Part shown: positions 1 to 64,000 of the stretch, one piece after another | Numbering within the stretch: the stretch's first letter is position 1 | How the letters are laid out: the number at the start of each line of letters is the position of its first letter | DNA from: Juglans regia | Taxonomy: Eukaryota > Streptophyta > Magnoliopsida > Fagales > Juglandaceae | Direction of reading: 5' to 3' | Assembly (NCBI RefSeq): GCF_001411555.2 | Contig: NC_049907.1 | Span: 4,100,243 to 4,164,242 of the forward strand | DNA: 64,000 nt | Notes under the pieces: generated by a model | Database searches by the model: none | What the model was told of the DNA's origin: nothing | What the model saw: the letters and a program-made list of their open reading frames with translations, nothing else | Made by a program: the position numbers and the translations under genes

Positions 1-264
1 TAGAGGGTGGAGAAATCTAACCTAAATGCATTTATATGATTGCAACATCACTTGCACATGCTTTCTGTAATTTAAAATAAATCAGCAGTGTCCAAATTAT
101 ACCATGAAAGTTCTATGTGGGGTTGCATTTGATAAAACAATTGAAGAATGCACCACTGTACCATCAGCCAGCAATACCTAAATGATATTAGCCATGTACA
201 GAATAGTTAGTTCGATCATACTTTGAAGCCTGCTTAATTAAAGAAATCATGTAGCAACACTAAC
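1..264 (-). other. Intron of the PYROXD2-like gene running off the edge
   Basis: The donor at 263-264 follows the exon ending at 265. No further exon of the gene is recognisable down to position 1, so this is read as intron. Confidence 0.6.
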
Positions 265-3200
265 CCCGTCCACTGCACCAGAGTCTCCAATCAACAATTG
301 TGAGACCTGATGTCAAAAGTGAAGAAAATCAAAGGTAGCAAAAGACAACTGAATAAAGTACAAAGGCAACAACTGAAGGATATAATGAAAACCAATGACA
401 ATAAAAATAAGATGAATTACTCCATGTCTATTTTGCGGTGATCCCTGGATTTAAAAGAAAATAGAGAATGTTGTCTAAACTCATTATTACATCATTATCA
501 TCAGAATTCTTTAGGTGTTTGATGTGCCATTGTCTACATTATTTTGACCAGAAGCAATAAGAGACATACTTAGCTCAAATCTCCCCTTTCTAAAGTGATT
601 GATTTCATATGGTGAATGGTTAGAAAAGGCTCCCAAGCTCTAGGTCTTTCCTCTGTAGACACTCTGAGTCATAAGAGCAATTGTAACGTGCCTCTGCATC
701 AGGGGGAAAGCTGGGCTGGGCTAGGGGGGGAGCTATTTCTCTGTCAGCATGTCGATGATATTTACTAGCAAAAATTCAAAAAATAGGTTCTGCATAGTAT
801 TTTCATGACCTCATAACTGCCAATCCATTAAAAATTTCATTGTCTCAATTGATTTGAACCAAGTACGCAAATCTTTCAAAATTAGAAACAGTTTCTAGAA
901 TCTAAGATTTCCATGCCTATCTCAGTTGTAACTGAATCCAAAATGAAATCGAATAAATAGAATTATGACTAATTACTTCATAAGGAGGGAGATGCACTAC
1001 GAAAGCTGTTGAAGTGATTCCATAGAAATATACCTCTGCATTTGTGACAATATGGGCCCCAGCTTCCCTAGCAGCATTACCGATAGCCATGGAAACTGAG
1101 CCCATCCCACCTTCGACATACCTACAAGAAATAATGGTGTTTTTAGTCCACCTGTACTATAGGAGGGAGGTTAAAGAAATAAGTCATACTAGTATAAATC
1201 TAAATGCATGATCGCTAACTCAATAACACCAAGCTAAGAAGGAAGTATTAATTTGGATTTTAAAGGTACTAAACCAATCTTGATCAACATATGAGCTTAG
1301 AATTATATAAACCTTTAAATAAACATAATGCTACAGTCTTTTGTCAAACTCCACCCTAAATTTGAAGTTTGCTGAAGTCAATGGAAGTCATGAACTAATA
1401 ATTATCACATATTTTTGGAATCAAATTTATAAAGTTGATTTGTCATAAAGGATGTGCCGTCCTTTCTTCTGCTTTCCAAGTAATGATGACATTGCTATTC
1501 TGTACTAGGCTATATTTTCTTGCCTTATATCATAGTGAAAACTGAAGAATTCTAGATTTCTTTTAAACAGGAAAGGGATCAGAGGCAATGTACAGTGCTG
1601 TTTCTTTGATGAACAAATTACTCATCAAGCCATCATTAGAGATACATACGACCAAATTCCGCGATCGCCATCAGTTTCGCCCATCACGTGATGAAGTAAA
1701 ACATATCCACTCCCGGGAGTATGTACACTAGCCTATGGTACAGATTTTAGGAAGTCAAATGTTGAAACCTATAATGTAGTAGAAAACGAGCCATACAGTT
1801 TTTGGGTTGTGTGTGCGTGTGTGTATTTGTGCCAATATAAAATGATTCTGGACTCAAATTAATGCTCCCCCACAAAAATCTAACGATACTTACCGTAGTT
1901 CCTATTACAGCATCTGTTCCAAGGGTTGCTTTGAGAACATCTGTCTGTAAATATCAAGTCGTTGATAGAAATTCAATAAACTGTTGAACATAAAACTCAT
2001 TACCTTCACCATTATAACCCTATCATAAGTATAGCCCCAAGAGGAGTATATTCCAATCACTGGGAGAATGGTTTGATTAATAGTGCTGAAACATAAGTTG
2101 CAGAAATCACATAAATGGAACTAAATTTGACTTTACTTTCATCACAAATGGAAATGATATATCTATTCAATAACTACAGTCCACAAATTCAAAGGATAAA
2201 ATGAAAAGAAATCAAGATTATAATGACAACCTCAAACCAGTTATTCAAAACCTTTGAAGCTGGTGACAATAAAAGGTCCATGAACTCCCTGCCAAGAGTC
2301 GATAAATACAAACCATTAAAAAGGTTGAGAAGGTAATTCAGATTTTTTACATCATTCAAATGGACTTGGACAGGGTAAATAACTCTAATATGCCACCTCC
2401 AGTTAAACGCAACAATATAAACAAAGCAGCGCTTTAACACAACAGGAAACAACTACACATCAAGAAGAAAAACTCTTACACAATATCTTTTTGGCCCAAC
2501 GTCATCGCCTGCCGCAGAAAACGAGCCCAAAAAGCTGATTTGTGCATTCTGTTTTTCAACTGATCCTTCAAAGAAAAAACGCCTTGCAAAGATTCAGGAG
2601 GAGCCGAATCCAACAGTGGGTCCATGAATTTACAGAAGTTCTCCAGCTGATTTTCATATCTGTAAATAAAAGAAGAAAGATGCACAGAAATAATATAAAT
2701 TTTGACGTAACTGAATCGAATACTACACCAGCCATTTATTTTTGTAAGAATCAAGATCGGAGAACATAAAAAAAGACACGCGCACAACTTTTATTTGAAG
2801 TTTATAAGACAATTCTAATTTGTTACTCTCAAACAGTTGGATTCAATTTGAGACTCAAGTTATCAACATCAAAATCTTATGATCGCTTACACGATTACAT
2901 CCTCTTCAAACTACCATCATGCAATTGAGCGTGCCATTCAATTCGTTGAGAAAGAAAAATGAAGTAGATCATGGCATAAACCTTGGATAGGCATCGGCAT
3001 CTCGTTTAGAGAACTTGGAAATCTCTGAACGATTAAGGTCCTTATCAGGCCCCAGTAGAAGATAGCGTCCGTCCAAACAAGGCGTAAACGAAGATGGACT
3101 CCTCTTCAACAGCCTCAATCCATGACGCCCTAGCTCTAACTCCCTTTGCATCAAACAAAAAAAAATAGAAAATAAAAACAGTTGCGAAATTTATTACTGA

Positions 3201-3524
3201 TCTAAACGAAAAACACACACGCACTGATGACTCACAGGCACAGAGCTGGGGAATTAGATGGAAGTGCGGGAACTACCTGATGATGGAGGGGCGGAGGAGG
3301 CTTTGGAGGTAGCTGCAGCGGGAGAATTTGAAGCCCGGGATGAGTTCTTCCGTAACGGCGGCACCGCCAATCAAGTGGCGGCGCTCGAGAACAGCAACGG
3401 AGAGGCCAGCGCGTGCAAGGTAAGCGGCTGCCGTCAAACCGTTATGGCCACCGCCGATGATCAGAGCGTCCCATTTCTTGTCCTTCAACGCGCTCGTGGT
3501 GCTGCTAAAGCTCCTTCGCCACAT
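265..3524 (-). CDS. PYROXD2-like FAD-dependent oxidoreductase, 5' part of gene (8 exons seen)
   Basis: Coding exons on the minus strand are 3524-3277, 3143-2982, 2659-2480, 2288-2231, 1944-1894, 1732-about 1646 (or 1653), 1121-1034 and 306-265. All have GT/AG borders and agreeing phases except the sixth/seventh junction. The ATG at 3524 opens [18 protein letters not shown], a basic, Ser/Thr-rich leader like a mitochondrial presequence. A dinucleotide-binding Rossmann motif GGGHNG follows at residues 24-29, and an ERR end of the second beta strand near residue 47. Later exons carry [27 protein letters not shown] and [15 protein letters not shown], which are family blocks of pyridine nucleotide-disulfide oxidoreductase domain protein 2. 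About 303 residues are visible of a family length near 570-580; the 3' exons lie left of position 1. The family binds FAD and the human member is mitochondrial; the plant substrate is not known to me. Introns look ordinary. Confidence 0.9.
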
Positions 3525-3925
3525 TCTTCACGCTTATTCCTTACCCCCGTAAGCATCTTCTGTTGAGATCCAGGGAACGTATAATATCAATCCAATGATA
3601 GAAGTGAAAAAGGATTCCAAAAATAGAAATCATATGTGGAGTGAGTTGGAGTCCACACCATAACTGACACTTTGAAACGAACAGAGGACATTTGGAGACC
3701 CATGCCCACTTTCAAACACACGAGTTGACACCTGTATTGACTGATAAATTGTTGTACGAAAAATGCTTGGTTTCTTTCCAAAAATGTCTCAAAAAGTGTC
3801 TGCATTTTGTTTTTTAAACTTGTTATTACTAATAAATTTAGGAAAATGATATTGTGTGCCCATGAATTTGTCCTTCATTTTTACCATTCATATAGTTGAC
3901 AAAATGTATCATAATGGATAACTAA
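3525..3925. other. Upstream region of the PYROXD2-like gene
   Basis: This holds the presumed 5' UTR and promoter of the minus-strand gene. No clear TATA box or other gene was found. Confidence 0.4.
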
Positions 3926-5307
3926 TAGGGGTGGGCAAAATTTTTGAGTTCCAAACAACGTTCAAGTTTCGACAAGCTTCAACTCTAATAAAATCAGAGT
4001 TTGTGGAATTCAGAGTCAGAATCAAATTCCAGTAGTTGAAATTCGGGGTCAGAGTTGGAGCCCATGTGGGCTCCAAACCTCGACTTTTTTTTATAAAAAT
4101 TGGATTCTTTTGTTCCAGGTGACATTCGCTCGAGTGACGCTTGAGTGTGGCTTGAGTGAACAATCTATATTTTAGAATATAGATTGTTCGCTCGAGCCTA
4201 TTTGCTATTCCGATCGAAGTCGGAGGGCGTTTTGACCTCTAACCCCAGTCAGAGTCAGAGGTCGGAGGTGGGTATTTCGACTCTGTTGGAGTTAGAACAC
4301 ACTAATAAGTCTAGCTTAATGTGAGGATGATAAGTAGTATTTCTCTAATACAGACACAAACACACACACACATACATATATAATACCAATTTACAAAAAT
4401 ATAATAACATGTAATTAGACACTAGATGTAAGTCTAGTGAAAAAATAAGTTATAAATAAGTTAGACACTAATATAATATAATAACATGGAATACTATAGT
4501 ATAATAACATGTAATTATACACTAAGGGCAGATTGAGGGGTGATATGAAAATTTTGTGTTTTGTTTTAGTGTTTAAAATATTATGTTTTAGTATTATTAT
4601 TGTATTAGGATTTGAAAAAATTGAATTGAGATTTGAAAAAGTTGAATTGTTTATTATATTTTGTATGAGGATTTGAAAAATGTGTAATGATGAGATGATA
4701 TTTTTGTGTTTCATCCCAGCCCCCAAACCTGCCCTAAAAGTAATATATTTTTTTATTGGCTTCAGGTGTACGGAACAACCTCTTGACTAATCTCGGGATT
4801 GCACAGGCCCTCAGTATGGAGTTTCTCGCAAGTGCATCTTGAGTAATTCAAGGAAAAATTTCCCCAGTCCGATAGCCCCTAGAGATTGTTTGTACCAAAT
4901 GAGATTTGAAGTTTAGATCTAGGGGGAGCATACCACTTAACACTAAAAATAATATGTAATACTATAGTATGATAATATGTAATTAGACACTATAGTATAA
5001 GTTAGTATAAAAATAAGTTAGATATTAGTATAGAAGTAAATTAGTAGTGAATGATTTAATTTTAATTTTTAATTTTTTTGAGAAATTAATATTTGAAAGC
5101 CCACAATTTTTTTAAATGGGTTAAATATAAAGTTAAAAAAATGAAGCTTAAAGCTGAAAATTCAAATCCAATTCCGCTCTGACAAGTCGGAATTGGAGTC
5201 GGATCTGAGCCTATAGAAGATGGAGTCGGAGTTCGAATCCGAACTTCGACAAATTCAAAATTGAATATCCCTAAATTCGACTCCGACGAAGTCGGTGCTC
5301 ACCCCTA
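3926..5307. mobile_element. Element A of the TAGGGGTG-ended MITE-like family
   Basis: The left end reads TAGGGGTGGGC and the right end GCTCACCCCTA, an inverted pair. Subterminal parts are rich in GAGTCGGAGT-type words in opposite orientations at the two ends (about 3960-4280 and 5160-5300). No transposase is encoded. I could not find a matching 8-bp target duplication, so the exact ends are less certain than in copies B and C. A second, AT-rich MITE lies inside at about 4520-4738. Confidence 0.55.
4520..4738. mobile_element. AT-rich MITE nested in element A
   Basis: The ends AGGGCAGATT and AACCTGCCCT are inverted. The body has the words TTGAATTGTTTATTATATTTT and GATTTGAAAAA that recur in the MITEs at 21753-21942 and 23829-24035. 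Confidence 0.5.
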
Positions 5308-6103
5308 ATTATTGTTACTGTTATTACTCATGTATAACATGTGCAAAGTACACACTATCAAGAAAGGAAAACGATACTCTTACTACTGGTTCTTACTGCT
5401 CGATGTCATCGTTGAAATTTTTTATTTTATTTTATAATTTTTATTTTTATTTAGTGATTAAGAAATTATTTTTTAATAATATTATAATTTTTTATTTTTT
5501 TAAAAAAATATTTAAAAGTATTAAAAAATACATATATATAAAAAAAAAGAACCAATTATAACTAAGCTGGCAGTAGCTCTGGGAGCGGTGGGCGTAGAAG
5601 CCTCCATCAAGAAAATGTGGATTTTTTGTATACTCCTCTAGCTTCACGACAAAAATGCCAAGGCCATATTTGAGGAGCATGAAAATTTTTAAAGTTAATT
5701 ATAATTTCCTTTTCAAATATCGAACACGAAATATCTTTCCGTTCAGATTTTCAACCTTTTTTTCATTTTACTGTTACCTAATAATTCAAACACAAAAATC
5801 AATAAACATTTTACAATTTTCAAAACAAGCAAAACATAAAATCTATACAATTTTTACCAACTTCAAAATAAAAAAAATATTAAAAAATAATATTCAAATA
5901 ATTTTTTAACTTTATCTATTTAATTTCAAAAATTTCAATGCAATATTTATTTTAAAATATAATTTTATTTAACTTTTTTACTCATTTTTAAATTTTAATA
6001 AAATATTATTATTTAAAGAGTGGGGCTACTTTGCCGCCCACTCTTACCGCTGGGCTTACCGCCCAGTGTTTTTTTTTCTTTTTTTTTTCACATTTTTTAA
6101 TAC
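5308..6103. other. AT-rich intergenic stretch
   Basis: Long A/T runs and short chance ORFs. A short phrase about pairing GCGGTGGGCG (near 5585) with CGCCCACTC (near 6037) hints at an old foldback element, but I cannot delimit it. Confidence 0.3.
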
Positions 6104-6730
6104 ATTTTAATTAGGGGTGTAAACTCAAACCGAAATACTAGAAAATCGGTCCAGACTGAAACCGGACCGGACCGGTTAATTAAAAAAATAAAAAATAATA
6201 TTTTTATATATAAGTTTTATACAAAATATTTTTTATATATTAAATATTAATATATATAAGTTTTATATATAATGTATAATTATAAATTTTTATGTGAAGT
6301 TTTATATATAATATATATTCATATATGAAATAATTTTTATTATAATTTATAAATTATTACATAAAATGTTAATACTAAATCACTAAAAGTTTATAACTAA
6401 TACCAATATATAACTTATAACTATACCAATAGTCTAATATTAATACTATTATATAGTCTAATATATTAATAAAAGTATAAAACAGTTTTTTTTAAATAAA
6501 ATTTTTTTTTATAAACAAATTTTTAATGACAAGTTGTGAAATTTACATTTTAAAAAAATCGAAAAATCGGATCGAACCGGATCGGAAACCGGTAAAATCG
6601 GAAGTATCGGTTTAGGAGGGTAACCAGTGCGTAATCGGTTTTAAAAAATACAAAACCGGTATATATCAATTCGGTCCTAGATTTTATCTAAAACCGGACC
6701 GAACCGGACCGGTTAACCCTTAATTTTAAT
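6104..6730. mobile_element. Element B of the TAGGGGTG family with 8-bp target duplication
   Basis: The element body is 6112-6722, opening TAGGGGTGTAAA and closing TTAACCCTTA. It is flanked by perfect ATTTTAAT repeats at 6104-6111 and 6723-6730. An 8-bp duplication is the hAT signature. Both ends carry interleaved AACCGGACCGGTT-type words. The AT-rich middle has no coding capacity, so this is a non-autonomous element. Confidence 0.8.
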
Positions 6731-7908
6731 ATTTTTAAAAAATAAAAAAAAAACCAATACACTTAAAATCACTTCCTTAATCACTAAGTAATAAATTTTT
6801 TTTTTTTTTTTTTATTGACATGCGGTCAAAATGAGAGAGCAAAGTAATTTTATTCTTATTTTAACTATTTCAAGAATGTAACGACGAAGAGGCAAAAAAT
6901 TAATTAGAATCTTTTCTGAGTCATTTATTTTTTTTATTATTATTTTTATTTTTAGGGACAACACAGGGAGAGATAAACTATTTGAAAAAATTGCAGAATC
7001 ACAAAATTATTTGACAAAATTATAGATGCAATTAAATACTGCTGCTGGTAATTGGAAGCCAAATCCAAAAAAATTCGGTGTAGGTTCTGAAATATTCCTA
7101 GTATATGGTACTTTTGGGTCAATTAATAGAGAAAAGTGCCTGCGTGAACTAGGGCAACTGTGCGTGCTAGCTAGCTAGCATGTGCTTAATTAATTTATAA
7201 ACAAACCCTCTCTCTCGAATTTATAAGCAAACAGCGCCCTCTTCAACTGCATAAACATATCTCAGCTAGGGCTCTTTGTAAATTGAGATGCAGATCAAAG
7301 GTGAGAGAGAGAACGACAGTGTTTGATCTTACCTAGAATGTAAGCTAACGTGATCAATAATATCTTTACAAATGCATATATTTGTATTTTTTGAGCATTT
7401 TTAGTCTTCCCATGTCCTTTTTGTGTTCATCTATGTTCATTACTGTTTGCATTAATATTAATAAAGGTAGTTAATTTGTAAAGATATTGATGTTTGGGAA
7501 AGCAAGAACAAATCAAAGACATGCATTATACCAACAGGTATCTCATCATAGAATGGCGGGTTCATTGTCTTCAAGAACGTTTAAAACTCTTAAAATGCCC
7601 CCACATGGTTTATAGTTAATAATATGTACGAAAATAGTACTCAAAATTACAGTAGAATTATTTTTTTTTTGTGTGTTCTTTTCATAACTCATTTAATATA
7701 TGCCAACTTGCACCACCCGCCTTTCCAGTCTGACTTTGAGTCTTCACGCTTTCTATCTTCACTCTTTACACGTCTTTCACGCTTTCTACCCAGCAAGGGC
7801 TAGCTTCTCCCCATAAACCTTCCCTGCCTTTGGCTTCCATCCAATTTCTTCTTTCATTCTACCTATTACTCTGTCCTGCTCTTGATCTGTATCTCTCAGC
7901 TCAGAAAA
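6731..7908. other. Intergenic region upstream of the RADIALIS-like gene
   Basis: Contains a GCTAGCTAGCTAGC run near 7170 and A/T tracts. The 7730-7908 part is likely the 5' UTR of the next gene. No second gene is supported here. Confidence 0.4.
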
Positions 7909-8193
7909 ATGGGATCTAGCCCCCTTTCTTCCCCTAACTCCAATCTCCAATGGACTGCCAAGAAAAACAAACTGTTCGAAAATGCTTTGGCAATATATTG
8001 CAAGGAAACACCAGACCGTTGGCACAATATAGCAAAAGTGATTGGAGGGACGACAGAAGAGGAAGTAAAGAGGCGATATGAGATCCTTTTGGAGGACATC
8101 AAGTGCATTGAGTCAGGGAAAGTGCCCTTTCCTAATTACAGGAAAATAGAAGCAAGCAATAATGGATTAAATGACATCAGAAATCAAGAATAG
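7909..8193 (+). CDS. RADIALIS-like single-repeat MYB/SANT transcription factor, 94 aa
   Basis: The reading frame starts at ATG 7909 (context gaaaaATGGG) and ends at TAG 8191. Residues about 11-60 form one SANT/MYB repeat with the plant RADIALIS pattern [18 protein letters not shown], then [12 protein letters not shown], then [12 protein letters not shown], then [11 protein letters not shown]. Length is typical of RADIALIS-like proteins (about 80-100 aa). The first helix Trp and the second-helix Trp are kept; a Tyr stands where a third Trp would be, as usual in this family. RADIALIS-type proteins bind or compete with partner MYB/DRIF proteins in the nucleus and affect petal or organ growth. 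The paralogue cannot be named from this sequence alone. Confidence 0.92.
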
Positions 8194-8195
8194 AG

Positions 8196-8398
8196 GTAAC
8201 ACATGCACTTTCTCCTTAACTTTAGACCCTTTCCTCAATGTATATAATCCAAAACAAGTCCAACCATCTAAGATTTTCTCTTTTTGTGCATGACTCGATC
8301 AGTGTTCTTACCTATTGTTTCAAATAAGGACTCATGACTAAAGACTCTTTGCTCCCTTTTGATTCCTTGTTTTCTTTTGGCCATGTAGGCTGAAGAAC
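8196..8398 (+). other. Probable 3'-UTR intron of the RADIALIS-like gene
   Basis: A donor GAG|GTAAC lies two bases after the stop codon, and a pyrimidine-rich acceptor CCATGTAG|GCTGAAG is at 8398. RADIALIS-like genes often carry an intron close to the end of the coding region. The following exon would run from 8399 to about 8630. Confidence 0.55.
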
Positions 8399-8635
8399 AA
8401 AGATCTCGAATCAGGAAGTATTACCAGCAGTAGAGACCAGCTTTTTTCATCTAGATATGAATGTAGGCAGTAACCATTGACTGCTATATTTTTTTTCTTC
8501 TTATGTAAGCGTTCTTATGTACTAACTTTACCAAGGATATCCATCAAATCTATGCTTGAGTATTTGTTCTTTCTCGCTCAAATATTAGTCAGAAACTAAA
8601 GTGCGCCTCACACGGCCTATTACTTAAACATATAT

Positions 8636-8740
8636 CAGTCATTTCATGATATACAGAAAACCAAGTATAGCAAGAAACTTGAATTTGTAGAAATTTAAAG
8701 AACTCCAAAAAAAAAGAAAAAGAAAAAGGCTTTGGCACCA
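8636..8740 (-). mobile_element. PBS and leader fragment of Copia element 1
   Basis: Immediately beyond the LTR, the minus strand reads TGGTGCCAAAGCC at 8740-8728, a variant of the initiator-tRNA-Met primer site TGGTATCAGAGCC. It is followed by a pyrimidine-rich leader. A primer site belongs after a 5' LTR, yet this LTR lies downstream of the pol 3' end (see findings). Confidence 0.6.
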
Positions 8741-9035
8741 TGTAAGAAGGTAATAAACAATGCTGCAACGTAGCCAAATACAGCAGAAACAATGAAAAAA
8801 CAGAGAGATGAGTGGATGGAAGAAGGACTTTATTCCTCTATTGCTCTATATCTCGAATACAGAAGGTGCAAGCATATATACAGTAGAAGATTCTAACTAA
8901 CTAACCATAAGTCCAAATGAGCTAATGACATCTGGAAAGTAGAATAACAAACCAAAGAATAATGAAATATGACAGCTTATATACAAGTGATAGTAGGGTC
9001 TAAACAACTTGTAGTTTGTCCTGTATCCTCTAACA
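8741..9035 (-). mobile_element. LTR of Copia element 1 (295 bp)
   Basis: Read on the minus strand it begins TGTTAGAGGATACAGG just after the purine tract TTGCGGGGGA and ends CTTCTTACA before the primer-binding-like site. The TG...CA ends and the position next to the purine tract define it. No second LTR was found at the other end of the element near 12440. Confidence 0.75.
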
Positions 9036-12000
9036 TCCCCCGCAAGATGGAGAATAGAAATTAACTATTCCCATCTTGGAGAGGTGTAACTGTAGAAGGT
9101 AAGAGGGTAATGCTTTAATGAAAATGTCAACCAACTGGGTTTGAGAAGAAACATGAGCTGTTGTAATAGTTCCTGCTTGAATTTGATCTTGAATCAAGTG
9201 ACAATCAAGTTCAATGTGTTTCGTTCTCTCATGAAACACTGGATTTGCAGCAATATGGACGGCTGCCTGATTATCACAAAAGAGGAGGGCAGCTTGTGGA
9301 TGAGAGATGCCAAGGTCTTGAAGTAAATATCGAAGCCAAGTTAATTCAGAGCAAGTGGTAGCCGTGGACCTATACTCAACTTCAGCTGAGGACCGAGAAA
9401 CCACATTTTGTTTCTTGGATTTCTAAGAAATCAATGAGTTGCCTAAGAATACACAATAACCTGTAGTTGAGCGACGAGAGTCTGGGCAAGAGGCCCAATT
9501 CGAATCACAATAAGCTTGGAGCTAAAACTGAGATGAGGAGGAAAGAAAAATTCCTTGTCCAAGAGCTGCTTTGATTTACCTTAGAACCTTATATACTGCT
9601 GCCAAGTGAGTTGAAGATGGTTTATCCATGAATTGACTGAACAATTGAATTGCAAAACATAAGTTTGGTTGAGAGATAGTAATATATAAAAGTCTACCAA
9701 TAAGCTTTCTATAAGTGCTTGGTTCAAAAAGAGAAGTGCCTTCATCTTTGCTGATTTTAAGGTTTTGATCAAGAAGTAGCTTGAGGGGTTTGCAATCGAG
9801 CATACCAGAATCAGCCAAGATATCTAAGGCATATTTCCTTTGAGAAATGTGAATGCCTTTAGATGATCTAGCAATCTCTAGGCCCAAGAAATAACATAGG
9901 AGGTGGATAAGATGAACAAATAGATAAGGGTGACTCTAGAGGAGAAGGTGATGGGGGAAGTGTGGAATTTTGGAAAGGGAAAATGGACTTATGAAAAATT
10001 ACATCCCTTGAAATGAAAATGGTGTGGTTGGTAAGGTCTAACAATTTGTATCCCTTGATTTCAAAGGGATAACCAAGAAAAACACATTTTCGACATCTAG
10101 GATCAAATTTCTTTCTACCATTTAAAAGGGTGGCTGCAAAACATAAGGAACCAAATACTCTCGTGTGAGCATAAACAGGTTTTTTGTTAAACAAAAGCTT
10201 ATATGGAGTTTTATTATTTAAAAGTGGGGTTGGAAGTTTGTTGATGATATACATGGCTGTCAAAAGATAGTCACTCCAATATTCTAAAGGCAAATTAGCT
10301 TGGAAACTAAGGGCACGAGCTACATTAAGCAAGTGCTGGTGTTTCCTCTCAACAACGCCATTTTGTTGAGGGGTTTCCACATAGCTTTTGTGATGAATAA
10401 TGCCTTTGTCATTAAAAAAATCTGTCATGCAAAACTCAACACCATTATCACTTTTCAGGGTTTTAATTTTGAGTCTAAATTGTGTTTCCACCAAATTATA
10501 AAAGGACTTGATACATGCTCTAGTTTCAGTTTTGGTAGAAAGTAAATAAAGCCAAGTGGTACGAGAGAAGTTATCCACTATTGTCAAAAAATATTTAGAA
10601 CCATCATGTGCAATAGTGGGACTAGGTCCCCATAAATCACAATGGATTAGTTCAAATATTCTTGATGAAAGATAAACATTGTTAGGAAAGGGTAATCAAT
10701 GGAATTTTGCTAATGAACAAATATGACAAGGTTTTTCATTAATGGAATATGTGTGCTTGCTTACAATAGGATCAAAAATCAACTTTAATCTAGAAATAGA
10801 TAAATGACCCAGGCGACAATGCCATAGATCAGCATGAGCAACAGAGTTAACAACAGAAGTTGAAGAAATAAGATCTGTGTGAGTGTTGTGAGTATAATCT
10901 GAGAGGGATTGTGCAAGGGTTGAAGGAGAGATGTCTGTGCAGACCAAGTAATATAGGCCATGTCTTAGCTCACCCTTCCCAATCAATATCCAAGAAGGCA
11001 GGTCCTGAATGAAACAACAATTTGAGAAAAAAAGCAAACAACAAGTTAGAAAATGTGTTAACTTGGTTGTTGAAATTAAATTAAATGAGAATGCAGGGAC
11101 ACAAAGAACATCCCTCAAAATGATAGTACTTGTCAAATGAAGGGTACTAACATGTGTTATCGAGGTTGAGCTTCCATTGGGAATCTTGATTGAGTAAGCA
11201 ACAACTGAGGTAATTGAAGTGAAAAGAGAAGTGCTACAGACCATATGGTCTGTGGCACCTGTGTCAATTATCCAACTGGAAGAAGAGTTATGCAGGGAAC
11301 TCTGTGTGTGTGTAGAGAAAGATGTATATATACAAGACATTTTGGAAGAATGGACAGGAGAGTGAGAGGGTTGAGGTTGAGTGCCAGAGTGAAGAACATT
11401 TGCTGCAATTGAAGAATCCTGAGGTTGAATTAAAGACAAAAGCTACTGGTATTAAAGCTTGGTCAAACCAATCCTATCATCACTAACAATTTCAGATTCA
11501 GTAGCATTAGAATGAGTGGCCTGATTAGTAAGAAAACCAGGAGTCTGCTGCTTGGCATGAAACTTGTGACCAGGTTGGTAACCATTCAACTTGTAGCACT
11601 TGTCGATTGTATGGCCAGTTAAATTAAAATGTGAACAAATGGGGGCAGTTGCATTGCCAAGTTTGAAGCCGTTTTCCAATCAATGGCCAAAGATTTTGCA
11701 GTGGCTGCAATAGGGCCTTTCCTCTTTGGCAGAAGGATTTGTTTTGGAAAATCTTGAAGGGGAAAAATGTTTCTTAATGGCCAGTGCCATGGTTTCAGTG
11801 GAAGGGACAGTGGAGATTATTTGGTGGTGCCTTTCTTGTTGCTGAATGAGGGAGAAGAATTTTGTGAGAGGGGGAATGAGGTCCATCAACATAATCTGGT
11901 CTCAAATAGGAGAGTAGGAGTCATGTAAGCCCATTAGAAATTGAAGAACACAGTCTCTCTGGTATCGATCCAAATGTGTTTTCATGGTGCCACAACTACA

Positions 12001-12438
12001 AACATGAATAGGGTCATAGATGGAGAGTTCATCCCAGAGAGTCTTCAACTCACCATAATATATACTTACTGAATCATGTTCCTGAAGAAGGCCAGCTAAT
12101 GCTTTCTTGAGTTGGAAAATTCGTGGGCCATTTTGTTGAGAGAAACGGTCCTAAAGATGTTGCCAAATTTCCTTAGCATCATCCACAAAAACAACACTAG
12201 ATTTAATAGAGGGACTTACAGAGTTCTGTATCCATGAAATAACCATGTCATTACACCTTTCCCATAGATCGAGTAAAGGGTCCATGGAATCAATAGGTTG
12301 CAAGAGGGAACCATTGATGAAACCAATTTTATTTTTCGCACGAAGGGCACAACACATGGCATGAGACCAAGTGGCATAGTTGTCTGTAGTAAGAGGATCA
12401 GAAACGAGGGTAATGGCAGGGCTATCTTTAGTAGTCAA
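9036..12438 (-). pseudogene. Ty1/Copia gag-pol, broken, RT core deleted
   Basis: In order on the minus strand: gag start with SDPLTTDNYATWSHAM (about 12400); a zinc knuckle CSHFNLTGHTIDKC (about 11620); protease WIIDTGATDHM (about 11285); the GAG-pre-integrase zinc motif WHCRLGHLS...CHIC (about 10820-10730); and an integrase core with the Asp/Asp/Glu set in TIVDNFSR, SDNGVEF and NGVVERKHQ (10590-10290). The integrase tail then runs directly into LGLEIARSSKGI at about 9905. The reverse transcriptase palm, including its YVDD motif, is therefore missing, and only the thumb/connection and RNase H ([19 protein letters not shown]) remain. Several stops and frameshifts are present. The 5' side ends abruptly against the CACTA fragment at 12439. 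Confidence 0.88.
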
Positions 12439-13312
12439 TCAGGATGTAAACAATCTTTGAACTTGAGGAATCAACGAAAAATGTCTTAACACTTTTTGGG
12501 GTACATTATGCTTATCGGATGTCCATCTTGACTCATGACACACAGGACATGAATCAAATTCTGCATATTGCTGCCAGAAGATAACACAATCATTTTTACA
12601 AGCGTGGATGATATTATAATCAAATCCTAACCCTCGTTTCAATTGCTTCGATTCATAAAAATTACGGGGTACTACGTCATCCTGAGGGAGAGCCTCTTTA
12701 AATAATTCTAGCAACATGTCAATGGCCTTGGTAGAAATACGATAAATAGACTTAAAATGAAGCAACTTCACCGTGAAAGACAACTTGTTATGACGGGTGC
12801 ACCCCTCGTACAACTCTCGTTATGCATCCTCCCATAGTCTTCGAAAGTTTCAATTTCCCTCAAATGATTGTGCAAATGTTCATTCTCCATCTCTCGCCCC
12901 AAATATTCCTACACCTAGATCGCCTAACATCTCAGTCATATCCTCTCCATTATCATCACTGTCATCAGAAGCATCCACATGAATGTCGATGTCGTTACCC
13001 TCCTCTATTTGATTGGACTGATTGCTAAATCTAAGTCCTTTAGGAAATGGTTCGCCAAGTAAAACCTAATGTGAGTATTTAGAATCGATTCCATTTACTT
13101 ACAAATAAATGATCCTCCACTACCACCAAATTATAAGAACTAAAATTTTTGCACTTCTTACACGGACATCTTATAAATCCTCGACTGTCAACACTTAAGT
13201 AAGCAAACTCTATAAAAAACGTCATCCCTTGTGCATACTCCTTGTAGTCTCGTCCAAATCTATCTCCTAACAACATCCAACTCTTCTCCCTTGTATTTTC
13301 GTTACTCGTCAT
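12439..13312 (-). pseudogene. CACTA (En/Spm) TNP2-type transposase, N-terminal fragment
   Basis: The minus strand gives the transposase-associated domain with DRFGRDYKEYAQG and IRCPCKKCKN (13312-13082). An acidic linker DASDDSDNGEDM follows near 12980. The transposase_21 start has YEGCTRHNKLSF, YNIIHACKNDCVIFW and CPVCHESRW (12813-12440). The frame stops at LIPQVQRLFTS, where Copia sequence begins. Internal stops near 12850-12900 and the lost C-terminal catalytic part make it inactive. Confidence 0.85.
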
Positions 13313-14084
13313 CTGTCTATCAAAATAATCTAATTCATGGGATAAACATTTACAAGAGTCTTTTAGTAGATACTGCTTTTAGTATTGATAAGGTAGTTAG
13401 TCCAATCTTATTCGAGAGATTATCATCTATATTGCATATACACTCAGTTTTAACTCTAATGTTAGTCAAAATTTCGACAACATTTCCCTACAATTCTCTA
13501 AATATGTTAGTCACGATAAGTCGTCGACCCTATTCATGGGCCGAACAACTTACGAACGACATACCCAAAGAATGTAAGGAAACATTGAACCAAAATTTTG
13601 ATTGACTAACACAGAGTTTAAATTGAATATATATGCCATATAGATGATAGAATCACAAACTGTCCACTTTGGACAATTCCAGAGTTGTACCCAAGAGAAT
13701 GTTTGGCCACAACTCTCGAACGGGTCTAAGGTTCAATTACATGCATATAAAAATAACGCTGAAATCCATCTAGCTCCTAAATAGTAAACTAAGCCACTAG
13801 TAAACCAACTCCAATTATTTAATCACTCTCTAATTCATATGTTTCTTATTTTTAAAGTATTAATTATAATTTAAATTTACTTATTTTTTAATTATACCTT
13901 TTAGCTTTTAACCCCATTAACTATTAAGTATTAATTCTAATTTAAGTTATACATAAATCTTATGTTTCTTATTTTTTAAAGTATTAATTATAATTATAAT
14001 TTACTTATTTTTTAATTATACTTTATAGTTTTTAATAAATTATCTCCAAACCATTAAATTTGAATTTGAGTATTACAACACAGG
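13313..14084. other. Upstream part of the CACTA fragment, AT-rich
   Basis: Contains a GAGAGTTGTGGCC / AATTGTCCAAAGTGGAC stretch (minus strand, about 13720-13660) that I take as transposon sequence, then A/T-rich DNA. No gene is supported. Confidence 0.35.
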
Positions 14085-16165
14085 AGCACACCTGTTTGAA
14101 CACTTCAAGATCTGTTCGAACATAATAACGCGTTCGAATGAGAAATCATTGTGTTTGAACGGTTGCAACCGAGAATCCAGACACAAAACAGAACCAAACA
14201 CAATTTTAGAGAACACATTCATTAGATAAACACCTACTACCAAGATACATATTTCACAAACATTGTATAAACACAAATATATTTTCATATTCTCACATCC
14301 AAACACAAATATATTTATATTTTTCTCACATCCAAATATAAATACATTCTTCTAACCTTAATCTTTTGTTCAAAAACAGAAGAGAAAATAACTAATTTGA
14401 GTTTAAGAGAACATAAATTTGAGTTTTTTTAATAAAACAATCACATGAAAATAGAATATTAAAGTAAAAGAACATATCAATTTAAAGAGCAATCAGTGGT
14501 TGATTTTGGCCGAACACTTCAAGGTCTGATCTCTCACTTTCGTTCTCTCTCGTGCTCTCTCAATCTCAAGAGGAATCAACATAAATGGCCAGCACGTTTA
14601 TGCTTTTGGACATCTTATTTCTTATTTTCCCGTTCGAACGTAATTTATTAATCGTTCAAACCCAAATACAGGGAAGCGGAAAAAATTTCTTGCCTGATCA
14701 ATTCAGCACACATCCATTAGAACGTCCATTATAGTTGTTCAAACAGATAATTGAAAGTGTAATATGGCGCAAATTGATTCTGCCACAGCTTAGGAATGGC
14801 ACCAACATATTATATACGTTTGAACGCTATAAGTTTCCTTTCAAACATGTAATTAACCAGTTTGAACAGTAATAATAGACAGTTCGAACGTGATATATAT
14901 ATATATATATCTAATTTTATTATATATATATAATTTTATTACTATATATATAAAAGTATAGGTATATAGAACACTTAATCTTTATGTGTTCAATATATAT
15001 AAGTTAATAGGTATAATATAAGTTAAGAATATATATATATAAGTCTAAATGTATAGTAGAAAATAAGGATATAGTAGTGTACAAGACTATATACTTATAT
15101 AGTACACCCATATAAGTATTATAAGTATATTATATAAGAGTATATTATAAAAGTACATTAAATATATAAGTATATTATATTTAAGTATATTATATTTAAG
15201 TATATTATATGATATTAGGATAAGTATATACTCTATAAGTAGATATAGTTGTATATCTAACTATAATATAAGTGAACAAATATATATAACTATATATGTA
15301 AGTATAACTATATATTATAGTAGTATATAATTATATAGTTGTATATATAAGTATAATATATTGTAGTATATAAGTATATATAAGTAGTATATAAGTATTA
15401 GTATAAATATAAGTATATAATAATTAAGTATGAGTATTATTATATAAGTAGTATAAGTATATATACTATATTATATAACAAATATAATAATAACCAACAC
15501 AATATTTTTTCCCGTTGGAATGGTATTCGTAAGCGTTCGAACGAATTATATATTTTTGGAATGAGTTTGAACGGAATTACTAATCGTTCGAACGGAAATA
15601 AATAAATATTAGGCATCGTGTCCAGACCTAGCGCCGTTAGAACACACCAAACCCATTTCAGCCCCTCTGTTGCTCTAGTGCTTCCAGCTGCCAAACGCTA
15701 CCGTCGAAGCCACCGTCCATCACCACTCTCTAACCCGCAACAAGTATGTCCTCTCCCAATCGTTTTTACCGATTAATTTCTCCTAAAATATGTTTTAAAA
15801 GGGTTGAAAATGGGATTTTGAAAAAAACCCCATTTCAAAATCGTAGTTGGCTAGAAATGGAGGAAGAGATGAATATAGGTCATCCCGACCTCTCATTGTT
15901 ATTGTGGGAGGAAAAACGACGTTTTTAAATCATATATTACGGTTTTGGCAATGGTTGAGTTGACTTAGCCATTGACGATTTTGAACTAGAATTGTCATTC
16001 GAACGTGCATAAGACGTTCGAACGGTATACGAATAGTTTTCATTCGAACCACAATTAGACGGTTTGAATGGCAATCAGTGAGCGTTCGAGCGTATATTTA
16101 TGATCAGTCGAACACACTATATACCGTTGGAACATGTTGTTAAGCATTCAAATGGTACATACTTT
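14085..16165. repeat. Left array of CGTTCGAACG-type subterminal repeats
   Basis: Dozens of degenerate copies of a 10-bp palindromic word, consensus CGTTCGAACG with variants such as GTTTGAACG and CATTCGAAC, in both orientations. They cluster at 14090-14890 and 15530-16160, with spacings of roughly 15-60 bp. Short, repeated, palindromic subterminal words are typical of CACTA elements, where they serve as transposase/TNPA binding sites. An AT-rich block at 14890-15500 interrupts the array. Confidence 0.65.
14890..15500. repeat. Low-complexity TATA/AAGTATA tract
   Basis: About 600 bp of irregular TATATA, AAGTATA and TAGTATA repeats. No coding potential. Confidence 0.8.
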
Positions 16166-16375
16166 TTTTTTTATAGATATAATAACCTTGATCTAATTAT
16201 AATTTTGATATTTTGTAATCATTGTCCTTAATTTTATATCATAAATTTAGCGTCATTTCAATGGCTTCTCGGGAAAAAAAAAGGGGTTGCATCAGGGCAA
16301 TCATTTAGCGAAGAAGTCTGAGAGATGACTATTTTGTTAGAGAGGCAGATGAAAATAGATGATTTTAGGAATCTT

Positions 16376-17104
16376 ATGTGGGATAGGGGTGAAAACCGAT
16401 GTCGTTGGCGCGGTTTTTGGGCAAAACCGACACCGACCGACATCTGGAAAAATGGATGAGGTACCGACCGTAAACGGTCGATGGCGAGAAGGGCACCGAT
16501 CAAAGACAGTTCTCCGCCGGTTCTTGGTCGGCGTCGGTTCTTTGACGGTTCTAGTGAGATAATTATGAGAGAGAATGAGAGAGGGAGAGATGCATAGGAG
16601 AGAGAGAGAGTTACAGATGAGAGAGATAGAGAGAGAGTTACAGATGAGAGTTCGGGAAGAAGAAGATCGGGGAAGAAGAAGAATACTCTTAATGAAACGA
16701 CGCCGTTTCACTTAAGTTTAAGTGGAACGGCGTCGTTTCAGACTTATTATTTCTTTCTTACGTCCTTAATAAAACGACGACGTTTGGTTTAATGCCAAAC
16801 GGCGTCGTTTCCAGTATCTGTTGCAGTACTTATTAACTAAAACGGCGCCGTTCAACTTAAACTTAAGTGGAACGATGCCGTTTTGATAAGGGTATATTAA
16901 AAAAAAAAGGATTTTATTATATCGGTCGGTTTAGCGGTCTGGTCCAGCTTCAAACCGAGACCGAACCGCTGAACATCGGTTTCTTGAAATTTCCACCGCA
17001 CGCCGACCGGTTCTCCACCGGTTCCGGCCGGTTCCTGACGCGGCCAGTCGGTTTGCGTTTGTGGCAGCCGGTGATGTCGGTTTCTGTACAGCCCTAATGT
17101 GGGA
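16376..17104. mobile_element. Element C of the TAGGGGTG family, inserted in the transposon ORF
   Basis: The body is 16384-17096, starting TAGGGGTGAAAACCGA and ending TACAGCCCTA, with perfect ATGTGGGA repeats at 16376-16383 and 17097-17104. Both ends are rich in ACCGGTT/CGGTCGG words. The middle holds a GA-rich tract and three hairpins (16694-16882). Taking out the element and one repeat rejoins the interrupted frame as FRNLMWERNS. Confidence 0.85.
16694..16882. repeat. Three consecutive hairpins built on AAACGRCGNCGTTT
   Basis: Hairpin 1 (16694-16739) has 22-bp arms with one mismatch. Hairpin 2 (about 16772-16811) has 16-bp arms with one mismatch. Hairpin 3 (about 16839-16882) has 22-bp arms with about three mismatches. 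Loops are 0-6 bp. All carry the ACGRCG/CGTCGT core. Confidence 0.8.
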
Positions 17105-18439
17105 GAGAAATTCTCTCGCATCTGTCTTTCTTGATCGTGGTTGGACATCGATCATCAATCAGAAGGACGAAGGGACGAACAAGATAGTTTCCTACATCAA
17201 TATTGTATTTGAGTTCTATAGAGAACTTGGTTGTGCCAGGTAGGAGGATGACACATACACTTTCTTCGTTTGAGGCATCACAGTACGCTTTTCAGTTGAT
17301 GCAGTTGCTGATTTTCTAGGTATCCCTCGATTGCCCACTGCATATCCTAACGTGGTGCCTAGAGAGTCTACACCTGCAGGCGATGGGGAGACTGCAGAGG
17401 AAGAGGATACTGTGATGCCTGATGAGATCGATGGCTTAGCTGATCATGAGGTTCGTTAGTTGGTTGTGGGTCCAGATGCTCCTTCCTATGATGGACAGAG
17501 CATCAAACATGTGGACTTATCTAGTTTTTTTAAGATCATGAACATTAAAATAGCTAACAACATCGATCATCGACTACACGAGACTGATGTGAGCATGGAC
17601 CTGGCACGATTTATGTTACGGGTTGCTCGCGGGGTGCCTATAGACCTAACGGGATATATATTCGCTAGGATTCGATCAGAGACAATCTATATTATGACAG
17701 ATAGAGTATTATTTTATTTAGTGTACTTGGTTACTCCTTTGGTATATATAATATTCAGACTTATCAAAAAAAATTTGTAACAAATATATTTCCATTTAGA
17801 GTCATGCTCACACGATTGCTTTTAGAAAAAGGAGTCAGGCTAGATGACTTTGAGCATCTTCGGGAGCCGATTGGACCAATCAACTCGACCACCTTGTCTC
17901 GTAGCACTAGACACTCCATATTTCGTATTCGTGCACCCACTATAGAGGCGGTCGACACTCAAGGAAGTGCACAGGGCGTATCTGGTGAGGCATCTACACA
18001 GGGTCATCACACAATGCTACTCGTGAGGAGATTGCAGATACTGTGAGCGCAAAGATGCACGCACAGACATTAGAGATCATTGATGTAGTCTGGGTGGCCC
18101 TCCCAGAGATTGAGTCGAAGCTCATGTCTTGAGCGATTGATATTAAGGCACGTATTGCTGGAGTTGAGGCGGTGCTACACGATATGGCCCAGTAGTGTAT
18201 ATATTTTATTAGCATTAAATATGCTTTTTTGTATTGACAATCATGACTATTTGTATTTTGTATAATTAATTTAAATATTCAAATAGTCATACATTATATT
18301 CCCACCATACATTATATTTTTGGGATGCAATTTATGTAAAAAACGACACTATAAGTAATATTTATTTAACATAAAAAAATACTAAAATATTTTTTCATTA
18401 ATTACTTAAAATTAAGTTATCATGAATTCGTAAAGATTT

Positions 18440-18830
18440 TATGTTCCGTTCAAACAAGGTTTAAAAAAATCTCTGCCAATTTTAATTTAATTTCCCACCA
18501 AGTGTTTCGTTTGAATGCATAAATGTTGTGCTTGAACGAGCTTGCAACCTTCCTGCCAACGTTTACCACCAAATCTTTACTGTTTGAACAAACCAATTTT
18601 ATGTTTGAATAGATTTAAACTTTCTCCACCAAAAGAAATTACTTCCCCGCCTATATTACCATTCAAACCAATTATATAACATTCGAACGAACATTAATTC
18701 CTGGTTTGAACGTATTTTTGACCATTCGAACGGTTTTAACATTTTGAAACGACCTAATTCGTCACAGAAGATATGGTTCGAATGTCTTTTAAGCCATTTG
18801 AACGTTTTTAAAAAGTCATCATTTGTTTGA
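18440..18830. repeat. Right array of CGTTCGAACG-type subterminal repeats
   Basis: Same degenerate word as the 14085-16165 array: CCGTTCAAAC, CGTTTGAATG, CATTCGAACG, GGTTCGAATG and others, roughly every 20-50 bp up to the terminus at 18911. Confidence 0.7.
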
Positions 18831-18911
18831 GACGAAATTTATTTTTCGTCTCTAATAATTACTTTTAGGGACAAAATAAATTTATCCCTAAAACTAAAAT
18901 TTCTTGTAGTA
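18831..18911. repeat. CACTA-type terminus
   Basis: The minus strand begins TACTACAAGAAATTTTAG at 18911, one base off the canonical CACTACAAGAAA. It is followed by GTCCCTAAAAG and GAGACGAAAAATAAAT, two stems common just inside plant CACTA ends. Duplicated host flank starts directly to the right. Confidence 0.75.
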
Positions 18912-19072
18912 TAAAATAGGTAATCATGATATCAGTCCAGACCTTCTAATTAACTTGAATGAATCCAACATACCATGATGAATGTTAAGAACTTAATTTG
19001 GTGAGAGCACAAAAATTTCTAATTAAGGCCTTGGTTTTTCGTGATTAATTTAGCGAGCCATTAGTAGTACCA
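18912..19072. repeat. First copy of LRR-kinase flanking sequence
   Basis: AATAGGTAATCATGATATCAG and TGAATGAATCCAACA recur at 20790-20930 and 54985-55130, which places this as a third, partial copy of the flank that accompanies the LRR kinases. Confidence 0.6.
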
Positions 19073-19270
19073 TTGACTAGTACTATATATATTTTTTTCC
19101 TTCTAAATGCATGTAAGAGTTCTTATGTCCTAAATCATGTACCATTTCAAGGAGATCCATCAAATATATATATATATATATATATGTATGCTTTGGATAT
19201 TTGTTCTTTCACAATCAAAGTTCGCCTTACTCGGCCTAGCATTGATTGCTCTAGTCGTATTATCAATTAG
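19073..19270 (+). pseudogene. Relic of RADIALIS-like gene 3' end
   Basis: The words ACCATTGACT, ATGTAAG.GTTCTTATGT, ATCCATCAAAT, TATTTGTTCTTTC and CTCGGCCTA align in order with 8476-8630, the presumed 3' UTR of the RADIALIS-like gene. No coding part is present. An AT dinucleotide run lies at about 19165-19186. Confidence 0.55.
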
Positions 19271-19649
19271 CCAAACACGCTTCTCATGTACGTGGTATAA
19301 GCTGGCTAGGGTCTTAGGCGGTACTTGAGGATTGCCAACTGGAACGACTGCTGTAAACGTGATCCCCAAGTTTGGACGACCCCTAGCTAATTTCACCGGG
19401 TTGAGTCGGGATGGCTGGTTTTAATCATCATCATATAATAAATATCGGACTGATAAACAGTATTGTCACCACCTATACGTACATGAGCTACTTAAATCAT
19501 TGAAATTTACAAAACCTTAAAAAAAGATACAAATCTATATGTGCATTTCTTACTTACAATTAAGTTCCATGATTAATATAATACAAATTATTAAATCTAA
19601 CACTTCTGATCATTTACTTAACCTTTTGGGACAAATAATAGAGTAATGC
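19271..19649. other. Intergenic, no gene supported
   Basis: A minus-strand 78-codon frame at 19396-19160 has no recognisable domain. Otherwise AT-rich. Confidence 0.35.
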
Positions 19650-19801
19650 TCTATGCAGTCTTGGAGTTCGCAAGCGCCGTACAGTCGCTTTGAAAAAGAG
19701 TAGAGTCTACTATTAAAAAATTATTATTTTTTCATGTAGGTCCCATATTTATTCACTTTTTTCAAAGTGATTGTACGGTACTTGCACATTCACAACTGGA
19801 A
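19650..19801. mobile_element. Foldback MITE, copy 1
   Basis: Imperfect inverted arms of about 45 bp end in CGCTTTGAAAAAGAG and TTTTTTCAAAGTGATTG around a central TCTACTATTAAAAAATTATT. A sister copy lies at 22079-22241. Confidence 0.6.
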
Positions 19802-19904
19802 CTATCATTTATCATGAAAAAAATATTTCTGACTACTTTCAACTCCTACAAGAACGAGAGTTCCCACTTTGAGAGGGCCGGGGTTGACAACCTAGCTAGA
19901 TATA

Positions 19905-21110
19905 CCTATCATACATTAACCCTAGCTATTAACTGGCTGTTAATTCGTTATTAATACAGGAAGCCATATGAAGAGAATTAATATGAAATAATGTGCATAA
20001 ATTGAATGGCCTCATTTTAATTCTCTATCCTAAAGAGGACAAAGCATATCCTTTGGTAAACGTTGGATCGAGTACCAGAATTATATGGAAGATTTCCCTT
20101 AAGTTCGAGTAAGAACTTAAGCTAGACCTCAAGTGAGAGAGTAAAATCACAGATTTGGGCCCGTATCTTTCCCATTTGAGATTCTTTTAAGTTTTGACAA
20201 GAATTTGAAAACATCTTTCTATGAGTTGTATAGTATCCTCTGATTTTAGACCCGTATCTCTTTGCAATTCCTCATGTCCACTTTCTCCTGATCTTCTGTA
20301 CTGAGAAACTTAGCCTCATTTATCTGTTTGGTATTAAGAAGAATCGATCGCACCGTTTTCTCAATCACAGACGTACAGTTTCTTGTTTTAGATGACTAGT
20401 TTGATTATCATAGGTTTAATGGGTCGACGTGACTTGTAATCCACTACTGCTTGCAACTTGCTGTCTATATGCATCATGTCCTGCCTAATCTTAAATTTGA
20501 CAAAAAAATCTCTCATTTGAAACAATTTGCAGGCTTTGCTACGGCAAGAAGAAATTAGCCGTTTTTTATGATTTTATATTCAGTACTGCATGCATTCTCG
20601 TGTTCTTGACGCCACATTTTCCAGGAGAGAAATTCAAACAGAAGCAAGCCATTTGAAAGCAGAGGGAATTGAAGCCTTTTGACGTAGACGTTTGGGTACT
20701 GGAAACGATGCCATGATCAGCATACTAGAAAATGGGGATATCTTAAATATCCAGCCCGTCAGATAAGGATGCAGTAATGCATATTAAAATAGGAAATCAT
20801 ATCAAACCAGACCTTTTGAGTTCTGACTTCAATGAATCCAACAGATTGATGATGAATGTTATGAACTTGGTTTGGTGAGAGGACATAAAATTCTATAGGC
20901 ATTGGTTCTTCGAAATTTATATTATATCTAGAAAGAAAAAAAAAACCTTGTTTGGTACATGAATTGGGATTTTTGAGTTAGTGGGATATAACTATATAAA
21001 TGGAGTGAAATCTGCAGTATTTATTACTGTTAGTATAACCACTTGCTTGGAAAGTGAGATGATCTTGTTTGGCTATCATCTCATCTTGTCCTACGGTACA
21101 CGGCATTGGA
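19905..21110. repeat. Duplicated LRR-kinase flank, copy B
   Basis: Matches 54040-55150 in order: CCATATGAAGAGAATTAA, CATAAATTGAATGGCCTCA, the CTTGCTGTCTATATGCAT stretch, TATTCTCGTGTTCT and TGAATCCAACAGAT. This is a segmental duplication about 34 kb apart that carries the two LRR kinases. Confidence 0.75.
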
Positions 21111-21111
21111 T

Positions 21112-21710
21112 ATGGCAATTCTAGAATCCGTTGGAAACCGAAAAGTTTCCTTCCAAACCTAATTTGTTGCAGTTAATAGCCAAATAAAGGGTCATATTTA
21201 TGTGGGAATGGGTTCTTTGAAAAGTGAAAGGCTTCATTTGAGTGGACATATACCATTCACGTACAATTTGGGGTTTGGAAAGATTACAAAGACTTTGTCT
21301 TGATAGTAATAAAATTGAAGGATTCTGTTAAGATATAAAATAAATAATAAAATCTATCTATTTTCATTAGTTTAAATTTTTGGAACAAACGATGATTTTA
21401 CATAGTATTAGAACAGAGGTTCTGAGTTTGAATCTTGACTCTACATTTTATACCATTTAATTAAATATTCTACATGTTGGCCATCTATTGAGAGGAAATG
21501 TTAAGATATAAAATAAATAATAAAATCTATCTCTTTTCATCATTTTAAACTTTTAGGATAGGTGGTGATTTTACGGATTCATTTAAGAAATATGTCAATT
21601 AAGGAACTTAGGGAGTGTTGAGACTCTCAAACAATAGAATCTCTTGATCCTTCCCAAATTGAAATTCAAGCCTCAGTCATCTAATTCCCCACGACTACGT
21701 CATGGCTCCA
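21112..21710 (+). pseudogene. LRR receptor-kinase relic (leucine-rich repeat region)
   Basis: Two blocks resemble the intact kinase gene: 21180-21325 with AATAAAGGGTCATATT, GGGAATGGG and TTTGGAAAGATTACAAAGA (compare 25760-25920), and 21590-21710 with CTCTCAAACAATAGAATCTC (compare 25940-26030). The two blocks are contiguous in the intact gene and are parted here by a TRIM insertion. Frameshifts and stops show it is dead. Confidence 0.75.
21321..21580 (+). mobile_element. TRIM element (family 2) inside the LRR relic
   Basis: Two 77-bp direct repeats lie at 21326-21402 and 21499-21575, each starting TGTTAAGATATAAAATAA and ending GATTTTAC(A/G). They flank a 96-bp interior that opens with TAGTATTAGAACAG, a decayed initiator-tRNA primer site, and closes with the purine tract GAGAGGAAA. 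Perfect GATTC duplications lie at 21321-21325 and 21576-21580. No coding capacity; mobilised in trans by definition of the class. Confidence 0.85.
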
Positions 21711-21752
21711 AATTCTAATCCCGTAATTTACTTTTTCGAGTGAATTAAGCTT

Positions 21753-21942
21753 CGTTTGGATGACAAATATCTCTCAACTCATCTCAACTCATCATTACAA
21801 CTTTTTCAAATTTCAACATAAAATATAATAAACAATTCAACTTTTTCAAATTCTAAAATAATAATAATATTAAAAAATAATATTCTAACAATATTTTATC
21901 ATTTCAACTCAATTCAATTCAACTCACTTTAACATCCAAACG
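21753..21942. mobile_element. AT-rich MITE with CGTTTGGATG ends
   Basis: Perfect 10-bp inverted ends CGTTTGGATG and CATCCAAACG enclose an AT-rich body with CTCAACTCATCTCAACTC and TTCAACTTTTTCAAATT words. Related copies lie at 4520-4738, 23829-24035 and, more decayed, 22262-22540. Confidence 0.75.
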
Positions 21943-22078
21943 CAACCTTAGTGTCTGTTTTCACCGGCGCACATAATTTTATTTTACCGTAGCCCGTGGA
22001 TCATTTGAATGACGTTTACCAAAATTTCAGAAGCTGAATCCGGAATTTTCAATTAAAGGGATATTTGAGAAGAGTAAT

Positions 22079-22241
22079 TCTACATACAACCGTGAAGTGC
22101 GTAACCGCGCGCCCCGTAATCGCTTTGAAAAAGAGTGGGGTCCACTATTAAAAAATTAATTTTTTTCATGTGGATCCCATGTTTTATTCATTTTTTTCAA
22201 AGCGATTACGCGGTGGTTACACAATTTACGGTTGTAGGTAT
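22079..22241. mobile_element. Foldback MITE, copy 2
   Basis: Inverted arms of about 50 bp: the left arm runs CTACATACAACCGT ... GTAATCGCTTTGAAAAA and the right arm TTTTTTCAAAGCGATTACG ... ACGGTTGTAGGT. It shares its core with copy 1 at 19650. Confidence 0.75.
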
Positions 22242-23828
22242 ATTTTCTCTAAGATTTTATAGAGTTTTGGAAAATAAGAGAGAAAAAATTGAATAAAAAA
22301 TATTATAAAATTAAATTATTATTAGAATATAATTTTTTAATATAGTTTTTATTTTGTGATTTGAAAAGGTTTCAATTTATTTTTTTTTTGTTTGAAAGTT
22401 TGAAAAATTTGTAATGAAAAATTTGAAAAAATTGTAATAATTAGTTTGAAAACTTTTATTTTAATGATGTTTGAAAATGAAATAAGACGAAATAAGACGG
22501 GATGATAAGAAACCAAAACTATTTCCAAACATTCCCATGTGGTTAGCTAGCTTGGTAATCGATGCTTTTGCAGATCATGAAATTGGAGTAACAAGCCACA
22601 TTCAACTATTCATATTTTTAATAAATAAAAAAAATCTTTGCTACACATAAATCGATGTGTTAGCATATCAGTTATAGTGAGAATCATTATAATTATAAAA
22701 AAAAAATATCAATAATTTTTTAGCATAGCTGCTTTCGCATCAGTGGTATACTGAGTGGGTACAAAAGAAGACTTCTAAATAGATTTTCTCATAAAAAATT
22801 AAATAAAAAATAGTAAGACCCGTACAATATTATTTATTTTTACAATTTCTTTTATATTTATGTTTTAAAATGAGAGTATTCATATAAAGTGATATTACTT
22901 TTGTAAACTATTTTGCAAAAATACCTCTTATTTAAAATATAGTTGTATAAAAAATCGTATAAAATGTTGTATATGACTATCATTTTTCAAATAAAAATAA
23001 TTAGGATCAGAAGATTTTAAAACAACCTTACATACTTCGTAACCCCATTTGAATCTACATTGAATTAAGGTTATCACTGTTGACTTCATGATCGGTAAAG
23101 CTAAATTTAATTATTTTATTTATACGTTAACACTCTTCCCACTTATGGATTAATAGACTACTATAAACAAATAAGTTAACAAACATGTGAAATATTTTGT
23201 TAAATTAAACAATGCAGTAGCTGACATGAACTAGGATTTGAACTCAGTACCTCTACTATATGATACTATACTGTTAAATCACCACTTTAATATATGATAG
23301 ATTTAATTACTTAATTATATCTTCAATTTCGTTTTGAGATTCTAAATAATCTAACCTAAGTGGTACGCCATGTTCACGAAATGTGAAACATGACAAATTA
23401 TGTTATGTTTAATGCTTTATAAAAAATGCTCGATCTAATTTTTTTTTTATAAAAATAAATTTATAAATTGGTTCAAACTGTGGTATATTAAATTGTGAAG
23501 TTTCTTTATAACAAAATAGATATGAATTTTACATTGAGTCGCATAAGTTTATTTTTTATAAGATTTTTTGTAAATATATCACTTCTCTAATTAAAAAATG
23601 ATAAAAAGAAAAAAAAAATTAACAAGTATTTTCAATGTAAAGAAATTTGTGCATCAAGAAGGGAGAATAATTAACGCGCGTTTTGTCGTAGAATTTTTGA
23701 AATCAAATTTGCTCATTTTCGACGTTTATTTATTTTATATTTTGAGACCAAAATGAAAAAAGAAATATGGATAAATCTAATTCTTTAACATTCTGTCGAA
23801 GTATTAACTATTTTGGAAAATTTAGGGT
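22242..23828. other. AT-rich intergenic, decayed MITE at its left
   Basis: 22262-22540 resembles the CGTTTGGATG MITE family but without clean ends. The rest is duplicated flank matching about 61660-62100 (for example AAATTTGTGCATCAAGAA at 23645 and 61935). No gene. Confidence 0.45.
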
Positions 23829-24035
23829 TTATTTGGATAGTGAGATGATATGAGATAGTTTTAAATGAGTTGAATAAAATCTTATTAGAATATTATTTTT
23901 TAATATTATTATTATTTTAAAATTTAAAAAAATTAAATTATTTATTATATTTTATATGAAAATTTAAAAAAATTATAATAATAAGATAAAATAAGATAAG
24001 ATAAAATAAATTAAAAGTATTTCTATATCCAACCG
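23829..24035. mobile_element. AT-rich MITE of the GTTTGGATA family
   Basis: Starts ATTTGGATAGTGAGATGATATGAGA and ends TTTCTATATCCAACCG, near-inverted ends. The body is the reverse orientation of the 21753-21942 copy. Confidence 0.6.
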
Positions 24036-24164
24036 TTTCCTTAATTCTGCATTTTAGAAGAAGGGGTTTTGTAGGATACAAAATCAAAACCCAGTTAATA
24101 TGTTTAAAAGACATTGACGGACCAACCTAATAACGACAAATGATAGCTAATAACCGGACCTATA

Positions 24165-24207
24165 TTGACTTGAATGAGAAATGGTTGACTTCACTTCCCT
24201 TATATTA
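24165..24207 (+). promoter_or_regulatory. Putative promoter: two W-boxes and a TATA box
   Basis: TTGACT occurs at 24165-24170 and 24185-24190, and TATATTA at 24201-24207, about 95 bp before the ATG. TTGAC is the WRKY-binding core, common before defence receptor genes. The paralogous promoter keeps the distal box and the TATA (62158, 62199) but has TTGTGG at the proximal one. Confidence 0.45.
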
Positions 24208-24300
24208 GTTGCTTAACACCCGTAATTATACTCACTAGCTACTGTCATCATTTCACGCTTCTTCCTAAACATTCTCCTCCTAGTTCTATCTCCTGCACTC

Positions 24301-27300
24301 ATGGTGCTCATAGGAAATATGTTCCCTCTAATGCTATTGAGTTTTCTGTTTGTGCAGTACTCATGCATGTTTCAATTGATCCAATCTTTTAACAATTTTA
24401 CTGACCAATCTGCTCTCATTGCCTTCAAATCTCGTATCAGTTCTAGTCCAAATGAAACCCTCTTGGCTACTAACTGGTATGCACCAAACTCGATCTGCAA
24501 TTGGATTGGGGTCTCCTGCAGTCGACGTAGGCAAAGAGTCACCGCTTTAGACCTTTCCTACATGGGTCTCCATGGCACCATTTCTCCTCATATTGGTAAC
24601 CTCTCCTTCCTAGTCTCACTTCATCTTTTTGACAACAGCTTCTTTGGTTTTATTCCGCATGAGATCAGTCGTCTACATCGCTTGAGAATACTCATCTTGT
24701 CATTCAATCAATTGGAAGGAAGCATCCCTCCTTCCATTCATAATTGTCGAAAGCTTCGCAAGGTAAGTTTTGATTCGAACCGTCTTATTGGCGCAATTCC
24801 ATCTTCATTTGGCAATTTGTCAATGTTGGTGTTCTTGAATTTGCAGCGTAATAGTCTCATTGGTCCATTTCCTCCAGTCATCTTTAACATATCTTCTCTA
24901 AACATTTTTGCTGTTACAGCTAATCACATATCGGGAGCTCTTCCGAATGATCTTTGTGGCCGCTGTCCTAATCTTCGGATACTTCATCTCTCGAGTAACA
25001 AATTTGGTGGTCAACTTCATTCGCAATTTAATAATTGTCAGGAGCTTGAACGTTTAGGTTTGTCATACAATAAATTCGATGGGAGTATTTCAAAAGCTCT
25101 AATTGACAGTTTACAAAAGCTTGAATTGCTAGCTCTTGGGGGTAACAACTTCACTGGTATCATACCTCATACCATAAGCAATTTGTCAACATTGCATACA
25201 TTTGGAATTGAGGATAACCACATCCAAGGAAGCATTCCCACTGATTTGTGGAATCTTCAGAAGCTAATTGTTTTGGTTTTGGGAAGTAATAACTTCAAAG
25301 GGGAAGTACCTCAAAAAATTTTCAACCTTTCTTCTTTACAACGTATCTCTTTTGAGCATAATTCCCTCTCTGGATATCTTCCATCACCAGATCATATGGG
25401 GCAATCTTGCCCTAATCTTGAAGAAATTATACTCAGTAGAAACAAACTTAGTGGCCATATCCCATCCTATCTTTCAAATTGTTCCAAGCTCATCAAAGTA
25501 GACCTTGCTGGAAACTTATTCTCTGGACCAATTCCCAAAAGTCTGGGAAACTTGAAGTACCTCCAACATCTTTTTTTGGGTTCAAATCAGCTAATAGGCT
25601 GGGAGGCTAGAGATCAAGAGACCAATTTCATTTCATCTTTATCCAATTGTAGATTTTTGACAAGTTTATACTTAAGCTATAATCCATTGGATATAATAAT
25701 TCCAGGTTCCATTCAAAACTTTTCTACTTCCTTTCAAATCTTTGTTGCAGACAATTGTCAAATAAGGGGTCATATTCCTATGGGAATGGGATTTTTGAAA
25801 GGCCTGATCTGGCTTGATTTGGGAGATAACAATTTGATTGGAAATATCCCTTTCACATTTGGTGGTTTGGAAAGATTACAAAGATTGCATCTTTACAATA
25901 ACAAGATTGAAGGATTGATTCGAGAAGAGTTATGCCAATTAAGAAATTTGGGAGAGTTGGATCTCTCAAACAACAGAATCTCTGGATTCATCCCAAATTG
26001 CATTTCAAACCTCAATCTTCTAGTAAAGCTAAACTTGAGTTCTAATAAACTTGAATCATCAATACCATCAAATATATGGAGCCTTGAAAATCTTTCTTTA
26101 TTGGATCTGTCATTGAATTCCCTTGGTGAATATTTGTCTTCGAATATGAAGAAATTGGACACTCTTGAATATCTGGATTTATCAAGAAATCAAATTACTG
26201 GAGAAATTCCAAGCATCATTGGAGCATTTGAAAGCTTGAGGTATCTTGACTTTTCAAACAACTCCTTTCAAGGAGGCATTCCACAATCTTTTGGGAACTT
26301 AAAAGGATTAGATATCTTAAATCTTTCTTACAACAATCTTTCTGGTGCAATTCCTAAATCCCTTGAGGCACTTCCATATCTCAAATACTTGAATTTATCT
26401 TTCAACAAGCTTGTAGGAGAGATTCCATCCGGTGGTCCTTTTGTGAACTTCACGGCGGAATCATTTTCAGGAAATAGTGCACTTTGTGGGAATCGAATTT
26501 TTAGAGTTCCACCTTGTCCAACGACTCCTACCAACCAACGATCAAAGATGAAAGATATTTTGCTCAAATGTATTCTTCCTACGACTGTGGCAATTATAGC
26601 TTTCATAATGTTGGTTTATTTCTTGAGAAGATGTCGGAAACGTAATATGGAGATGCCCACTTCACTTAATCCATTGCCTGCACTGGAACATAGAATGATA
26701 TCATATCAAGAGCTTTGCCAAGGGACAAACAACTTTTGTGAAAGCAACTTGCTTGGAGTTGGAGGTTTTGGCTCCGTGTACAAAGGAATACTTTTTGACA
26801 GGACAATTGTTGCAGTAAAAGTTCTAAGTTTGCAACTGTCGGGTGCTTTCAAAAGTTTTGATGCAGAATGCAAAGTGTTACGGACAATTCGACATAGAAA
26901 TCTTGTTAAGGTCATAACTACATGCACTAATCCCGAGTTTAGAGCATTGGTGCTGGAATACATGTCGAAGGGCAACCTTGAAAGATGGTTATACTCTTAT
27001 AACTATTGCTTGGATCTTCTACAAAGAATAAATATTTTGGTTGATGTTGCATCAGCCTTAGACTATCTCCACCACGGCCAATCAGAATCTATATTGCATT
27101 GTGATTTGAAGCCTACAAATATCCTTTTGGATGAGAACATGGTTGCACATGTTGGTGATTTTGGCATTGCAAAGATTTTAGCCGAAAATAAAGACGCAAC
27201 ACACACCAAAACTCTTGGTACCATTGGCTACATCGCACCAGGTACGTACGTACATGAGTTTACCCTAATTGTCAAAAGGCTAAATAATAGTTTGCTGATC

Positions 27301-29897
27301 TTACAAATTTTTGGTAACAACATGCATGACAACTTTCCTCATCTTAGCTAGTCTTATAGTCCATAAACTCATATGAATATGAACTAACAAATTCATACGA
27401 CTTGGGTCTAACAAATCTAACAAGGTGAGACTTTTTAGTACTTCAGTTTAGCATTGTGCAACTTTTTTACTGAGAAATAATCATGTGGAATTCTTTATTA
27501 GAAAAAATGTGCTATGTTAATTTTTTTGTCTATGAACATTAACAAAAAATACATGGCCCAATCATTGAGTTGTGAATTGCGGCTCACTTTGGCCACCATG
27601 TGAATGGCTCTGTTCTGGCAACTTGAGAACTACCATGCTGGCCTTCTATAAATTCCTTCGTGAACAAACCTCATTTGGTCTACTGCAACTTTAACGCACT
27701 AACAATGAATTCACTGGTAGGGGTGTCTAAGTCGGTTTTGGAATTCTAAGAATCGATATAGACCTATTCAGCTAATAAATCTAAATTTTCGATTTTTTCG
27801 ATTTCTGTCCAATTTTGTTTGGTTTACAAGTGTAATTCAGTTTTGGTTTTTTTCGTTGGCCTAGTTGGTTTTTCTAACCCAAATGATTTTTTTTTAACCC
27901 AAAATATGATAGAGTCCAAAATCTTATTTTCAGAAACACCATGCATATAACTAATTAACCAAATAAACACAAATTAAAAAAAAAAATAGACTAAAATAAT
28001 TGCAAATACAACCACTGAAGTAAAAGGTCCAACTGCAAAGTATATGAAAAAAGTTACAGAATAATTAATTACCAACTACTTAGCTTAAAAAATTACAATT
28101 ACATATTATATATACTCTTATACTTATATCATATTATATATGTAAGTATGTAAATTAATATATAAGGATAAATAATAACATGTTAGAAACTTAATATTTA
28201 TATTTAAGAGTAAGTTTATATCAAGGAAGCATAAACAATAAGACTAAAATTTCATCTTATATTAATTTTATAATATTTATAATATATAGCATAAAAATTA
28301 AAAAAAATTAAAATATATAATATAAAAAATGAAATATATATACTTCAGTTCGGTTTGGTTGAATTTAGTTTCCAAATCTTAAAAATAAGTACCGAACTGG
28401 CTTTTAATTGGTTTCGGCTCTTAAGAACCGAAACCGACCAATTAATCGGTATTGAACTGGACCGAACCGATTAATGAGCTCACTGATTCTGTCATGTCCG
28501 GTCAGTTTGGTCGATATTTTGGTTTTTTCTTACACCCCTAACACACTAATGAACTCACTGATTCTTTAAGAACATGATGATCAAAAGATTAAGAAGGTGA
28601 TGGTGTGTGCGTAAGGAGAGAAAACAGCTAATTAATTTGCTTTTAATGCTTAATATGTCACAAGGTGTTCTTTCATAAAAAAATATGTATTTATGAAAAT
28701 AATGCCTAAGACCCTCAAAAAATCATGGAGGACAAGTAATTCTGATTCATAAACCTGTTTTAAATAAAGTTAGGAAAGTTTGCTCGACTACTAGCTAGGA
28801 CGTCTCATGGTTCTAGCGAGTAAGTTCGCTTGACCATGTAACCTAGCTGTGCATGTCTAGTGATAAGCAAAATATAGTCCTTGCATGACCGAACCTCTCA
28901 CGAGATTTTTAGCAAGATCTCTGTGCAAGTTGTGGGAGTTTGCAAACTCACAATGACTTAAAAAGTTTTATTCAATTTGAATTAAAGCAAACTCTTTTCA
29001 AAACAATAATAACTCAATTGGATTTAGCAAATATGCCAAACGTAACTTTTACAGTATCATTATTGTGTCAATTTATATTCTACAAACATTGAAAAGAAAT
29101 ACTTGCGTCAAAGTAAATTGTGTTATATGCATCTTCCAATCAAGGCTAATAAATGAATTCCTTGTATATTATAGTAATTACTTTCAATTTTAGGCTTGTA
29201 ATTGTAGTCACTATTCTTTATTTTCTGGTAACATATTAAAAAAATATATATAGTCAGTCTAGAAAGGGAAGGGAAAGGAACCTGACAAAGACTACAAAAT
29301 AGTATCTATAGTAGAAAGGGCAAAAAATAGGGAAATGCAGTCAACAAATTGGTCCAATCCCGCTATTTCATGAGCCAGGATATATATGGGCCACCAAAAG
29401 GGCTATTTTACTTGTACGTAGTTTTTGGATGGCCATGTGAATTATTAGTACTTAATAATTGCGTCATTTTAATAAGTCACAAGTTGCTAACTTAATGCCT
29501 TGTTGACAATTTGTGAGTATTTTTAGAATATGGATTTGAAGGAAAGGTATCCATCAAAACCGATGTCTACAGCTATGGCATAACATTGTTGGAGATGATC
29601 ACAAGGAAGAAACCCACCGACGACATGTTCTCTGGGAACTTTACTTTGAGGCAGTTGGTAAATGCATCCATTCCAGATAGAATGATGGAAGTTGTGGATG
29701 AAGGTTTACTAAAAATAGAAGATGGAAGAGACACCATTGCCTTGCAAAGTATTCTTTCTTCAATCATGGAATTAGGCTTGAGGTGTTCTGAAGAATTACC
29801 AGATACAAGAATGGATATCAAAGACGTGTTGGTCAAGCTTAATAAAATCAAGTCAACTTTTTTTGAGAATAGGAACAGGGTTACTAGACATACTTGA
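24301..29897 (+). CDS. LRR receptor-like kinase, subfamily XII type, non-RD, 2 exons, 1103 aa
   Basis: Exon 1 is 24301-27241 and exon 2 is 29527-29897. The splice CCAG|GTACGT ... TTTTAG|AATATG rejoins the APE motif in phase. Residues 1-27 form a signal peptide. An LRR N-terminal cap with NWIGVSC follows, then about two dozen extracellular leucine-rich repeats to about residue 700. A transmembrane helix lies at about 760-780 and an intracellular Ser/Thr kinase begins near 815, with GVGGFGSVYKG, VAVK (Lys about 839), HCDLKPTN (His933-Cys934-Asp935) and DFG (953-955). Cys before the catalytic Asp makes it non-RD, as in FLS2/EFR/Xa21-type immune receptors, which sense microbial patterns at the plasma membrane. 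The ligand is unknown. The layout and single intron in the kinase fit this subfamily (At3g47570-like). A paralogue starts at 62292. Confidence 0.93.
27242..29526 (+). other. 2.3-kb intron of the LRR kinase
   Basis: The GT at 27242 and AG at 29525-29526 fall between GCA-CCA-G and AA-TAT-GGA codons. The intron holds a TAGGGGTG-family element at about 27718-28540; the rest is AT-rich with no recognised gene. Confidence 0.85.
27718..28540. mobile_element. Element D of the TAGGGGTG family, in the kinase intron
   Basis: Begins TAGGGGTGTCTAAGTCGG and ends TTACACCCCTA. The end regions carry GGTTT/AACCGA words like the sister copies. No clean target duplication; the sequence ACTAATGAACTCACTGATTC occurs in and just beyond the right end, suggesting a local rearrangement. 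Confidence 0.6.
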
Positions 29898-30641
29898 CCT
29901 TAATTAAATTGTTTCACATGTTTTATGTCTTTTTAATATTGTGAAGTACTTCTGAGTGGTATGTATGTAATATGTTTGTGTCAACATTCATGCTTGAAGA
30001 AATGGCTTGAGACTCTACTCTTCTTCCATCTCGATACAGTTTTCATTTGAGTTCATTTCCTTTACCACCCCTCCTAGAAGGTGCTCAACCAACATTCTTC
30101 TGTTTATATTATGTTTTTGTTACTCTTGATTACCAAATAAATAAGAAGCAAAGTATATTTATGACAAAAAAAGTAACTTTTTTACATTGAAAATACAAAG
30201 TTGCTTGTGAAATTCCTTAACCAGGAGGACCCTCCTCACATGGATTGAAATTTGAAAGTAATAATCTTTACGCTACCTTCTACTTCTTGTTGAATTCCAA
30301 AATTCCTAGAGAACCAAACAATGAAATGGAATTGAATTCGTAAAGGGTTTTAGAGAAGAAAGCAAAGCAAAGCAACCAAATTGAATGAGAATGACTATTG
30401 ATAAATTTCTCATGATTTCCATGTAAGAGAGAGAGAGAGAGAGGACACTGACTTGAGAGAAAATAGTTCTTTTATTCAAAGTTTATTAAAGTATATACTT
30501 TTATTGGGAAATTTTTAGGGATTGTGTTGTTACATGCACAATTTGGAGAGGAAAAAAAAAAAAAAAAATAGAACCATTATCTATTCAAGATACTTTTTGA
30601 CTAAGAAGATATCTCCGCATCCAACATATACAATTTGTATC
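29898..30641. other. 3' flank of the LRR kinase
   Basis: Probable 3' UTR and intergenic DNA. A (GA)n microsatellite lies at about 30427-30443. No other gene. Confidence 0.5.
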
Positions 30642-31046
30642 TGTAACATGCCCAATAGATTGATGGTAAATCAAATGAAATATCCCACTTCAAGGGTGAG
30701 AAAACCTCCAAGAATTTCAGAAGGAAGAAGAAGATAGAAATGCTTTGTATTAGTTTCTACTTGCCATTACAAGAGGGGCGTTCTCTACATATACTCACAG
30801 ACCTCTTCTAACTCATGAGCTAAGGGCTAACTTACTAAAACAAAAGAAAGATAACATAAACCTAACATGTTTATCATAGCAAAAAGTGGGCCATGGCCCA
30901 ATCAACAATAACATGCACATCAACGAGATGGCCACAGGCCAGCACCTAACCCACGGGTTGAGCCCAACTATTAAACTCTTATCACCCAACCTAAGCCCAT
31001 TATGGATTTGCACCTATTGTCACTGTTACATACATGTGACAGTATC
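30637..31046 (-). mobile_element. Solo LTR, 400 bp, with 5-bp target duplication
   Basis: The body is 30642-31041 with ends TGTAACATG and CATGTGACA, flanked by GTATC at 30637-30641 and 31042-31046. On the minus strand it has a TATATGTAGAGAAC promoter-like site followed by a leader-like stretch, which suggests that orientation. No internal domain adjoins it, so it is read as a solo LTR left by recombination. Confidence 0.8.
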
Positions 31047-31185
31047 TAGCCAAGATAAACAAGGATTAGCTACTGAGGGATGAGATTCTCAATTTGTCAA
31101 AATCTAATGCATCCACACAGACCACACCCATGCCATAAAAATTCATCTACCCTAAAATCGAGCTAAAATGACCCTCTATGGTTGG

Positions 31186-32946
31186 ACTTTACCTATGCGA
31201 AAATTGATGGATTTTACCCTCTATGAGTGTGTTTTCCCTACCAAAGGTTTTGTGCAAAAAATTGAATGCTTTGATGGCAAAGTTTTGGTGGGGATCTCAA
31301 GAAAAAGCTTCAAAAATTCACTGGAAGAAATGGGACAGCCTGTGTATGAGCAAAGCAGAAGGAGGTATGGGATTAAGGAATTTGGCAAGTTTCAAGTTAG
31401 CTCTTCTAGCTAAACAAGTATGGCGAATTCTAATGATTCCATCATCACTGGCAGCAAAGATTTTGCAGGCAAACTATTTTCCTAATTCCTCTATACTACA
31501 GGCTAAACTCGGGTCAAGACCATCTTTTACTTGAAGAAGCATATTCTTTGCAATTGATTTAGTCAAGGAAGGGTGCATATGGAGAGTGGTAGATGGAAAA
31601 AAAATAAAAGTGTGGAAGGATAAATGGATTCCCAGACCTGGCCTTTGCAAAATTCAATTACCAATGAAAGTTTTATCAGAAAATGCATAGGTGGCAGATT
31701 TAATTGATCAACAAAGTGGATGGTGGAATATGCAACTTCTAAAAGAGGCTTTCAATGAGGAAGAGGCAAATGAGATTTTGAATATACCTGTTTCACAGAT
31801 TGCTAGTGAAGATAAATTGGTGTGGAAAGGTACATCAAACGGTGAATTCTTTGTTAGAAGCGCATATCACTTGTATAATCAGCAACAAAGAAGTAAGATG
31901 GGGGAATCATCATCAAATGGGAATCAAAGTGAGGTATGGAAACAAATATGGAAGTTAAAAACAAGAAATTCTGTTAAAGTCTTTATGTGGCGGGCTATCA
32001 AGGATGTTTTGCCTACAAAAGTTAATATGTACAAAACGAAGATAACAACAGATCCTTTATGCCCCATATGTCAGAATGAAAGTGAAACCCCAGCTCATAT
32101 ACTCTGGTCATGCCCATCTGCACAAGATGTATGGAGTGTAGGAAACATGAAGATACAAAAAGCTACAATTTTAGAGGAGGATTTTGGATCCATTTTTCTT
32201 TCTATGCTACAAAGAATAGACCAAGATGAAATCTGTACTTTTGCAGCAATAGCAAAGGCTGTGTGGAATAGGAGAAATCAATGGATTTTTGAAGGATGTT
32301 TTATACCACCAACAATTTTAGTCAACAGAGCTCAGCAGGCTCAGCAAGACTTTATACAAGCATAAGGGGAGCAAGGTGGATCTCAAAGAGTAAGTCATCA
32401 CTAGGTCATTACAACATGGGAAGTTCCACCACCAAATCGGCTTAAACTGAACTGGGATGTTGCTATTAGAGAGGCAGAGCATAAAGTTGGAATTGGAGTG
32501 GTGATTCGGGACAATGATGGTGATATTTTAGCTTCTCTAATGCAGCCACTCTTTTTTTGTTCTCAGGCAGCTATTGCAGAACCAAGGGGTATGGTTATAG
32601 CATCCATGCTTTGTAAAAGGTTGGAATTGCAGAATGTGATTCTTGAAGGCAACTCAATCCCAGTTGTCAAAACTATGAGAAATAAGAAAGATCAAAATGG
32701 GATACTTAGCTGCTTGGTGGAGGATGCTAAAGCTGCTTTGGTAGATATTAAATGGGATATTAAACATGTAGAGAGGGAGACAAATATGGTAGCACATCAA
32801 CTAGCTAAGGAAGCTGTCTCACTGGGTTATGAAATTCTAGATATAGATTATGTAAACCCAGGTATTAGGTCTCTTGTAATGGCTGAAGGCCATAACACTG
32901 TTTGATGCAATGAAGAATGTTTGTGTTAAAAGAAAAAAAAAAAAAC
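31186..32946 (+). pseudogene. 5'-truncated LINE fragment (zf-RVT and RNase H) with poly(A)
   Basis: Starts in the RT thumb region (SVFSLPKVLCKKLNALMAKFWWG). It continues through MSKAEGGMGLRNLASFKLALLAKQ and the reverse-transcriptase zinc-binding segment (VKVFMWRAIKDVLPTK ... CPICQNESETPAHILWSCP, about 31980-32120). It ends in a plant-LINE RNase H (LNWDVAIRE, GNSIPVVKTM, ERETNMVAHQLAKEA) up to 32905, followed by an A-run at 32932-32945. Stops lie near 31535, 31690 and 32365. CCCTCTATGGTT before the left end (31174-31185) resembles CCCTTTATGGTT after the tail (32951-32962), a probable decayed target duplication lying inside the LTR to the right. Confidence 0.85.
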
Positions 32947-33162
32947 GATCTCCCTTTATGGTTCTTCCCGATTGTAATAACAACAATTGTTATAAACCCA
33001 GAACTGGAATGAAATGTAATAAGGGAAAATGCTTTGTAAATGACACCATACCCTTATTTGAAAGGCCGCATATTGTCTTCTTGTCGGTGACGTCGTTTCA
33101 TCACTTTAGCATTTAGCTTCTTGTTACCTCCCAAATTCTTGACCAGGTGTGGCTTCATAACG
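32947..33162 (-). mobile_element. 3' LTR (internally deleted) of the chimeric LTR element
   Basis: Aligns with both ends of the 481-bp LTR at 36004-36484 (for example AACAATTGTTATAAACC and GGGAAAATGCTTTGTAAATGA) but lacks about 250 bp found there at about 36116-36370. The purine tract lies just inside, at 33163-33175 (minus strand AAGTGGGGGAG). Its outer end is cut by the LINE. Confidence 0.8.
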
Positions 33163-33415
33163 AACTCCCCCACTTAAAGAACCTTGTCCACAAGGTTTAT
33201 AGCATTGGTGCAATTGTTACACACTTTCAAGAGAAGAGTAAAAAAAATAAAAGAAACCCCCTTTACTCATTGTCAAGATACTGACATCAAATGTCCAACC
33301 ACCAGGTCAAAAACAAGGATATTCTTTTCACCCAAAGATATACATGCTAGCATGAAAACTACAATAGCTACAGCCACAACTATTGCAAAGGAGGGACAAG
33401 TGAAATCATTTCCAA

Positions 33416-33530
33416 GTCGAGTATGATAAACACAGTCATACATATCAACCCCTAAAACACTACAAACTGCAATGTCCAATGGATAACCAATACCCATAAC
33501 ATATCGTGATTTATCAGCTAAACCATTGAA
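33416..33530 (-). pseudogene. Queuine tRNA-ribosyltransferase catalytic-subunit fragment
   Basis: The minus-strand frame reads ADKSRYVMGIGYPLDIAV, then LGVDMYDCVYHTR. It matches the conserved block of eukaryotic/bacterial TGT (RYLMGVGYPLDIVV...GVDMYDCVxPTR), whose Asp is part of the active-site region. About 38 residues only. The upstream neighbour sequence is a kinase piece, so this is a captured fragment, not a gene. Confidence 0.85.
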
Positions 33531-33549
33531 GGTTCTAACCACCTGTCCC

Positions 33550-33690
33550 ATTCATGGCCTCTTGGCAGCTGACTGTTGTGCACAAGTAGCAGCTACCTCA
33601 TTAATATAGAGCATTTCACTCTCAACATAGTTCATGTTGAGCCTTGGATCTGCCAAATCTGTAAATTCCTTGTTATTAAGTACATCCTTT
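33550..33690 (-). pseudogene. PERK-type receptor kinase C-lobe fragment
   Basis: The minus-strand frame gives LADPRLNMNYVESEML, then SAAKRP*MGQVVRTF. This matches the end of the kinase domain in proline-rich extensin-like receptor kinases (DPRLxxNYVESEM...HSAAKRPRMxQVVRA). One stop sits at the Arg of KRPRM. It runs without a gap into the queuine transferase piece at about 33548. Confidence 0.75.
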
Positions 33691-33694
33691 AAAT

Positions 33695-34025
33695 TGTTTC
33701 ATGCATGTGACCCATGATTAGTGACATTGAAAGCAGGAACAAACAATACCAACTCCTTGTTGCCAGCAAGATTTGCAATATGTTTGTGAGGAGGCCCCAT
33801 AAGTATGGCATTTGCTCCCAACTTCTGTTTGCATCACACCCATTCATTAACAGTTCCATTCTGTTGTTGAGTTATGAAGTTATCAACAATAGCTTATTCA
33901 GTAGGATCCTTTCCAATCAACACAAGGCCAATGATCTTGCTGACAATCTCAACTACCCTCAACACCCCTTTTCCAAGGGAGTTTGACCCTCTCTTAATTC
34001 AAGGGCCTCATAAATTCCTTGGTTG
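33695..34025 (-). pseudogene. Enolase fragment (cDNA-like)
   Basis: Minus strand: GIYEALELREG, then LIGKDPTE, then NGTVNEW, then [11 protein letters not shown], then [21 protein letters not shown] and a GSHA-like block, about 110 residues of the N-terminal half of enolase in order. About 17 residues between ANAIL and the YKHIANLAG block are missing. Plant enolase genes are rich in introns, and none interrupts this stretch, which argues for an mRNA origin. Stops and frameshifts are present. Confidence 0.88.
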
Positions 34026-34714
34026 TGGCAAGGAAATTTGTCTATCATCACTATTATCACAGGTGGATGCCCAGTGACACTCCTAATCTTTTTGCCTTAA
34101 TAAACCACCATCGAGATTAGCATGTATTCTACCATCCCTTTTAAGATCAAATTCAAAATATAAAAAATGAGATACATTATCCAAAGCTTGGTTCACCAAT
34201 TGATTCCTCACCATTTCTTTTCCCCTTCCTCTATCAAATGATATCCCCAAATGTTTAGTAAATTTATCCCATACCACCCAAAAACACTCCTAAGTGGCAA
34301 TATATCAAGCAATTGAGATGCAATATTCACCTTTTCATCCAATTTATCACCATACTTTGAAAGAGACTCCTGCCACTCAACAACCAGCAAACAAACACTA
34401 GCTATATTAATGGCCTTAAACAAGTTCAAGTAGCCTCTCAGGTGTAGATTCAAGGAACTCAAGCTCACGGTTCCATAAATCTTGGATCGGGTTATCCAAG
34501 CATGCATGGATATCTTGCCTTTTGCAAAGAATTGCTCTATTGAGATTCCTATCCAACACCTCAGAACAAGCAAGGGAAGGGGGCCTTTTTTTTTTTTTCG
34601 GACTTTCCTTTCCAAACTAATAACCCCAATTTGAATGTGGTTGATTTTTGTCTTTCTACTCTCTTAGCAAAGGCGGTATCAAATTGTTTGTGAGAGATTG
34701 GAGAGTTCACTTAC
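34026..34714 (-). other. Unidentified captured block 1
   Basis: Lies between the EF-1alpha and enolase pieces. Long partly open minus-strand frames include WNRELEFLESTPERLLELV (about 34460-34400), EWQESLSKYGDKLDEKVNIA (about 34380-34315) and LVNQALDNVSHFLYFEFDL (about 34200-34140). The helical, charged look suggests protein-coding origin, but I recognise no family. Confidence 0.4.
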
Positions 34715-34965
34715 CATGAGTATTTTGAAGGAGACTTCTGTCACAATTTCATCCTACCTTGCTTTTGAGTATTTTGGATTGTGGCATCCATCTTATTGCA
34801 ACAACAAATCATTTGCTCAACACCAAGTGTGAAAGCAAGGAGAGCATGCTCACGGGTTTGTCCATCCTTGGAAATACCAGCTTCAAAACCACCAGTGGTG
34901 GAGTCAATAACAAGAATAACACAATCAGCCTGAGAGGTTCTAGTAAACATGTTCTTAATCTCCTT
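34715..34965 (-). pseudogene. EF-1alpha (GTPase domain) fragment
   Basis: Minus strand: [18 protein letters not shown], then [20 protein letters not shown], then [20 protein letters not shown]. This is the segment of translation elongation factor 1-alpha spanning the NKMD guanine-specificity motif. About 80 residues; it starts just after the DxPGH motif position, which is replaced by foreign sequence. Confidence 0.92.
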
Positions 34966-35044
34966 AAGGAGTCCATCGAGCACAGAATCAACAAGCCCAA
35001 TGCACTCAGTGGAATGCCTTTCATAGAACGAGATGAGAAATGTG

Positions 35045-35272
35045 GAGCCACCGCCAATAACTTAAGAGCGATTTGCAATTTGACTATGGAGTGGGAGTCA
35101 CCCTTGGCTAGAGACCCTTTGAGCTATTTGAGAGCCTTTTTGTAGTTCATAATGTAAGTCTGGAGGTGCTTGTGATGGTGGAACAACAGGATCTTACCAT
35201 TGATGGTCGGTTCGATTGCACCATATTCGTAAGGAGGATTGAGAATAAAAGAAATTTGAAGACCACGATGGC
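35045..35272 (-). pseudogene. Mn-superoxide dismutase fragment
   Basis: Minus strand: YEYGAIEPTINGKILLFHHH, KHLQTYIMNYKKALK, then [15 protein letters not shown] and a shifted FNGGG-like block. This is the N-terminal helical hairpin of mitochondrial MnSOD, including the metal-ligand His of LHHxKHHxTYI (here FHHHKHLQTYI). Stops interrupt it. About 70 residues are contiguous without an intron. Confidence 0.85.
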
Positions 35273-35592
35273 CTAGATCTAGGGTGGTTTTTTCTGGTCC
35301 ATTGGGATCAGAGAGCTAAGGAAGATAGGAGGAGCAGAGCAACTAAAATTTACCACCACGAGGATCAATTGATACACCCTCCCATTAATTTCAACCTCAT
35401 ATGATTCCAACACCTCTTGCAGACCATTCTCAAATATCAGCTTACAAACTGTCTTCTCCAATATCAGCTTAAGGACATTGTTACAGCCATCGACATTAAG
35501 CCGAGTGAGAACCCCGCTCCCCCTGGTTATGCCGTTGTCCCAAATCAGAACGCCCCGGTCATAAGTCACAATGTTGTTCTTTTCGCCCATTT
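35273..35592 (-). other. Unidentified captured block 2
   Basis: A long minus-strand open frame (35590-35282) includes YDRGVLIWDNGITRGSGVLT and EVLESYEVEINGRVYQLI. No family recognised. It sits between the histone H3 and MnSOD pieces and is likely another captured transcript segment. Confidence 0.4.
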
Positions 35593-35755
35593 ATCGACTT
35601 GGCTCTTCTTGTACAGTGCACAGGCTAGTGTCTTTGAAGAGCCCCATCGAGTACGCTTCGGTCTCCTCCTTAAGAGTGGTGATGGCGCTGCTCATAAGGC
35701 AGAGGTTGGATTTGAAGTCCTATGCAATTTCACAAAGAGCCTTTGGAATGGTAGT
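35593..35755 (-). pseudogene. Histone H3 fragment
   Basis: Minus strand: PKALCEIA*DFKSNL, then LMSSAITTLKEETEAYSMGLF, then KDTSLCTV. This follows the histone-fold order of H3 (REIAQDFKTDLRFQSSAV...[20 protein letters not shown]). One stop replaces the Gln after REIA and many residues have drifted. Confidence 0.78.
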
Positions 35756-35828
35756 GTCTTTTGTTTCCTCTTTTTCTCCTATAAATACGGAATTTTCTTT
35801 TCCTTTCTATTGAACCTACTGATTAGCA

Positions 35829-36003
35829 ATATTGTTCTGATTTGCAAGTAAGGTCCGCACCATCTCCATTAGCTGATTCAGGCGGTCCTTGATCTCCAGA
35901 AGACTCTCCTCATGAGGAGCATCCACCTGCCACTGCAAGGACTATTGTTGTTGTTTAAAACGAGTGTTGTCGGTCATCCGGATCATTAGCTCTAGATACC
36001 AAT
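35829..36003 (-). mobile_element. Primer-binding site and gag-like start of the chimeric LTR element
   Basis: The minus strand reads ATTGGTATCTAGAGC at 36003-35989, one inserted base away from the initiator-tRNA-Met primer site TGGTATCAGAGC. An ATG at 35977 starts MTDNTRFKQQQ, then DAPHEESLLEIKDRLNQLME, a coiled-coil-like opening common in Gypsy gag. After about 50 residues it gives way to captured sequence. Confidence 0.7.
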
Positions 36004-36484
36004 TGTTAAGTCTCTCAAATCTCCCTCTAGGGTTCTTCTTGATTGTAATGATAACAATTGTTATAAACCTCAGAACTGGAATGAATTGTAATAAGGGAAA
36101 ATGCTTTGTAAATGAGAAACTGTAATTGTATTCATAAAATGAAGAACATAACGGGATTGATTCGAGGGAATACTATCCTCCGAAGATGACTCCTTACAAA
36201 TGTCATTCAATGACTCTCTTTCTCTGTTTACATTTCTTATATATTCCAGTAACTGCCTACTTGGCCCTACATGTAAAATTACAAGCAGAAACACTACAAA
36301 CGAAAGAAAGATTCTAACAGACATAACTAATTAAATGCATCATTTCGGTCATGGGGCCATATGACACACATGCCCTTATTTAAATGGCCGCATATTGGCT
36401 TATTTTCTAGGATGTCATTTTGTCACTTCAACACTTAGCTTCTTTTTACCTTTCGAAATATTTACCACACGTGTCTTCATAACA
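36004..36484 (-). mobile_element. 5' LTR of the chimeric LTR element (481 bp)
   Basis: Read on the minus strand it starts TGTTATGAAGAC and ends GAGAGACTTAACA, with TGTTA/TAACA inverted tips, directly before the primer site. Confidence 0.82.
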
Positions 36485-36801
36485 GGATCTGACTTGAGAC
36501 TACTGAGAAATAGATGGAGCTTACCGTTGAGTTTGCTTTATGGTATCATTGCTTAGCTTGGAGAGGTAGAACGAAAATTTCCTACACCAAGCCCGGTACT
36601 TCTCGTAGATTCTGAAAGCTTTCATAAACTAAAAGCTAGGGTGACAAAGTCATTGCTATGCTTCCTTTTGCTATAAGAACTCCTCATTGCTAGCTTCTTC
36701 ACAAAAAAATAAAACATAAAAGATAAAAAAAATAAAAATAAAATAAGAGTAGTTGTTGATCTTAATTATGACAACTCCTCTTTATTTAATTTTTAATTTA
36801 A
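36485..36801. other. Spacer between two LTR elements
   Basis: No gene or repeat recognised. Confidence 0.35.
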
Positions 36802-37066
36802 TGTATACGTATTTATTTTATACTTTATAGTCCTTTTACACATGTCAATGTAACTTGTAGTATTCTCTTTTGTATAAGTGTAATGCTGATTGCTTTTTGT
36901 ACATAGTATAAATAGCTAGGGCTAGTATTATTATTTTCAATTCATTCCATTCGGGCTATAGATTTTACAGAAATAATATTTTCTCTTTTCCCTCAGACTT
37001 CGAGACTCTTCTTTTCCCCTTAGGGCTCTGCCCTTTCATATCCTCTCTAGGGTTTCATTCTTTACA
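36802..37066 (+). mobile_element. 5' LTR of Copia element 2 (265 bp)
   Basis: Starts TGTATACGTATTTATTTTATA, contains a TATAAATAG promoter box at about 36907 and ends GTTTCATTCTTTACA just before the primer site. It differs from the 3' LTR at roughly one position in ten, so the insertion is old. Confidence 0.85.
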
Positions 37067-37080
37067 TGGTATCAGACGTT
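37067..37080 (+). mobile_element. Primer-binding site of Copia element 2
   Basis: TGGTATCAGACG directly follows the LTR; complementary to the 3' end of initiator tRNA-Met. Confidence 0.85.
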
Positions 37081-37088
37081 TTGCTTCT

Positions 37089-40000
37089 ATGGCGCCGAGT
37101 CACAAGTCTGTATCTGAGGATTCTACGAGCCTTTTCTTTCTCCATCCCAACGATAGCCCTGTCATTCTTCTGGCCACTCAGCCACTCGTTGGCGACAACT
37201 ACCATACCTGGTGCCATTCCATGGCTATGGCCTTATCTGCAAAGAATAAGCTCGGTTTTGTTGATGGTTCCATCATCAAACCCTCTGATTCAAATGTTCC
37301 ACTTCTCTCTCCGTGGCTTCGTTGCAACAATATGGTGATATCTTGGCTTTTAAACTTTGTTTCTCCTGATATCTCTACTAGTATTTTGAATATTACTACT
37401 GCACTTGAGATCTAGTTAGATTTGAAGGAACGTTTTTGTCAAAAAAATGGTCATCGTATTTTCAGTTATAGAAATCGATTTCTGCCTTATCTCAAGGGCC
37501 ACTCTCTGTTAGCACTTATTTTACTCGCCTCAAAGCTCTTTGGGATGAGTTAGCTAATTACAAGTCTGTTCCTGCTTGTTCTTGTTGAGCCGTGTGTACA
37601 TTGAACTAATATGTTCAACAAGAGCATGTTTTACAGTTTTTGATGGAATTGAATGAATTTTTTGCATCTACTCGTGCTTAGACATTGCTTATGGATCCTT
37701 TGCCCCCTTTGAACACGGTTTTTTCACTTGTTTTATAAGAAGAACAACAATGAGAAATTTTTGTTATTCCTCTTCAACCTGTTGATTCTCATGTTTTTGT
37801 TTCTAAAAATGATGTATCCAGATATGTAAAATACTTCTCTAAGAAGGAAAGGCCAGTATGTAGACATTGTAGAATTACTGGTCATGTTATTGAAAAATAT
37901 TATAAACTCCATGGTTTCCCACCCCGGAAACAAACCAAAACCTAAGCAACAGTTTATGGTCAATCAGGTTGCCAATTCTGACAACCATTCCTCGGCTGTT
38001 TCTCCTTTCTCTTTGATGGAGGCTCAATATCAACAGTTAATGTCCGTGCTTCATCCTCAAAATCCCTTTGATGAATCCTCTCATGTTGTTAATGCAGTAA
38101 CCTCGAACTCATCCTTTTCTGGCACATATTTTCTTCCAATAATCCTTATTATGTTTTTTCTTTCAATACATACACTATTTTTTATTCCAATTCTTGGATT
38201 CTTGACACAAGAGCCACAGATCATATGGTTCCTTCTATTGATTATTTTACATCCATTACCAGTGTTGTACATTCCTCTGTTAAACTTCCAAATGGCCAAT
38301 CCGTGTCAGTCACACATATTGGTTCCATTCGAATTTCCGAACATCTCATTTTAAATGATGTTCTATGTGTACCTTTCCTTACTTTCAAATTGATTTCTAT
38401 TAGTAAGCTTACTCAATCACTCACTTGTTGTTTTTTGTTTTCTGTTGACAATTGTTTCATCCAGGACCTCATTCATTGGAGACTGATTGGAGTGGGTAAA
38501 CAGCAAGCCGGAGGCCTTTATATAATGCAACAACCAGGCTCTTCTTTTTCTAAAACTCATGCTTTATCTGCTTCATATATTGCCCGTTTTCTTAATCATT
38601 TACCAATACATACTTGTTCTGCATCTTTTAAGTGCTCACTGTTTGACCTTTGGTATAATAGATTGGGTCATCCTTCAAATTCAAGGATGCTGTTTGTGAA
38701 TACTTTTGTTCCAAATATGGTTGTTTCAAATAATCCTTGTATGATTTGTCCTTTAGCTAAACAAAAAAAGTTACATTTCCCTCATATTGCTCAATTATCT
38801 GCTGCTCCATTTGATCTTGTACATTGTGATAATTGGGGGACCATATTCTGTGTATTGTTGAAGGTTACATTTTTTTAAACTATTGTTGATGATTCATCTC
38901 GTGCTACATGAGTCTACCTTATTAAAAATAAATCTGAGGCTTCTCTTCTTATTAATTTTTTTTAAGATGATAAAAAATCAATTCAATCTTAAAATAAAAA
39001 CATGTCGCACTGATCATGGTATTGAGTTTTCGCTTTCTAATTTTTTTTCATTCTAAAGGAATTATACATCAACACAGTTGTGTTAAAACTCCATAACAGA
39101 ATTCTATTTGGGAGAGAAAAAATCAGCACATACATAATGTAGCCCGAGCCTTAATGTTTCAATCTCACTTGCCTATTCAATTTTGGGGTGACGCTATTTT
39201 AATAGCCACCTATATTATTAATAGACTACCTGCTCCTCTCTTAAACAATAAGTCTCATTTTGAGATTTTGTTTAAAACATCTCCATCTTATACTCATTTA
39301 AGGACTTTTGGTTACGTATGTTTTGCTTCTACTCTACAAAGATCTCAGACTAAATTTGATCCTAAAGCTTGTGCTTGTGTTTTCCTTGGATATCCTTTTG
39401 GAATCAAAGGATATAAACTCATTGATCTTAAAACAAATCAGTGTTTTACTTCTAGACATGTTGTTTTTCATGAACTTGTTTTTCCTTTCATTTCTGAAAC
39501 TTTTTCATCAATTTCTTCTACAAATCATTTTTTTCCTTGTGCATCTTCAACATTAGACTCTTTTTCTCATGTGTCTTCAACAGTGCTGTCCTTTATTGAT
39601 TCTTCTTCTTCTTCACTTGATAATTCCTCATTAACTTCTCTCCCTTTTACTATTGAAATTCCAACTCCACCTTCACCAATAATTTCAACCCCTTGAAGAT
39701 CCAATAGAATCAGAAGACCTCCTGGTTACTTGCAGAATTTTCAATGTCACTCCTCTACCTCTGCCCACTCATCATCAGTTTCTCCAGCAGGTTCTTCTTC
39801 TTCCCCTTCTCTATCACACACCAAATATGATATCTCACAATTCATTTCTTATGCTCGTCTTTTTTCTGCTCATAAATCCTTTGCTTTGTTCATCATTGCT
39901 GATACTGAACCTAAGTTCTATCATCAAGTAGTCAAACACTCTCATTGGAGAGATGTTATGACTGCTGAGATCTCAACCTTGGAAACAAATAACACATAGA

Positions 40001-41414
40001 TTGTTACTTCATTACCTCATGATAAAAAACACTTAAGGTTGTAAATGGGTCTACAAAATTAAGTATCGTGCTGATGGTTCAATTGAAAGATACAAGGCAA
40101 GGTTGGTTGCTAAAGGTTATACCCAACAAGAAGGTTTTGATTATTTTGAGACCTTCTTTGGACTCTACTAGCTATTGCTGCAGTTAAAGGACGACATCTT
40201 ACTCAACTTGATGTCAATAGTGCTTTTTTACACGGAGATTTATCTGAAGAAATGTATATAAAATTGCCTCCTGGTTTTCATATTAAAGGGGGTCCAAGGT
40301 TTGTTAGCTCAACAAATCTCTTTATGGTCTGAAATAAGCTTCCAGACAATGGTTTTCCAAGTTCTCATCTTCTCTTCTTGATTTGGGCTTTGTACAATCC
40401 AAATCTGATTATTCTCTCTTCACCAAGTCCTCGGGTTCTTTCTTCTTTGCACTTCTTGTTTATGTTAATGATATTCTCATAGCTAGTAATGATGTGAATT
40501 CTATGGAGCATTTGAAGTCCTTGCTTGATGATAAATTCAAGCTTAAAGACCTTGGTCAGCTCAAATATCTTGGTTTGAAAGTGGCTAGATCTCTTGCAGG
40601 TATTTCTTTATGCTAGAGAAAGTATTCTTTAGAAATTCTTCAAGATGCTGGTTTGCTTGCTTCTAAACCAACCTCTTTTCCCATGGAGCAAAATATTAAA
40701 TTAGGTAAAGATGATGGAGTTTTACTCCCTAATCGAACTGTCTATCGTAGACATATTGGGAGACTACTCTACCTTACATTGACTCGACCTAATCTATCTT
40801 ACTTAGTGCATAAGTTGAGTCAATATATGGCTTAGCCTAGGCAGCCTCATCTTACAGTAGCTTATAGAGTTTTGTAGTATGTTAAGAGCACCCCTGGTCA
40901 TGGTCTCTTCTTTCTAGCTGTTAATTCTCTGTCCCTCAAAGCCTTTGTAGATTTAGATTGGGTTTCTTACCCTGACAGTCAATGTTCTACCAGTGATTAT
41001 TGTATTTTTCGTGGAGATTCTCTAGTTTTTTGGAAGACCAAGAAACAATCAACTATTTCTCATTCTTCAGCAGAAGCTTAATATCGTTCAATGACATCCA
41101 CCACTTGTGAAATCATTTGGTTTCTTACACTTCTTTATGATTTTGGCATATCACATTCTTACAATGTTCAACTTTTTTGTAATAGTCAGACTGCTTTACA
41201 TATTGCTGCCAAGCCTATTTTTCCTGAACGAACGAAGCATATAGAAATGGACTGCCACTTCATCCGTAACAAAATCCAAGCTGGAATTATCAAGACCTTC
41301 CATCTAGTTTCTCATCATCAACTTGTTGATGTCTTAACCAAAGCACTTGGCCTCCAACAATTTCAAAATTTAGTCACCAAGATGGGAGTTCATTTTATCT
41401 ACTCTCCATCTTGA
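37089..41414 (+). pseudogene. Ty1/Copia gag-pol, complete order but multiply broken
   Basis: ATG 37089 opens gag (MAPSHKSVSEDS ... LVGDNYHTWCHSMAMAL). A zinc knuckle CRHCRITGHVIEKY (about 37858) has Tyr for its fourth Cys. The protease reads WILDTRATDHM (about 38190), with Arg replacing the Gly of DTGA. An integrase remnant spans 38640-39200. RT blocks [20 protein letters not shown] and [15 protein letters not shown] follow near 40045-40240, and the catalytic box is FALLVYVNDILIAS (about 40460), YVND instead of YVDD. RNase H ends with FCNSQTALHIAAKPIF, and the purine tract TTGAAGTGGGG is at 41411-41421. Many stops and frameshifts are present. It cannot supply its own enzymes. Confidence 0.9.
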
Positions 41415-41421
41415 AGTGGGG

Positions 41422-41680
41422 TATTACATATATATTTTATATTTTATAATCTTTTTACACATGTCAATGTAACTTGTAGTATTCTTTTTTGTGTAAGTGT
41501 AATGCTGATTGCTTTTTGTATATAGTATAAATAGGGCTTGTATTATTACTTTCAATTCATTCCATTTGGATTGTACATTTTACAAAATAATATTTTTTCT
41601 TTTCCCTCAGATTTCGAGACTTTTATTCACCCCTTAGGACTCTACTCTTTCATCTCCTCTCTAGGGTTTCGTTCTTTACA
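41422..41680 (+). mobile_element. 3' LTR of Copia element 2 (259 bp)
   Basis: Begins TATTACATATATATTTTATA after the purine tract and ends TTTCGTTCTTTACA. Aligns end to end with 36802-37066. No matching 5-bp target duplication was found (TTTAA on the left against ATATT on the right). Confidence 0.85.
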
Positions 41681-41808
41681 ATATTAATGATGATAGATTG
41701 GAGGTGGATGTATTAGCCGAGTTTATCTCTGTATTAATCAGTCACAACTGTAACTTCGATTTCATTAATAAAATGAAATCTATTTTCTAAAAAAAAAAAA
41801 AAAAAAAA
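41681..41808 (+). mobile_element. LINE 3' tail with poly(A)
   Basis: ATTAATAAAATGAAATCTATTTTCT precedes a run of about 18 A at 41791-41808, the usual 3' end of plant L1-like LINEs. No coding part remains. Confidence 0.55.
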
Positions 41809-42439
41809 ACGCCTCTGAGTTATTATCCTTTATCGTCAATTATTTTGTCAGGTTAATAATCCATGTTTGATACACCGGATTGTCTGGGAGAAAGACAAAA
41901 ATAGGAAAAACAGTATCCACAGTCCATGCATGCACTATTCATTACTCTATTTTATCACTGTTTTAATAGTTTTAAATAATTAGACCTCTAGGTCTACGTA
42001 CCTTGTGTGAAGTTCCTCATCATTAATATTAATAATACTCTCTTAAAAAATTTATTTATTGTGTAGTGAGCTAAATTACGTACATATAACTTGCTATATT
42101 AAACTTATCTATTTCCTAGGTGCAGTATGATTAATTTATATTATTAAATTTTAAAAGGTAACGGCCTTAAAATTTACGGCAAATAATCAATATCTTATAA
42201 TTAATTTTTTTCAGTTTTTGCTAAATGAAAAAGATAGGAAGAGGCATTACGTGCGTTTGTTCATTATCTAAAGTAAATTCATATTCAGATTTAAACCAAA
42301 ATATGGTACAAACTAAATCAAATCTTTGAAATACCACCTTAATGCTATATATAATCAATCCATTTACTCATGTTAATAGCCATTTCATCCATTAAGGTAG
42401 TTCATAATATTTTGCGGTTAGCTGTATATCTCATTGGCT
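41809..42439. other. AT-rich intergenic
   Basis: No gene or element recognised. Confidence 0.4.
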
Positions 42440-42647
42440 ATAGTTATTGATAAATAATATCACATTGTTTGTGAATAAGGTTTTAGATATATTTATAAGA
42501 AATGGATAATCATCTCTTATAAAATCGATTTTATGAGATGAATTAAACCCATAAATTTATTAATGAGAGCCTGCCACATAGAATGGTCCATACTACTTAC
42601 CCCATGACAAGTTCACTTGGTTTCCTCTTTGGGCATCACCACGTAGA

Positions 42648-42682
<35 letters not shown>

Positions 42683-43994
42683 GCCTATAATGCAGTCTCC
42701 TCTCGTTTAGCTTGGGTCACTTATGATCAAGAGCTAATGGCGAAAAATCTAGACGATCTGTACAAACGTCTTTAGTTGACAGAGCGGGAGGAAGATGAGG
42801 TTGTGGTAGAGACGGAAAAGCTAGAAGATGCCATTCTCAGCGAGGGAAAGTGCTTGATCGTTAAATTGTTAACAGATGAGTATTATAACAGGGAAATCTT
42901 TAAAGCTACGATGAGGAAAGTATGGAGGTCTGAAATGCGAGTTCGATTCCGAGACTTGAATGCCGTTTTGTTTCTGGTTATTTTCGATGATTGTAGAGAC
43001 AAAGACCGTGTGATTAGAGAGGGCCCATGGACCTTTGATAAGCAGCTTGTCTTGGTGAAGGAGGTAGATGGCTGTCAACAGGTACAACGCATACAAGTAA
43101 TAGAGGCTTTATTTTGGATCCGAATACACGATCTCCCTCTAATGGCCAGAAATGAATATGTGGGGCGAGTGGTTGGCAGTAAAATTGGTAAGGTTGTGGA
43201 GGTGGATCTGGACGAGGGTGAAATGGCATGGGGTGAGTATATGCGAGTTCGAGTCGCTGTCAATATTCAAGGGCCCCTGTTACGAGGAACAAAAATCTCT
43301 ATTGGTGCTGGCTAACCGTGTTGGTTCAGATTCTCTTATGAGAAGCTTCCCAACTTCTGCTATGGATGCGGTCATCTTGGTCATGCAGAGGATTGCATTT
43401 TATGGAATCAACCGAACCTGCAATCTAAAGGTGGTGCCTTCCCATATGGTACGTGGTTGTGAGCCTCAGGTTATGGCGATCGTCGAACAGGGTGGAAGAG
43501 GAAGGAGCCTGATTTAGAGCAACCCAAAATGCCTTCTGCAACAAACGGAGCAGAATGGACCCCGGCGAAGCACGACATTAATCTCTCGGAGGCAGCAGCT
43601 GGAGAGCCCGCGAATAAAGAAATTACTGGAGTGAATTGCGGGGACCACGGTCCAAGTGAGCAGTTTCTGGAAAAGGAAAGCAGGGTCCCAGCAAGTATGG
43701 TGGAGAAGACTGCAGGGCTTTGGGAGAATAGAAAAGTAGTGTAAGTGGGGGACAATCTGGATGCAGAAGAGCCTTTGCAAAAGGAGTTTGACCTCCAAGA
43801 AAACACAGATGCTGATATAACGGACACCTTTGAGGAATGTGCTGTCAAAAGGGGACCCAATTTGGAACAATCTGAGAATATTTGGATGCCCGTTGAAGGC
43901 GAGATTCAGGGATGGTGGACGAAGAGTGAACAACGGGGCGAGAAGTTGATCTATTTTCTCTTCAAGCATTAACCAAAGAGCGGGCGTTTTATGG

Positions 43995-46900
43995 AGCAGA
44001 TAAAGTCACTTTTTTTTTTTGGCTCAAACCAACCATATATATAAAACAAAAGGGAGAACAAAGTTATAGAGTTATAGAATAAATACAGAACATAAAGAAG
44101 ATCTATGGGGGGTCAAATCCAGTATGAGTCCAATAGAGAGAATCACGAGTGATAGGATCCTGGGTACTGCTTAATGAGTTAGCAACCCTTTGAGCAAGCT
44201 CATGTGCCTTATGGTTAGCACTTTTGGAAACATGTAGAGATCTCCAGTCCATGAATTGACTAAGTTGGTGTCGACAATTCTCAATGATGCTTTGGATAGA
44301 CCAATCAATGTCTTCGTGGCTATCACTGATGGCTTTGTGTACAAGTTGGGAGTTGCCTTCTAGGAAAATAAATTGAGTTTTGAGCACCAAAGTTTCCTTC
44401 ATTGCCAGTAATGCTGCTTGAGCTTCACCATAGAGAGGGGTGGATGCTTGGATGCTTTTTGCCCATGATTTAAGAATTTCTCCTTTTGAGTTGCTGCATA
44501 TGCTTGCAATAATGGTGAATTTTTTCCGGATAGCTACATCATAATTAACCTTCATGAAGCCGAGGGGAGGGGCTGACCAAGTTGCTTGATTGAGATTGTT
44601 TAGCTTTTGTTGCCAGACTGTTGTGTGTTCCAAAGAAAGGCAGTTGTTTAGGTTGGAGATCTCTAAGGTTGAAGAGATTGTTTGTCTAATATTGGCTTTG
44701 TTGCGGTACATCCAAGTTTGGTCCATGGCTGTGGAGGCAAATATTTGAAAGGGATGGGTTTGGTCAGGGGAGAGGTTTAGAGTGGGATTAGGAGAAATTA
44801 TCAGATTGATCCAGTTTTGAATGGATTGGGTTGAGAAAGTTTCAATGTTGAGGGACCAAGGGGATTGATGCCAAATGACACGGGATAAATGGCAACTAAG
44901 GAAGATGTGTTCAAGAGTGTTGGGGGAGGAGTGGCAAATTGGGCAAGAGATATCTGTTGTGGTTGGAAGGTGAAGGCGAGAGGCAATAATGGTTTTTGTG
45001 GGGAGGGAATTCTAGATGATTTTCCAGAGAAGGAGTTTCAGACGAGCTTGAAGTTTGAGTTTCCAGAGTTTTTTCCATTGGATTTCAGGTAGATCTGGGT
45101 TTTGAGGGGGTATTGAAGTGCTGGAAATGAGGTTATATGCTGATTTGATGGAGAAGTTTCTTGAGGGGGATGGCGCCCAGATGAGTTCATCATTGTTGCC
45201 ATTTACAGGAAGATGGATGTTGAAAATTGAGTTAGTAACATTGGGATCAAAAGATGAGGGAATTTTTTGCCTATCCCATTGCTTTGGATGTTGTTGGATG
45301 AGGCTGGAAACAAGCATTGAGGTGTCTTGATTGAGGCGAGGAGTAGGAGGGGAGGAGTGGGGATCCAATTATCCTGGAAAACCTTAATGGATCTTCCATT
45401 TTTGGCTAAGAGGAAAGCACCTTTTTTTATGGCAGGTTTTGTTTTGCTTAAACCTTTCCAAAACCAAGAGTCTGATGATTTGACCTTTGAAATCAGAAAT
45501 GGATCATTTTTCATATATTTGGCAGTAATGGTTTTGGCCCAAATCTTTTTGGAAGCGGTAGAGAGTTGCCAACTAAGTTTGGAGAGGAGTGAAAGGTTTA
45601 GTGAATGCATCTTTCAGATTCCAAGACCTCCTAAAGGCTTTGGTTGACAAATTGAGTCCCAGCTTTTCAAGTAGAGGTGCTTTGCATTGTCCTGTTTGTG
45701 ACCCCACCAAAATTTCATGAGCATGGAATCAAGAGAATTACAAAAGTTTTTTGGGAGGAGGAAAGAAGACATACTGTATGAGGGAATGGTTGAGGCTAAT
45801 AAGGTGATGAGTGTGGTTCTGGTAGCTTGAGAGAGGACTTTTCCTTGCCAGCTCTCAAGTTTGGAAATGATGCGGTTTTTATAGCTTTGAAGGCTTCATT
45901 TTTGTTTTTGGGGAGGATGAGAGGTAGTCCAAGGTGTTTGGTTTTCGCGGGTAGTTTTTTCAAATGTAAAGTGTTGTGAAGAGCCAAAGTGGTTTGGGGA
46001 GGGGTGTTCTTGCTAATGAAGGCCGTAGATTTACTATTGTTGATGTTTTGTCCAGACCAAGCCATGTAAGTAAGGAGAGTTGATTGGATGATGTTTGCTT
46101 CTTATAGATTTGCTTTTGAAAAGAGGATGAGATCAGCTGCAAAGAGAAGGTGTGTGATTGGGGGACAAGAGTGAGCTATTTTGATGCCATGAAGGTGGTT
46201 TGATATTTTAGCTTTGATGAGTAACTGGGATAAGACTTCTGGGGCCATTATGAAAAGGAATGGGGATAGTGGATCTCCTTGTCTGAGCCCTCAAGTGGGA
46301 GCGAAATACCCATAGGGGGAGCCATTGAGAAGAATAGAGTATTTAGGCGCTGTGATGCATTCTTTGATCAACTGAATCCATTTTTGGCTAAAACCAAGGC
46401 ATTTTTGAATGGATAAAGTCTCATTCGATTCGATCAAAAGCTTTCTCCATATCCACTTTAATGGCCATGCTTCCATTTTTTCCTTGTTTTTGGGAATTTT
46501 GTGGAAGAGTTCATGGGCTATAATGGAGTTTTCATGGATAATTCTACCCAGGACAAAAGCAGCTTGCAGAGGAGAGATGAATTTATGAAGCACCTTTTTG
46601 AGTCTATCCGCAAGAATTTTTGAAATTATTTTGTAAGTAACATTGCATGAACTAATGGGTCTATAGTTACTCACATTGATTGGTGCATCATTCTTGGGGA
46701 TGGGGGCAATATGGGTGTGATTCATTTCTTTGAGAAGATGGCCATGTTGAAAGAAGTACTTCACAACTGCTATGATGTCTTTGCTTGTAATCTGCCAACT
46801 ATTTTTTAAAAAATTTGCTGTCATTCCATCCGGTCCTGGGGCTTTGTGGGCCCCCAGGGCAAATAATGCTTCTTTTATTTCAGTCTCTTTTGGTATGCTG

Positions 46901-47119
46901 CAGAGAAAGGTTATCAGTAGGGTCAATAACAGACGGAAGGAGATTTGCAAGCTCATTAGGAAATTGTGGATTGCTTGATGAATAAATCTTCTTGAAGTGC
47001 TCTACAAAAAGTTCTCCAATGTCTATGCGGCCAGTTCTCCAATTGCCTTCTTGATCTTTTAGCAAATCTATTGAGTTCCTGCAACGCCCGATGACAATAC
47101 TAGCAGATAAAGTCACTTT
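43995..47119 (-). mobile_element. LINE B, 5'-truncated, inserted inside LINE A
   Basis: The body is about 44013-47101 on the minus strand, with its poly(A) seen as a T-run at 44011-44020. An 18-bp duplication AGCAGATAAAGTCACTTT lies at 43995-44012 and 47102-47119. The minus strand encodes RT (HKAPGPDGMTANFLKNSW, NYRPISSCNVTYKIISKILA, FISPLQAAFVLGR, GLRQGDPLSPFLF), with the catalytic box altered to LLFAADLILF (FAAD for FADD, about 46150). The zinc-binding segment (CPICHSSPNTLEHIFLSC) and an RNase H (VNYDVAIRKKF, EGNSQLVHKAI) end near 44106. It is a different LINE lineage from LINE A. Confidence 0.92.
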
Positions 47120-50100
47120 CCACCAGCAACGAACATGCCCATCGGCCTAGAAAAAACATCACGGCCTGATGGATTTACAAGCAGAACATAGAAACGTATG
47201 GCCCTACTAGCAAGAAAGACTGATACAGGGATCTCTTCTACTGATAACATCAAAAATAAGAAATGAAAAGGGGAAAACAGAGAAGAAGAAGAGGAGGAGG
47301 ATCGTTGTGCCAAGAGAAGTGCTTCAGAAAAGGAAGGCGACGGCTCAAAATTTCCGACCAAAAATGATAGATTGGTGGTAGCTGTTGTTTAGCCCCGTCG
47401 GAAAAAATGAAAATCGTCAGTTTGAATGTTTGTGGGCTTGGGAACCCATGAGGCATTCGAACACTTCGCAATGTAATTGTGAAGGAAGGACCTAATGTTT
47501 TGCTCTTGCAAGAAACAAGATTAAGAACTCGAGTAGTGGAAATTTGTAAGTTTAAGTTTGGTTTTTCTAATTGCCTAGCTGTTGATTGTGTGGGGAAAAG
47601 TGGGGGTATTACTTTGTTTTGGAGTAAGGAAATTGAACTAGAAATTCAGAGCTTTTCTGCAAATCATATCGATGCTCTGATTAAAAATGTTGGGGTTTAT
47701 AAAAAAACTTTTTACCTTACCAGGGTTTATGGTCATCCTGAGGCCCATTTGTGTTATAGAATGTGGGATCTTATTCACAGAGTACATAGTAGTAGGAGAG
47801 GGGCATGACTGCTGTTGGGTGATTTTAATGAGATTCTAAGTCAGGCTGAAAAATGGGGTGGAAGGATGAGACCTAAGAAACAAATTACTGATTTCAGAGA
47901 TGTGTTAAATGATTGCTCTCTGAGAGACCTGGGTTTTAATGGACCTATGTATACTTGGTGCAACCGTAGAGAAGGGACACAGTGCATTAGTGAGAGACTT
48001 GATAGGTTTCTTGCCAATGTCTTGTGGTGTACTGATTTCCCAAATGCTAGAGTAAGTCATGGATCTGCAGCCTATTCTGAGCATTTGCCGATATGGATTG
48101 AGATTGAGGGAGAGATCTAAAACAGAAAAGGCCAAAGTTGTTTAGATTTGAGGCAATGTGGTTAGGAGAGAAGGACTGTGAGGATATTGTGAAAGATACT
48201 TGGAAGGAGGTTGGAGCTAACAATGATATGGGTTCAATTATGAGTAAAATTTCAAAGTGTGGACATAGACTCCAGAGGTGGTATCAGTCCCATTTTGGAA
48301 AAGTTAAGCAACACTTGAGGAGAGCCCAAAACAAACTACAAGACCTAGAATGATGTGATCCAAGGAGCACTGAAAATGAAACTCTTGCTACTGCTAGGAA
48401 GGAGGTCCACTTATGGTTGGAGAGGATGAAATGATGTGGAGGCAGAGGTCCAAAGCCTTGTGGTTAAAACAAGGTGATTAAAATTCCAAGTTTTTCCATG
48501 CAAAAGCTACAAATAGGAAAAAAAGGAATATTATTCTGAAAATTCAAGATGATAATGGTATGTGGAAGAGTGGTGATGATAAGGACCATGTTATTCAGGA
48601 TTTCTTTACAAAGCTTTTTACAACTGCTAATCAGAGAGGGTCTAAGGAATTCTTGGGAAGTTTGAATAGAAGAGTTATAAGTCAGATGAATGAAGGGCTA
48701 GTTGCAAGCTTTTCTGAGCATGAAGTGCTACAAGCATTGCATCAGATGCACCCTTTGAAAGCTCTAGGCCCCGATGGCATGGCCTCACTATTTTTTCAAA
48801 AATTTTGGCTTGAATTTGGTGGAGCAGTCACTATAGCTGTCTTGCAGGCCCTGAATACAAGTAAGTTTCCTCTTGAATTGAATCACACTTTTATAACAAT
48901 GGTCCCTAAGAAAAAATACCCTACAAAGTAGCTTAATTTCGCCCCATTAGCCTCTGCAACCTAGTGTATAAATTGCTATCTAAAGTCATTGCTAATAGAC
49001 TAAAGCATGTCCTCCCTAACATTATATCAGAATCACAGAGTGCTTTTGTTCCTGGACGCCTGATTATAGATAATGTGCTTATTGCTTATGAGTTGATTCA
49101 TTTTTCTAAAACATAAAAGAGTAGGAAAAAAAGGCTACGTCTCTTAAATTAGATATGAGTAAAGCATATGACCAAGTTGAATTAGATTTCTTAGAAGCTA
49201 TTATCAGGAAGCTAGAATTTGAGAGAAAGTTTGTGAAATTGATTATGAAATGCATCTCCACAGTCTTATATTTAGTGTTGATTAATGGCATTCCTAAGGG
49301 CCCTATCATACCTTCTAGTGGATTGAGACAAGGGATCCCTTATCCCCTTATCTCTTCCTCATATGCACAGAGGGCTTAACTTCTTTATTGCTTAAGGCTG
49401 GGAATGAGCAAAAACTTTTTGGTGTTAAGGTGTGTAGGGTGCACCCCGGGCTAACAATTTGTTATTTGCTGATGATAGTCTTATTTTTTGTCAAGCTAAT
49501 ATGGAAAAGAATAGAGGGTTGCAAGATTTGTGGAATAATTATGAAAAAGCCTATGGACAGAAAATTAATAAGGAGAAAACCTCCATGGTTTTTAGCTCCA
49601 ATGTGACTAATGAAGTGAGAGCCGAGATAATGGATTTGTGGGGTGTAACTAGTGAATAACAATATGACAAATATTTGGGCCTGCCTCCTATTGTTGGTAG
49701 ATCTGAAACTAAGGCATTTTCTGAGATTAAGCAGAAAGTATGGCAAAAGTTACAAAGTTGGAAAGAAAAGTTACTTTCTCAAGGGGGTAAGGAGGTTTTA
49801 GTTAAAGCTGTAACTTTATCTATTCCTACTTATTCCATGAGCTATTTTATATTACCCTCTACACTATGTTCAGAGTTGAAGGCTTATGATGGCTAGATTT
49901 TGGTGGGGTCAGAAAAATGAAGAGAGAAAAATCCATTGGATTAGTTGGGAGAAGATGTGTGAACCAAAAGCAAAAGGGGGACTGGGTTTTAAAGCTTTGA
50001 AATCCTTCAATTTAGCATTACTTGCTAAACAGGGGTGGAGAATCCTTAATGCTCAGAATTCCCTCTTACACAAGATTTATAAGGCAAGATATTTTCCCAA

Positions 50101-50363
50101 AAGTAGCTTTATTGAGTCTAAATTGGGGGGTAATCCTTCCTATGAGTGGAGCGGAATATGGGTTACAAAACCTTGGCTGCTCAAGGGATGTAGATGGAGG
50201 ATTGAGGATGGGAAGACTGCTAAAGTGTGGAAGGAAACTTGGATTCCTGGTTTTAATGTTGCTTCTTTGGCTGTTTCAAATGGTAATGCACTAAATGAAG
50301 AGGATATAGTGAGCGCCTTATTGGATAGGGATAACAATTGGTGGGATGTTGCAAAAGTAAGAA

Positions 50364-50736
50364 GTCTATTCCAAAGTTTTGAATACCGTATCGTACCGCG
50401 TATCGGTCAAGGCACTAGAATGAAATATTTCGGTACCGTTACCATTTCGTGTACTGTTTTGGGATAGTCAATATATGAATAAATTATATATATAAATTAT
50501 ATTCCAAAATAATAGTCTATATATGAATAAATTATATATAAATACATATATATATATATATATATAAATTATAAATAGCTTAGTCTGAATTGGGGGTAAA
50601 AAAATAAACTTATAATTTGAAAAAATAAAAAAATAAAGGCCGGTACAAGCCGAAATATAGGCCGGTACAGCCGATATTTGGGCCGGTACGAAATATATAT
50701 AATACCTGTATTGGTATTTAAAACAGTGGTCTATTC
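50364..50736. mobile_element. hAT-like MITE inserted in LINE A
   Basis: The body is 50372-50728, with ends CAAAGTTTTGAATACCG and GGTATTTAAAACAGTG (inverted), flanked by perfect GTCTATTC at 50364-50371 and 50729-50736. The interior has GGCCGGTAC and CGGTACCG words and a (TA)n run. Removing it with one repeat restores the LINE frame KVRSLFSPNVSSEIL. Confidence 0.88.
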
Positions 50737-52068
50737 AGTCCTAATGTCTCTTCTGAAATCTTAAAAGGCATTACATGCCCTGGAATCCAACCTGACAAAT
50801 GGATGTGGGCTCTTGAGAAAAGTGGCCTTTTAGTGTGACAAGTGCCTATAGAATTATTAGGCAGGGGAACACCAAAGTGGGGAACTTAATGGGTGAATGC
50901 TCTAATGCAAGACAACAACAAGCTTTGTGAAAGGCAATTTGGAAGATGCAAGTCCCTAATAAATTCGAAATTTTTGCTTGGAGGGCTTGTAGAGATGGAC
51001 TACCTACTTAATGTAATTTGAAAAAGAGGAAAATCATTAACGAGGAGGTGTGTTGTTTTTGTAATGAAAAATGTGAAAATCTAGTGCATGTCTTGATAAT
51101 CTGTCCCTCCATCCAAAATCAATGGAATATTTTCTTGCCTATTATGCATAATGTAGCTCAGGTTCTATTTTTCAGGTGGCTTTGAATTTCCTAACCACGG
51201 GTAACATAGAGGCCTTGACGACCTTCTTCTCTATAGCTTGGAGCTTTTGGTACAGACGCAATAAAAAGCTGTATGACCGAGTGGTTATTCAGCCAAAGCA
51301 GGTGGTGGAACATGCTCTTTCCCTTCAAGAGTTGTTCTCAAATGCAAAACAGTGCTCTAGTACAAATGTTAGAAATTAAGCTTTGTAGATGGACCTTGCC
51401 TCTTGTTGGTTTCTTGAAATTAAATGTAGATGGAGCGATGTTTCGGAACCAACATAAAGCAGGGATTGGTGCCATACTGCGAGAAGAGAATGGGACAGTT
51501 ATTATGGCAGTTAGTAAGGTTGAGCTAGAAGTTTCTGCTCCTAAAGATATTGAATTACTTGTTGTGTTTCGAGATCTGCAGTTATGTATCCCTATGGGTA
51601 TTAAAAATGTGGTGATTGAGAGTGATTGTTTGCTAATGGTGAGGGAACTTCAAGCTTTAGCAGAGTCTTCCTCAAGGTTGGGTGCTTTATTGCTACAAAC
51701 CAAGAAGTTGATGTTTTTTTTTTATGACATTAAGATTCAACATGTAAGTAGGATGGGTAATGAAGCTGCTCATGGCTTAGCTCTACATGTTTAGGTTGTT
51801 GAGTCTATTGAGATGTGGTATTATGGTTTTCTAGATTTTATTTCTTAAGCCATTTCGCTTGATAATTGTCTGTAAAACTCTATTTATTAATGTTATTCTC
51901 CTTATGTATATATAAAAAAATACTGGCTTGTACGTAAATGATGGTGTTGAGGAATAATCTTACATTGCCTGTGGGCAAAGTCTTAGGTATGTTTATAAGG
52001 AATGAACAATCATCTCTTGTAAAACCGATTTTATGAGATGAGTTAGGCCCATAAATTTCTTCAATAGT

Positions 52069-53060
52069 CATTTCTTTCAATCAGTCCTTCTTCTTTTTCG
52101 TTCCTCTGCTGTCGTTGCTGTAGCCAAGAAGCACTGTTTACATCCCTCCAGGTGCACACTATTAAGGGTAAAATGAAATAGACCTAACCTAATAAGAAAG
52201 GATCACTAGAAGTGAAAAGAGGATAAGGAAGAGAAAGAAAAGACAAAAGCTGAAGGAGGCGAAAGTATGGGAAGTCAAGAAGTTAGACACGTATATGAAA
52301 AATGTGAAAGGCACATAAAGTTGACAAGAGGTTAACTACTCCCTGGAGGCCTCAATAGAAGGGGATTTTACTACCAACACCATCAACTTCTTGGGGTCCT
52401 CTGGCCTCTAGAGACATCATCAATATATTTCTCTAGGTGAAAGGGTTTTCAACCTTTATTGTACGGACAGATACATGAGGCCATGAGAAACTGTAAAAGT
52501 CACCAAACATAATATGGATTAAAGATTTTGATTACCATAGAAATTTGAGTAATGGGTTTTGATTATGTGTATTGAAAATGCAGATAATAAAGCAGTACAG
52601 TGGGAAGAGTACACGCTAATTTGCTTTTGTGACAATCGCATCTGCCGAAGAAGCTTTGGCGTGATTGTAAATTTGATTCATGTAAGTTGTATTGTTATTT
52701 ATTCCATCTATATGTGTTTTATATTTGGTTATATGACATATATATAGTTGATACAAATACTCTATCTTATATGTTTAAACTAATTTATTTGTGCAGGTTC
52801 ACTAATGTACAATCACTTATGGAATATACGGCTTAAGATTGCGATTTTGGAGATATTGAAGTTGCCAATGAAAAATCAAGGGATTCTAAAGATCAATAGA
52901 AATAAAATCTCTCTTTCACACGTAGTAATATTATAGATAGTAGTACTTGTCATTAAATCACTTTCATGTGAATTGATTTGTAATTTTTTTCTCGATTACA
53001 TCAATAATGACTCATTATATTATATTTATTTTTAATTTGTGTATTATATTTTTTTGTGTT
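52069..53060. other. Intergenic, no gene supported
   Basis: No protein domain, RNA gene or repeat recognised. A short frame at 52559-52747 has no known features. Confidence 0.4.
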
Positions 53061-53401
53061 ATATCTGATGAAATTTATGGGCCTAATTCATCTCATAAAA
53101 CCGGTTGTATAAGAGAGGATTGCTCATTGCTTATAAACATGCCCAAGACCTTGTCCACAGTCAATGTGGGATTATTCCTCAACACCCTCCCTCACATGCA
53201 GGCCAGTATTTTTTCTGGTCCTTGTCACGGGATAAGTAGTGTAGGCCCACATTCGTCCTATGGCAGGCTCTGATACCATGATGAAATTTATGGGCCTAAC
53301 TCATCTCTAAAACCGGTTGTATAAGAGAGGATTGCTCATTGCTTATAAACATGCCCAAGACCTTGTCCACAGTCAATGTGGGATTATTCCTCAACAATAT
53401 C
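53061..53401 (-). mobile_element. Complete TRIM element (family 1)
   Basis: LTRs at 53066-53184 (119 bp) and 53279-53396 (118 bp) differ by one substitution and one 1-bp indel. Tips are TGATG...AACA. The 94-bp interior carries, on the minus strand, the primer site TGGTATCAGAGCCTGCC at 53278-53262 and a purine tract GTGAGGGAGGG next to the other LTR. Perfect ATATC target duplications lie at 53061-53065 and 53397-53401. It has no coding capacity. Confidence 0.93.
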
Positions 53402-53995
53402 CTATTACTGGAGTGTTTTTAAACACTGGCAACGTTATTTGGTGACTTTAAAAAACACCGACAACATAAATATTGTGACGTTTATTTAAAGTTCAACATA
53501 TACTCACAAAAGTCAACAACTACTATTTGGTAACCCTTACGAAATGCCAAGAAAATATAGCTACTAGCATTTATATAATGCACCCACAACGTACTAGTAA
53601 CGACTTTTTGATAAACGCTATTAATTTGTACAAAAATGCCGTTAATGAGTTTTTCATATTATGGTGTTTGTGCAAACGCTGACAACGTACTAGTGGTAGT
53701 GTTTAGTTAAACACTGTTAATTTATACAATGCTGTGGCAAGATACTAGTGGCGACGTTTAGATAAATGCCATTAATTTGTATCAAAATGCTGGTAATTAG
53801 TTTTTCAAGTCCCAACGTTTGGGAAAATGATGGAACGCTTGGGAAAATGATGGAACGCGTAAATAGCAACCACCCACTATCGGCGTTTGGTTGCGCTGGT
53901 AAATAAATGTTGTTAATCGATTAGCGGCATTTATTTTAACCCTGTTACCGACGCTTTTCAAACACCAGCAAATCACGATTTTTTTGTAATTCTCA
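53402..53995. repeat. Subterminal repeats of a CACTA-like element
   Basis: Repeated words such as ACGTACTAGTRG, CGACGTTTAGATAAA, CCATTAATTTGTA and AATGCTGG recur every 60-100 bp. The right side reads CACGATTTTTTTGTAATT, close to the CACTACAAAAAAATCG terminus of one CACTA group. A 20-bp word (GGGAAAATGATGGAACGC) is tandemly doubled at about 53822-53863. The left end is unclear. Confidence 0.45.
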
Positions 53996-54039
53996 ATTCT
54001 AGAGGGGATTGTTCATAACCTAGTTATGCCTATCATCCA

Positions 54040-55400
54040 TCAACCCAGTTTAGTCCCTGTTAATTCATTATTACAAGAAGCCATATGAAGAGAATTAACA
54101 TGAAATAATGTGCATAAATTGAATGGCCTCAATTCTTAATTCTCTATCCTAAGGAGAGGACAAAGGAAGGTCAATGCTGGAGTAGTAGAATTGTGTGGAC
54201 TAAGAGGCTAAGAGCTCCTTAAGTTCGGGTATGAACTTATGCAAGACCTCAAGTGAGAGTACTAAAATCCTAAATTTGGGCTCATGTTTTTCCCAATTGG
54301 GAAATTGAGACTCTTGAGTTTTGGCAAGAAATTGAGGGGACCTTTTCTATGGGTAGTATAGTACCTTTTGATTTGAGCCTCTCTGTGCAATTTCTATCCA
54401 TAGGGGGAGCTCAATCTGTAGTGACGTTGGTATGTACCCTACTAGCTAGCTTGTGCGCATATCTTCAGCTAGCGACATGTTTGGTTCTTTGAGGGTCGGT
54501 TCCATTACAGTAACTTACAATCCCCAAAAATGAATCCTTTTCCCCGGTCCACATTCTCCTCTTCTACACCGAGAAACTTGGCCTCATTTATCCGATTGGT
54601 GAGTCGATCACATGAGCATTTTCTCAACCAATTTGAGACAATTTCGCTTTTTAGATGACTAGTTTGGTTATCATAGGCTTGAATCCCCATGATTCTATCC
54701 TCTCTTAACATTTAAATTAATGTTTAGTAGTTTGACATGACTTGTAATCCACTGCTTGCAACTTGCTGTCTATATGCATTTCCTAGCTAATCTTAAACTT
54801 ACTAACAAGTCATTAATTAGAAGCAATTTGGTTTTGCTAAGGCAAGAATAAATTAGTTTTTGAAGATTTTATATTCACTATATTCTCGTGTTCTCGAAGT
54901 CACGTATTTTCTTGGAGAGTAAATAGAGGGGAATTGAAACCTTTTGACGTAGATAAGGATCATTAATATGTAACATTGATTAAAATAGGTAATCATATCA
55001 AACCAGACGTTTTGATCACTTGAGTCTTGAATGAATCCAACAGATGATGAATGTTATGAGCTGCTTAGTCTTGTGATGCAAGAGAGCACATAAATTTCTG
55101 AAGGCATTGGTTCTTCGAGATTTATATTAGGATTTTTTACTTAAAAGTGGGAATAAATAAACATATGGATCGAGTGAGTTTTGCAGCATTTATTATTGTT
55201 AATGTGAGTCTCTCAAGGAACATTAATAATCAATAAATATGGTGAACCTATTTTATATATGTATTGATCATGATCTTGTTCTTTTACTCAAATCCTTAAA
55301 GTTGGAGCAAAAAATCTTCATCCTACTATAACTGTTGTATAGTGAGATAGCCATCAATATAATTTTTTATAATAAGAAGATCAATTCCCTTTCAAACGAA
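54040..55400. repeat. Duplicated LRR-kinase flank, copy C
   Basis: Co-linear with 19905-21110 (see that entry). The end part, AGTGAGTTTTGCAGCATTTATTATTGTTA and on, also matches 61480-61630, so this flank has been split or re-duplicated. Confidence 0.7.
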
Positions 55401-57576
55401 GATGCATCACTTTATAAAATAAGGAAAGAAAACATTAACATAAACTTATTCATATAAATCAAATCTAACTCTCCCCACAAACATTCAAGCAAAAGCATGA
55501 CAAACTTTAATTACATGCAACTTATAACATAGCTTATAACATAGCTTAAATATGGTTCATATATACAACATTTATTGACTTTTAATTTAATATTATTGTA
55601 GGAGTTTTGCAATGTACAAGCAAGTTTACGTACCAATCTGCGTACTAATGTTGATGCCTTCGTATTCTAAATTTAAATTATCATTGTTTTCAATAAAATC
55701 TACTTTTTGACCAATCATATTAAATGGATGCATGTATTAGTGCGCATAATTGCTTACAATTATATTTTTTCTTATTGTAGAATTACATGGTAAACTTTAC
55801 ATTATGTGCTCGCACTCCAAACTCTAAAGTTCAAATAGAAATCTTGAAATACCATGAGTTAAGCTAGAATGAATGAATCAATCATGTTTTCTTTTTTTCA
55901 AGTTCTTGTCAAATAGTATGACCTCTGAATTAACTCGATTGGTTAATATGCTAATTAATGGCCACGTTTCCACTAACCTAAGACATGATCATAAGGCTCC
56001 TAGATAGTTTAGTTGCATCTGTTTTGTGTCACTCCAACTCCTGGCATCAATACCAGGAGAATGTTGTGAAAATCACCAAAAATTCATTCAGATTCTAGCT
56101 AGCGCTAGCTAGCTCGCCCGTAGAACAATGTTAACGGCATTTATGAAAATTTTAAATAGCTAGTCATTAGGTGAAAACATAAACAATAGGCCAGTAATTG
56201 CATGCAGTGGATAATTACAAGTCAGGTAGATCGAGAACCACTGATCATACTTTAGTTAATAAAAAACTTTTGGGGGCATTAATTTAAATTTTTTTGAATA
56301 CTCAAAAGCTTGTTGGAAAAAGTGCATGGAATATTAAACAAGATTTCAAGCTATCTGATCATAATTCTTTTTTTTTTTAAAGGAATATCTGGTCATAATT
56401 AAACGGCTTCCTATTCTACTGTATCTTTACAGCTTGCTCCTTTGACTTTGGGTCAATATTTGGTGCGTCTTGATCTTGTGGCTTCATTCTTGGCAGCATT
56501 GATTGGTGCACGAGGAATAATTGCCTCATTTTTTTTCGCAGTTGAGATCATAAGATGAGTTGAGTTTTTTTTTTTGATAATATAAACTTTTAATAAGAGG
56601 GTTACATAGAATCCCAAAACCAAACTTCTAAAAACTAAGTGGGAATTATTTAAAAACAATAAAGTGATTACAAATGGGAATCTGTAAAAGGAAAATATTA
56701 ATGCCTAAGGTTGGGAATACCTACATGATCCAAAGCAACAACATCAAACATTTGTTTAGAAAGTTGTAAAAGGGAAGAAAAACTTACCTTGTTACCATGC
56801 ACACTAAATCTAGCGAAGGAGCTAGGATATGAGAAAGCACAACCTGCGGGCGATGCAGACAAAGCCGATGGGGGAGACAAGAGGAGTTAGCTCTTGTCCC
56901 GATTGCTGATAATGAAGGTCAGCAGGTGGATCAAGGTGAGGGCAAGTCCCCTCCTCAATTGGAGGCGACATAGGAAACCAAAGGATCTCACGTCTAGATC
57001 CCCTCCATTGTTAGTATTTGTTTGTATTTGGAGTTGTATATTTTGGTCATTCGACCAATTATGTTTGGCTTGCCTCACTTGGTTGTAAGAAACAAATAGT
57101 TGTATATGCATATTAATATTGGGGAAATTAAGTGACATATGGATGCTTGTATGATAATGGATGAACTTATTTATGGTTTAGACCTCTGGTACTATAGAAT
57201 TTAGTCTTTGACTGAACTCTTACTCATTCTGCTGTAAATTAGATATCTATCTACCTATACGTGCATTTCATTGTGAACATTGCATGCCTAACCCGAACTT
57301 AAATAATGGGTACGTGTTGTCTACTAGCTGGCACCTTTAGCACCACGGATGCTTACCAAGTCCCTTACCGAGGAACGAAGCACCACATAATCCCTAAAAG
57401 CAATTTCATCTTTTTTCCTCTTCTCCATGTCGACTTTCACCTCTTCTATAAGAGGCTTATTTGCCCATTTGGTATTGAGAGGCAGATTCCAATCAAAGCG
57501 ATGCTCAAATCAATTTTTGATACTTTTTTTTTTCGATGACCAAGTTGACATCTTAGCCTTGCATCTCCATAATTTT
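55401..57576. other. Intergenic; possible LINE tail near 56560
   Basis: A T-run at 56565-56577 followed by GATAATATAAACTTTTAATAAGAGG may be the 3' end of a minus-strand retroposon. No coding part recognised. Short frames at 56698-57138 lack known domains. Confidence 0.3.
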
Positions 57577-57654
57577 TGTTAAGCATGTAATATAAATAAT
57601 TAAATATATTTATTCCCATCAGCTTAAACTTTTAAGATAAGTGATGATTTCACA
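57577..57654 (+). mobile_element. Probable solo LTR of TRIM family 2
   Basis: Starts TGTTAAGCATGTAATATAAA and ends TTTAAGATAAGTGATGATTTCACA, co-linear with the 77-bp LTRs at 21326 and 21499. Flanks ATTTT (left) and ATTCT (right) agree at four of five bases. Confidence 0.6.
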
Positions 57655-57722
57655 ATTCTCATTTGCCATGGCTCGTAACTCATCTTCATCAACATATACA
57701 TGAAAAGCTATAGGAATTTGGT

Positions 57723-58292
57723 GTCCTAGCTAAGGGTGTAAAAAAAAAGGGTAAACGGGTAAATCGGACCAGACTTGATTGGACCAGTGGGTTTGATCTA
57801 GTATCGAGTTTGGTTCGGTTTGGTACTGGTTTTATTTTTCTAAAACCAGACCGAACTGAACCGGACTGGTTCATATATATATTATAATTTTTAATATTGT
57901 ATATTATTATTATATGTTATATATAATTATATATAAAATAGTTTTGTATTATATGATAAATTATTAATTAATATAATATTAAATTATAAAATCTTATATC
58001 ACTATATATTATCATATACATATATCACTATAGTCTATAATACAATTATAATATATATTATAATATACTACAATATATTATCACTATAGTATTGTATACT
58101 ATAATATAATATAATATATAGTATATTAAAACCTAAAAATCTGACTGGAACTGGTAAAATTAGAAGTACCGGTTTAGGGGGGAACCGGTGCGGAATCGGT
58201 TCTTGAAAATATAAAACTGGTGCATACCGGTTTGGTCCCAAATTTTGTCCAAAACCGAACCAAACCGGACACATTACACCCCTAGTCCCATC
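57723..58292. mobile_element. Element E of the TAGGGGTG family
   Basis: The body is 57731-58284, from TAAGGGTGTAAA to TTACACCCCTA. The flanking GTCCTAGC and GTCCCATC match at six of eight bases, a decayed target duplication. End regions carry ACCGGTTT/AACCAGACCG words; the middle is AT-rich. Confidence 0.72.
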
Positions 58293-58983
58293 TCCCTACA
58301 TTCCATTTTTCTTATTGTTCGCATGCATACGTTGCGTTACAACTTTGCTTTGATGTCCAAGTAACTGGTCTGATTCTAAAGGAAGTACATGCTGAGAGAA
58401 AAGTATATCTAAGAGTTCTTACTGTTACCTTACTGCAAATAGTTGGTGATAATTTATTAGCTTCTTGCATTTGATTTTCTATGAGTTTAGACTTGGCAAT
58501 ATTATAATCATATATATATATATGATTTGCATATTTTCGATGACGAATGCGTTAGGAAGGATAAGAGAAAAAGGTAAAGCAAAAAGGTGGAATTAATCAC
58601 ATATAGCATATGATTTATGTAGTTTGGTAACCTGCCTATATCCACGGAGTTGTAAACCCAAATTAGTGGGTCGCATCAAATTAATAAATCCTAGTCAATG
58701 GGTTGGGTCAGACCAAGAGCCAAAACGGATAAAAAAAAAAATTATCGACCCGAGCCTTCTCTCTATGGTCCAAGACTTATTGAAAATCTATCAAAATATC
58801 GTAACGCAGCCTTATTAGATTTTTTCATCAAACCGAACCGTACACAAACAAATCCGATTAAGCTCCATACAAAGAAGCCTAACAAAATGATCGATGGCAT
58901 GTATATATAAGTTCTATAGTCTGGTCTCTACTCCCATGAATCACCTCTACATGCACCTTTTCCTATATGATTCCTTACCATCA
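58285..58983. other. Intergenic, no gene supported
   Basis: Contains short chance ORFs and a (TA)n run near 58510. Confidence 0.35.
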
Positions 58984-60454
58984 AGTACAACCTTGAATGG
59001 GATTCAATGGAGGAGTTGGGAAAAGATGGGGAAAGCTAAGGGAAAGGGAGGGTTGGGATTTAGAGACATGGCAAGTTTTAACTCAGCCCTTCTTGCTAAA
59101 CAAGCTTGGAGATTGTTACAAAGTCCTCATTCTGTGGTTGCTAAGATTTATAAATAAAATACTTTAGAAACACCTCTATAACAGAAGCAAGCTTGGGGAA
59201 TGCACCCTCTCTAATATGGAGGAGTGTATGGAGTTCTTTGGGTTTATTAAAGGAGGGGCTAAGATGTAAAGTTGGGAATGGAGCAAAAAATTAGCATTTG
59301 GAGTCATAAATGGCTACAAACCCCATCATCCTTTTGTGTCTAATCCCTTATCTCGAAGCTAGATGCTAATGCAAAAGTCAAAGACCAAATTGATGATGCA
59401 TGAACTAAAGGAGTGGAATGAGAGGCTTAGCAGATCAGTTTTCAATATAGAAGAAGTTGACCACATATGCAGTATTCCATTAAGCACAATGGATGTGGAG
59501 GACAAACTAATATGGTTTCCCTCTAGAAAATGAATTTTCTCAGTTAAGAGTCCATATTTTCTGAAAGAGTCTGGAAAGAAGGCAGTGGTGGGGGAAACTT
59601 CAAGGGAGGCTGAGATGGACAGTAAGTGGAAGAACATATGGGACATGCAAATTCCTGGAAAGGTAAAAAATTTTATGTGGAAGGTAGGGAATAATCTTCT
59701 TGCTACCCAGGGTAATCTGTTTGCAAAAAAGTAGTTGAAAACCCTTAATGTCATATCTGTTTGAGAGGTGAAGAGACAGTTATGCATGTACTTTGGCATT
59801 GCCCTGTTGCTAGTGATGTGTGGGCTGGGACTCACAAAGCAATTAAGAAGTGGAGAGTAAATGAAGATGATCTGTTAAAGCTATGGGAGGTTTTGTCATG
59901 GAAGCTTAATAAGGGTAAGCTAGAAGATGCTACAATCATCATGAGGGGTTTGTGGATTATAAGAAACAGTTACTGCCTAGTTCCATGGCCTTTCTTATAG
60001 CAGCTTATTGTGGATCAAGAAGCAATGTGGAGCAGCCTGATACAGCAGAGTGCTTTGCACTAAGAAAGGCCATAGAACTATGCAGTGACTCGAGTCTCAA
60101 CATGAAAGTGACATTTTAAGGGGATGCTCAAAACATTGTAAAAGAAGTAAATGATTCAAATGAAGATCTATCTTGCAATGGAAGCATCATTGAAGATTCA
60201 GAGTTATTTTTAATTACGTGGTCCAATTGGACATGAGTGCAGTATACAAATAGAAAAACAAATGTAGTTGCTCACAACTTGGCTAAGGTAGCTATAAAGT
60301 CAAATGTAGAGAAAATATGGTTAGAAGAGGGACCAGTTTTCATTTCTTCCTGTTTACAGAAAGATAAGGAAGGCATTGTAGACATTGTTCTATAAATGAA
60401 TGAAAGAAGGAGGTATTATTTTCAAAAAAAAAAAAAAAAGTACAAACCTTGAAT
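58984..60454 (+). pseudogene. LINE C, 5'-truncated, with poly(A) and target duplication
   Basis: The body is 58999-60438. Frames give WRSWEKMGKAKGKGGLGFRD, SFNSALLAKQAWRLLQS, a zinc-binding segment (HICLRGEETVMHVLWHCP) and RNase H remnants ending in NVVAHNLAK-type sequence near 60290. A poly(A) of about 15 lies at 60424-60439. AGTACAACCTTGAAT (58984-58998) before it matches AGTACAAACCTTGAAT (60439-60454) after it with one extra base. Many stops. Confidence 0.88.
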
Positions 60455-60870
60455 AACAAAATTTGCGGAGGAAAAAAAATAGTCAATTGGATTACAACTA
60501 TAGGATAATATCATCAATCAGGCCAACATACGCATTTCTCTTTCCGAAAGACATATTATAATTAATTTAGTATTCACTTTTTTTATTTATTTATTATTAA
60601 TTAATTAAAAAAATCCAAAATTAAAAATAGCTACCTTTCACAAAATTCCCTAAAACCAAACATCCATTCGATTATTTCACATGTCAAGAGAAAACAATAG
60701 TACTCATATTTCATGGGGTTATTCAAAATAAAAATAATAAAATTATAAAAAGTCCAGAAATAATACACAATGCACAATTTGGCAAAAGAGATACCTAGGT
60801 TAAGGATATCAAATTAATCTCACATGTCTAGGAAAAATTTGCACATACAGTGAGAGAAAGATATATAGTT
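60455..60870. other. Intergenic, AT-rich
   Basis: Nothing recognised. Confidence 0.35.
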
Positions 60871-61197
60871 AAAAGCGTGCATGACTCCACTAGCTAATGG
60901 CCGGCTACGAGTAGTACTACGTCAACGGCTTCAAAATTCTAAGAATCTAATCCACTAATTTGCTTTTTGAGTGTGTTTTGGAGTCAATGGAGTAATCACC
61001 ACGGGCGCACATCACACGCATACGGCGTTTAAAAGCGTGCATGATTCCACTACCTAATGACTACGCGTAGTACTGCTACGTCATACGTACGGCTCCAAAA
61101 TTCTAATCCACGAATTTTCTTTCTCGAGTGACTCGAGTGTGTTTTGGAGTCAATGGAATCAATTATCACCACGGACGCACATCACACGCTTCGGCGT
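60871..61197. repeat. Diverged tandem duplication, two units of about 160 bp
   Basis: Unit 1 is 60871-61030 and unit 2 is 61031-61197. Both start AAAAGCGTGCATGA and contain GTGTTTTGGAGTCAATGGA and CGCACATCACACGC. Similar sequence lies at about 21680-21745 in the sister flank. Confidence 0.8.
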
Positions 61198-61647
61198 ACA
61201 AGAATATTAACACTAATGGAGTCAATCACCAAACATTTCGAGTTTTGATATTTATCATCTACATGAGATACTATACATTATTCTTATTTTTATTCTTTTT
61301 AAACTAATTGAATTCTTCTACTCATTATTCATACATCACACATTTGATGAGAGAAAAAAATAAAAATAAAAATAATGTGTAGTGTATGAAAATGATAAAT
61401 AAAATTTTTCATTTTGATAACAACATATTAGCCCCAAGTGGATCGATTCTTTTGCAAATAAACATGGATAGAGTGAGTTTTACATTATTTATTATTGTTA
61501 GTGTGAGTCTCTCAATTAAAGAACATTAAATAATCAATATATATATATACCTATTTTATATATTTATTGATCATCATCTTGTTCTTTTTCTCTAATCCTT
61601 TAAGTTGGAGCAAAAACTATTCATCCCACTGTGTAGCCATCGGACTA

Positions 61648-61715
61648 ATTATTATGTTTAATGCATTAAACATAATAATGCATTCCTTGTAAAGCATATG
61701 CTTTACAAGGAATGC
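61648..61715. repeat. Two abutting perfect palindromes (32 and 36 bp)
   Basis: The palindrome at 61648-61679 has centre AATGCATT. The palindrome at 61680-61715 has centre GCATATGC. Both are perfect with no spacer inside or between. The sister flank near 23400-23440 has the unpalindromed form TTATGTTTAATGCTTTATAA. Confidence 0.93.
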
Positions 61716-62157
61716 CCCATCTAAAAAGATTTTATAAAAATAAAATTACAAATTGATGTAAGCCGTAGTACATTAAATTGTAAAAATTCTTTTTATAGCA
61801 ATACTTACACTTTATATCGAGCCATATCAATTTTTAAATTTATTTTTATAAAATTATTTTATAAATATATCACTTCTCTAATTAGAAAATGGAAAAATGA
61901 AAATCATTTTAACAAGGTTTTTCAATGTAACGAGATTTGTGCATCAAGAAAGGAGAATAATTCACGTTTTTGTTTGAGTATTTCTGAAATCAAATTTGCT
62001 CATTCTCGAAGTTATTTATTTTTTATTTTGAGTCCAAAAAAATGAAAAATAAATATGGATAAATTTAATTCATTAACATTCTGTCGAATTTTTACTATTT
62101 TGGAAAATTTAGTTATGCATAATTAACGATAAATGACTGGTAAAAGCCGGACCCATA

Positions 62158-62205
62158 TTGACTTCCATGAGCCTTAATGGTTGTGGCTTCACTTCCTTTA
62201 TATTA
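62158..62205 (+). promoter_or_regulatory. Putative promoter of LRR kinase 2: one W-box and a TATA box
   Basis: TTGACT at 62158-62163 and TATATTA at 62199-62205, co-linear with the promoter at 24165-24207. The proximal W-box position reads TTGTGG (62181-62186). Confidence 0.4.
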
Positions 62206-62291
62206 GTAGCTTAACACTGCTCTGTTATCATCTTCACTACTTCATTTCATGCTTCTTCATAAACATTCTCATAATCCTCTCTCCTGCACTC

Positions 62292-64000
62292 ATGGTGCTC
62301 ATAGGAAATCTGTTCCCTCTATTGCTATTGGGTTTTCTATTTGTGCAGTACTCATGCATGTTTCAATTGATCCAATCTTTTAACAATTTTACAGACCAAT
62401 CTGTTCTCATTGCCTTTAAATCTGGAATCAGTTCTAGTCCAAATAAAACCATCTTGGCTACTAACTGGTCCACAACACCAAACTCAATCTGCAATTGGAT
62501 TGGGGTCTCCTGTAGTCGACGTAGGCAAAGAGTCACCGCTTTGGACCTTTCCTACATGGGTCTCCATGGCACCATTTCTCCTCATATTGGTAACCTTTCC
62601 TTCCTAGTCTCACTTGATCTTTCTAACAACAGCTTCTTTGGTTTTATTCCGCATGAGATCAGTCATCTACATCGCTTGAGAATACTCATTTTGTCATTCA
62701 ATCAATTGGAAGGAAGCATCCCTCCTTCCATTCATAATTGTCAAAAGCTTCGCAAGGTAAGTTTTGATTCGAACCGTCTTATTGGTGCAATTCCATCGTC
62801 ATTTGGCAATTTGTCAATGTTGGAGTTCTTGAATTTGCAGCGTAATAGTCTCACTGGTCCATTTCCTCCGATCATCTTTAACATATCTTCTCTAAACGTT
62901 TTTGCTGTTACGTCTAATCACATCTTGGGACCTCTTCCGAATGATCTTTGTAGCCACTGTCCCAATCTTAGAGCACTTTATTTCTCGGATAACAAATTTG
63001 GCGGTCAGCTCCATTCGCAATTTAATAATTGTGGGGAGCTTACAATTTTATCTTTGTCATTCAATAAATTCGATGGGAGTATTTCAAAAGCTCTAATTGG
63101 TAATTTACAAAAGCTTGAAATCCTATATCTTGGAAGTAACAGTTTCACTGGTATCATTCCTTCTACCATATGTAATTTGTCAAGGTTGCAAGAATTCGGA
63201 ATTGAGGATAATCACATCCAAGGAAGCATTCCGACTGATTTGTGGCATCTTCAGAAGTTAATTGTTTTGTATTTGGGAAGGAATAACTTCAAAGGGGCAG
63301 TACCTCAAAAAGTCTTCAACCTTTCTTCTTTACAACGCATCGACTTCGAGCAAAATTCCCTATCTAGTTATCTTCCATCACTAGATTCAGGGCAATCTTG
63401 CCCTAATCTTGAAGAACTTTTACTTGGTAGCAATAAACTTATTGGTCAAATCCCATCCTATCTTTCAAATTGTTCCAAGCTCATCATAGTAGACTTTCAT
63501 GAAAACTTATTCTCTGGATCAATTCCCAAAAGTCTTGGAAACTTGAAGAACCTCCAACAACTTTTTTTGAATGCAAATCAGCTAATAGGCCGTGAGGCTA
63601 CAGATCAAGAGACCAATTTCATTTCATCTTTATCCAATTGTAGATTTTTGACAAGTTTATACTTGAGCAATAATCCATTGGGTATAACAATTCCAGATTC
63701 CATTCAAAACTTTTCGGCTTCCTTTCAAATCTTTCTTGCAGGCAATTGCCAAATAAAGGGTCATATTCCTATGGGAATGGGTTTTTTGAAAGGCTTGATC
63801 TGGCTTGATTTGGGAGGTAACAATTTGACTGGAAATATCCCTTTCACAATCAGTGGTTTAGAAAGATTACAAAGATTGAATCTTTACAATAACATGATTG
63901 AAGGATTGATTCTAGAAGAGATATGCCAATTAAGGAATTTGGGAGAGCTAGATCTCTCAAACAATAGAATCTCTGGAGTCATCCCAAATTGCATTTCAAA
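62292..64000 (+). CDS. Second LRR receptor-like kinase, 5' part, open to the window edge
   Basis: ATG 62292 opens MVLIGNLFPLLLLGFLFVQY, a signal peptide nearly identical to that of the gene at 24301, followed by the LRR cap (NWIGVSCSRRR) and leucine-rich repeats. The frame stays open for 569 codons to position 64000; the rest of the repeats, the transmembrane helix and the kinase lie beyond. It is co-linear with residues 1-about 568 of the first gene, with small indels (an extra Ser/Thr-Thr in the cap, a shorter SLDSGQS segment). Changes concentrate in variable positions of the repeats, as expected for ligand-facing residues, but I have not measured this. It is a tandem paralogue of the same subfamily, probably a plasma-membrane immune receptor. 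Confidence 0.9.
   Translation, partial: MVLIGNLFPLLLLGFLFVQYSCMFQLIQSFNNFTDQSVLIAFKSGISSSPNKTILATNWSTTPNSICNWIGVSCSRRRQRVTALDLSYMGLHGTISPHIGNLSFLVSLDLSNNSFFGFIPHEISHLHRLRILILSFNQLEGSIPPSIHNCQKLRKVSFDSNRLIGAIPSSFGNLSMLEFLNLQRNSLTGPFPPIIFNISSLNVFAVTSNHILGPLPNDLCSHCPNLRALYFSDNKFGGQLHSQFNNCGELTILSLSFNKFDGSISKALIGNLQKLEILYLGSNSFTGIIPSTICNLSRLQEFGIEDNHIQGSIPTDLWHLQKLIVLYLGRNNFKGAVPQKVFNLSSLQRIDFEQNSLSSYLPSLDSGQSCPNLEELLLGSNKLIGQIPSYLSNCSKLIIVDFHENLFSGSIPKSLGNLKNLQQLFLNANQLIGREATDQETNFISSLSNCRFLTSLYLSNNPLGITIPDSIQNFSASFQIFLAGNCQIKGHIPMGMGFLKGLIWLDLGGNNLTGNIPFTISGLERLQRLNLYNNMIEGLILEEICQLRNLGELDLSNNRISGVIPNCIS

Follow-up and report, generated by a model that had tools for sequence, protein, structure and literature searches.

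Most descriptions of host-gene capture by LTR elements concern single genes, and the mechanism is inferred from a few cases. The maize element Bs1, which has no full pol, is one described system. This LTR element contains segments from three host genes and has a hybrid reading frame (PMC13317346, in part). In soybean, the TRIM GmaRetroS15 is bounded by LTRs and contains exon-only fragments of three host genes, and TRIMs with gene fragments were reported with 5-bp duplications and lengths of 1,172-1,449 bp (PMC4717578, in part). Host gene fragments are also borne by LTR elements of maize, rice, and sorghum (PMC2774510 and PMC3726574, both in part), and in the MINE/WEIRD LINE chimeras of Magnaporthe several transcripts are joined, which has been attributed to template jumps (PMC2104539, in part).

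We analyzed a stretch of 64,000 nucleotides of Juglans regia DNA (hereafter, the window) that contains an element of ~3.5 kb, read on the minus strand from 36484 to 32948, whose body is composed of minus-strand (sense) pieces of eight host genes. Its features, in reading order, are as follows.

36004..36484, minus strand: 5' LTR, 481 bp, ends TGTTA...TAACA
35989..36001, minus strand: primer binding site (PBS) TGGTATCtAGAGC, which we take to be of the initiator-tRNA-Met type
35755..35977, minus strand: N-terminus MTDNTRFKQQQ..., common to L013 and L026, presumably Gag-like; no Pfam match
35612..35754, minus strand: histone H3 fragment (PDB 5e-11; Pfam 0.0014, under the cut-off)
35477..35600, minus strand: block of ~120 nt with no convincing Pfam or PDB match
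35366..35476, minus strand: methionine aminopeptidase 2 (MetAP2) fragment with an internal deletion (MetAP2 in 12 of its 13 PDB matches, with a best E of 0.02; tblastn 1.3e-5); the stretch 35423-35476 is presumed MetAP2 by similarity
35044..35334, minus strand: MnSOD fragment covering its parent gene (L015) from the 5' UTR up to the end of exon 1
34960..35043, minus strand: beta-tubulin fragment (0.041 for the window copy, against 1.7e-28 for its homologous piece in L011)
34727..34959, minus strand: EF-1alpha fragment spanning the site of a spliced-out intron (parent-type gene, L017)
~33990-34690, minus strand: block B, an ORF piece and core segment common to many relatives
33690..33977, minus strand: enolase fragment with internal deletions
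33516..33685, minus strand: PERK-type kinase fragment, likewise spanning the site of a spliced-out intron (parent-type gene, L028)
33417..33515, minus strand: queuine tRNA-ribosyltransferase (TGT) fragment (Pfam 4.8e-11)
33195..33416, minus strand: tail module, parts of which are common to L009, L020, and L027
33163..33194, minus strand: Ty3-type 3' end CTTGTGGACAAGG and polypurine tract (PPT) AAGTGGGGGAG
32948..33162, minus strand: 3' LTR, missing ~245 nt from the middle and the final ~15 nt

The LTRs, primer site, and purine tract proposed in a preliminary description of this locus were confirmed: the LTRs are paired direct repeats (32948-33043/36019-36115, 92% identity; 33040-33161/36361-36483, 77% identity), with the PBS located after the 5' LTR and the PPT, GTGGGGGAG, before the 3' LTR. 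The element itself was correctly recognized, but it is read on the minus strand and its 3' LTR is incomplete. The LTRs have TG...CA ends, except that one LTR is truncated in the window copy and its outer TG reads CG. This truncated outer end adjoins a LINE poly-A tail, so that a target-site duplication cannot be read for the window copy. Among its relatives, a perfect five-base duplication (GTGAC/GTGAC, 5/5) flanks L032, and four of five bases match in L009, L018, L023, and L033; the duplication could not be resolved in L010. We presume a Ty3-type family from the PBS, the PPT, and the 5-bp duplications, which we take to be Ty3 features, reverse transcriptase being absent. Two unrelated insertions flanking old pseudogenes are ruled out by the paired LTRs, the PBS, the PPT, and the target duplications of the relatives.

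The same features bear on whether the chain consists of chimeric retropseudogenes, made by template jumps of a LINE reverse transcriptase and lying between LTRs by chance. A LINE does adjoin the window copy, and Magnaporthe is described as having LINE chimeras that join two or three transcripts (PMC2104539, in part). However, the LINE tail is outside the element, the pieces of the window copy do not end in poly-A tails, and the elements are bounded by paired LTRs, a PBS, and a PPT, with 5-bp duplications in relatives. Neither the poly-A tail nor the LINE-type duplication of a LINE-made processed pseudogene was found, and we consider this origin very improbable. The MINE/WEIRD chimeras differ from the walnut family in depending on LINE machinery, in joining at most three parts, and in having no LTRs.

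All six host genes previously claimed on one strand were found, but this count was too low, since MetAP2 and beta-tubulin bring it to eight. These two also account for part (35366-35476 and 34960-35043) of what had been described as two unidentified blocks, the remainder being the ~120-nt block and block B. The MnSOD piece (Pfam 2.3e-11) has the Arabidopsis enzyme as its best PDB chain, and the EF-1alpha piece was detected by Pfam (1.8e-12) and PDB (3e-22). For enolase, PDB gave 7e-18 and tblastn, with a plant enolase as the query, 5e-33, with Pfam scores under the curated cut-off. The PERK-type piece has BAK1 as its best PDB match (2e-4) and shares 87.6% DNA identity with a host gene. Alpha-tubulin was rejected as the source of the tubulin piece, beta-tubulin being far better in L011 (1.7e-28 vs. 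3e-13). Scanning the antisense frames of the window element yielded a single Pfam match, at chance level (0.062), and, in agreement with the claimed absence of pol, no pol domain was found in the sense frames of its interior.

In the host genes for EF-1alpha and PERK, introns lie exactly at the positions where the pieces of the element are continuous. Among the EF-1alpha loci listed with both pieces, all six (one on C7, one on C12, and four on C14) have a gap where the element is continuous, and the exact exon join was located in one host EF-1alpha gene (AACAAG/ATGGATG) and in one host PERK gene (GGGACAG/GTGGTTAG). Because host introns are missing at the matching positions, the EF-1alpha and PERK pieces were copied from spliced RNA. 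A spliced junction is proven for these two pieces only. Missing introns had been claimed for enolase, MnSOD, and PERK; the claim holds for PERK and extends to EF-1alpha. Pieces on opposite strands or taken from intron-containing genomic DNA, which had been named as evidence against the interpretation, were not observed: the strands agree, and the spliced state is established for two pieces. Many host fragments in one mobile unit are typical of the transduplication of genomic DNA by Pack-MULEs or Helitrons, but both testable pieces are without introns, which refutes such an origin for them, and the termini are LTRs rather than TIR or Helitron ends. With neither such ends nor retained introns, we regard this explanation as extremely improbable.

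The preliminary description treated the locus as a single odd element, which our data contradict: it is one of a family in which some junctions are common and others different. Block B, for which no Pfam or PDB match was found, gave 44 genome matches at 40 distinct places, many of them partial, these places being matches to part of block B. Seven elements have paired LTRs (the window element, L009, L010, L018, L023, L032, and L033), and six of them contain block B, which is missing from L009. Their sizes are 2.6-5.5 kb, with LTRs of ~390-510 bp. Host-gene pieces were detected in all six other paired-LTR elements, five of which contain two or more, the second piece being a sub-cutoff match in two of these five; the set of host genes differs among copies. 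An antisense scan of three of the seven elements revealed one convincing antisense host piece, a DUF538 fragment in L010 (3.3e-18).

No pol domain was found in the sense frames of the seven interiors (E-value limits 0.5, 0.1, and 0.01), and the reverse transcriptase and integrase of an autonomous Ty3 element were not found. No autonomous partner or helper was found, and the LTR search recovered only the window copy and L016, because LTRs diverge fast. L012 and L013 were rejected as autonomous partners, as their copia reverse transcriptase and DUF4283/zinc-knuckle domains look like those of neighboring elements. A sub-cutoff RVT_3 match (0.0008) was observed in L029, a locus with no recognized end. 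In L034, a WD40 match was discarded because it falls past the PPT and hence outside the element. Also left out of element content were matches for which no element end was recognized on the side of the core where they lie (B_lectin in L020, WD40 in L021, kinase in L034, and RPL18 and OPT in L031), the matches to RRM, DEAD, and signal-peptide-peptidase in L026, which has a PBS only and no core, and the Dymeclin match of L021 (0.0038) and M16 match of L030 (0.0042). Plasmid searches returned archaeal EF-1alpha genes only, viral contig searches no match, and Rfam and tRNA scans nothing.

Several junctions of the window element are inherited. The gag-H3 junction is common to the window element and L013, the MnSOD-tubulin junction to the window element and L011, the tubulin-EF1alpha-block B junctions to the window element and L010, and the PERK-TGT-tail junctions to the window element and L009. 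Because the relatives carry different junctions of the window chain, this chain was built in steps and was reshuffled. Other copies of the same chain, which had been suggested as a genome search, thus share some of its junctions but differ in others. Short microhomologies, also suggested, gave a mixed result: the two sides of the tubulin/EF-1alpha junction, compared using the L011 copy for tubulin and the host gene for EF-1alpha, overlap by five bases (AGAAC; 7/9 similar, by eye), but the candidate at the MnSOD-tubulin junction was unsupported once the L011 sequence was read.

In the less decayed copies, successive host pieces are fused in one open frame of up to 344 codons. Such long multi-piece frames are present in L010, L009, L032, and L033 and broken in the window copy, and several open runs span at least two host pieces together with sequence of the element's own. 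Sense runs of at least 100 codons total 4180 codons in the seven interiors, against 1623 antisense; the Markov expectation for such runs was a mean of 285 and a highest total of 858 (500 simulations). When searched against PDB, the 344-codon run of L010 matched EF-1alpha only, apart from a chance match (0.045), and no tubulin or kinase; the L032 run matched DNA polymerase delta only and no F-box. The frame is not kept from MetAP2 to MnSOD in the window element or from AUX/IAA to RNase_PH in L024. Block B has six stops in 996 codons of 14 copies, vs. 22.7 +/- 4.4 in a neutral simulation, a test that ignores the shared ancestry of the copies. Its mismatches are nearly even over codon positions (184/183/209, 15 copies), and amino-acid constraint on it is thus weak or absent. 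Purifying selection on EF-1alpha was rejected as a reading, because synonymous change in the parent would be expected to give the same pattern of mismatches over codon positions (7, 5, and 19).

These frames could instead be coding remnants, if processed pseudogenes or read-through transcripts were passively and serially captured at the DNA level by ectopic recombination or 3' transduction. Host coding pieces are themselves a source of long open frames, the antisense piece of L010 can be spanned by a sense run (L010 interior 191-838), and in L023 antisense runs nearly equal sense runs in total length (587 vs. 625 codons). However, runs crossing at least two host pieces and the element's own sequence are not readily given by remnants, and the EF-1alpha piece of L010, compared to the host gene, has four deletions of 1, 2, 2, and 28 nt (33 in all) after which the frame is regained; they are followed by an insertion of 1 nt where the piece ends. 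We consider passive capture possible, although unlikely. As better-preserved copies hold host pieces in one frame, the data suggest that the frame was kept open across host pieces, although amino-acid constraint looks weak.

We consider it likely that a non-autonomous Ty3-type LTR family, which has retained its LTRs, primer site, Gag-like start, polypurine end, and, in most copies, its core, has repeatedly taken up fragments of spliced host mRNAs. The RNA of the element would be packaged with host mRNAs in particles of an autonomous relative, and reverse transcriptase would leave the element RNA for a host mRNA and then return to it, so that fragments of ~70-300 nt are inserted. Element RNAs may recombine with each other likewise, which would reshuffle the blocks. 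Template switching inside particles, already put forward in the preliminary description, is a plausible source of the chain, which we infer rather than demonstrate; the antisense DUF538 piece of L010 counts against simple switching onto sense mRNA. Insertions that keep the long frame with the Gag-like start open would be favored if the RNA must be translated, either for packaging in cis or to escape the decay of early-stop RNAs, and the protein sequence itself would be of little weight. After insertion, copies would decay neutrally. More tentatively, and with somewhat less than even confidence, the family may live by a translated, ever-changing chimeric protein, selection keeping the long Gag-like-start frame open while pieces of spliced host mRNAs, captured in frame and shuffled, renew its content.

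Like Bs1, the walnut family has exon-only fragments of more than one host gene in an LTR element, the spliced state being established for two pieces; compared by description, Bs1 has three host genes, whereas the window copy has eight and other copies differing sets. Unlike TRIMs, the elements are 2.6-5.5 kb long with LTRs of 390-510 bp rather than small with very short LTRs, and have more genes, a shared core, and multi-gene open frames. As in maize, rice, and sorghum, they are LTR elements with host gene fragments (PMC2774510 and PMC3726574, both in part). The precedents Bs1 and GmaRetroS15 carry three genes each.

Because this family has many copies, junctions that differ in age, and parent genes within one assembled genome, the capture process becomes measurable: which mRNAs are taken and at what rate, which sequence features mark the switch sites, and whether the fusions require an open frame. 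Its members are natural multi-gene fusions for asking how retroposition makes new chimeric genes, and they document in unusual richness how mobile elements acquire and fuse host genes in nature. If the chimeric-protein reading is true, this family would be a natural generator of in-frame exon fusions operating over millions of years.

Positions 32948-36484 of the window form an LTR element with its sense on the minus strand:

36484-36004, minus: 5' LTR of 481 bp, TGTTA...TAACA
after the 5' LTR, minus: primer-binding site (PBS) TGGTATCtAGAGC
35977, minus: start codon of a presumably Gag-like frame
before the 3' LTR, minus: Ty3-style end CTTGTGGACAAGGTTC...AAGTGGGGGAG
33162-32948, minus: 3' LTR, with about 245 nt missing from the middle and ~15 nt from the end

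The element is assigned to Ty3, its start called Gag-like, and its primer site taken as the tRNA-Met type on general features of such elements. It has no reverse transcriptase by which phylogeny could place it. The shortened 3' LTR ends at the poly-A tail of a degenerate LINE-like stretch (~31150-32945, plus strand, frames by eye), and the missing LTR end, looked for upstream of this stretch, was not found. A copia-like element (36806-41680, by eye) with 261-bp direct repeats, 88% identical, also directly adjoins the element, and a relic resembling it lies at 9043-11275 in the opposite orientation. Two sequences, at 24131-26009 and 62124-64000, resemble LRR receptor kinases by eye and match each other at 89% identity across 1.9 kb.

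In sense order, the interior consists of the Gag-like start, histone H3, a block without assigned identity, methionine aminopeptidase 2 (MetAP2), MnSOD, beta-tubulin, EF-1alpha, block B (core ~33990-34690), enolase, a PERK-type kinase, queuine tRNA-ribosyltransferase (TGT), and a tail (33195-33416) upstream of the polypurine tract (PPT) end. The pieces were named by Pfam, PDB sequence searches, and tblastn with plant protein queries, the latter reporting 0/5 shuffled sequences at E 0.05. All six host genes named in the preliminary description were matched, and MetAP2 (tblastn 1.3e-5) and beta-tubulin were added to that list. The beta-tubulin piece was weak alone in the window copy (0.041) and reached 1.7e-28 in a relative, L011, that carries the same piece at the same MnSOD junction. 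The histone H3 and enolase pieces fell under the curated Pfam cut-offs, and matched solved structures (PDB) at 5e-11 and 7e-18, respectively. A Pfam scan of the antisense frames gave a single match, at chance level (0.062).

The host assembly (571 Mb) was searched with the window element, giving matches on contigs whose numbers lie in the range C1-C16. All six EF-1alpha loci with both pieces among the matches listed were split where the element is continuous. The exon join of one EF-1alpha gene (L017), AACAAG/ATGGATG, is exact in the element, and the intron following GGGACAG in a PERK-type gene (L028) is exactly absent from it, so that both pieces derive from spliced RNA. DNA identity to these genes was 87.5% and 87.6%, respectively, and the true parents may be their paralogues. 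The MnSOD piece (79.6% identical to the host gene L015) begins in the 5' UTR and is confined to exon 1, and is therefore no test of splicing.

Block B gave 44 matches at 40 distinct places of the host genome including the window, many of them partial (40 of 44 candidates scored). Twenty-six further loci were taken (L009-L034), among them the three host genes L015, L017, and L028. Beyond the window, paired LTRs were found at six loci (L009, L010, L018, L023, L032, and L033), and self-comparisons revealed no full pair among the other fetched loci. In L020 (3888-3952 and 5389-5453), the start of the 3' LTR recurs upstream of the core over 65 nt at 94% identity, possibly as a truncated or nested LTR. 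Several copies were one-ended, with the PBS alone or the PPT end alone. All paired-LTR elements contain block B except L009, which was counted in the family because it shares PERK-TGT-tail and the PPT end. LTR divergence (K2P) was 0.031 in L032, 0.072 in L033, 0.093-0.097 in L010, L018, and L009, and 0.127 in L023; the window value, 0.177, comes from 218 sites only, in two blocks that differ (0.077 vs. 0.266). The target duplication is GTGAC/GTGAC in L032 and agrees at 4/5 bases in L009, L018, L023, and L033; none was resolved in L010, and that of the window copy was not readable. L013 and L014 (C12, 14.54 and 14.42 Mb) are 97.8% identical over 7.5 kb, a segmental duplication carrying a gag-H3 family copy.

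Table. Host pieces and multi-piece open runs in relatives of the window element. Run coordinates are interior coordinates of each element; in one-ended copies, only matches lying between the recognised end and the core were counted.
L009, paired LTRs: enolase and TGT by Pfam, PERK by DNA identity; run enolase - PERK - TGT - tail, one stop
L010, paired LTRs: Rab-type Ras by Pfam, tubulin by alignment with the window copy, EF-1alpha by that alignment and by PDB search (7e-4); 344-codon run at 1017-2048, presumably kinase-like piece (by eye) - tubulin - EF-1alpha - block B; 224-codon run at 2227-2898, PPR-like - Rab - block B sequel
L018, paired LTRs: X8 and Y-family DNA polymerase by Pfam
L023, paired LTRs: RPL18 at its Pfam cut-off, sub-cutoff kinase match; run RPL18 - kinase-like
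L032, paired LTRs: DNA polymerase B by Pfam (polymerase delta by PDB), sub-cutoff F-box match (0.0017); run of 228 codons, polymerase delta + F-box-like + block B
L033, paired LTRs: beta-tubulin by tblastn (4e-14), no Pfam match; run of 312 codons sharing its frame with the Gag-like start but lying one stop beyond it, and passing through beta-tubulin
L011, one-ended: MnSOD and two tandem tubulin pieces (beta-tubulin duplicated at 3963-4583, 313-bp spacing, 91% identical)
L019, one-ended: X8
L020, one-ended: ubiquitin-like domain; run PPR-like - ubiquitin-like
L024, one-ended: AUX/IAA and RNase PH
L034, one-ended: Rieske match just over cut-off

At least one host piece was thus present in 6/6 of the other paired-LTR elements and at least two in 5/6, the second being weak in L023 and L032. 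No pol domain was found in any of the seven paired-LTR interiors. In L029, where no end was recognised, a CTD-type phosphatase match directly adjoins the core, and a sub-cutoff RVT_3 match was also observed. Antisense frames were scanned in 3/7 paired elements, and L010 contains an antisense DUF538 piece (5916-6221, plus strand, 3.3e-18), across which the sense frame remains open. This piece counts against a simple switch onto sense mRNA.

The reading frame of the window copy is broken, and less decayed copies hold pieces of different origin within one open run; these runs were picked by seeking long ones and are not an unbiased count. PDB searches recovered EF-1alpha alone from the 344-codon L010 run, plus a chance match at 0.045, and polymerase delta alone from the L032 run. 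The MetAP2-MnSOD junction of the window and the AUX/IAA-RNase PH junction of L024 are out of frame. Over the seven paired interiors, runs of at least 100 codons totaled 4180 codons in sense vs. 1623 in antisense, and first-order Markov sequences (500 simulations) gave a mean of 285 and a maximum of 858; in L023 the strands were nearly equal (625 vs. 587). Compared to the host gene, the EF-1alpha piece of L010 has four deletions (1, 2, 2, and 28 nt, 33 in all) that restore the frame, followed by a 1-nt insertion at its end. For block B, 14 copies (omitting L025, a near-duplicate of L024) together carry 6 stops over 996 codons vs. 22.7 ± 4.4 in a neutral simulation, a test weakened by the kinship of the copies. 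Its mismatches are nearly even across codon positions (184, 183, and 209; 15 copies, two more being too short). The simplest reading is that an open frame is maintained while amino acid identity matters little.

The closest known systems are maize Bs1, with three host genes (PMC13317346), and soybean GmaRetroS15, with three host genes, exon-only (PMC4717578). Judging from titles and abstract starts, with subscription papers and preprints outside the scope, no published description of a family like this was found.

Junctions at short microhomologies, raised in the preliminary description, were seen in one case, with 5 bases in common (compared by eye); a second candidate failed on inspection. 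We infer template switching as the source of the host pieces. The helper, a proposed autonomous relative supplying proteins, is not findable by DNA similarity, the LTRs being too diverged. As for other copies with the same chain, a family does exist, but its members share different parts of it: the gag-H3 junction of the window recurs in L013, the MnSOD-tubulin junction in L011, the tubulin-EF-1alpha-block B order in L010, and PERK-TGT-tail in L009, with 15 additional nt between PERK and TGT. Moreover, in L018 the block B core runs straight on into its sequel, and in L010 the Rab piece separates the two. Because relatives share different chain parts and Rab splits block B from its sequel, the junctions are inherited among copies, with new pieces inserted into older chains.
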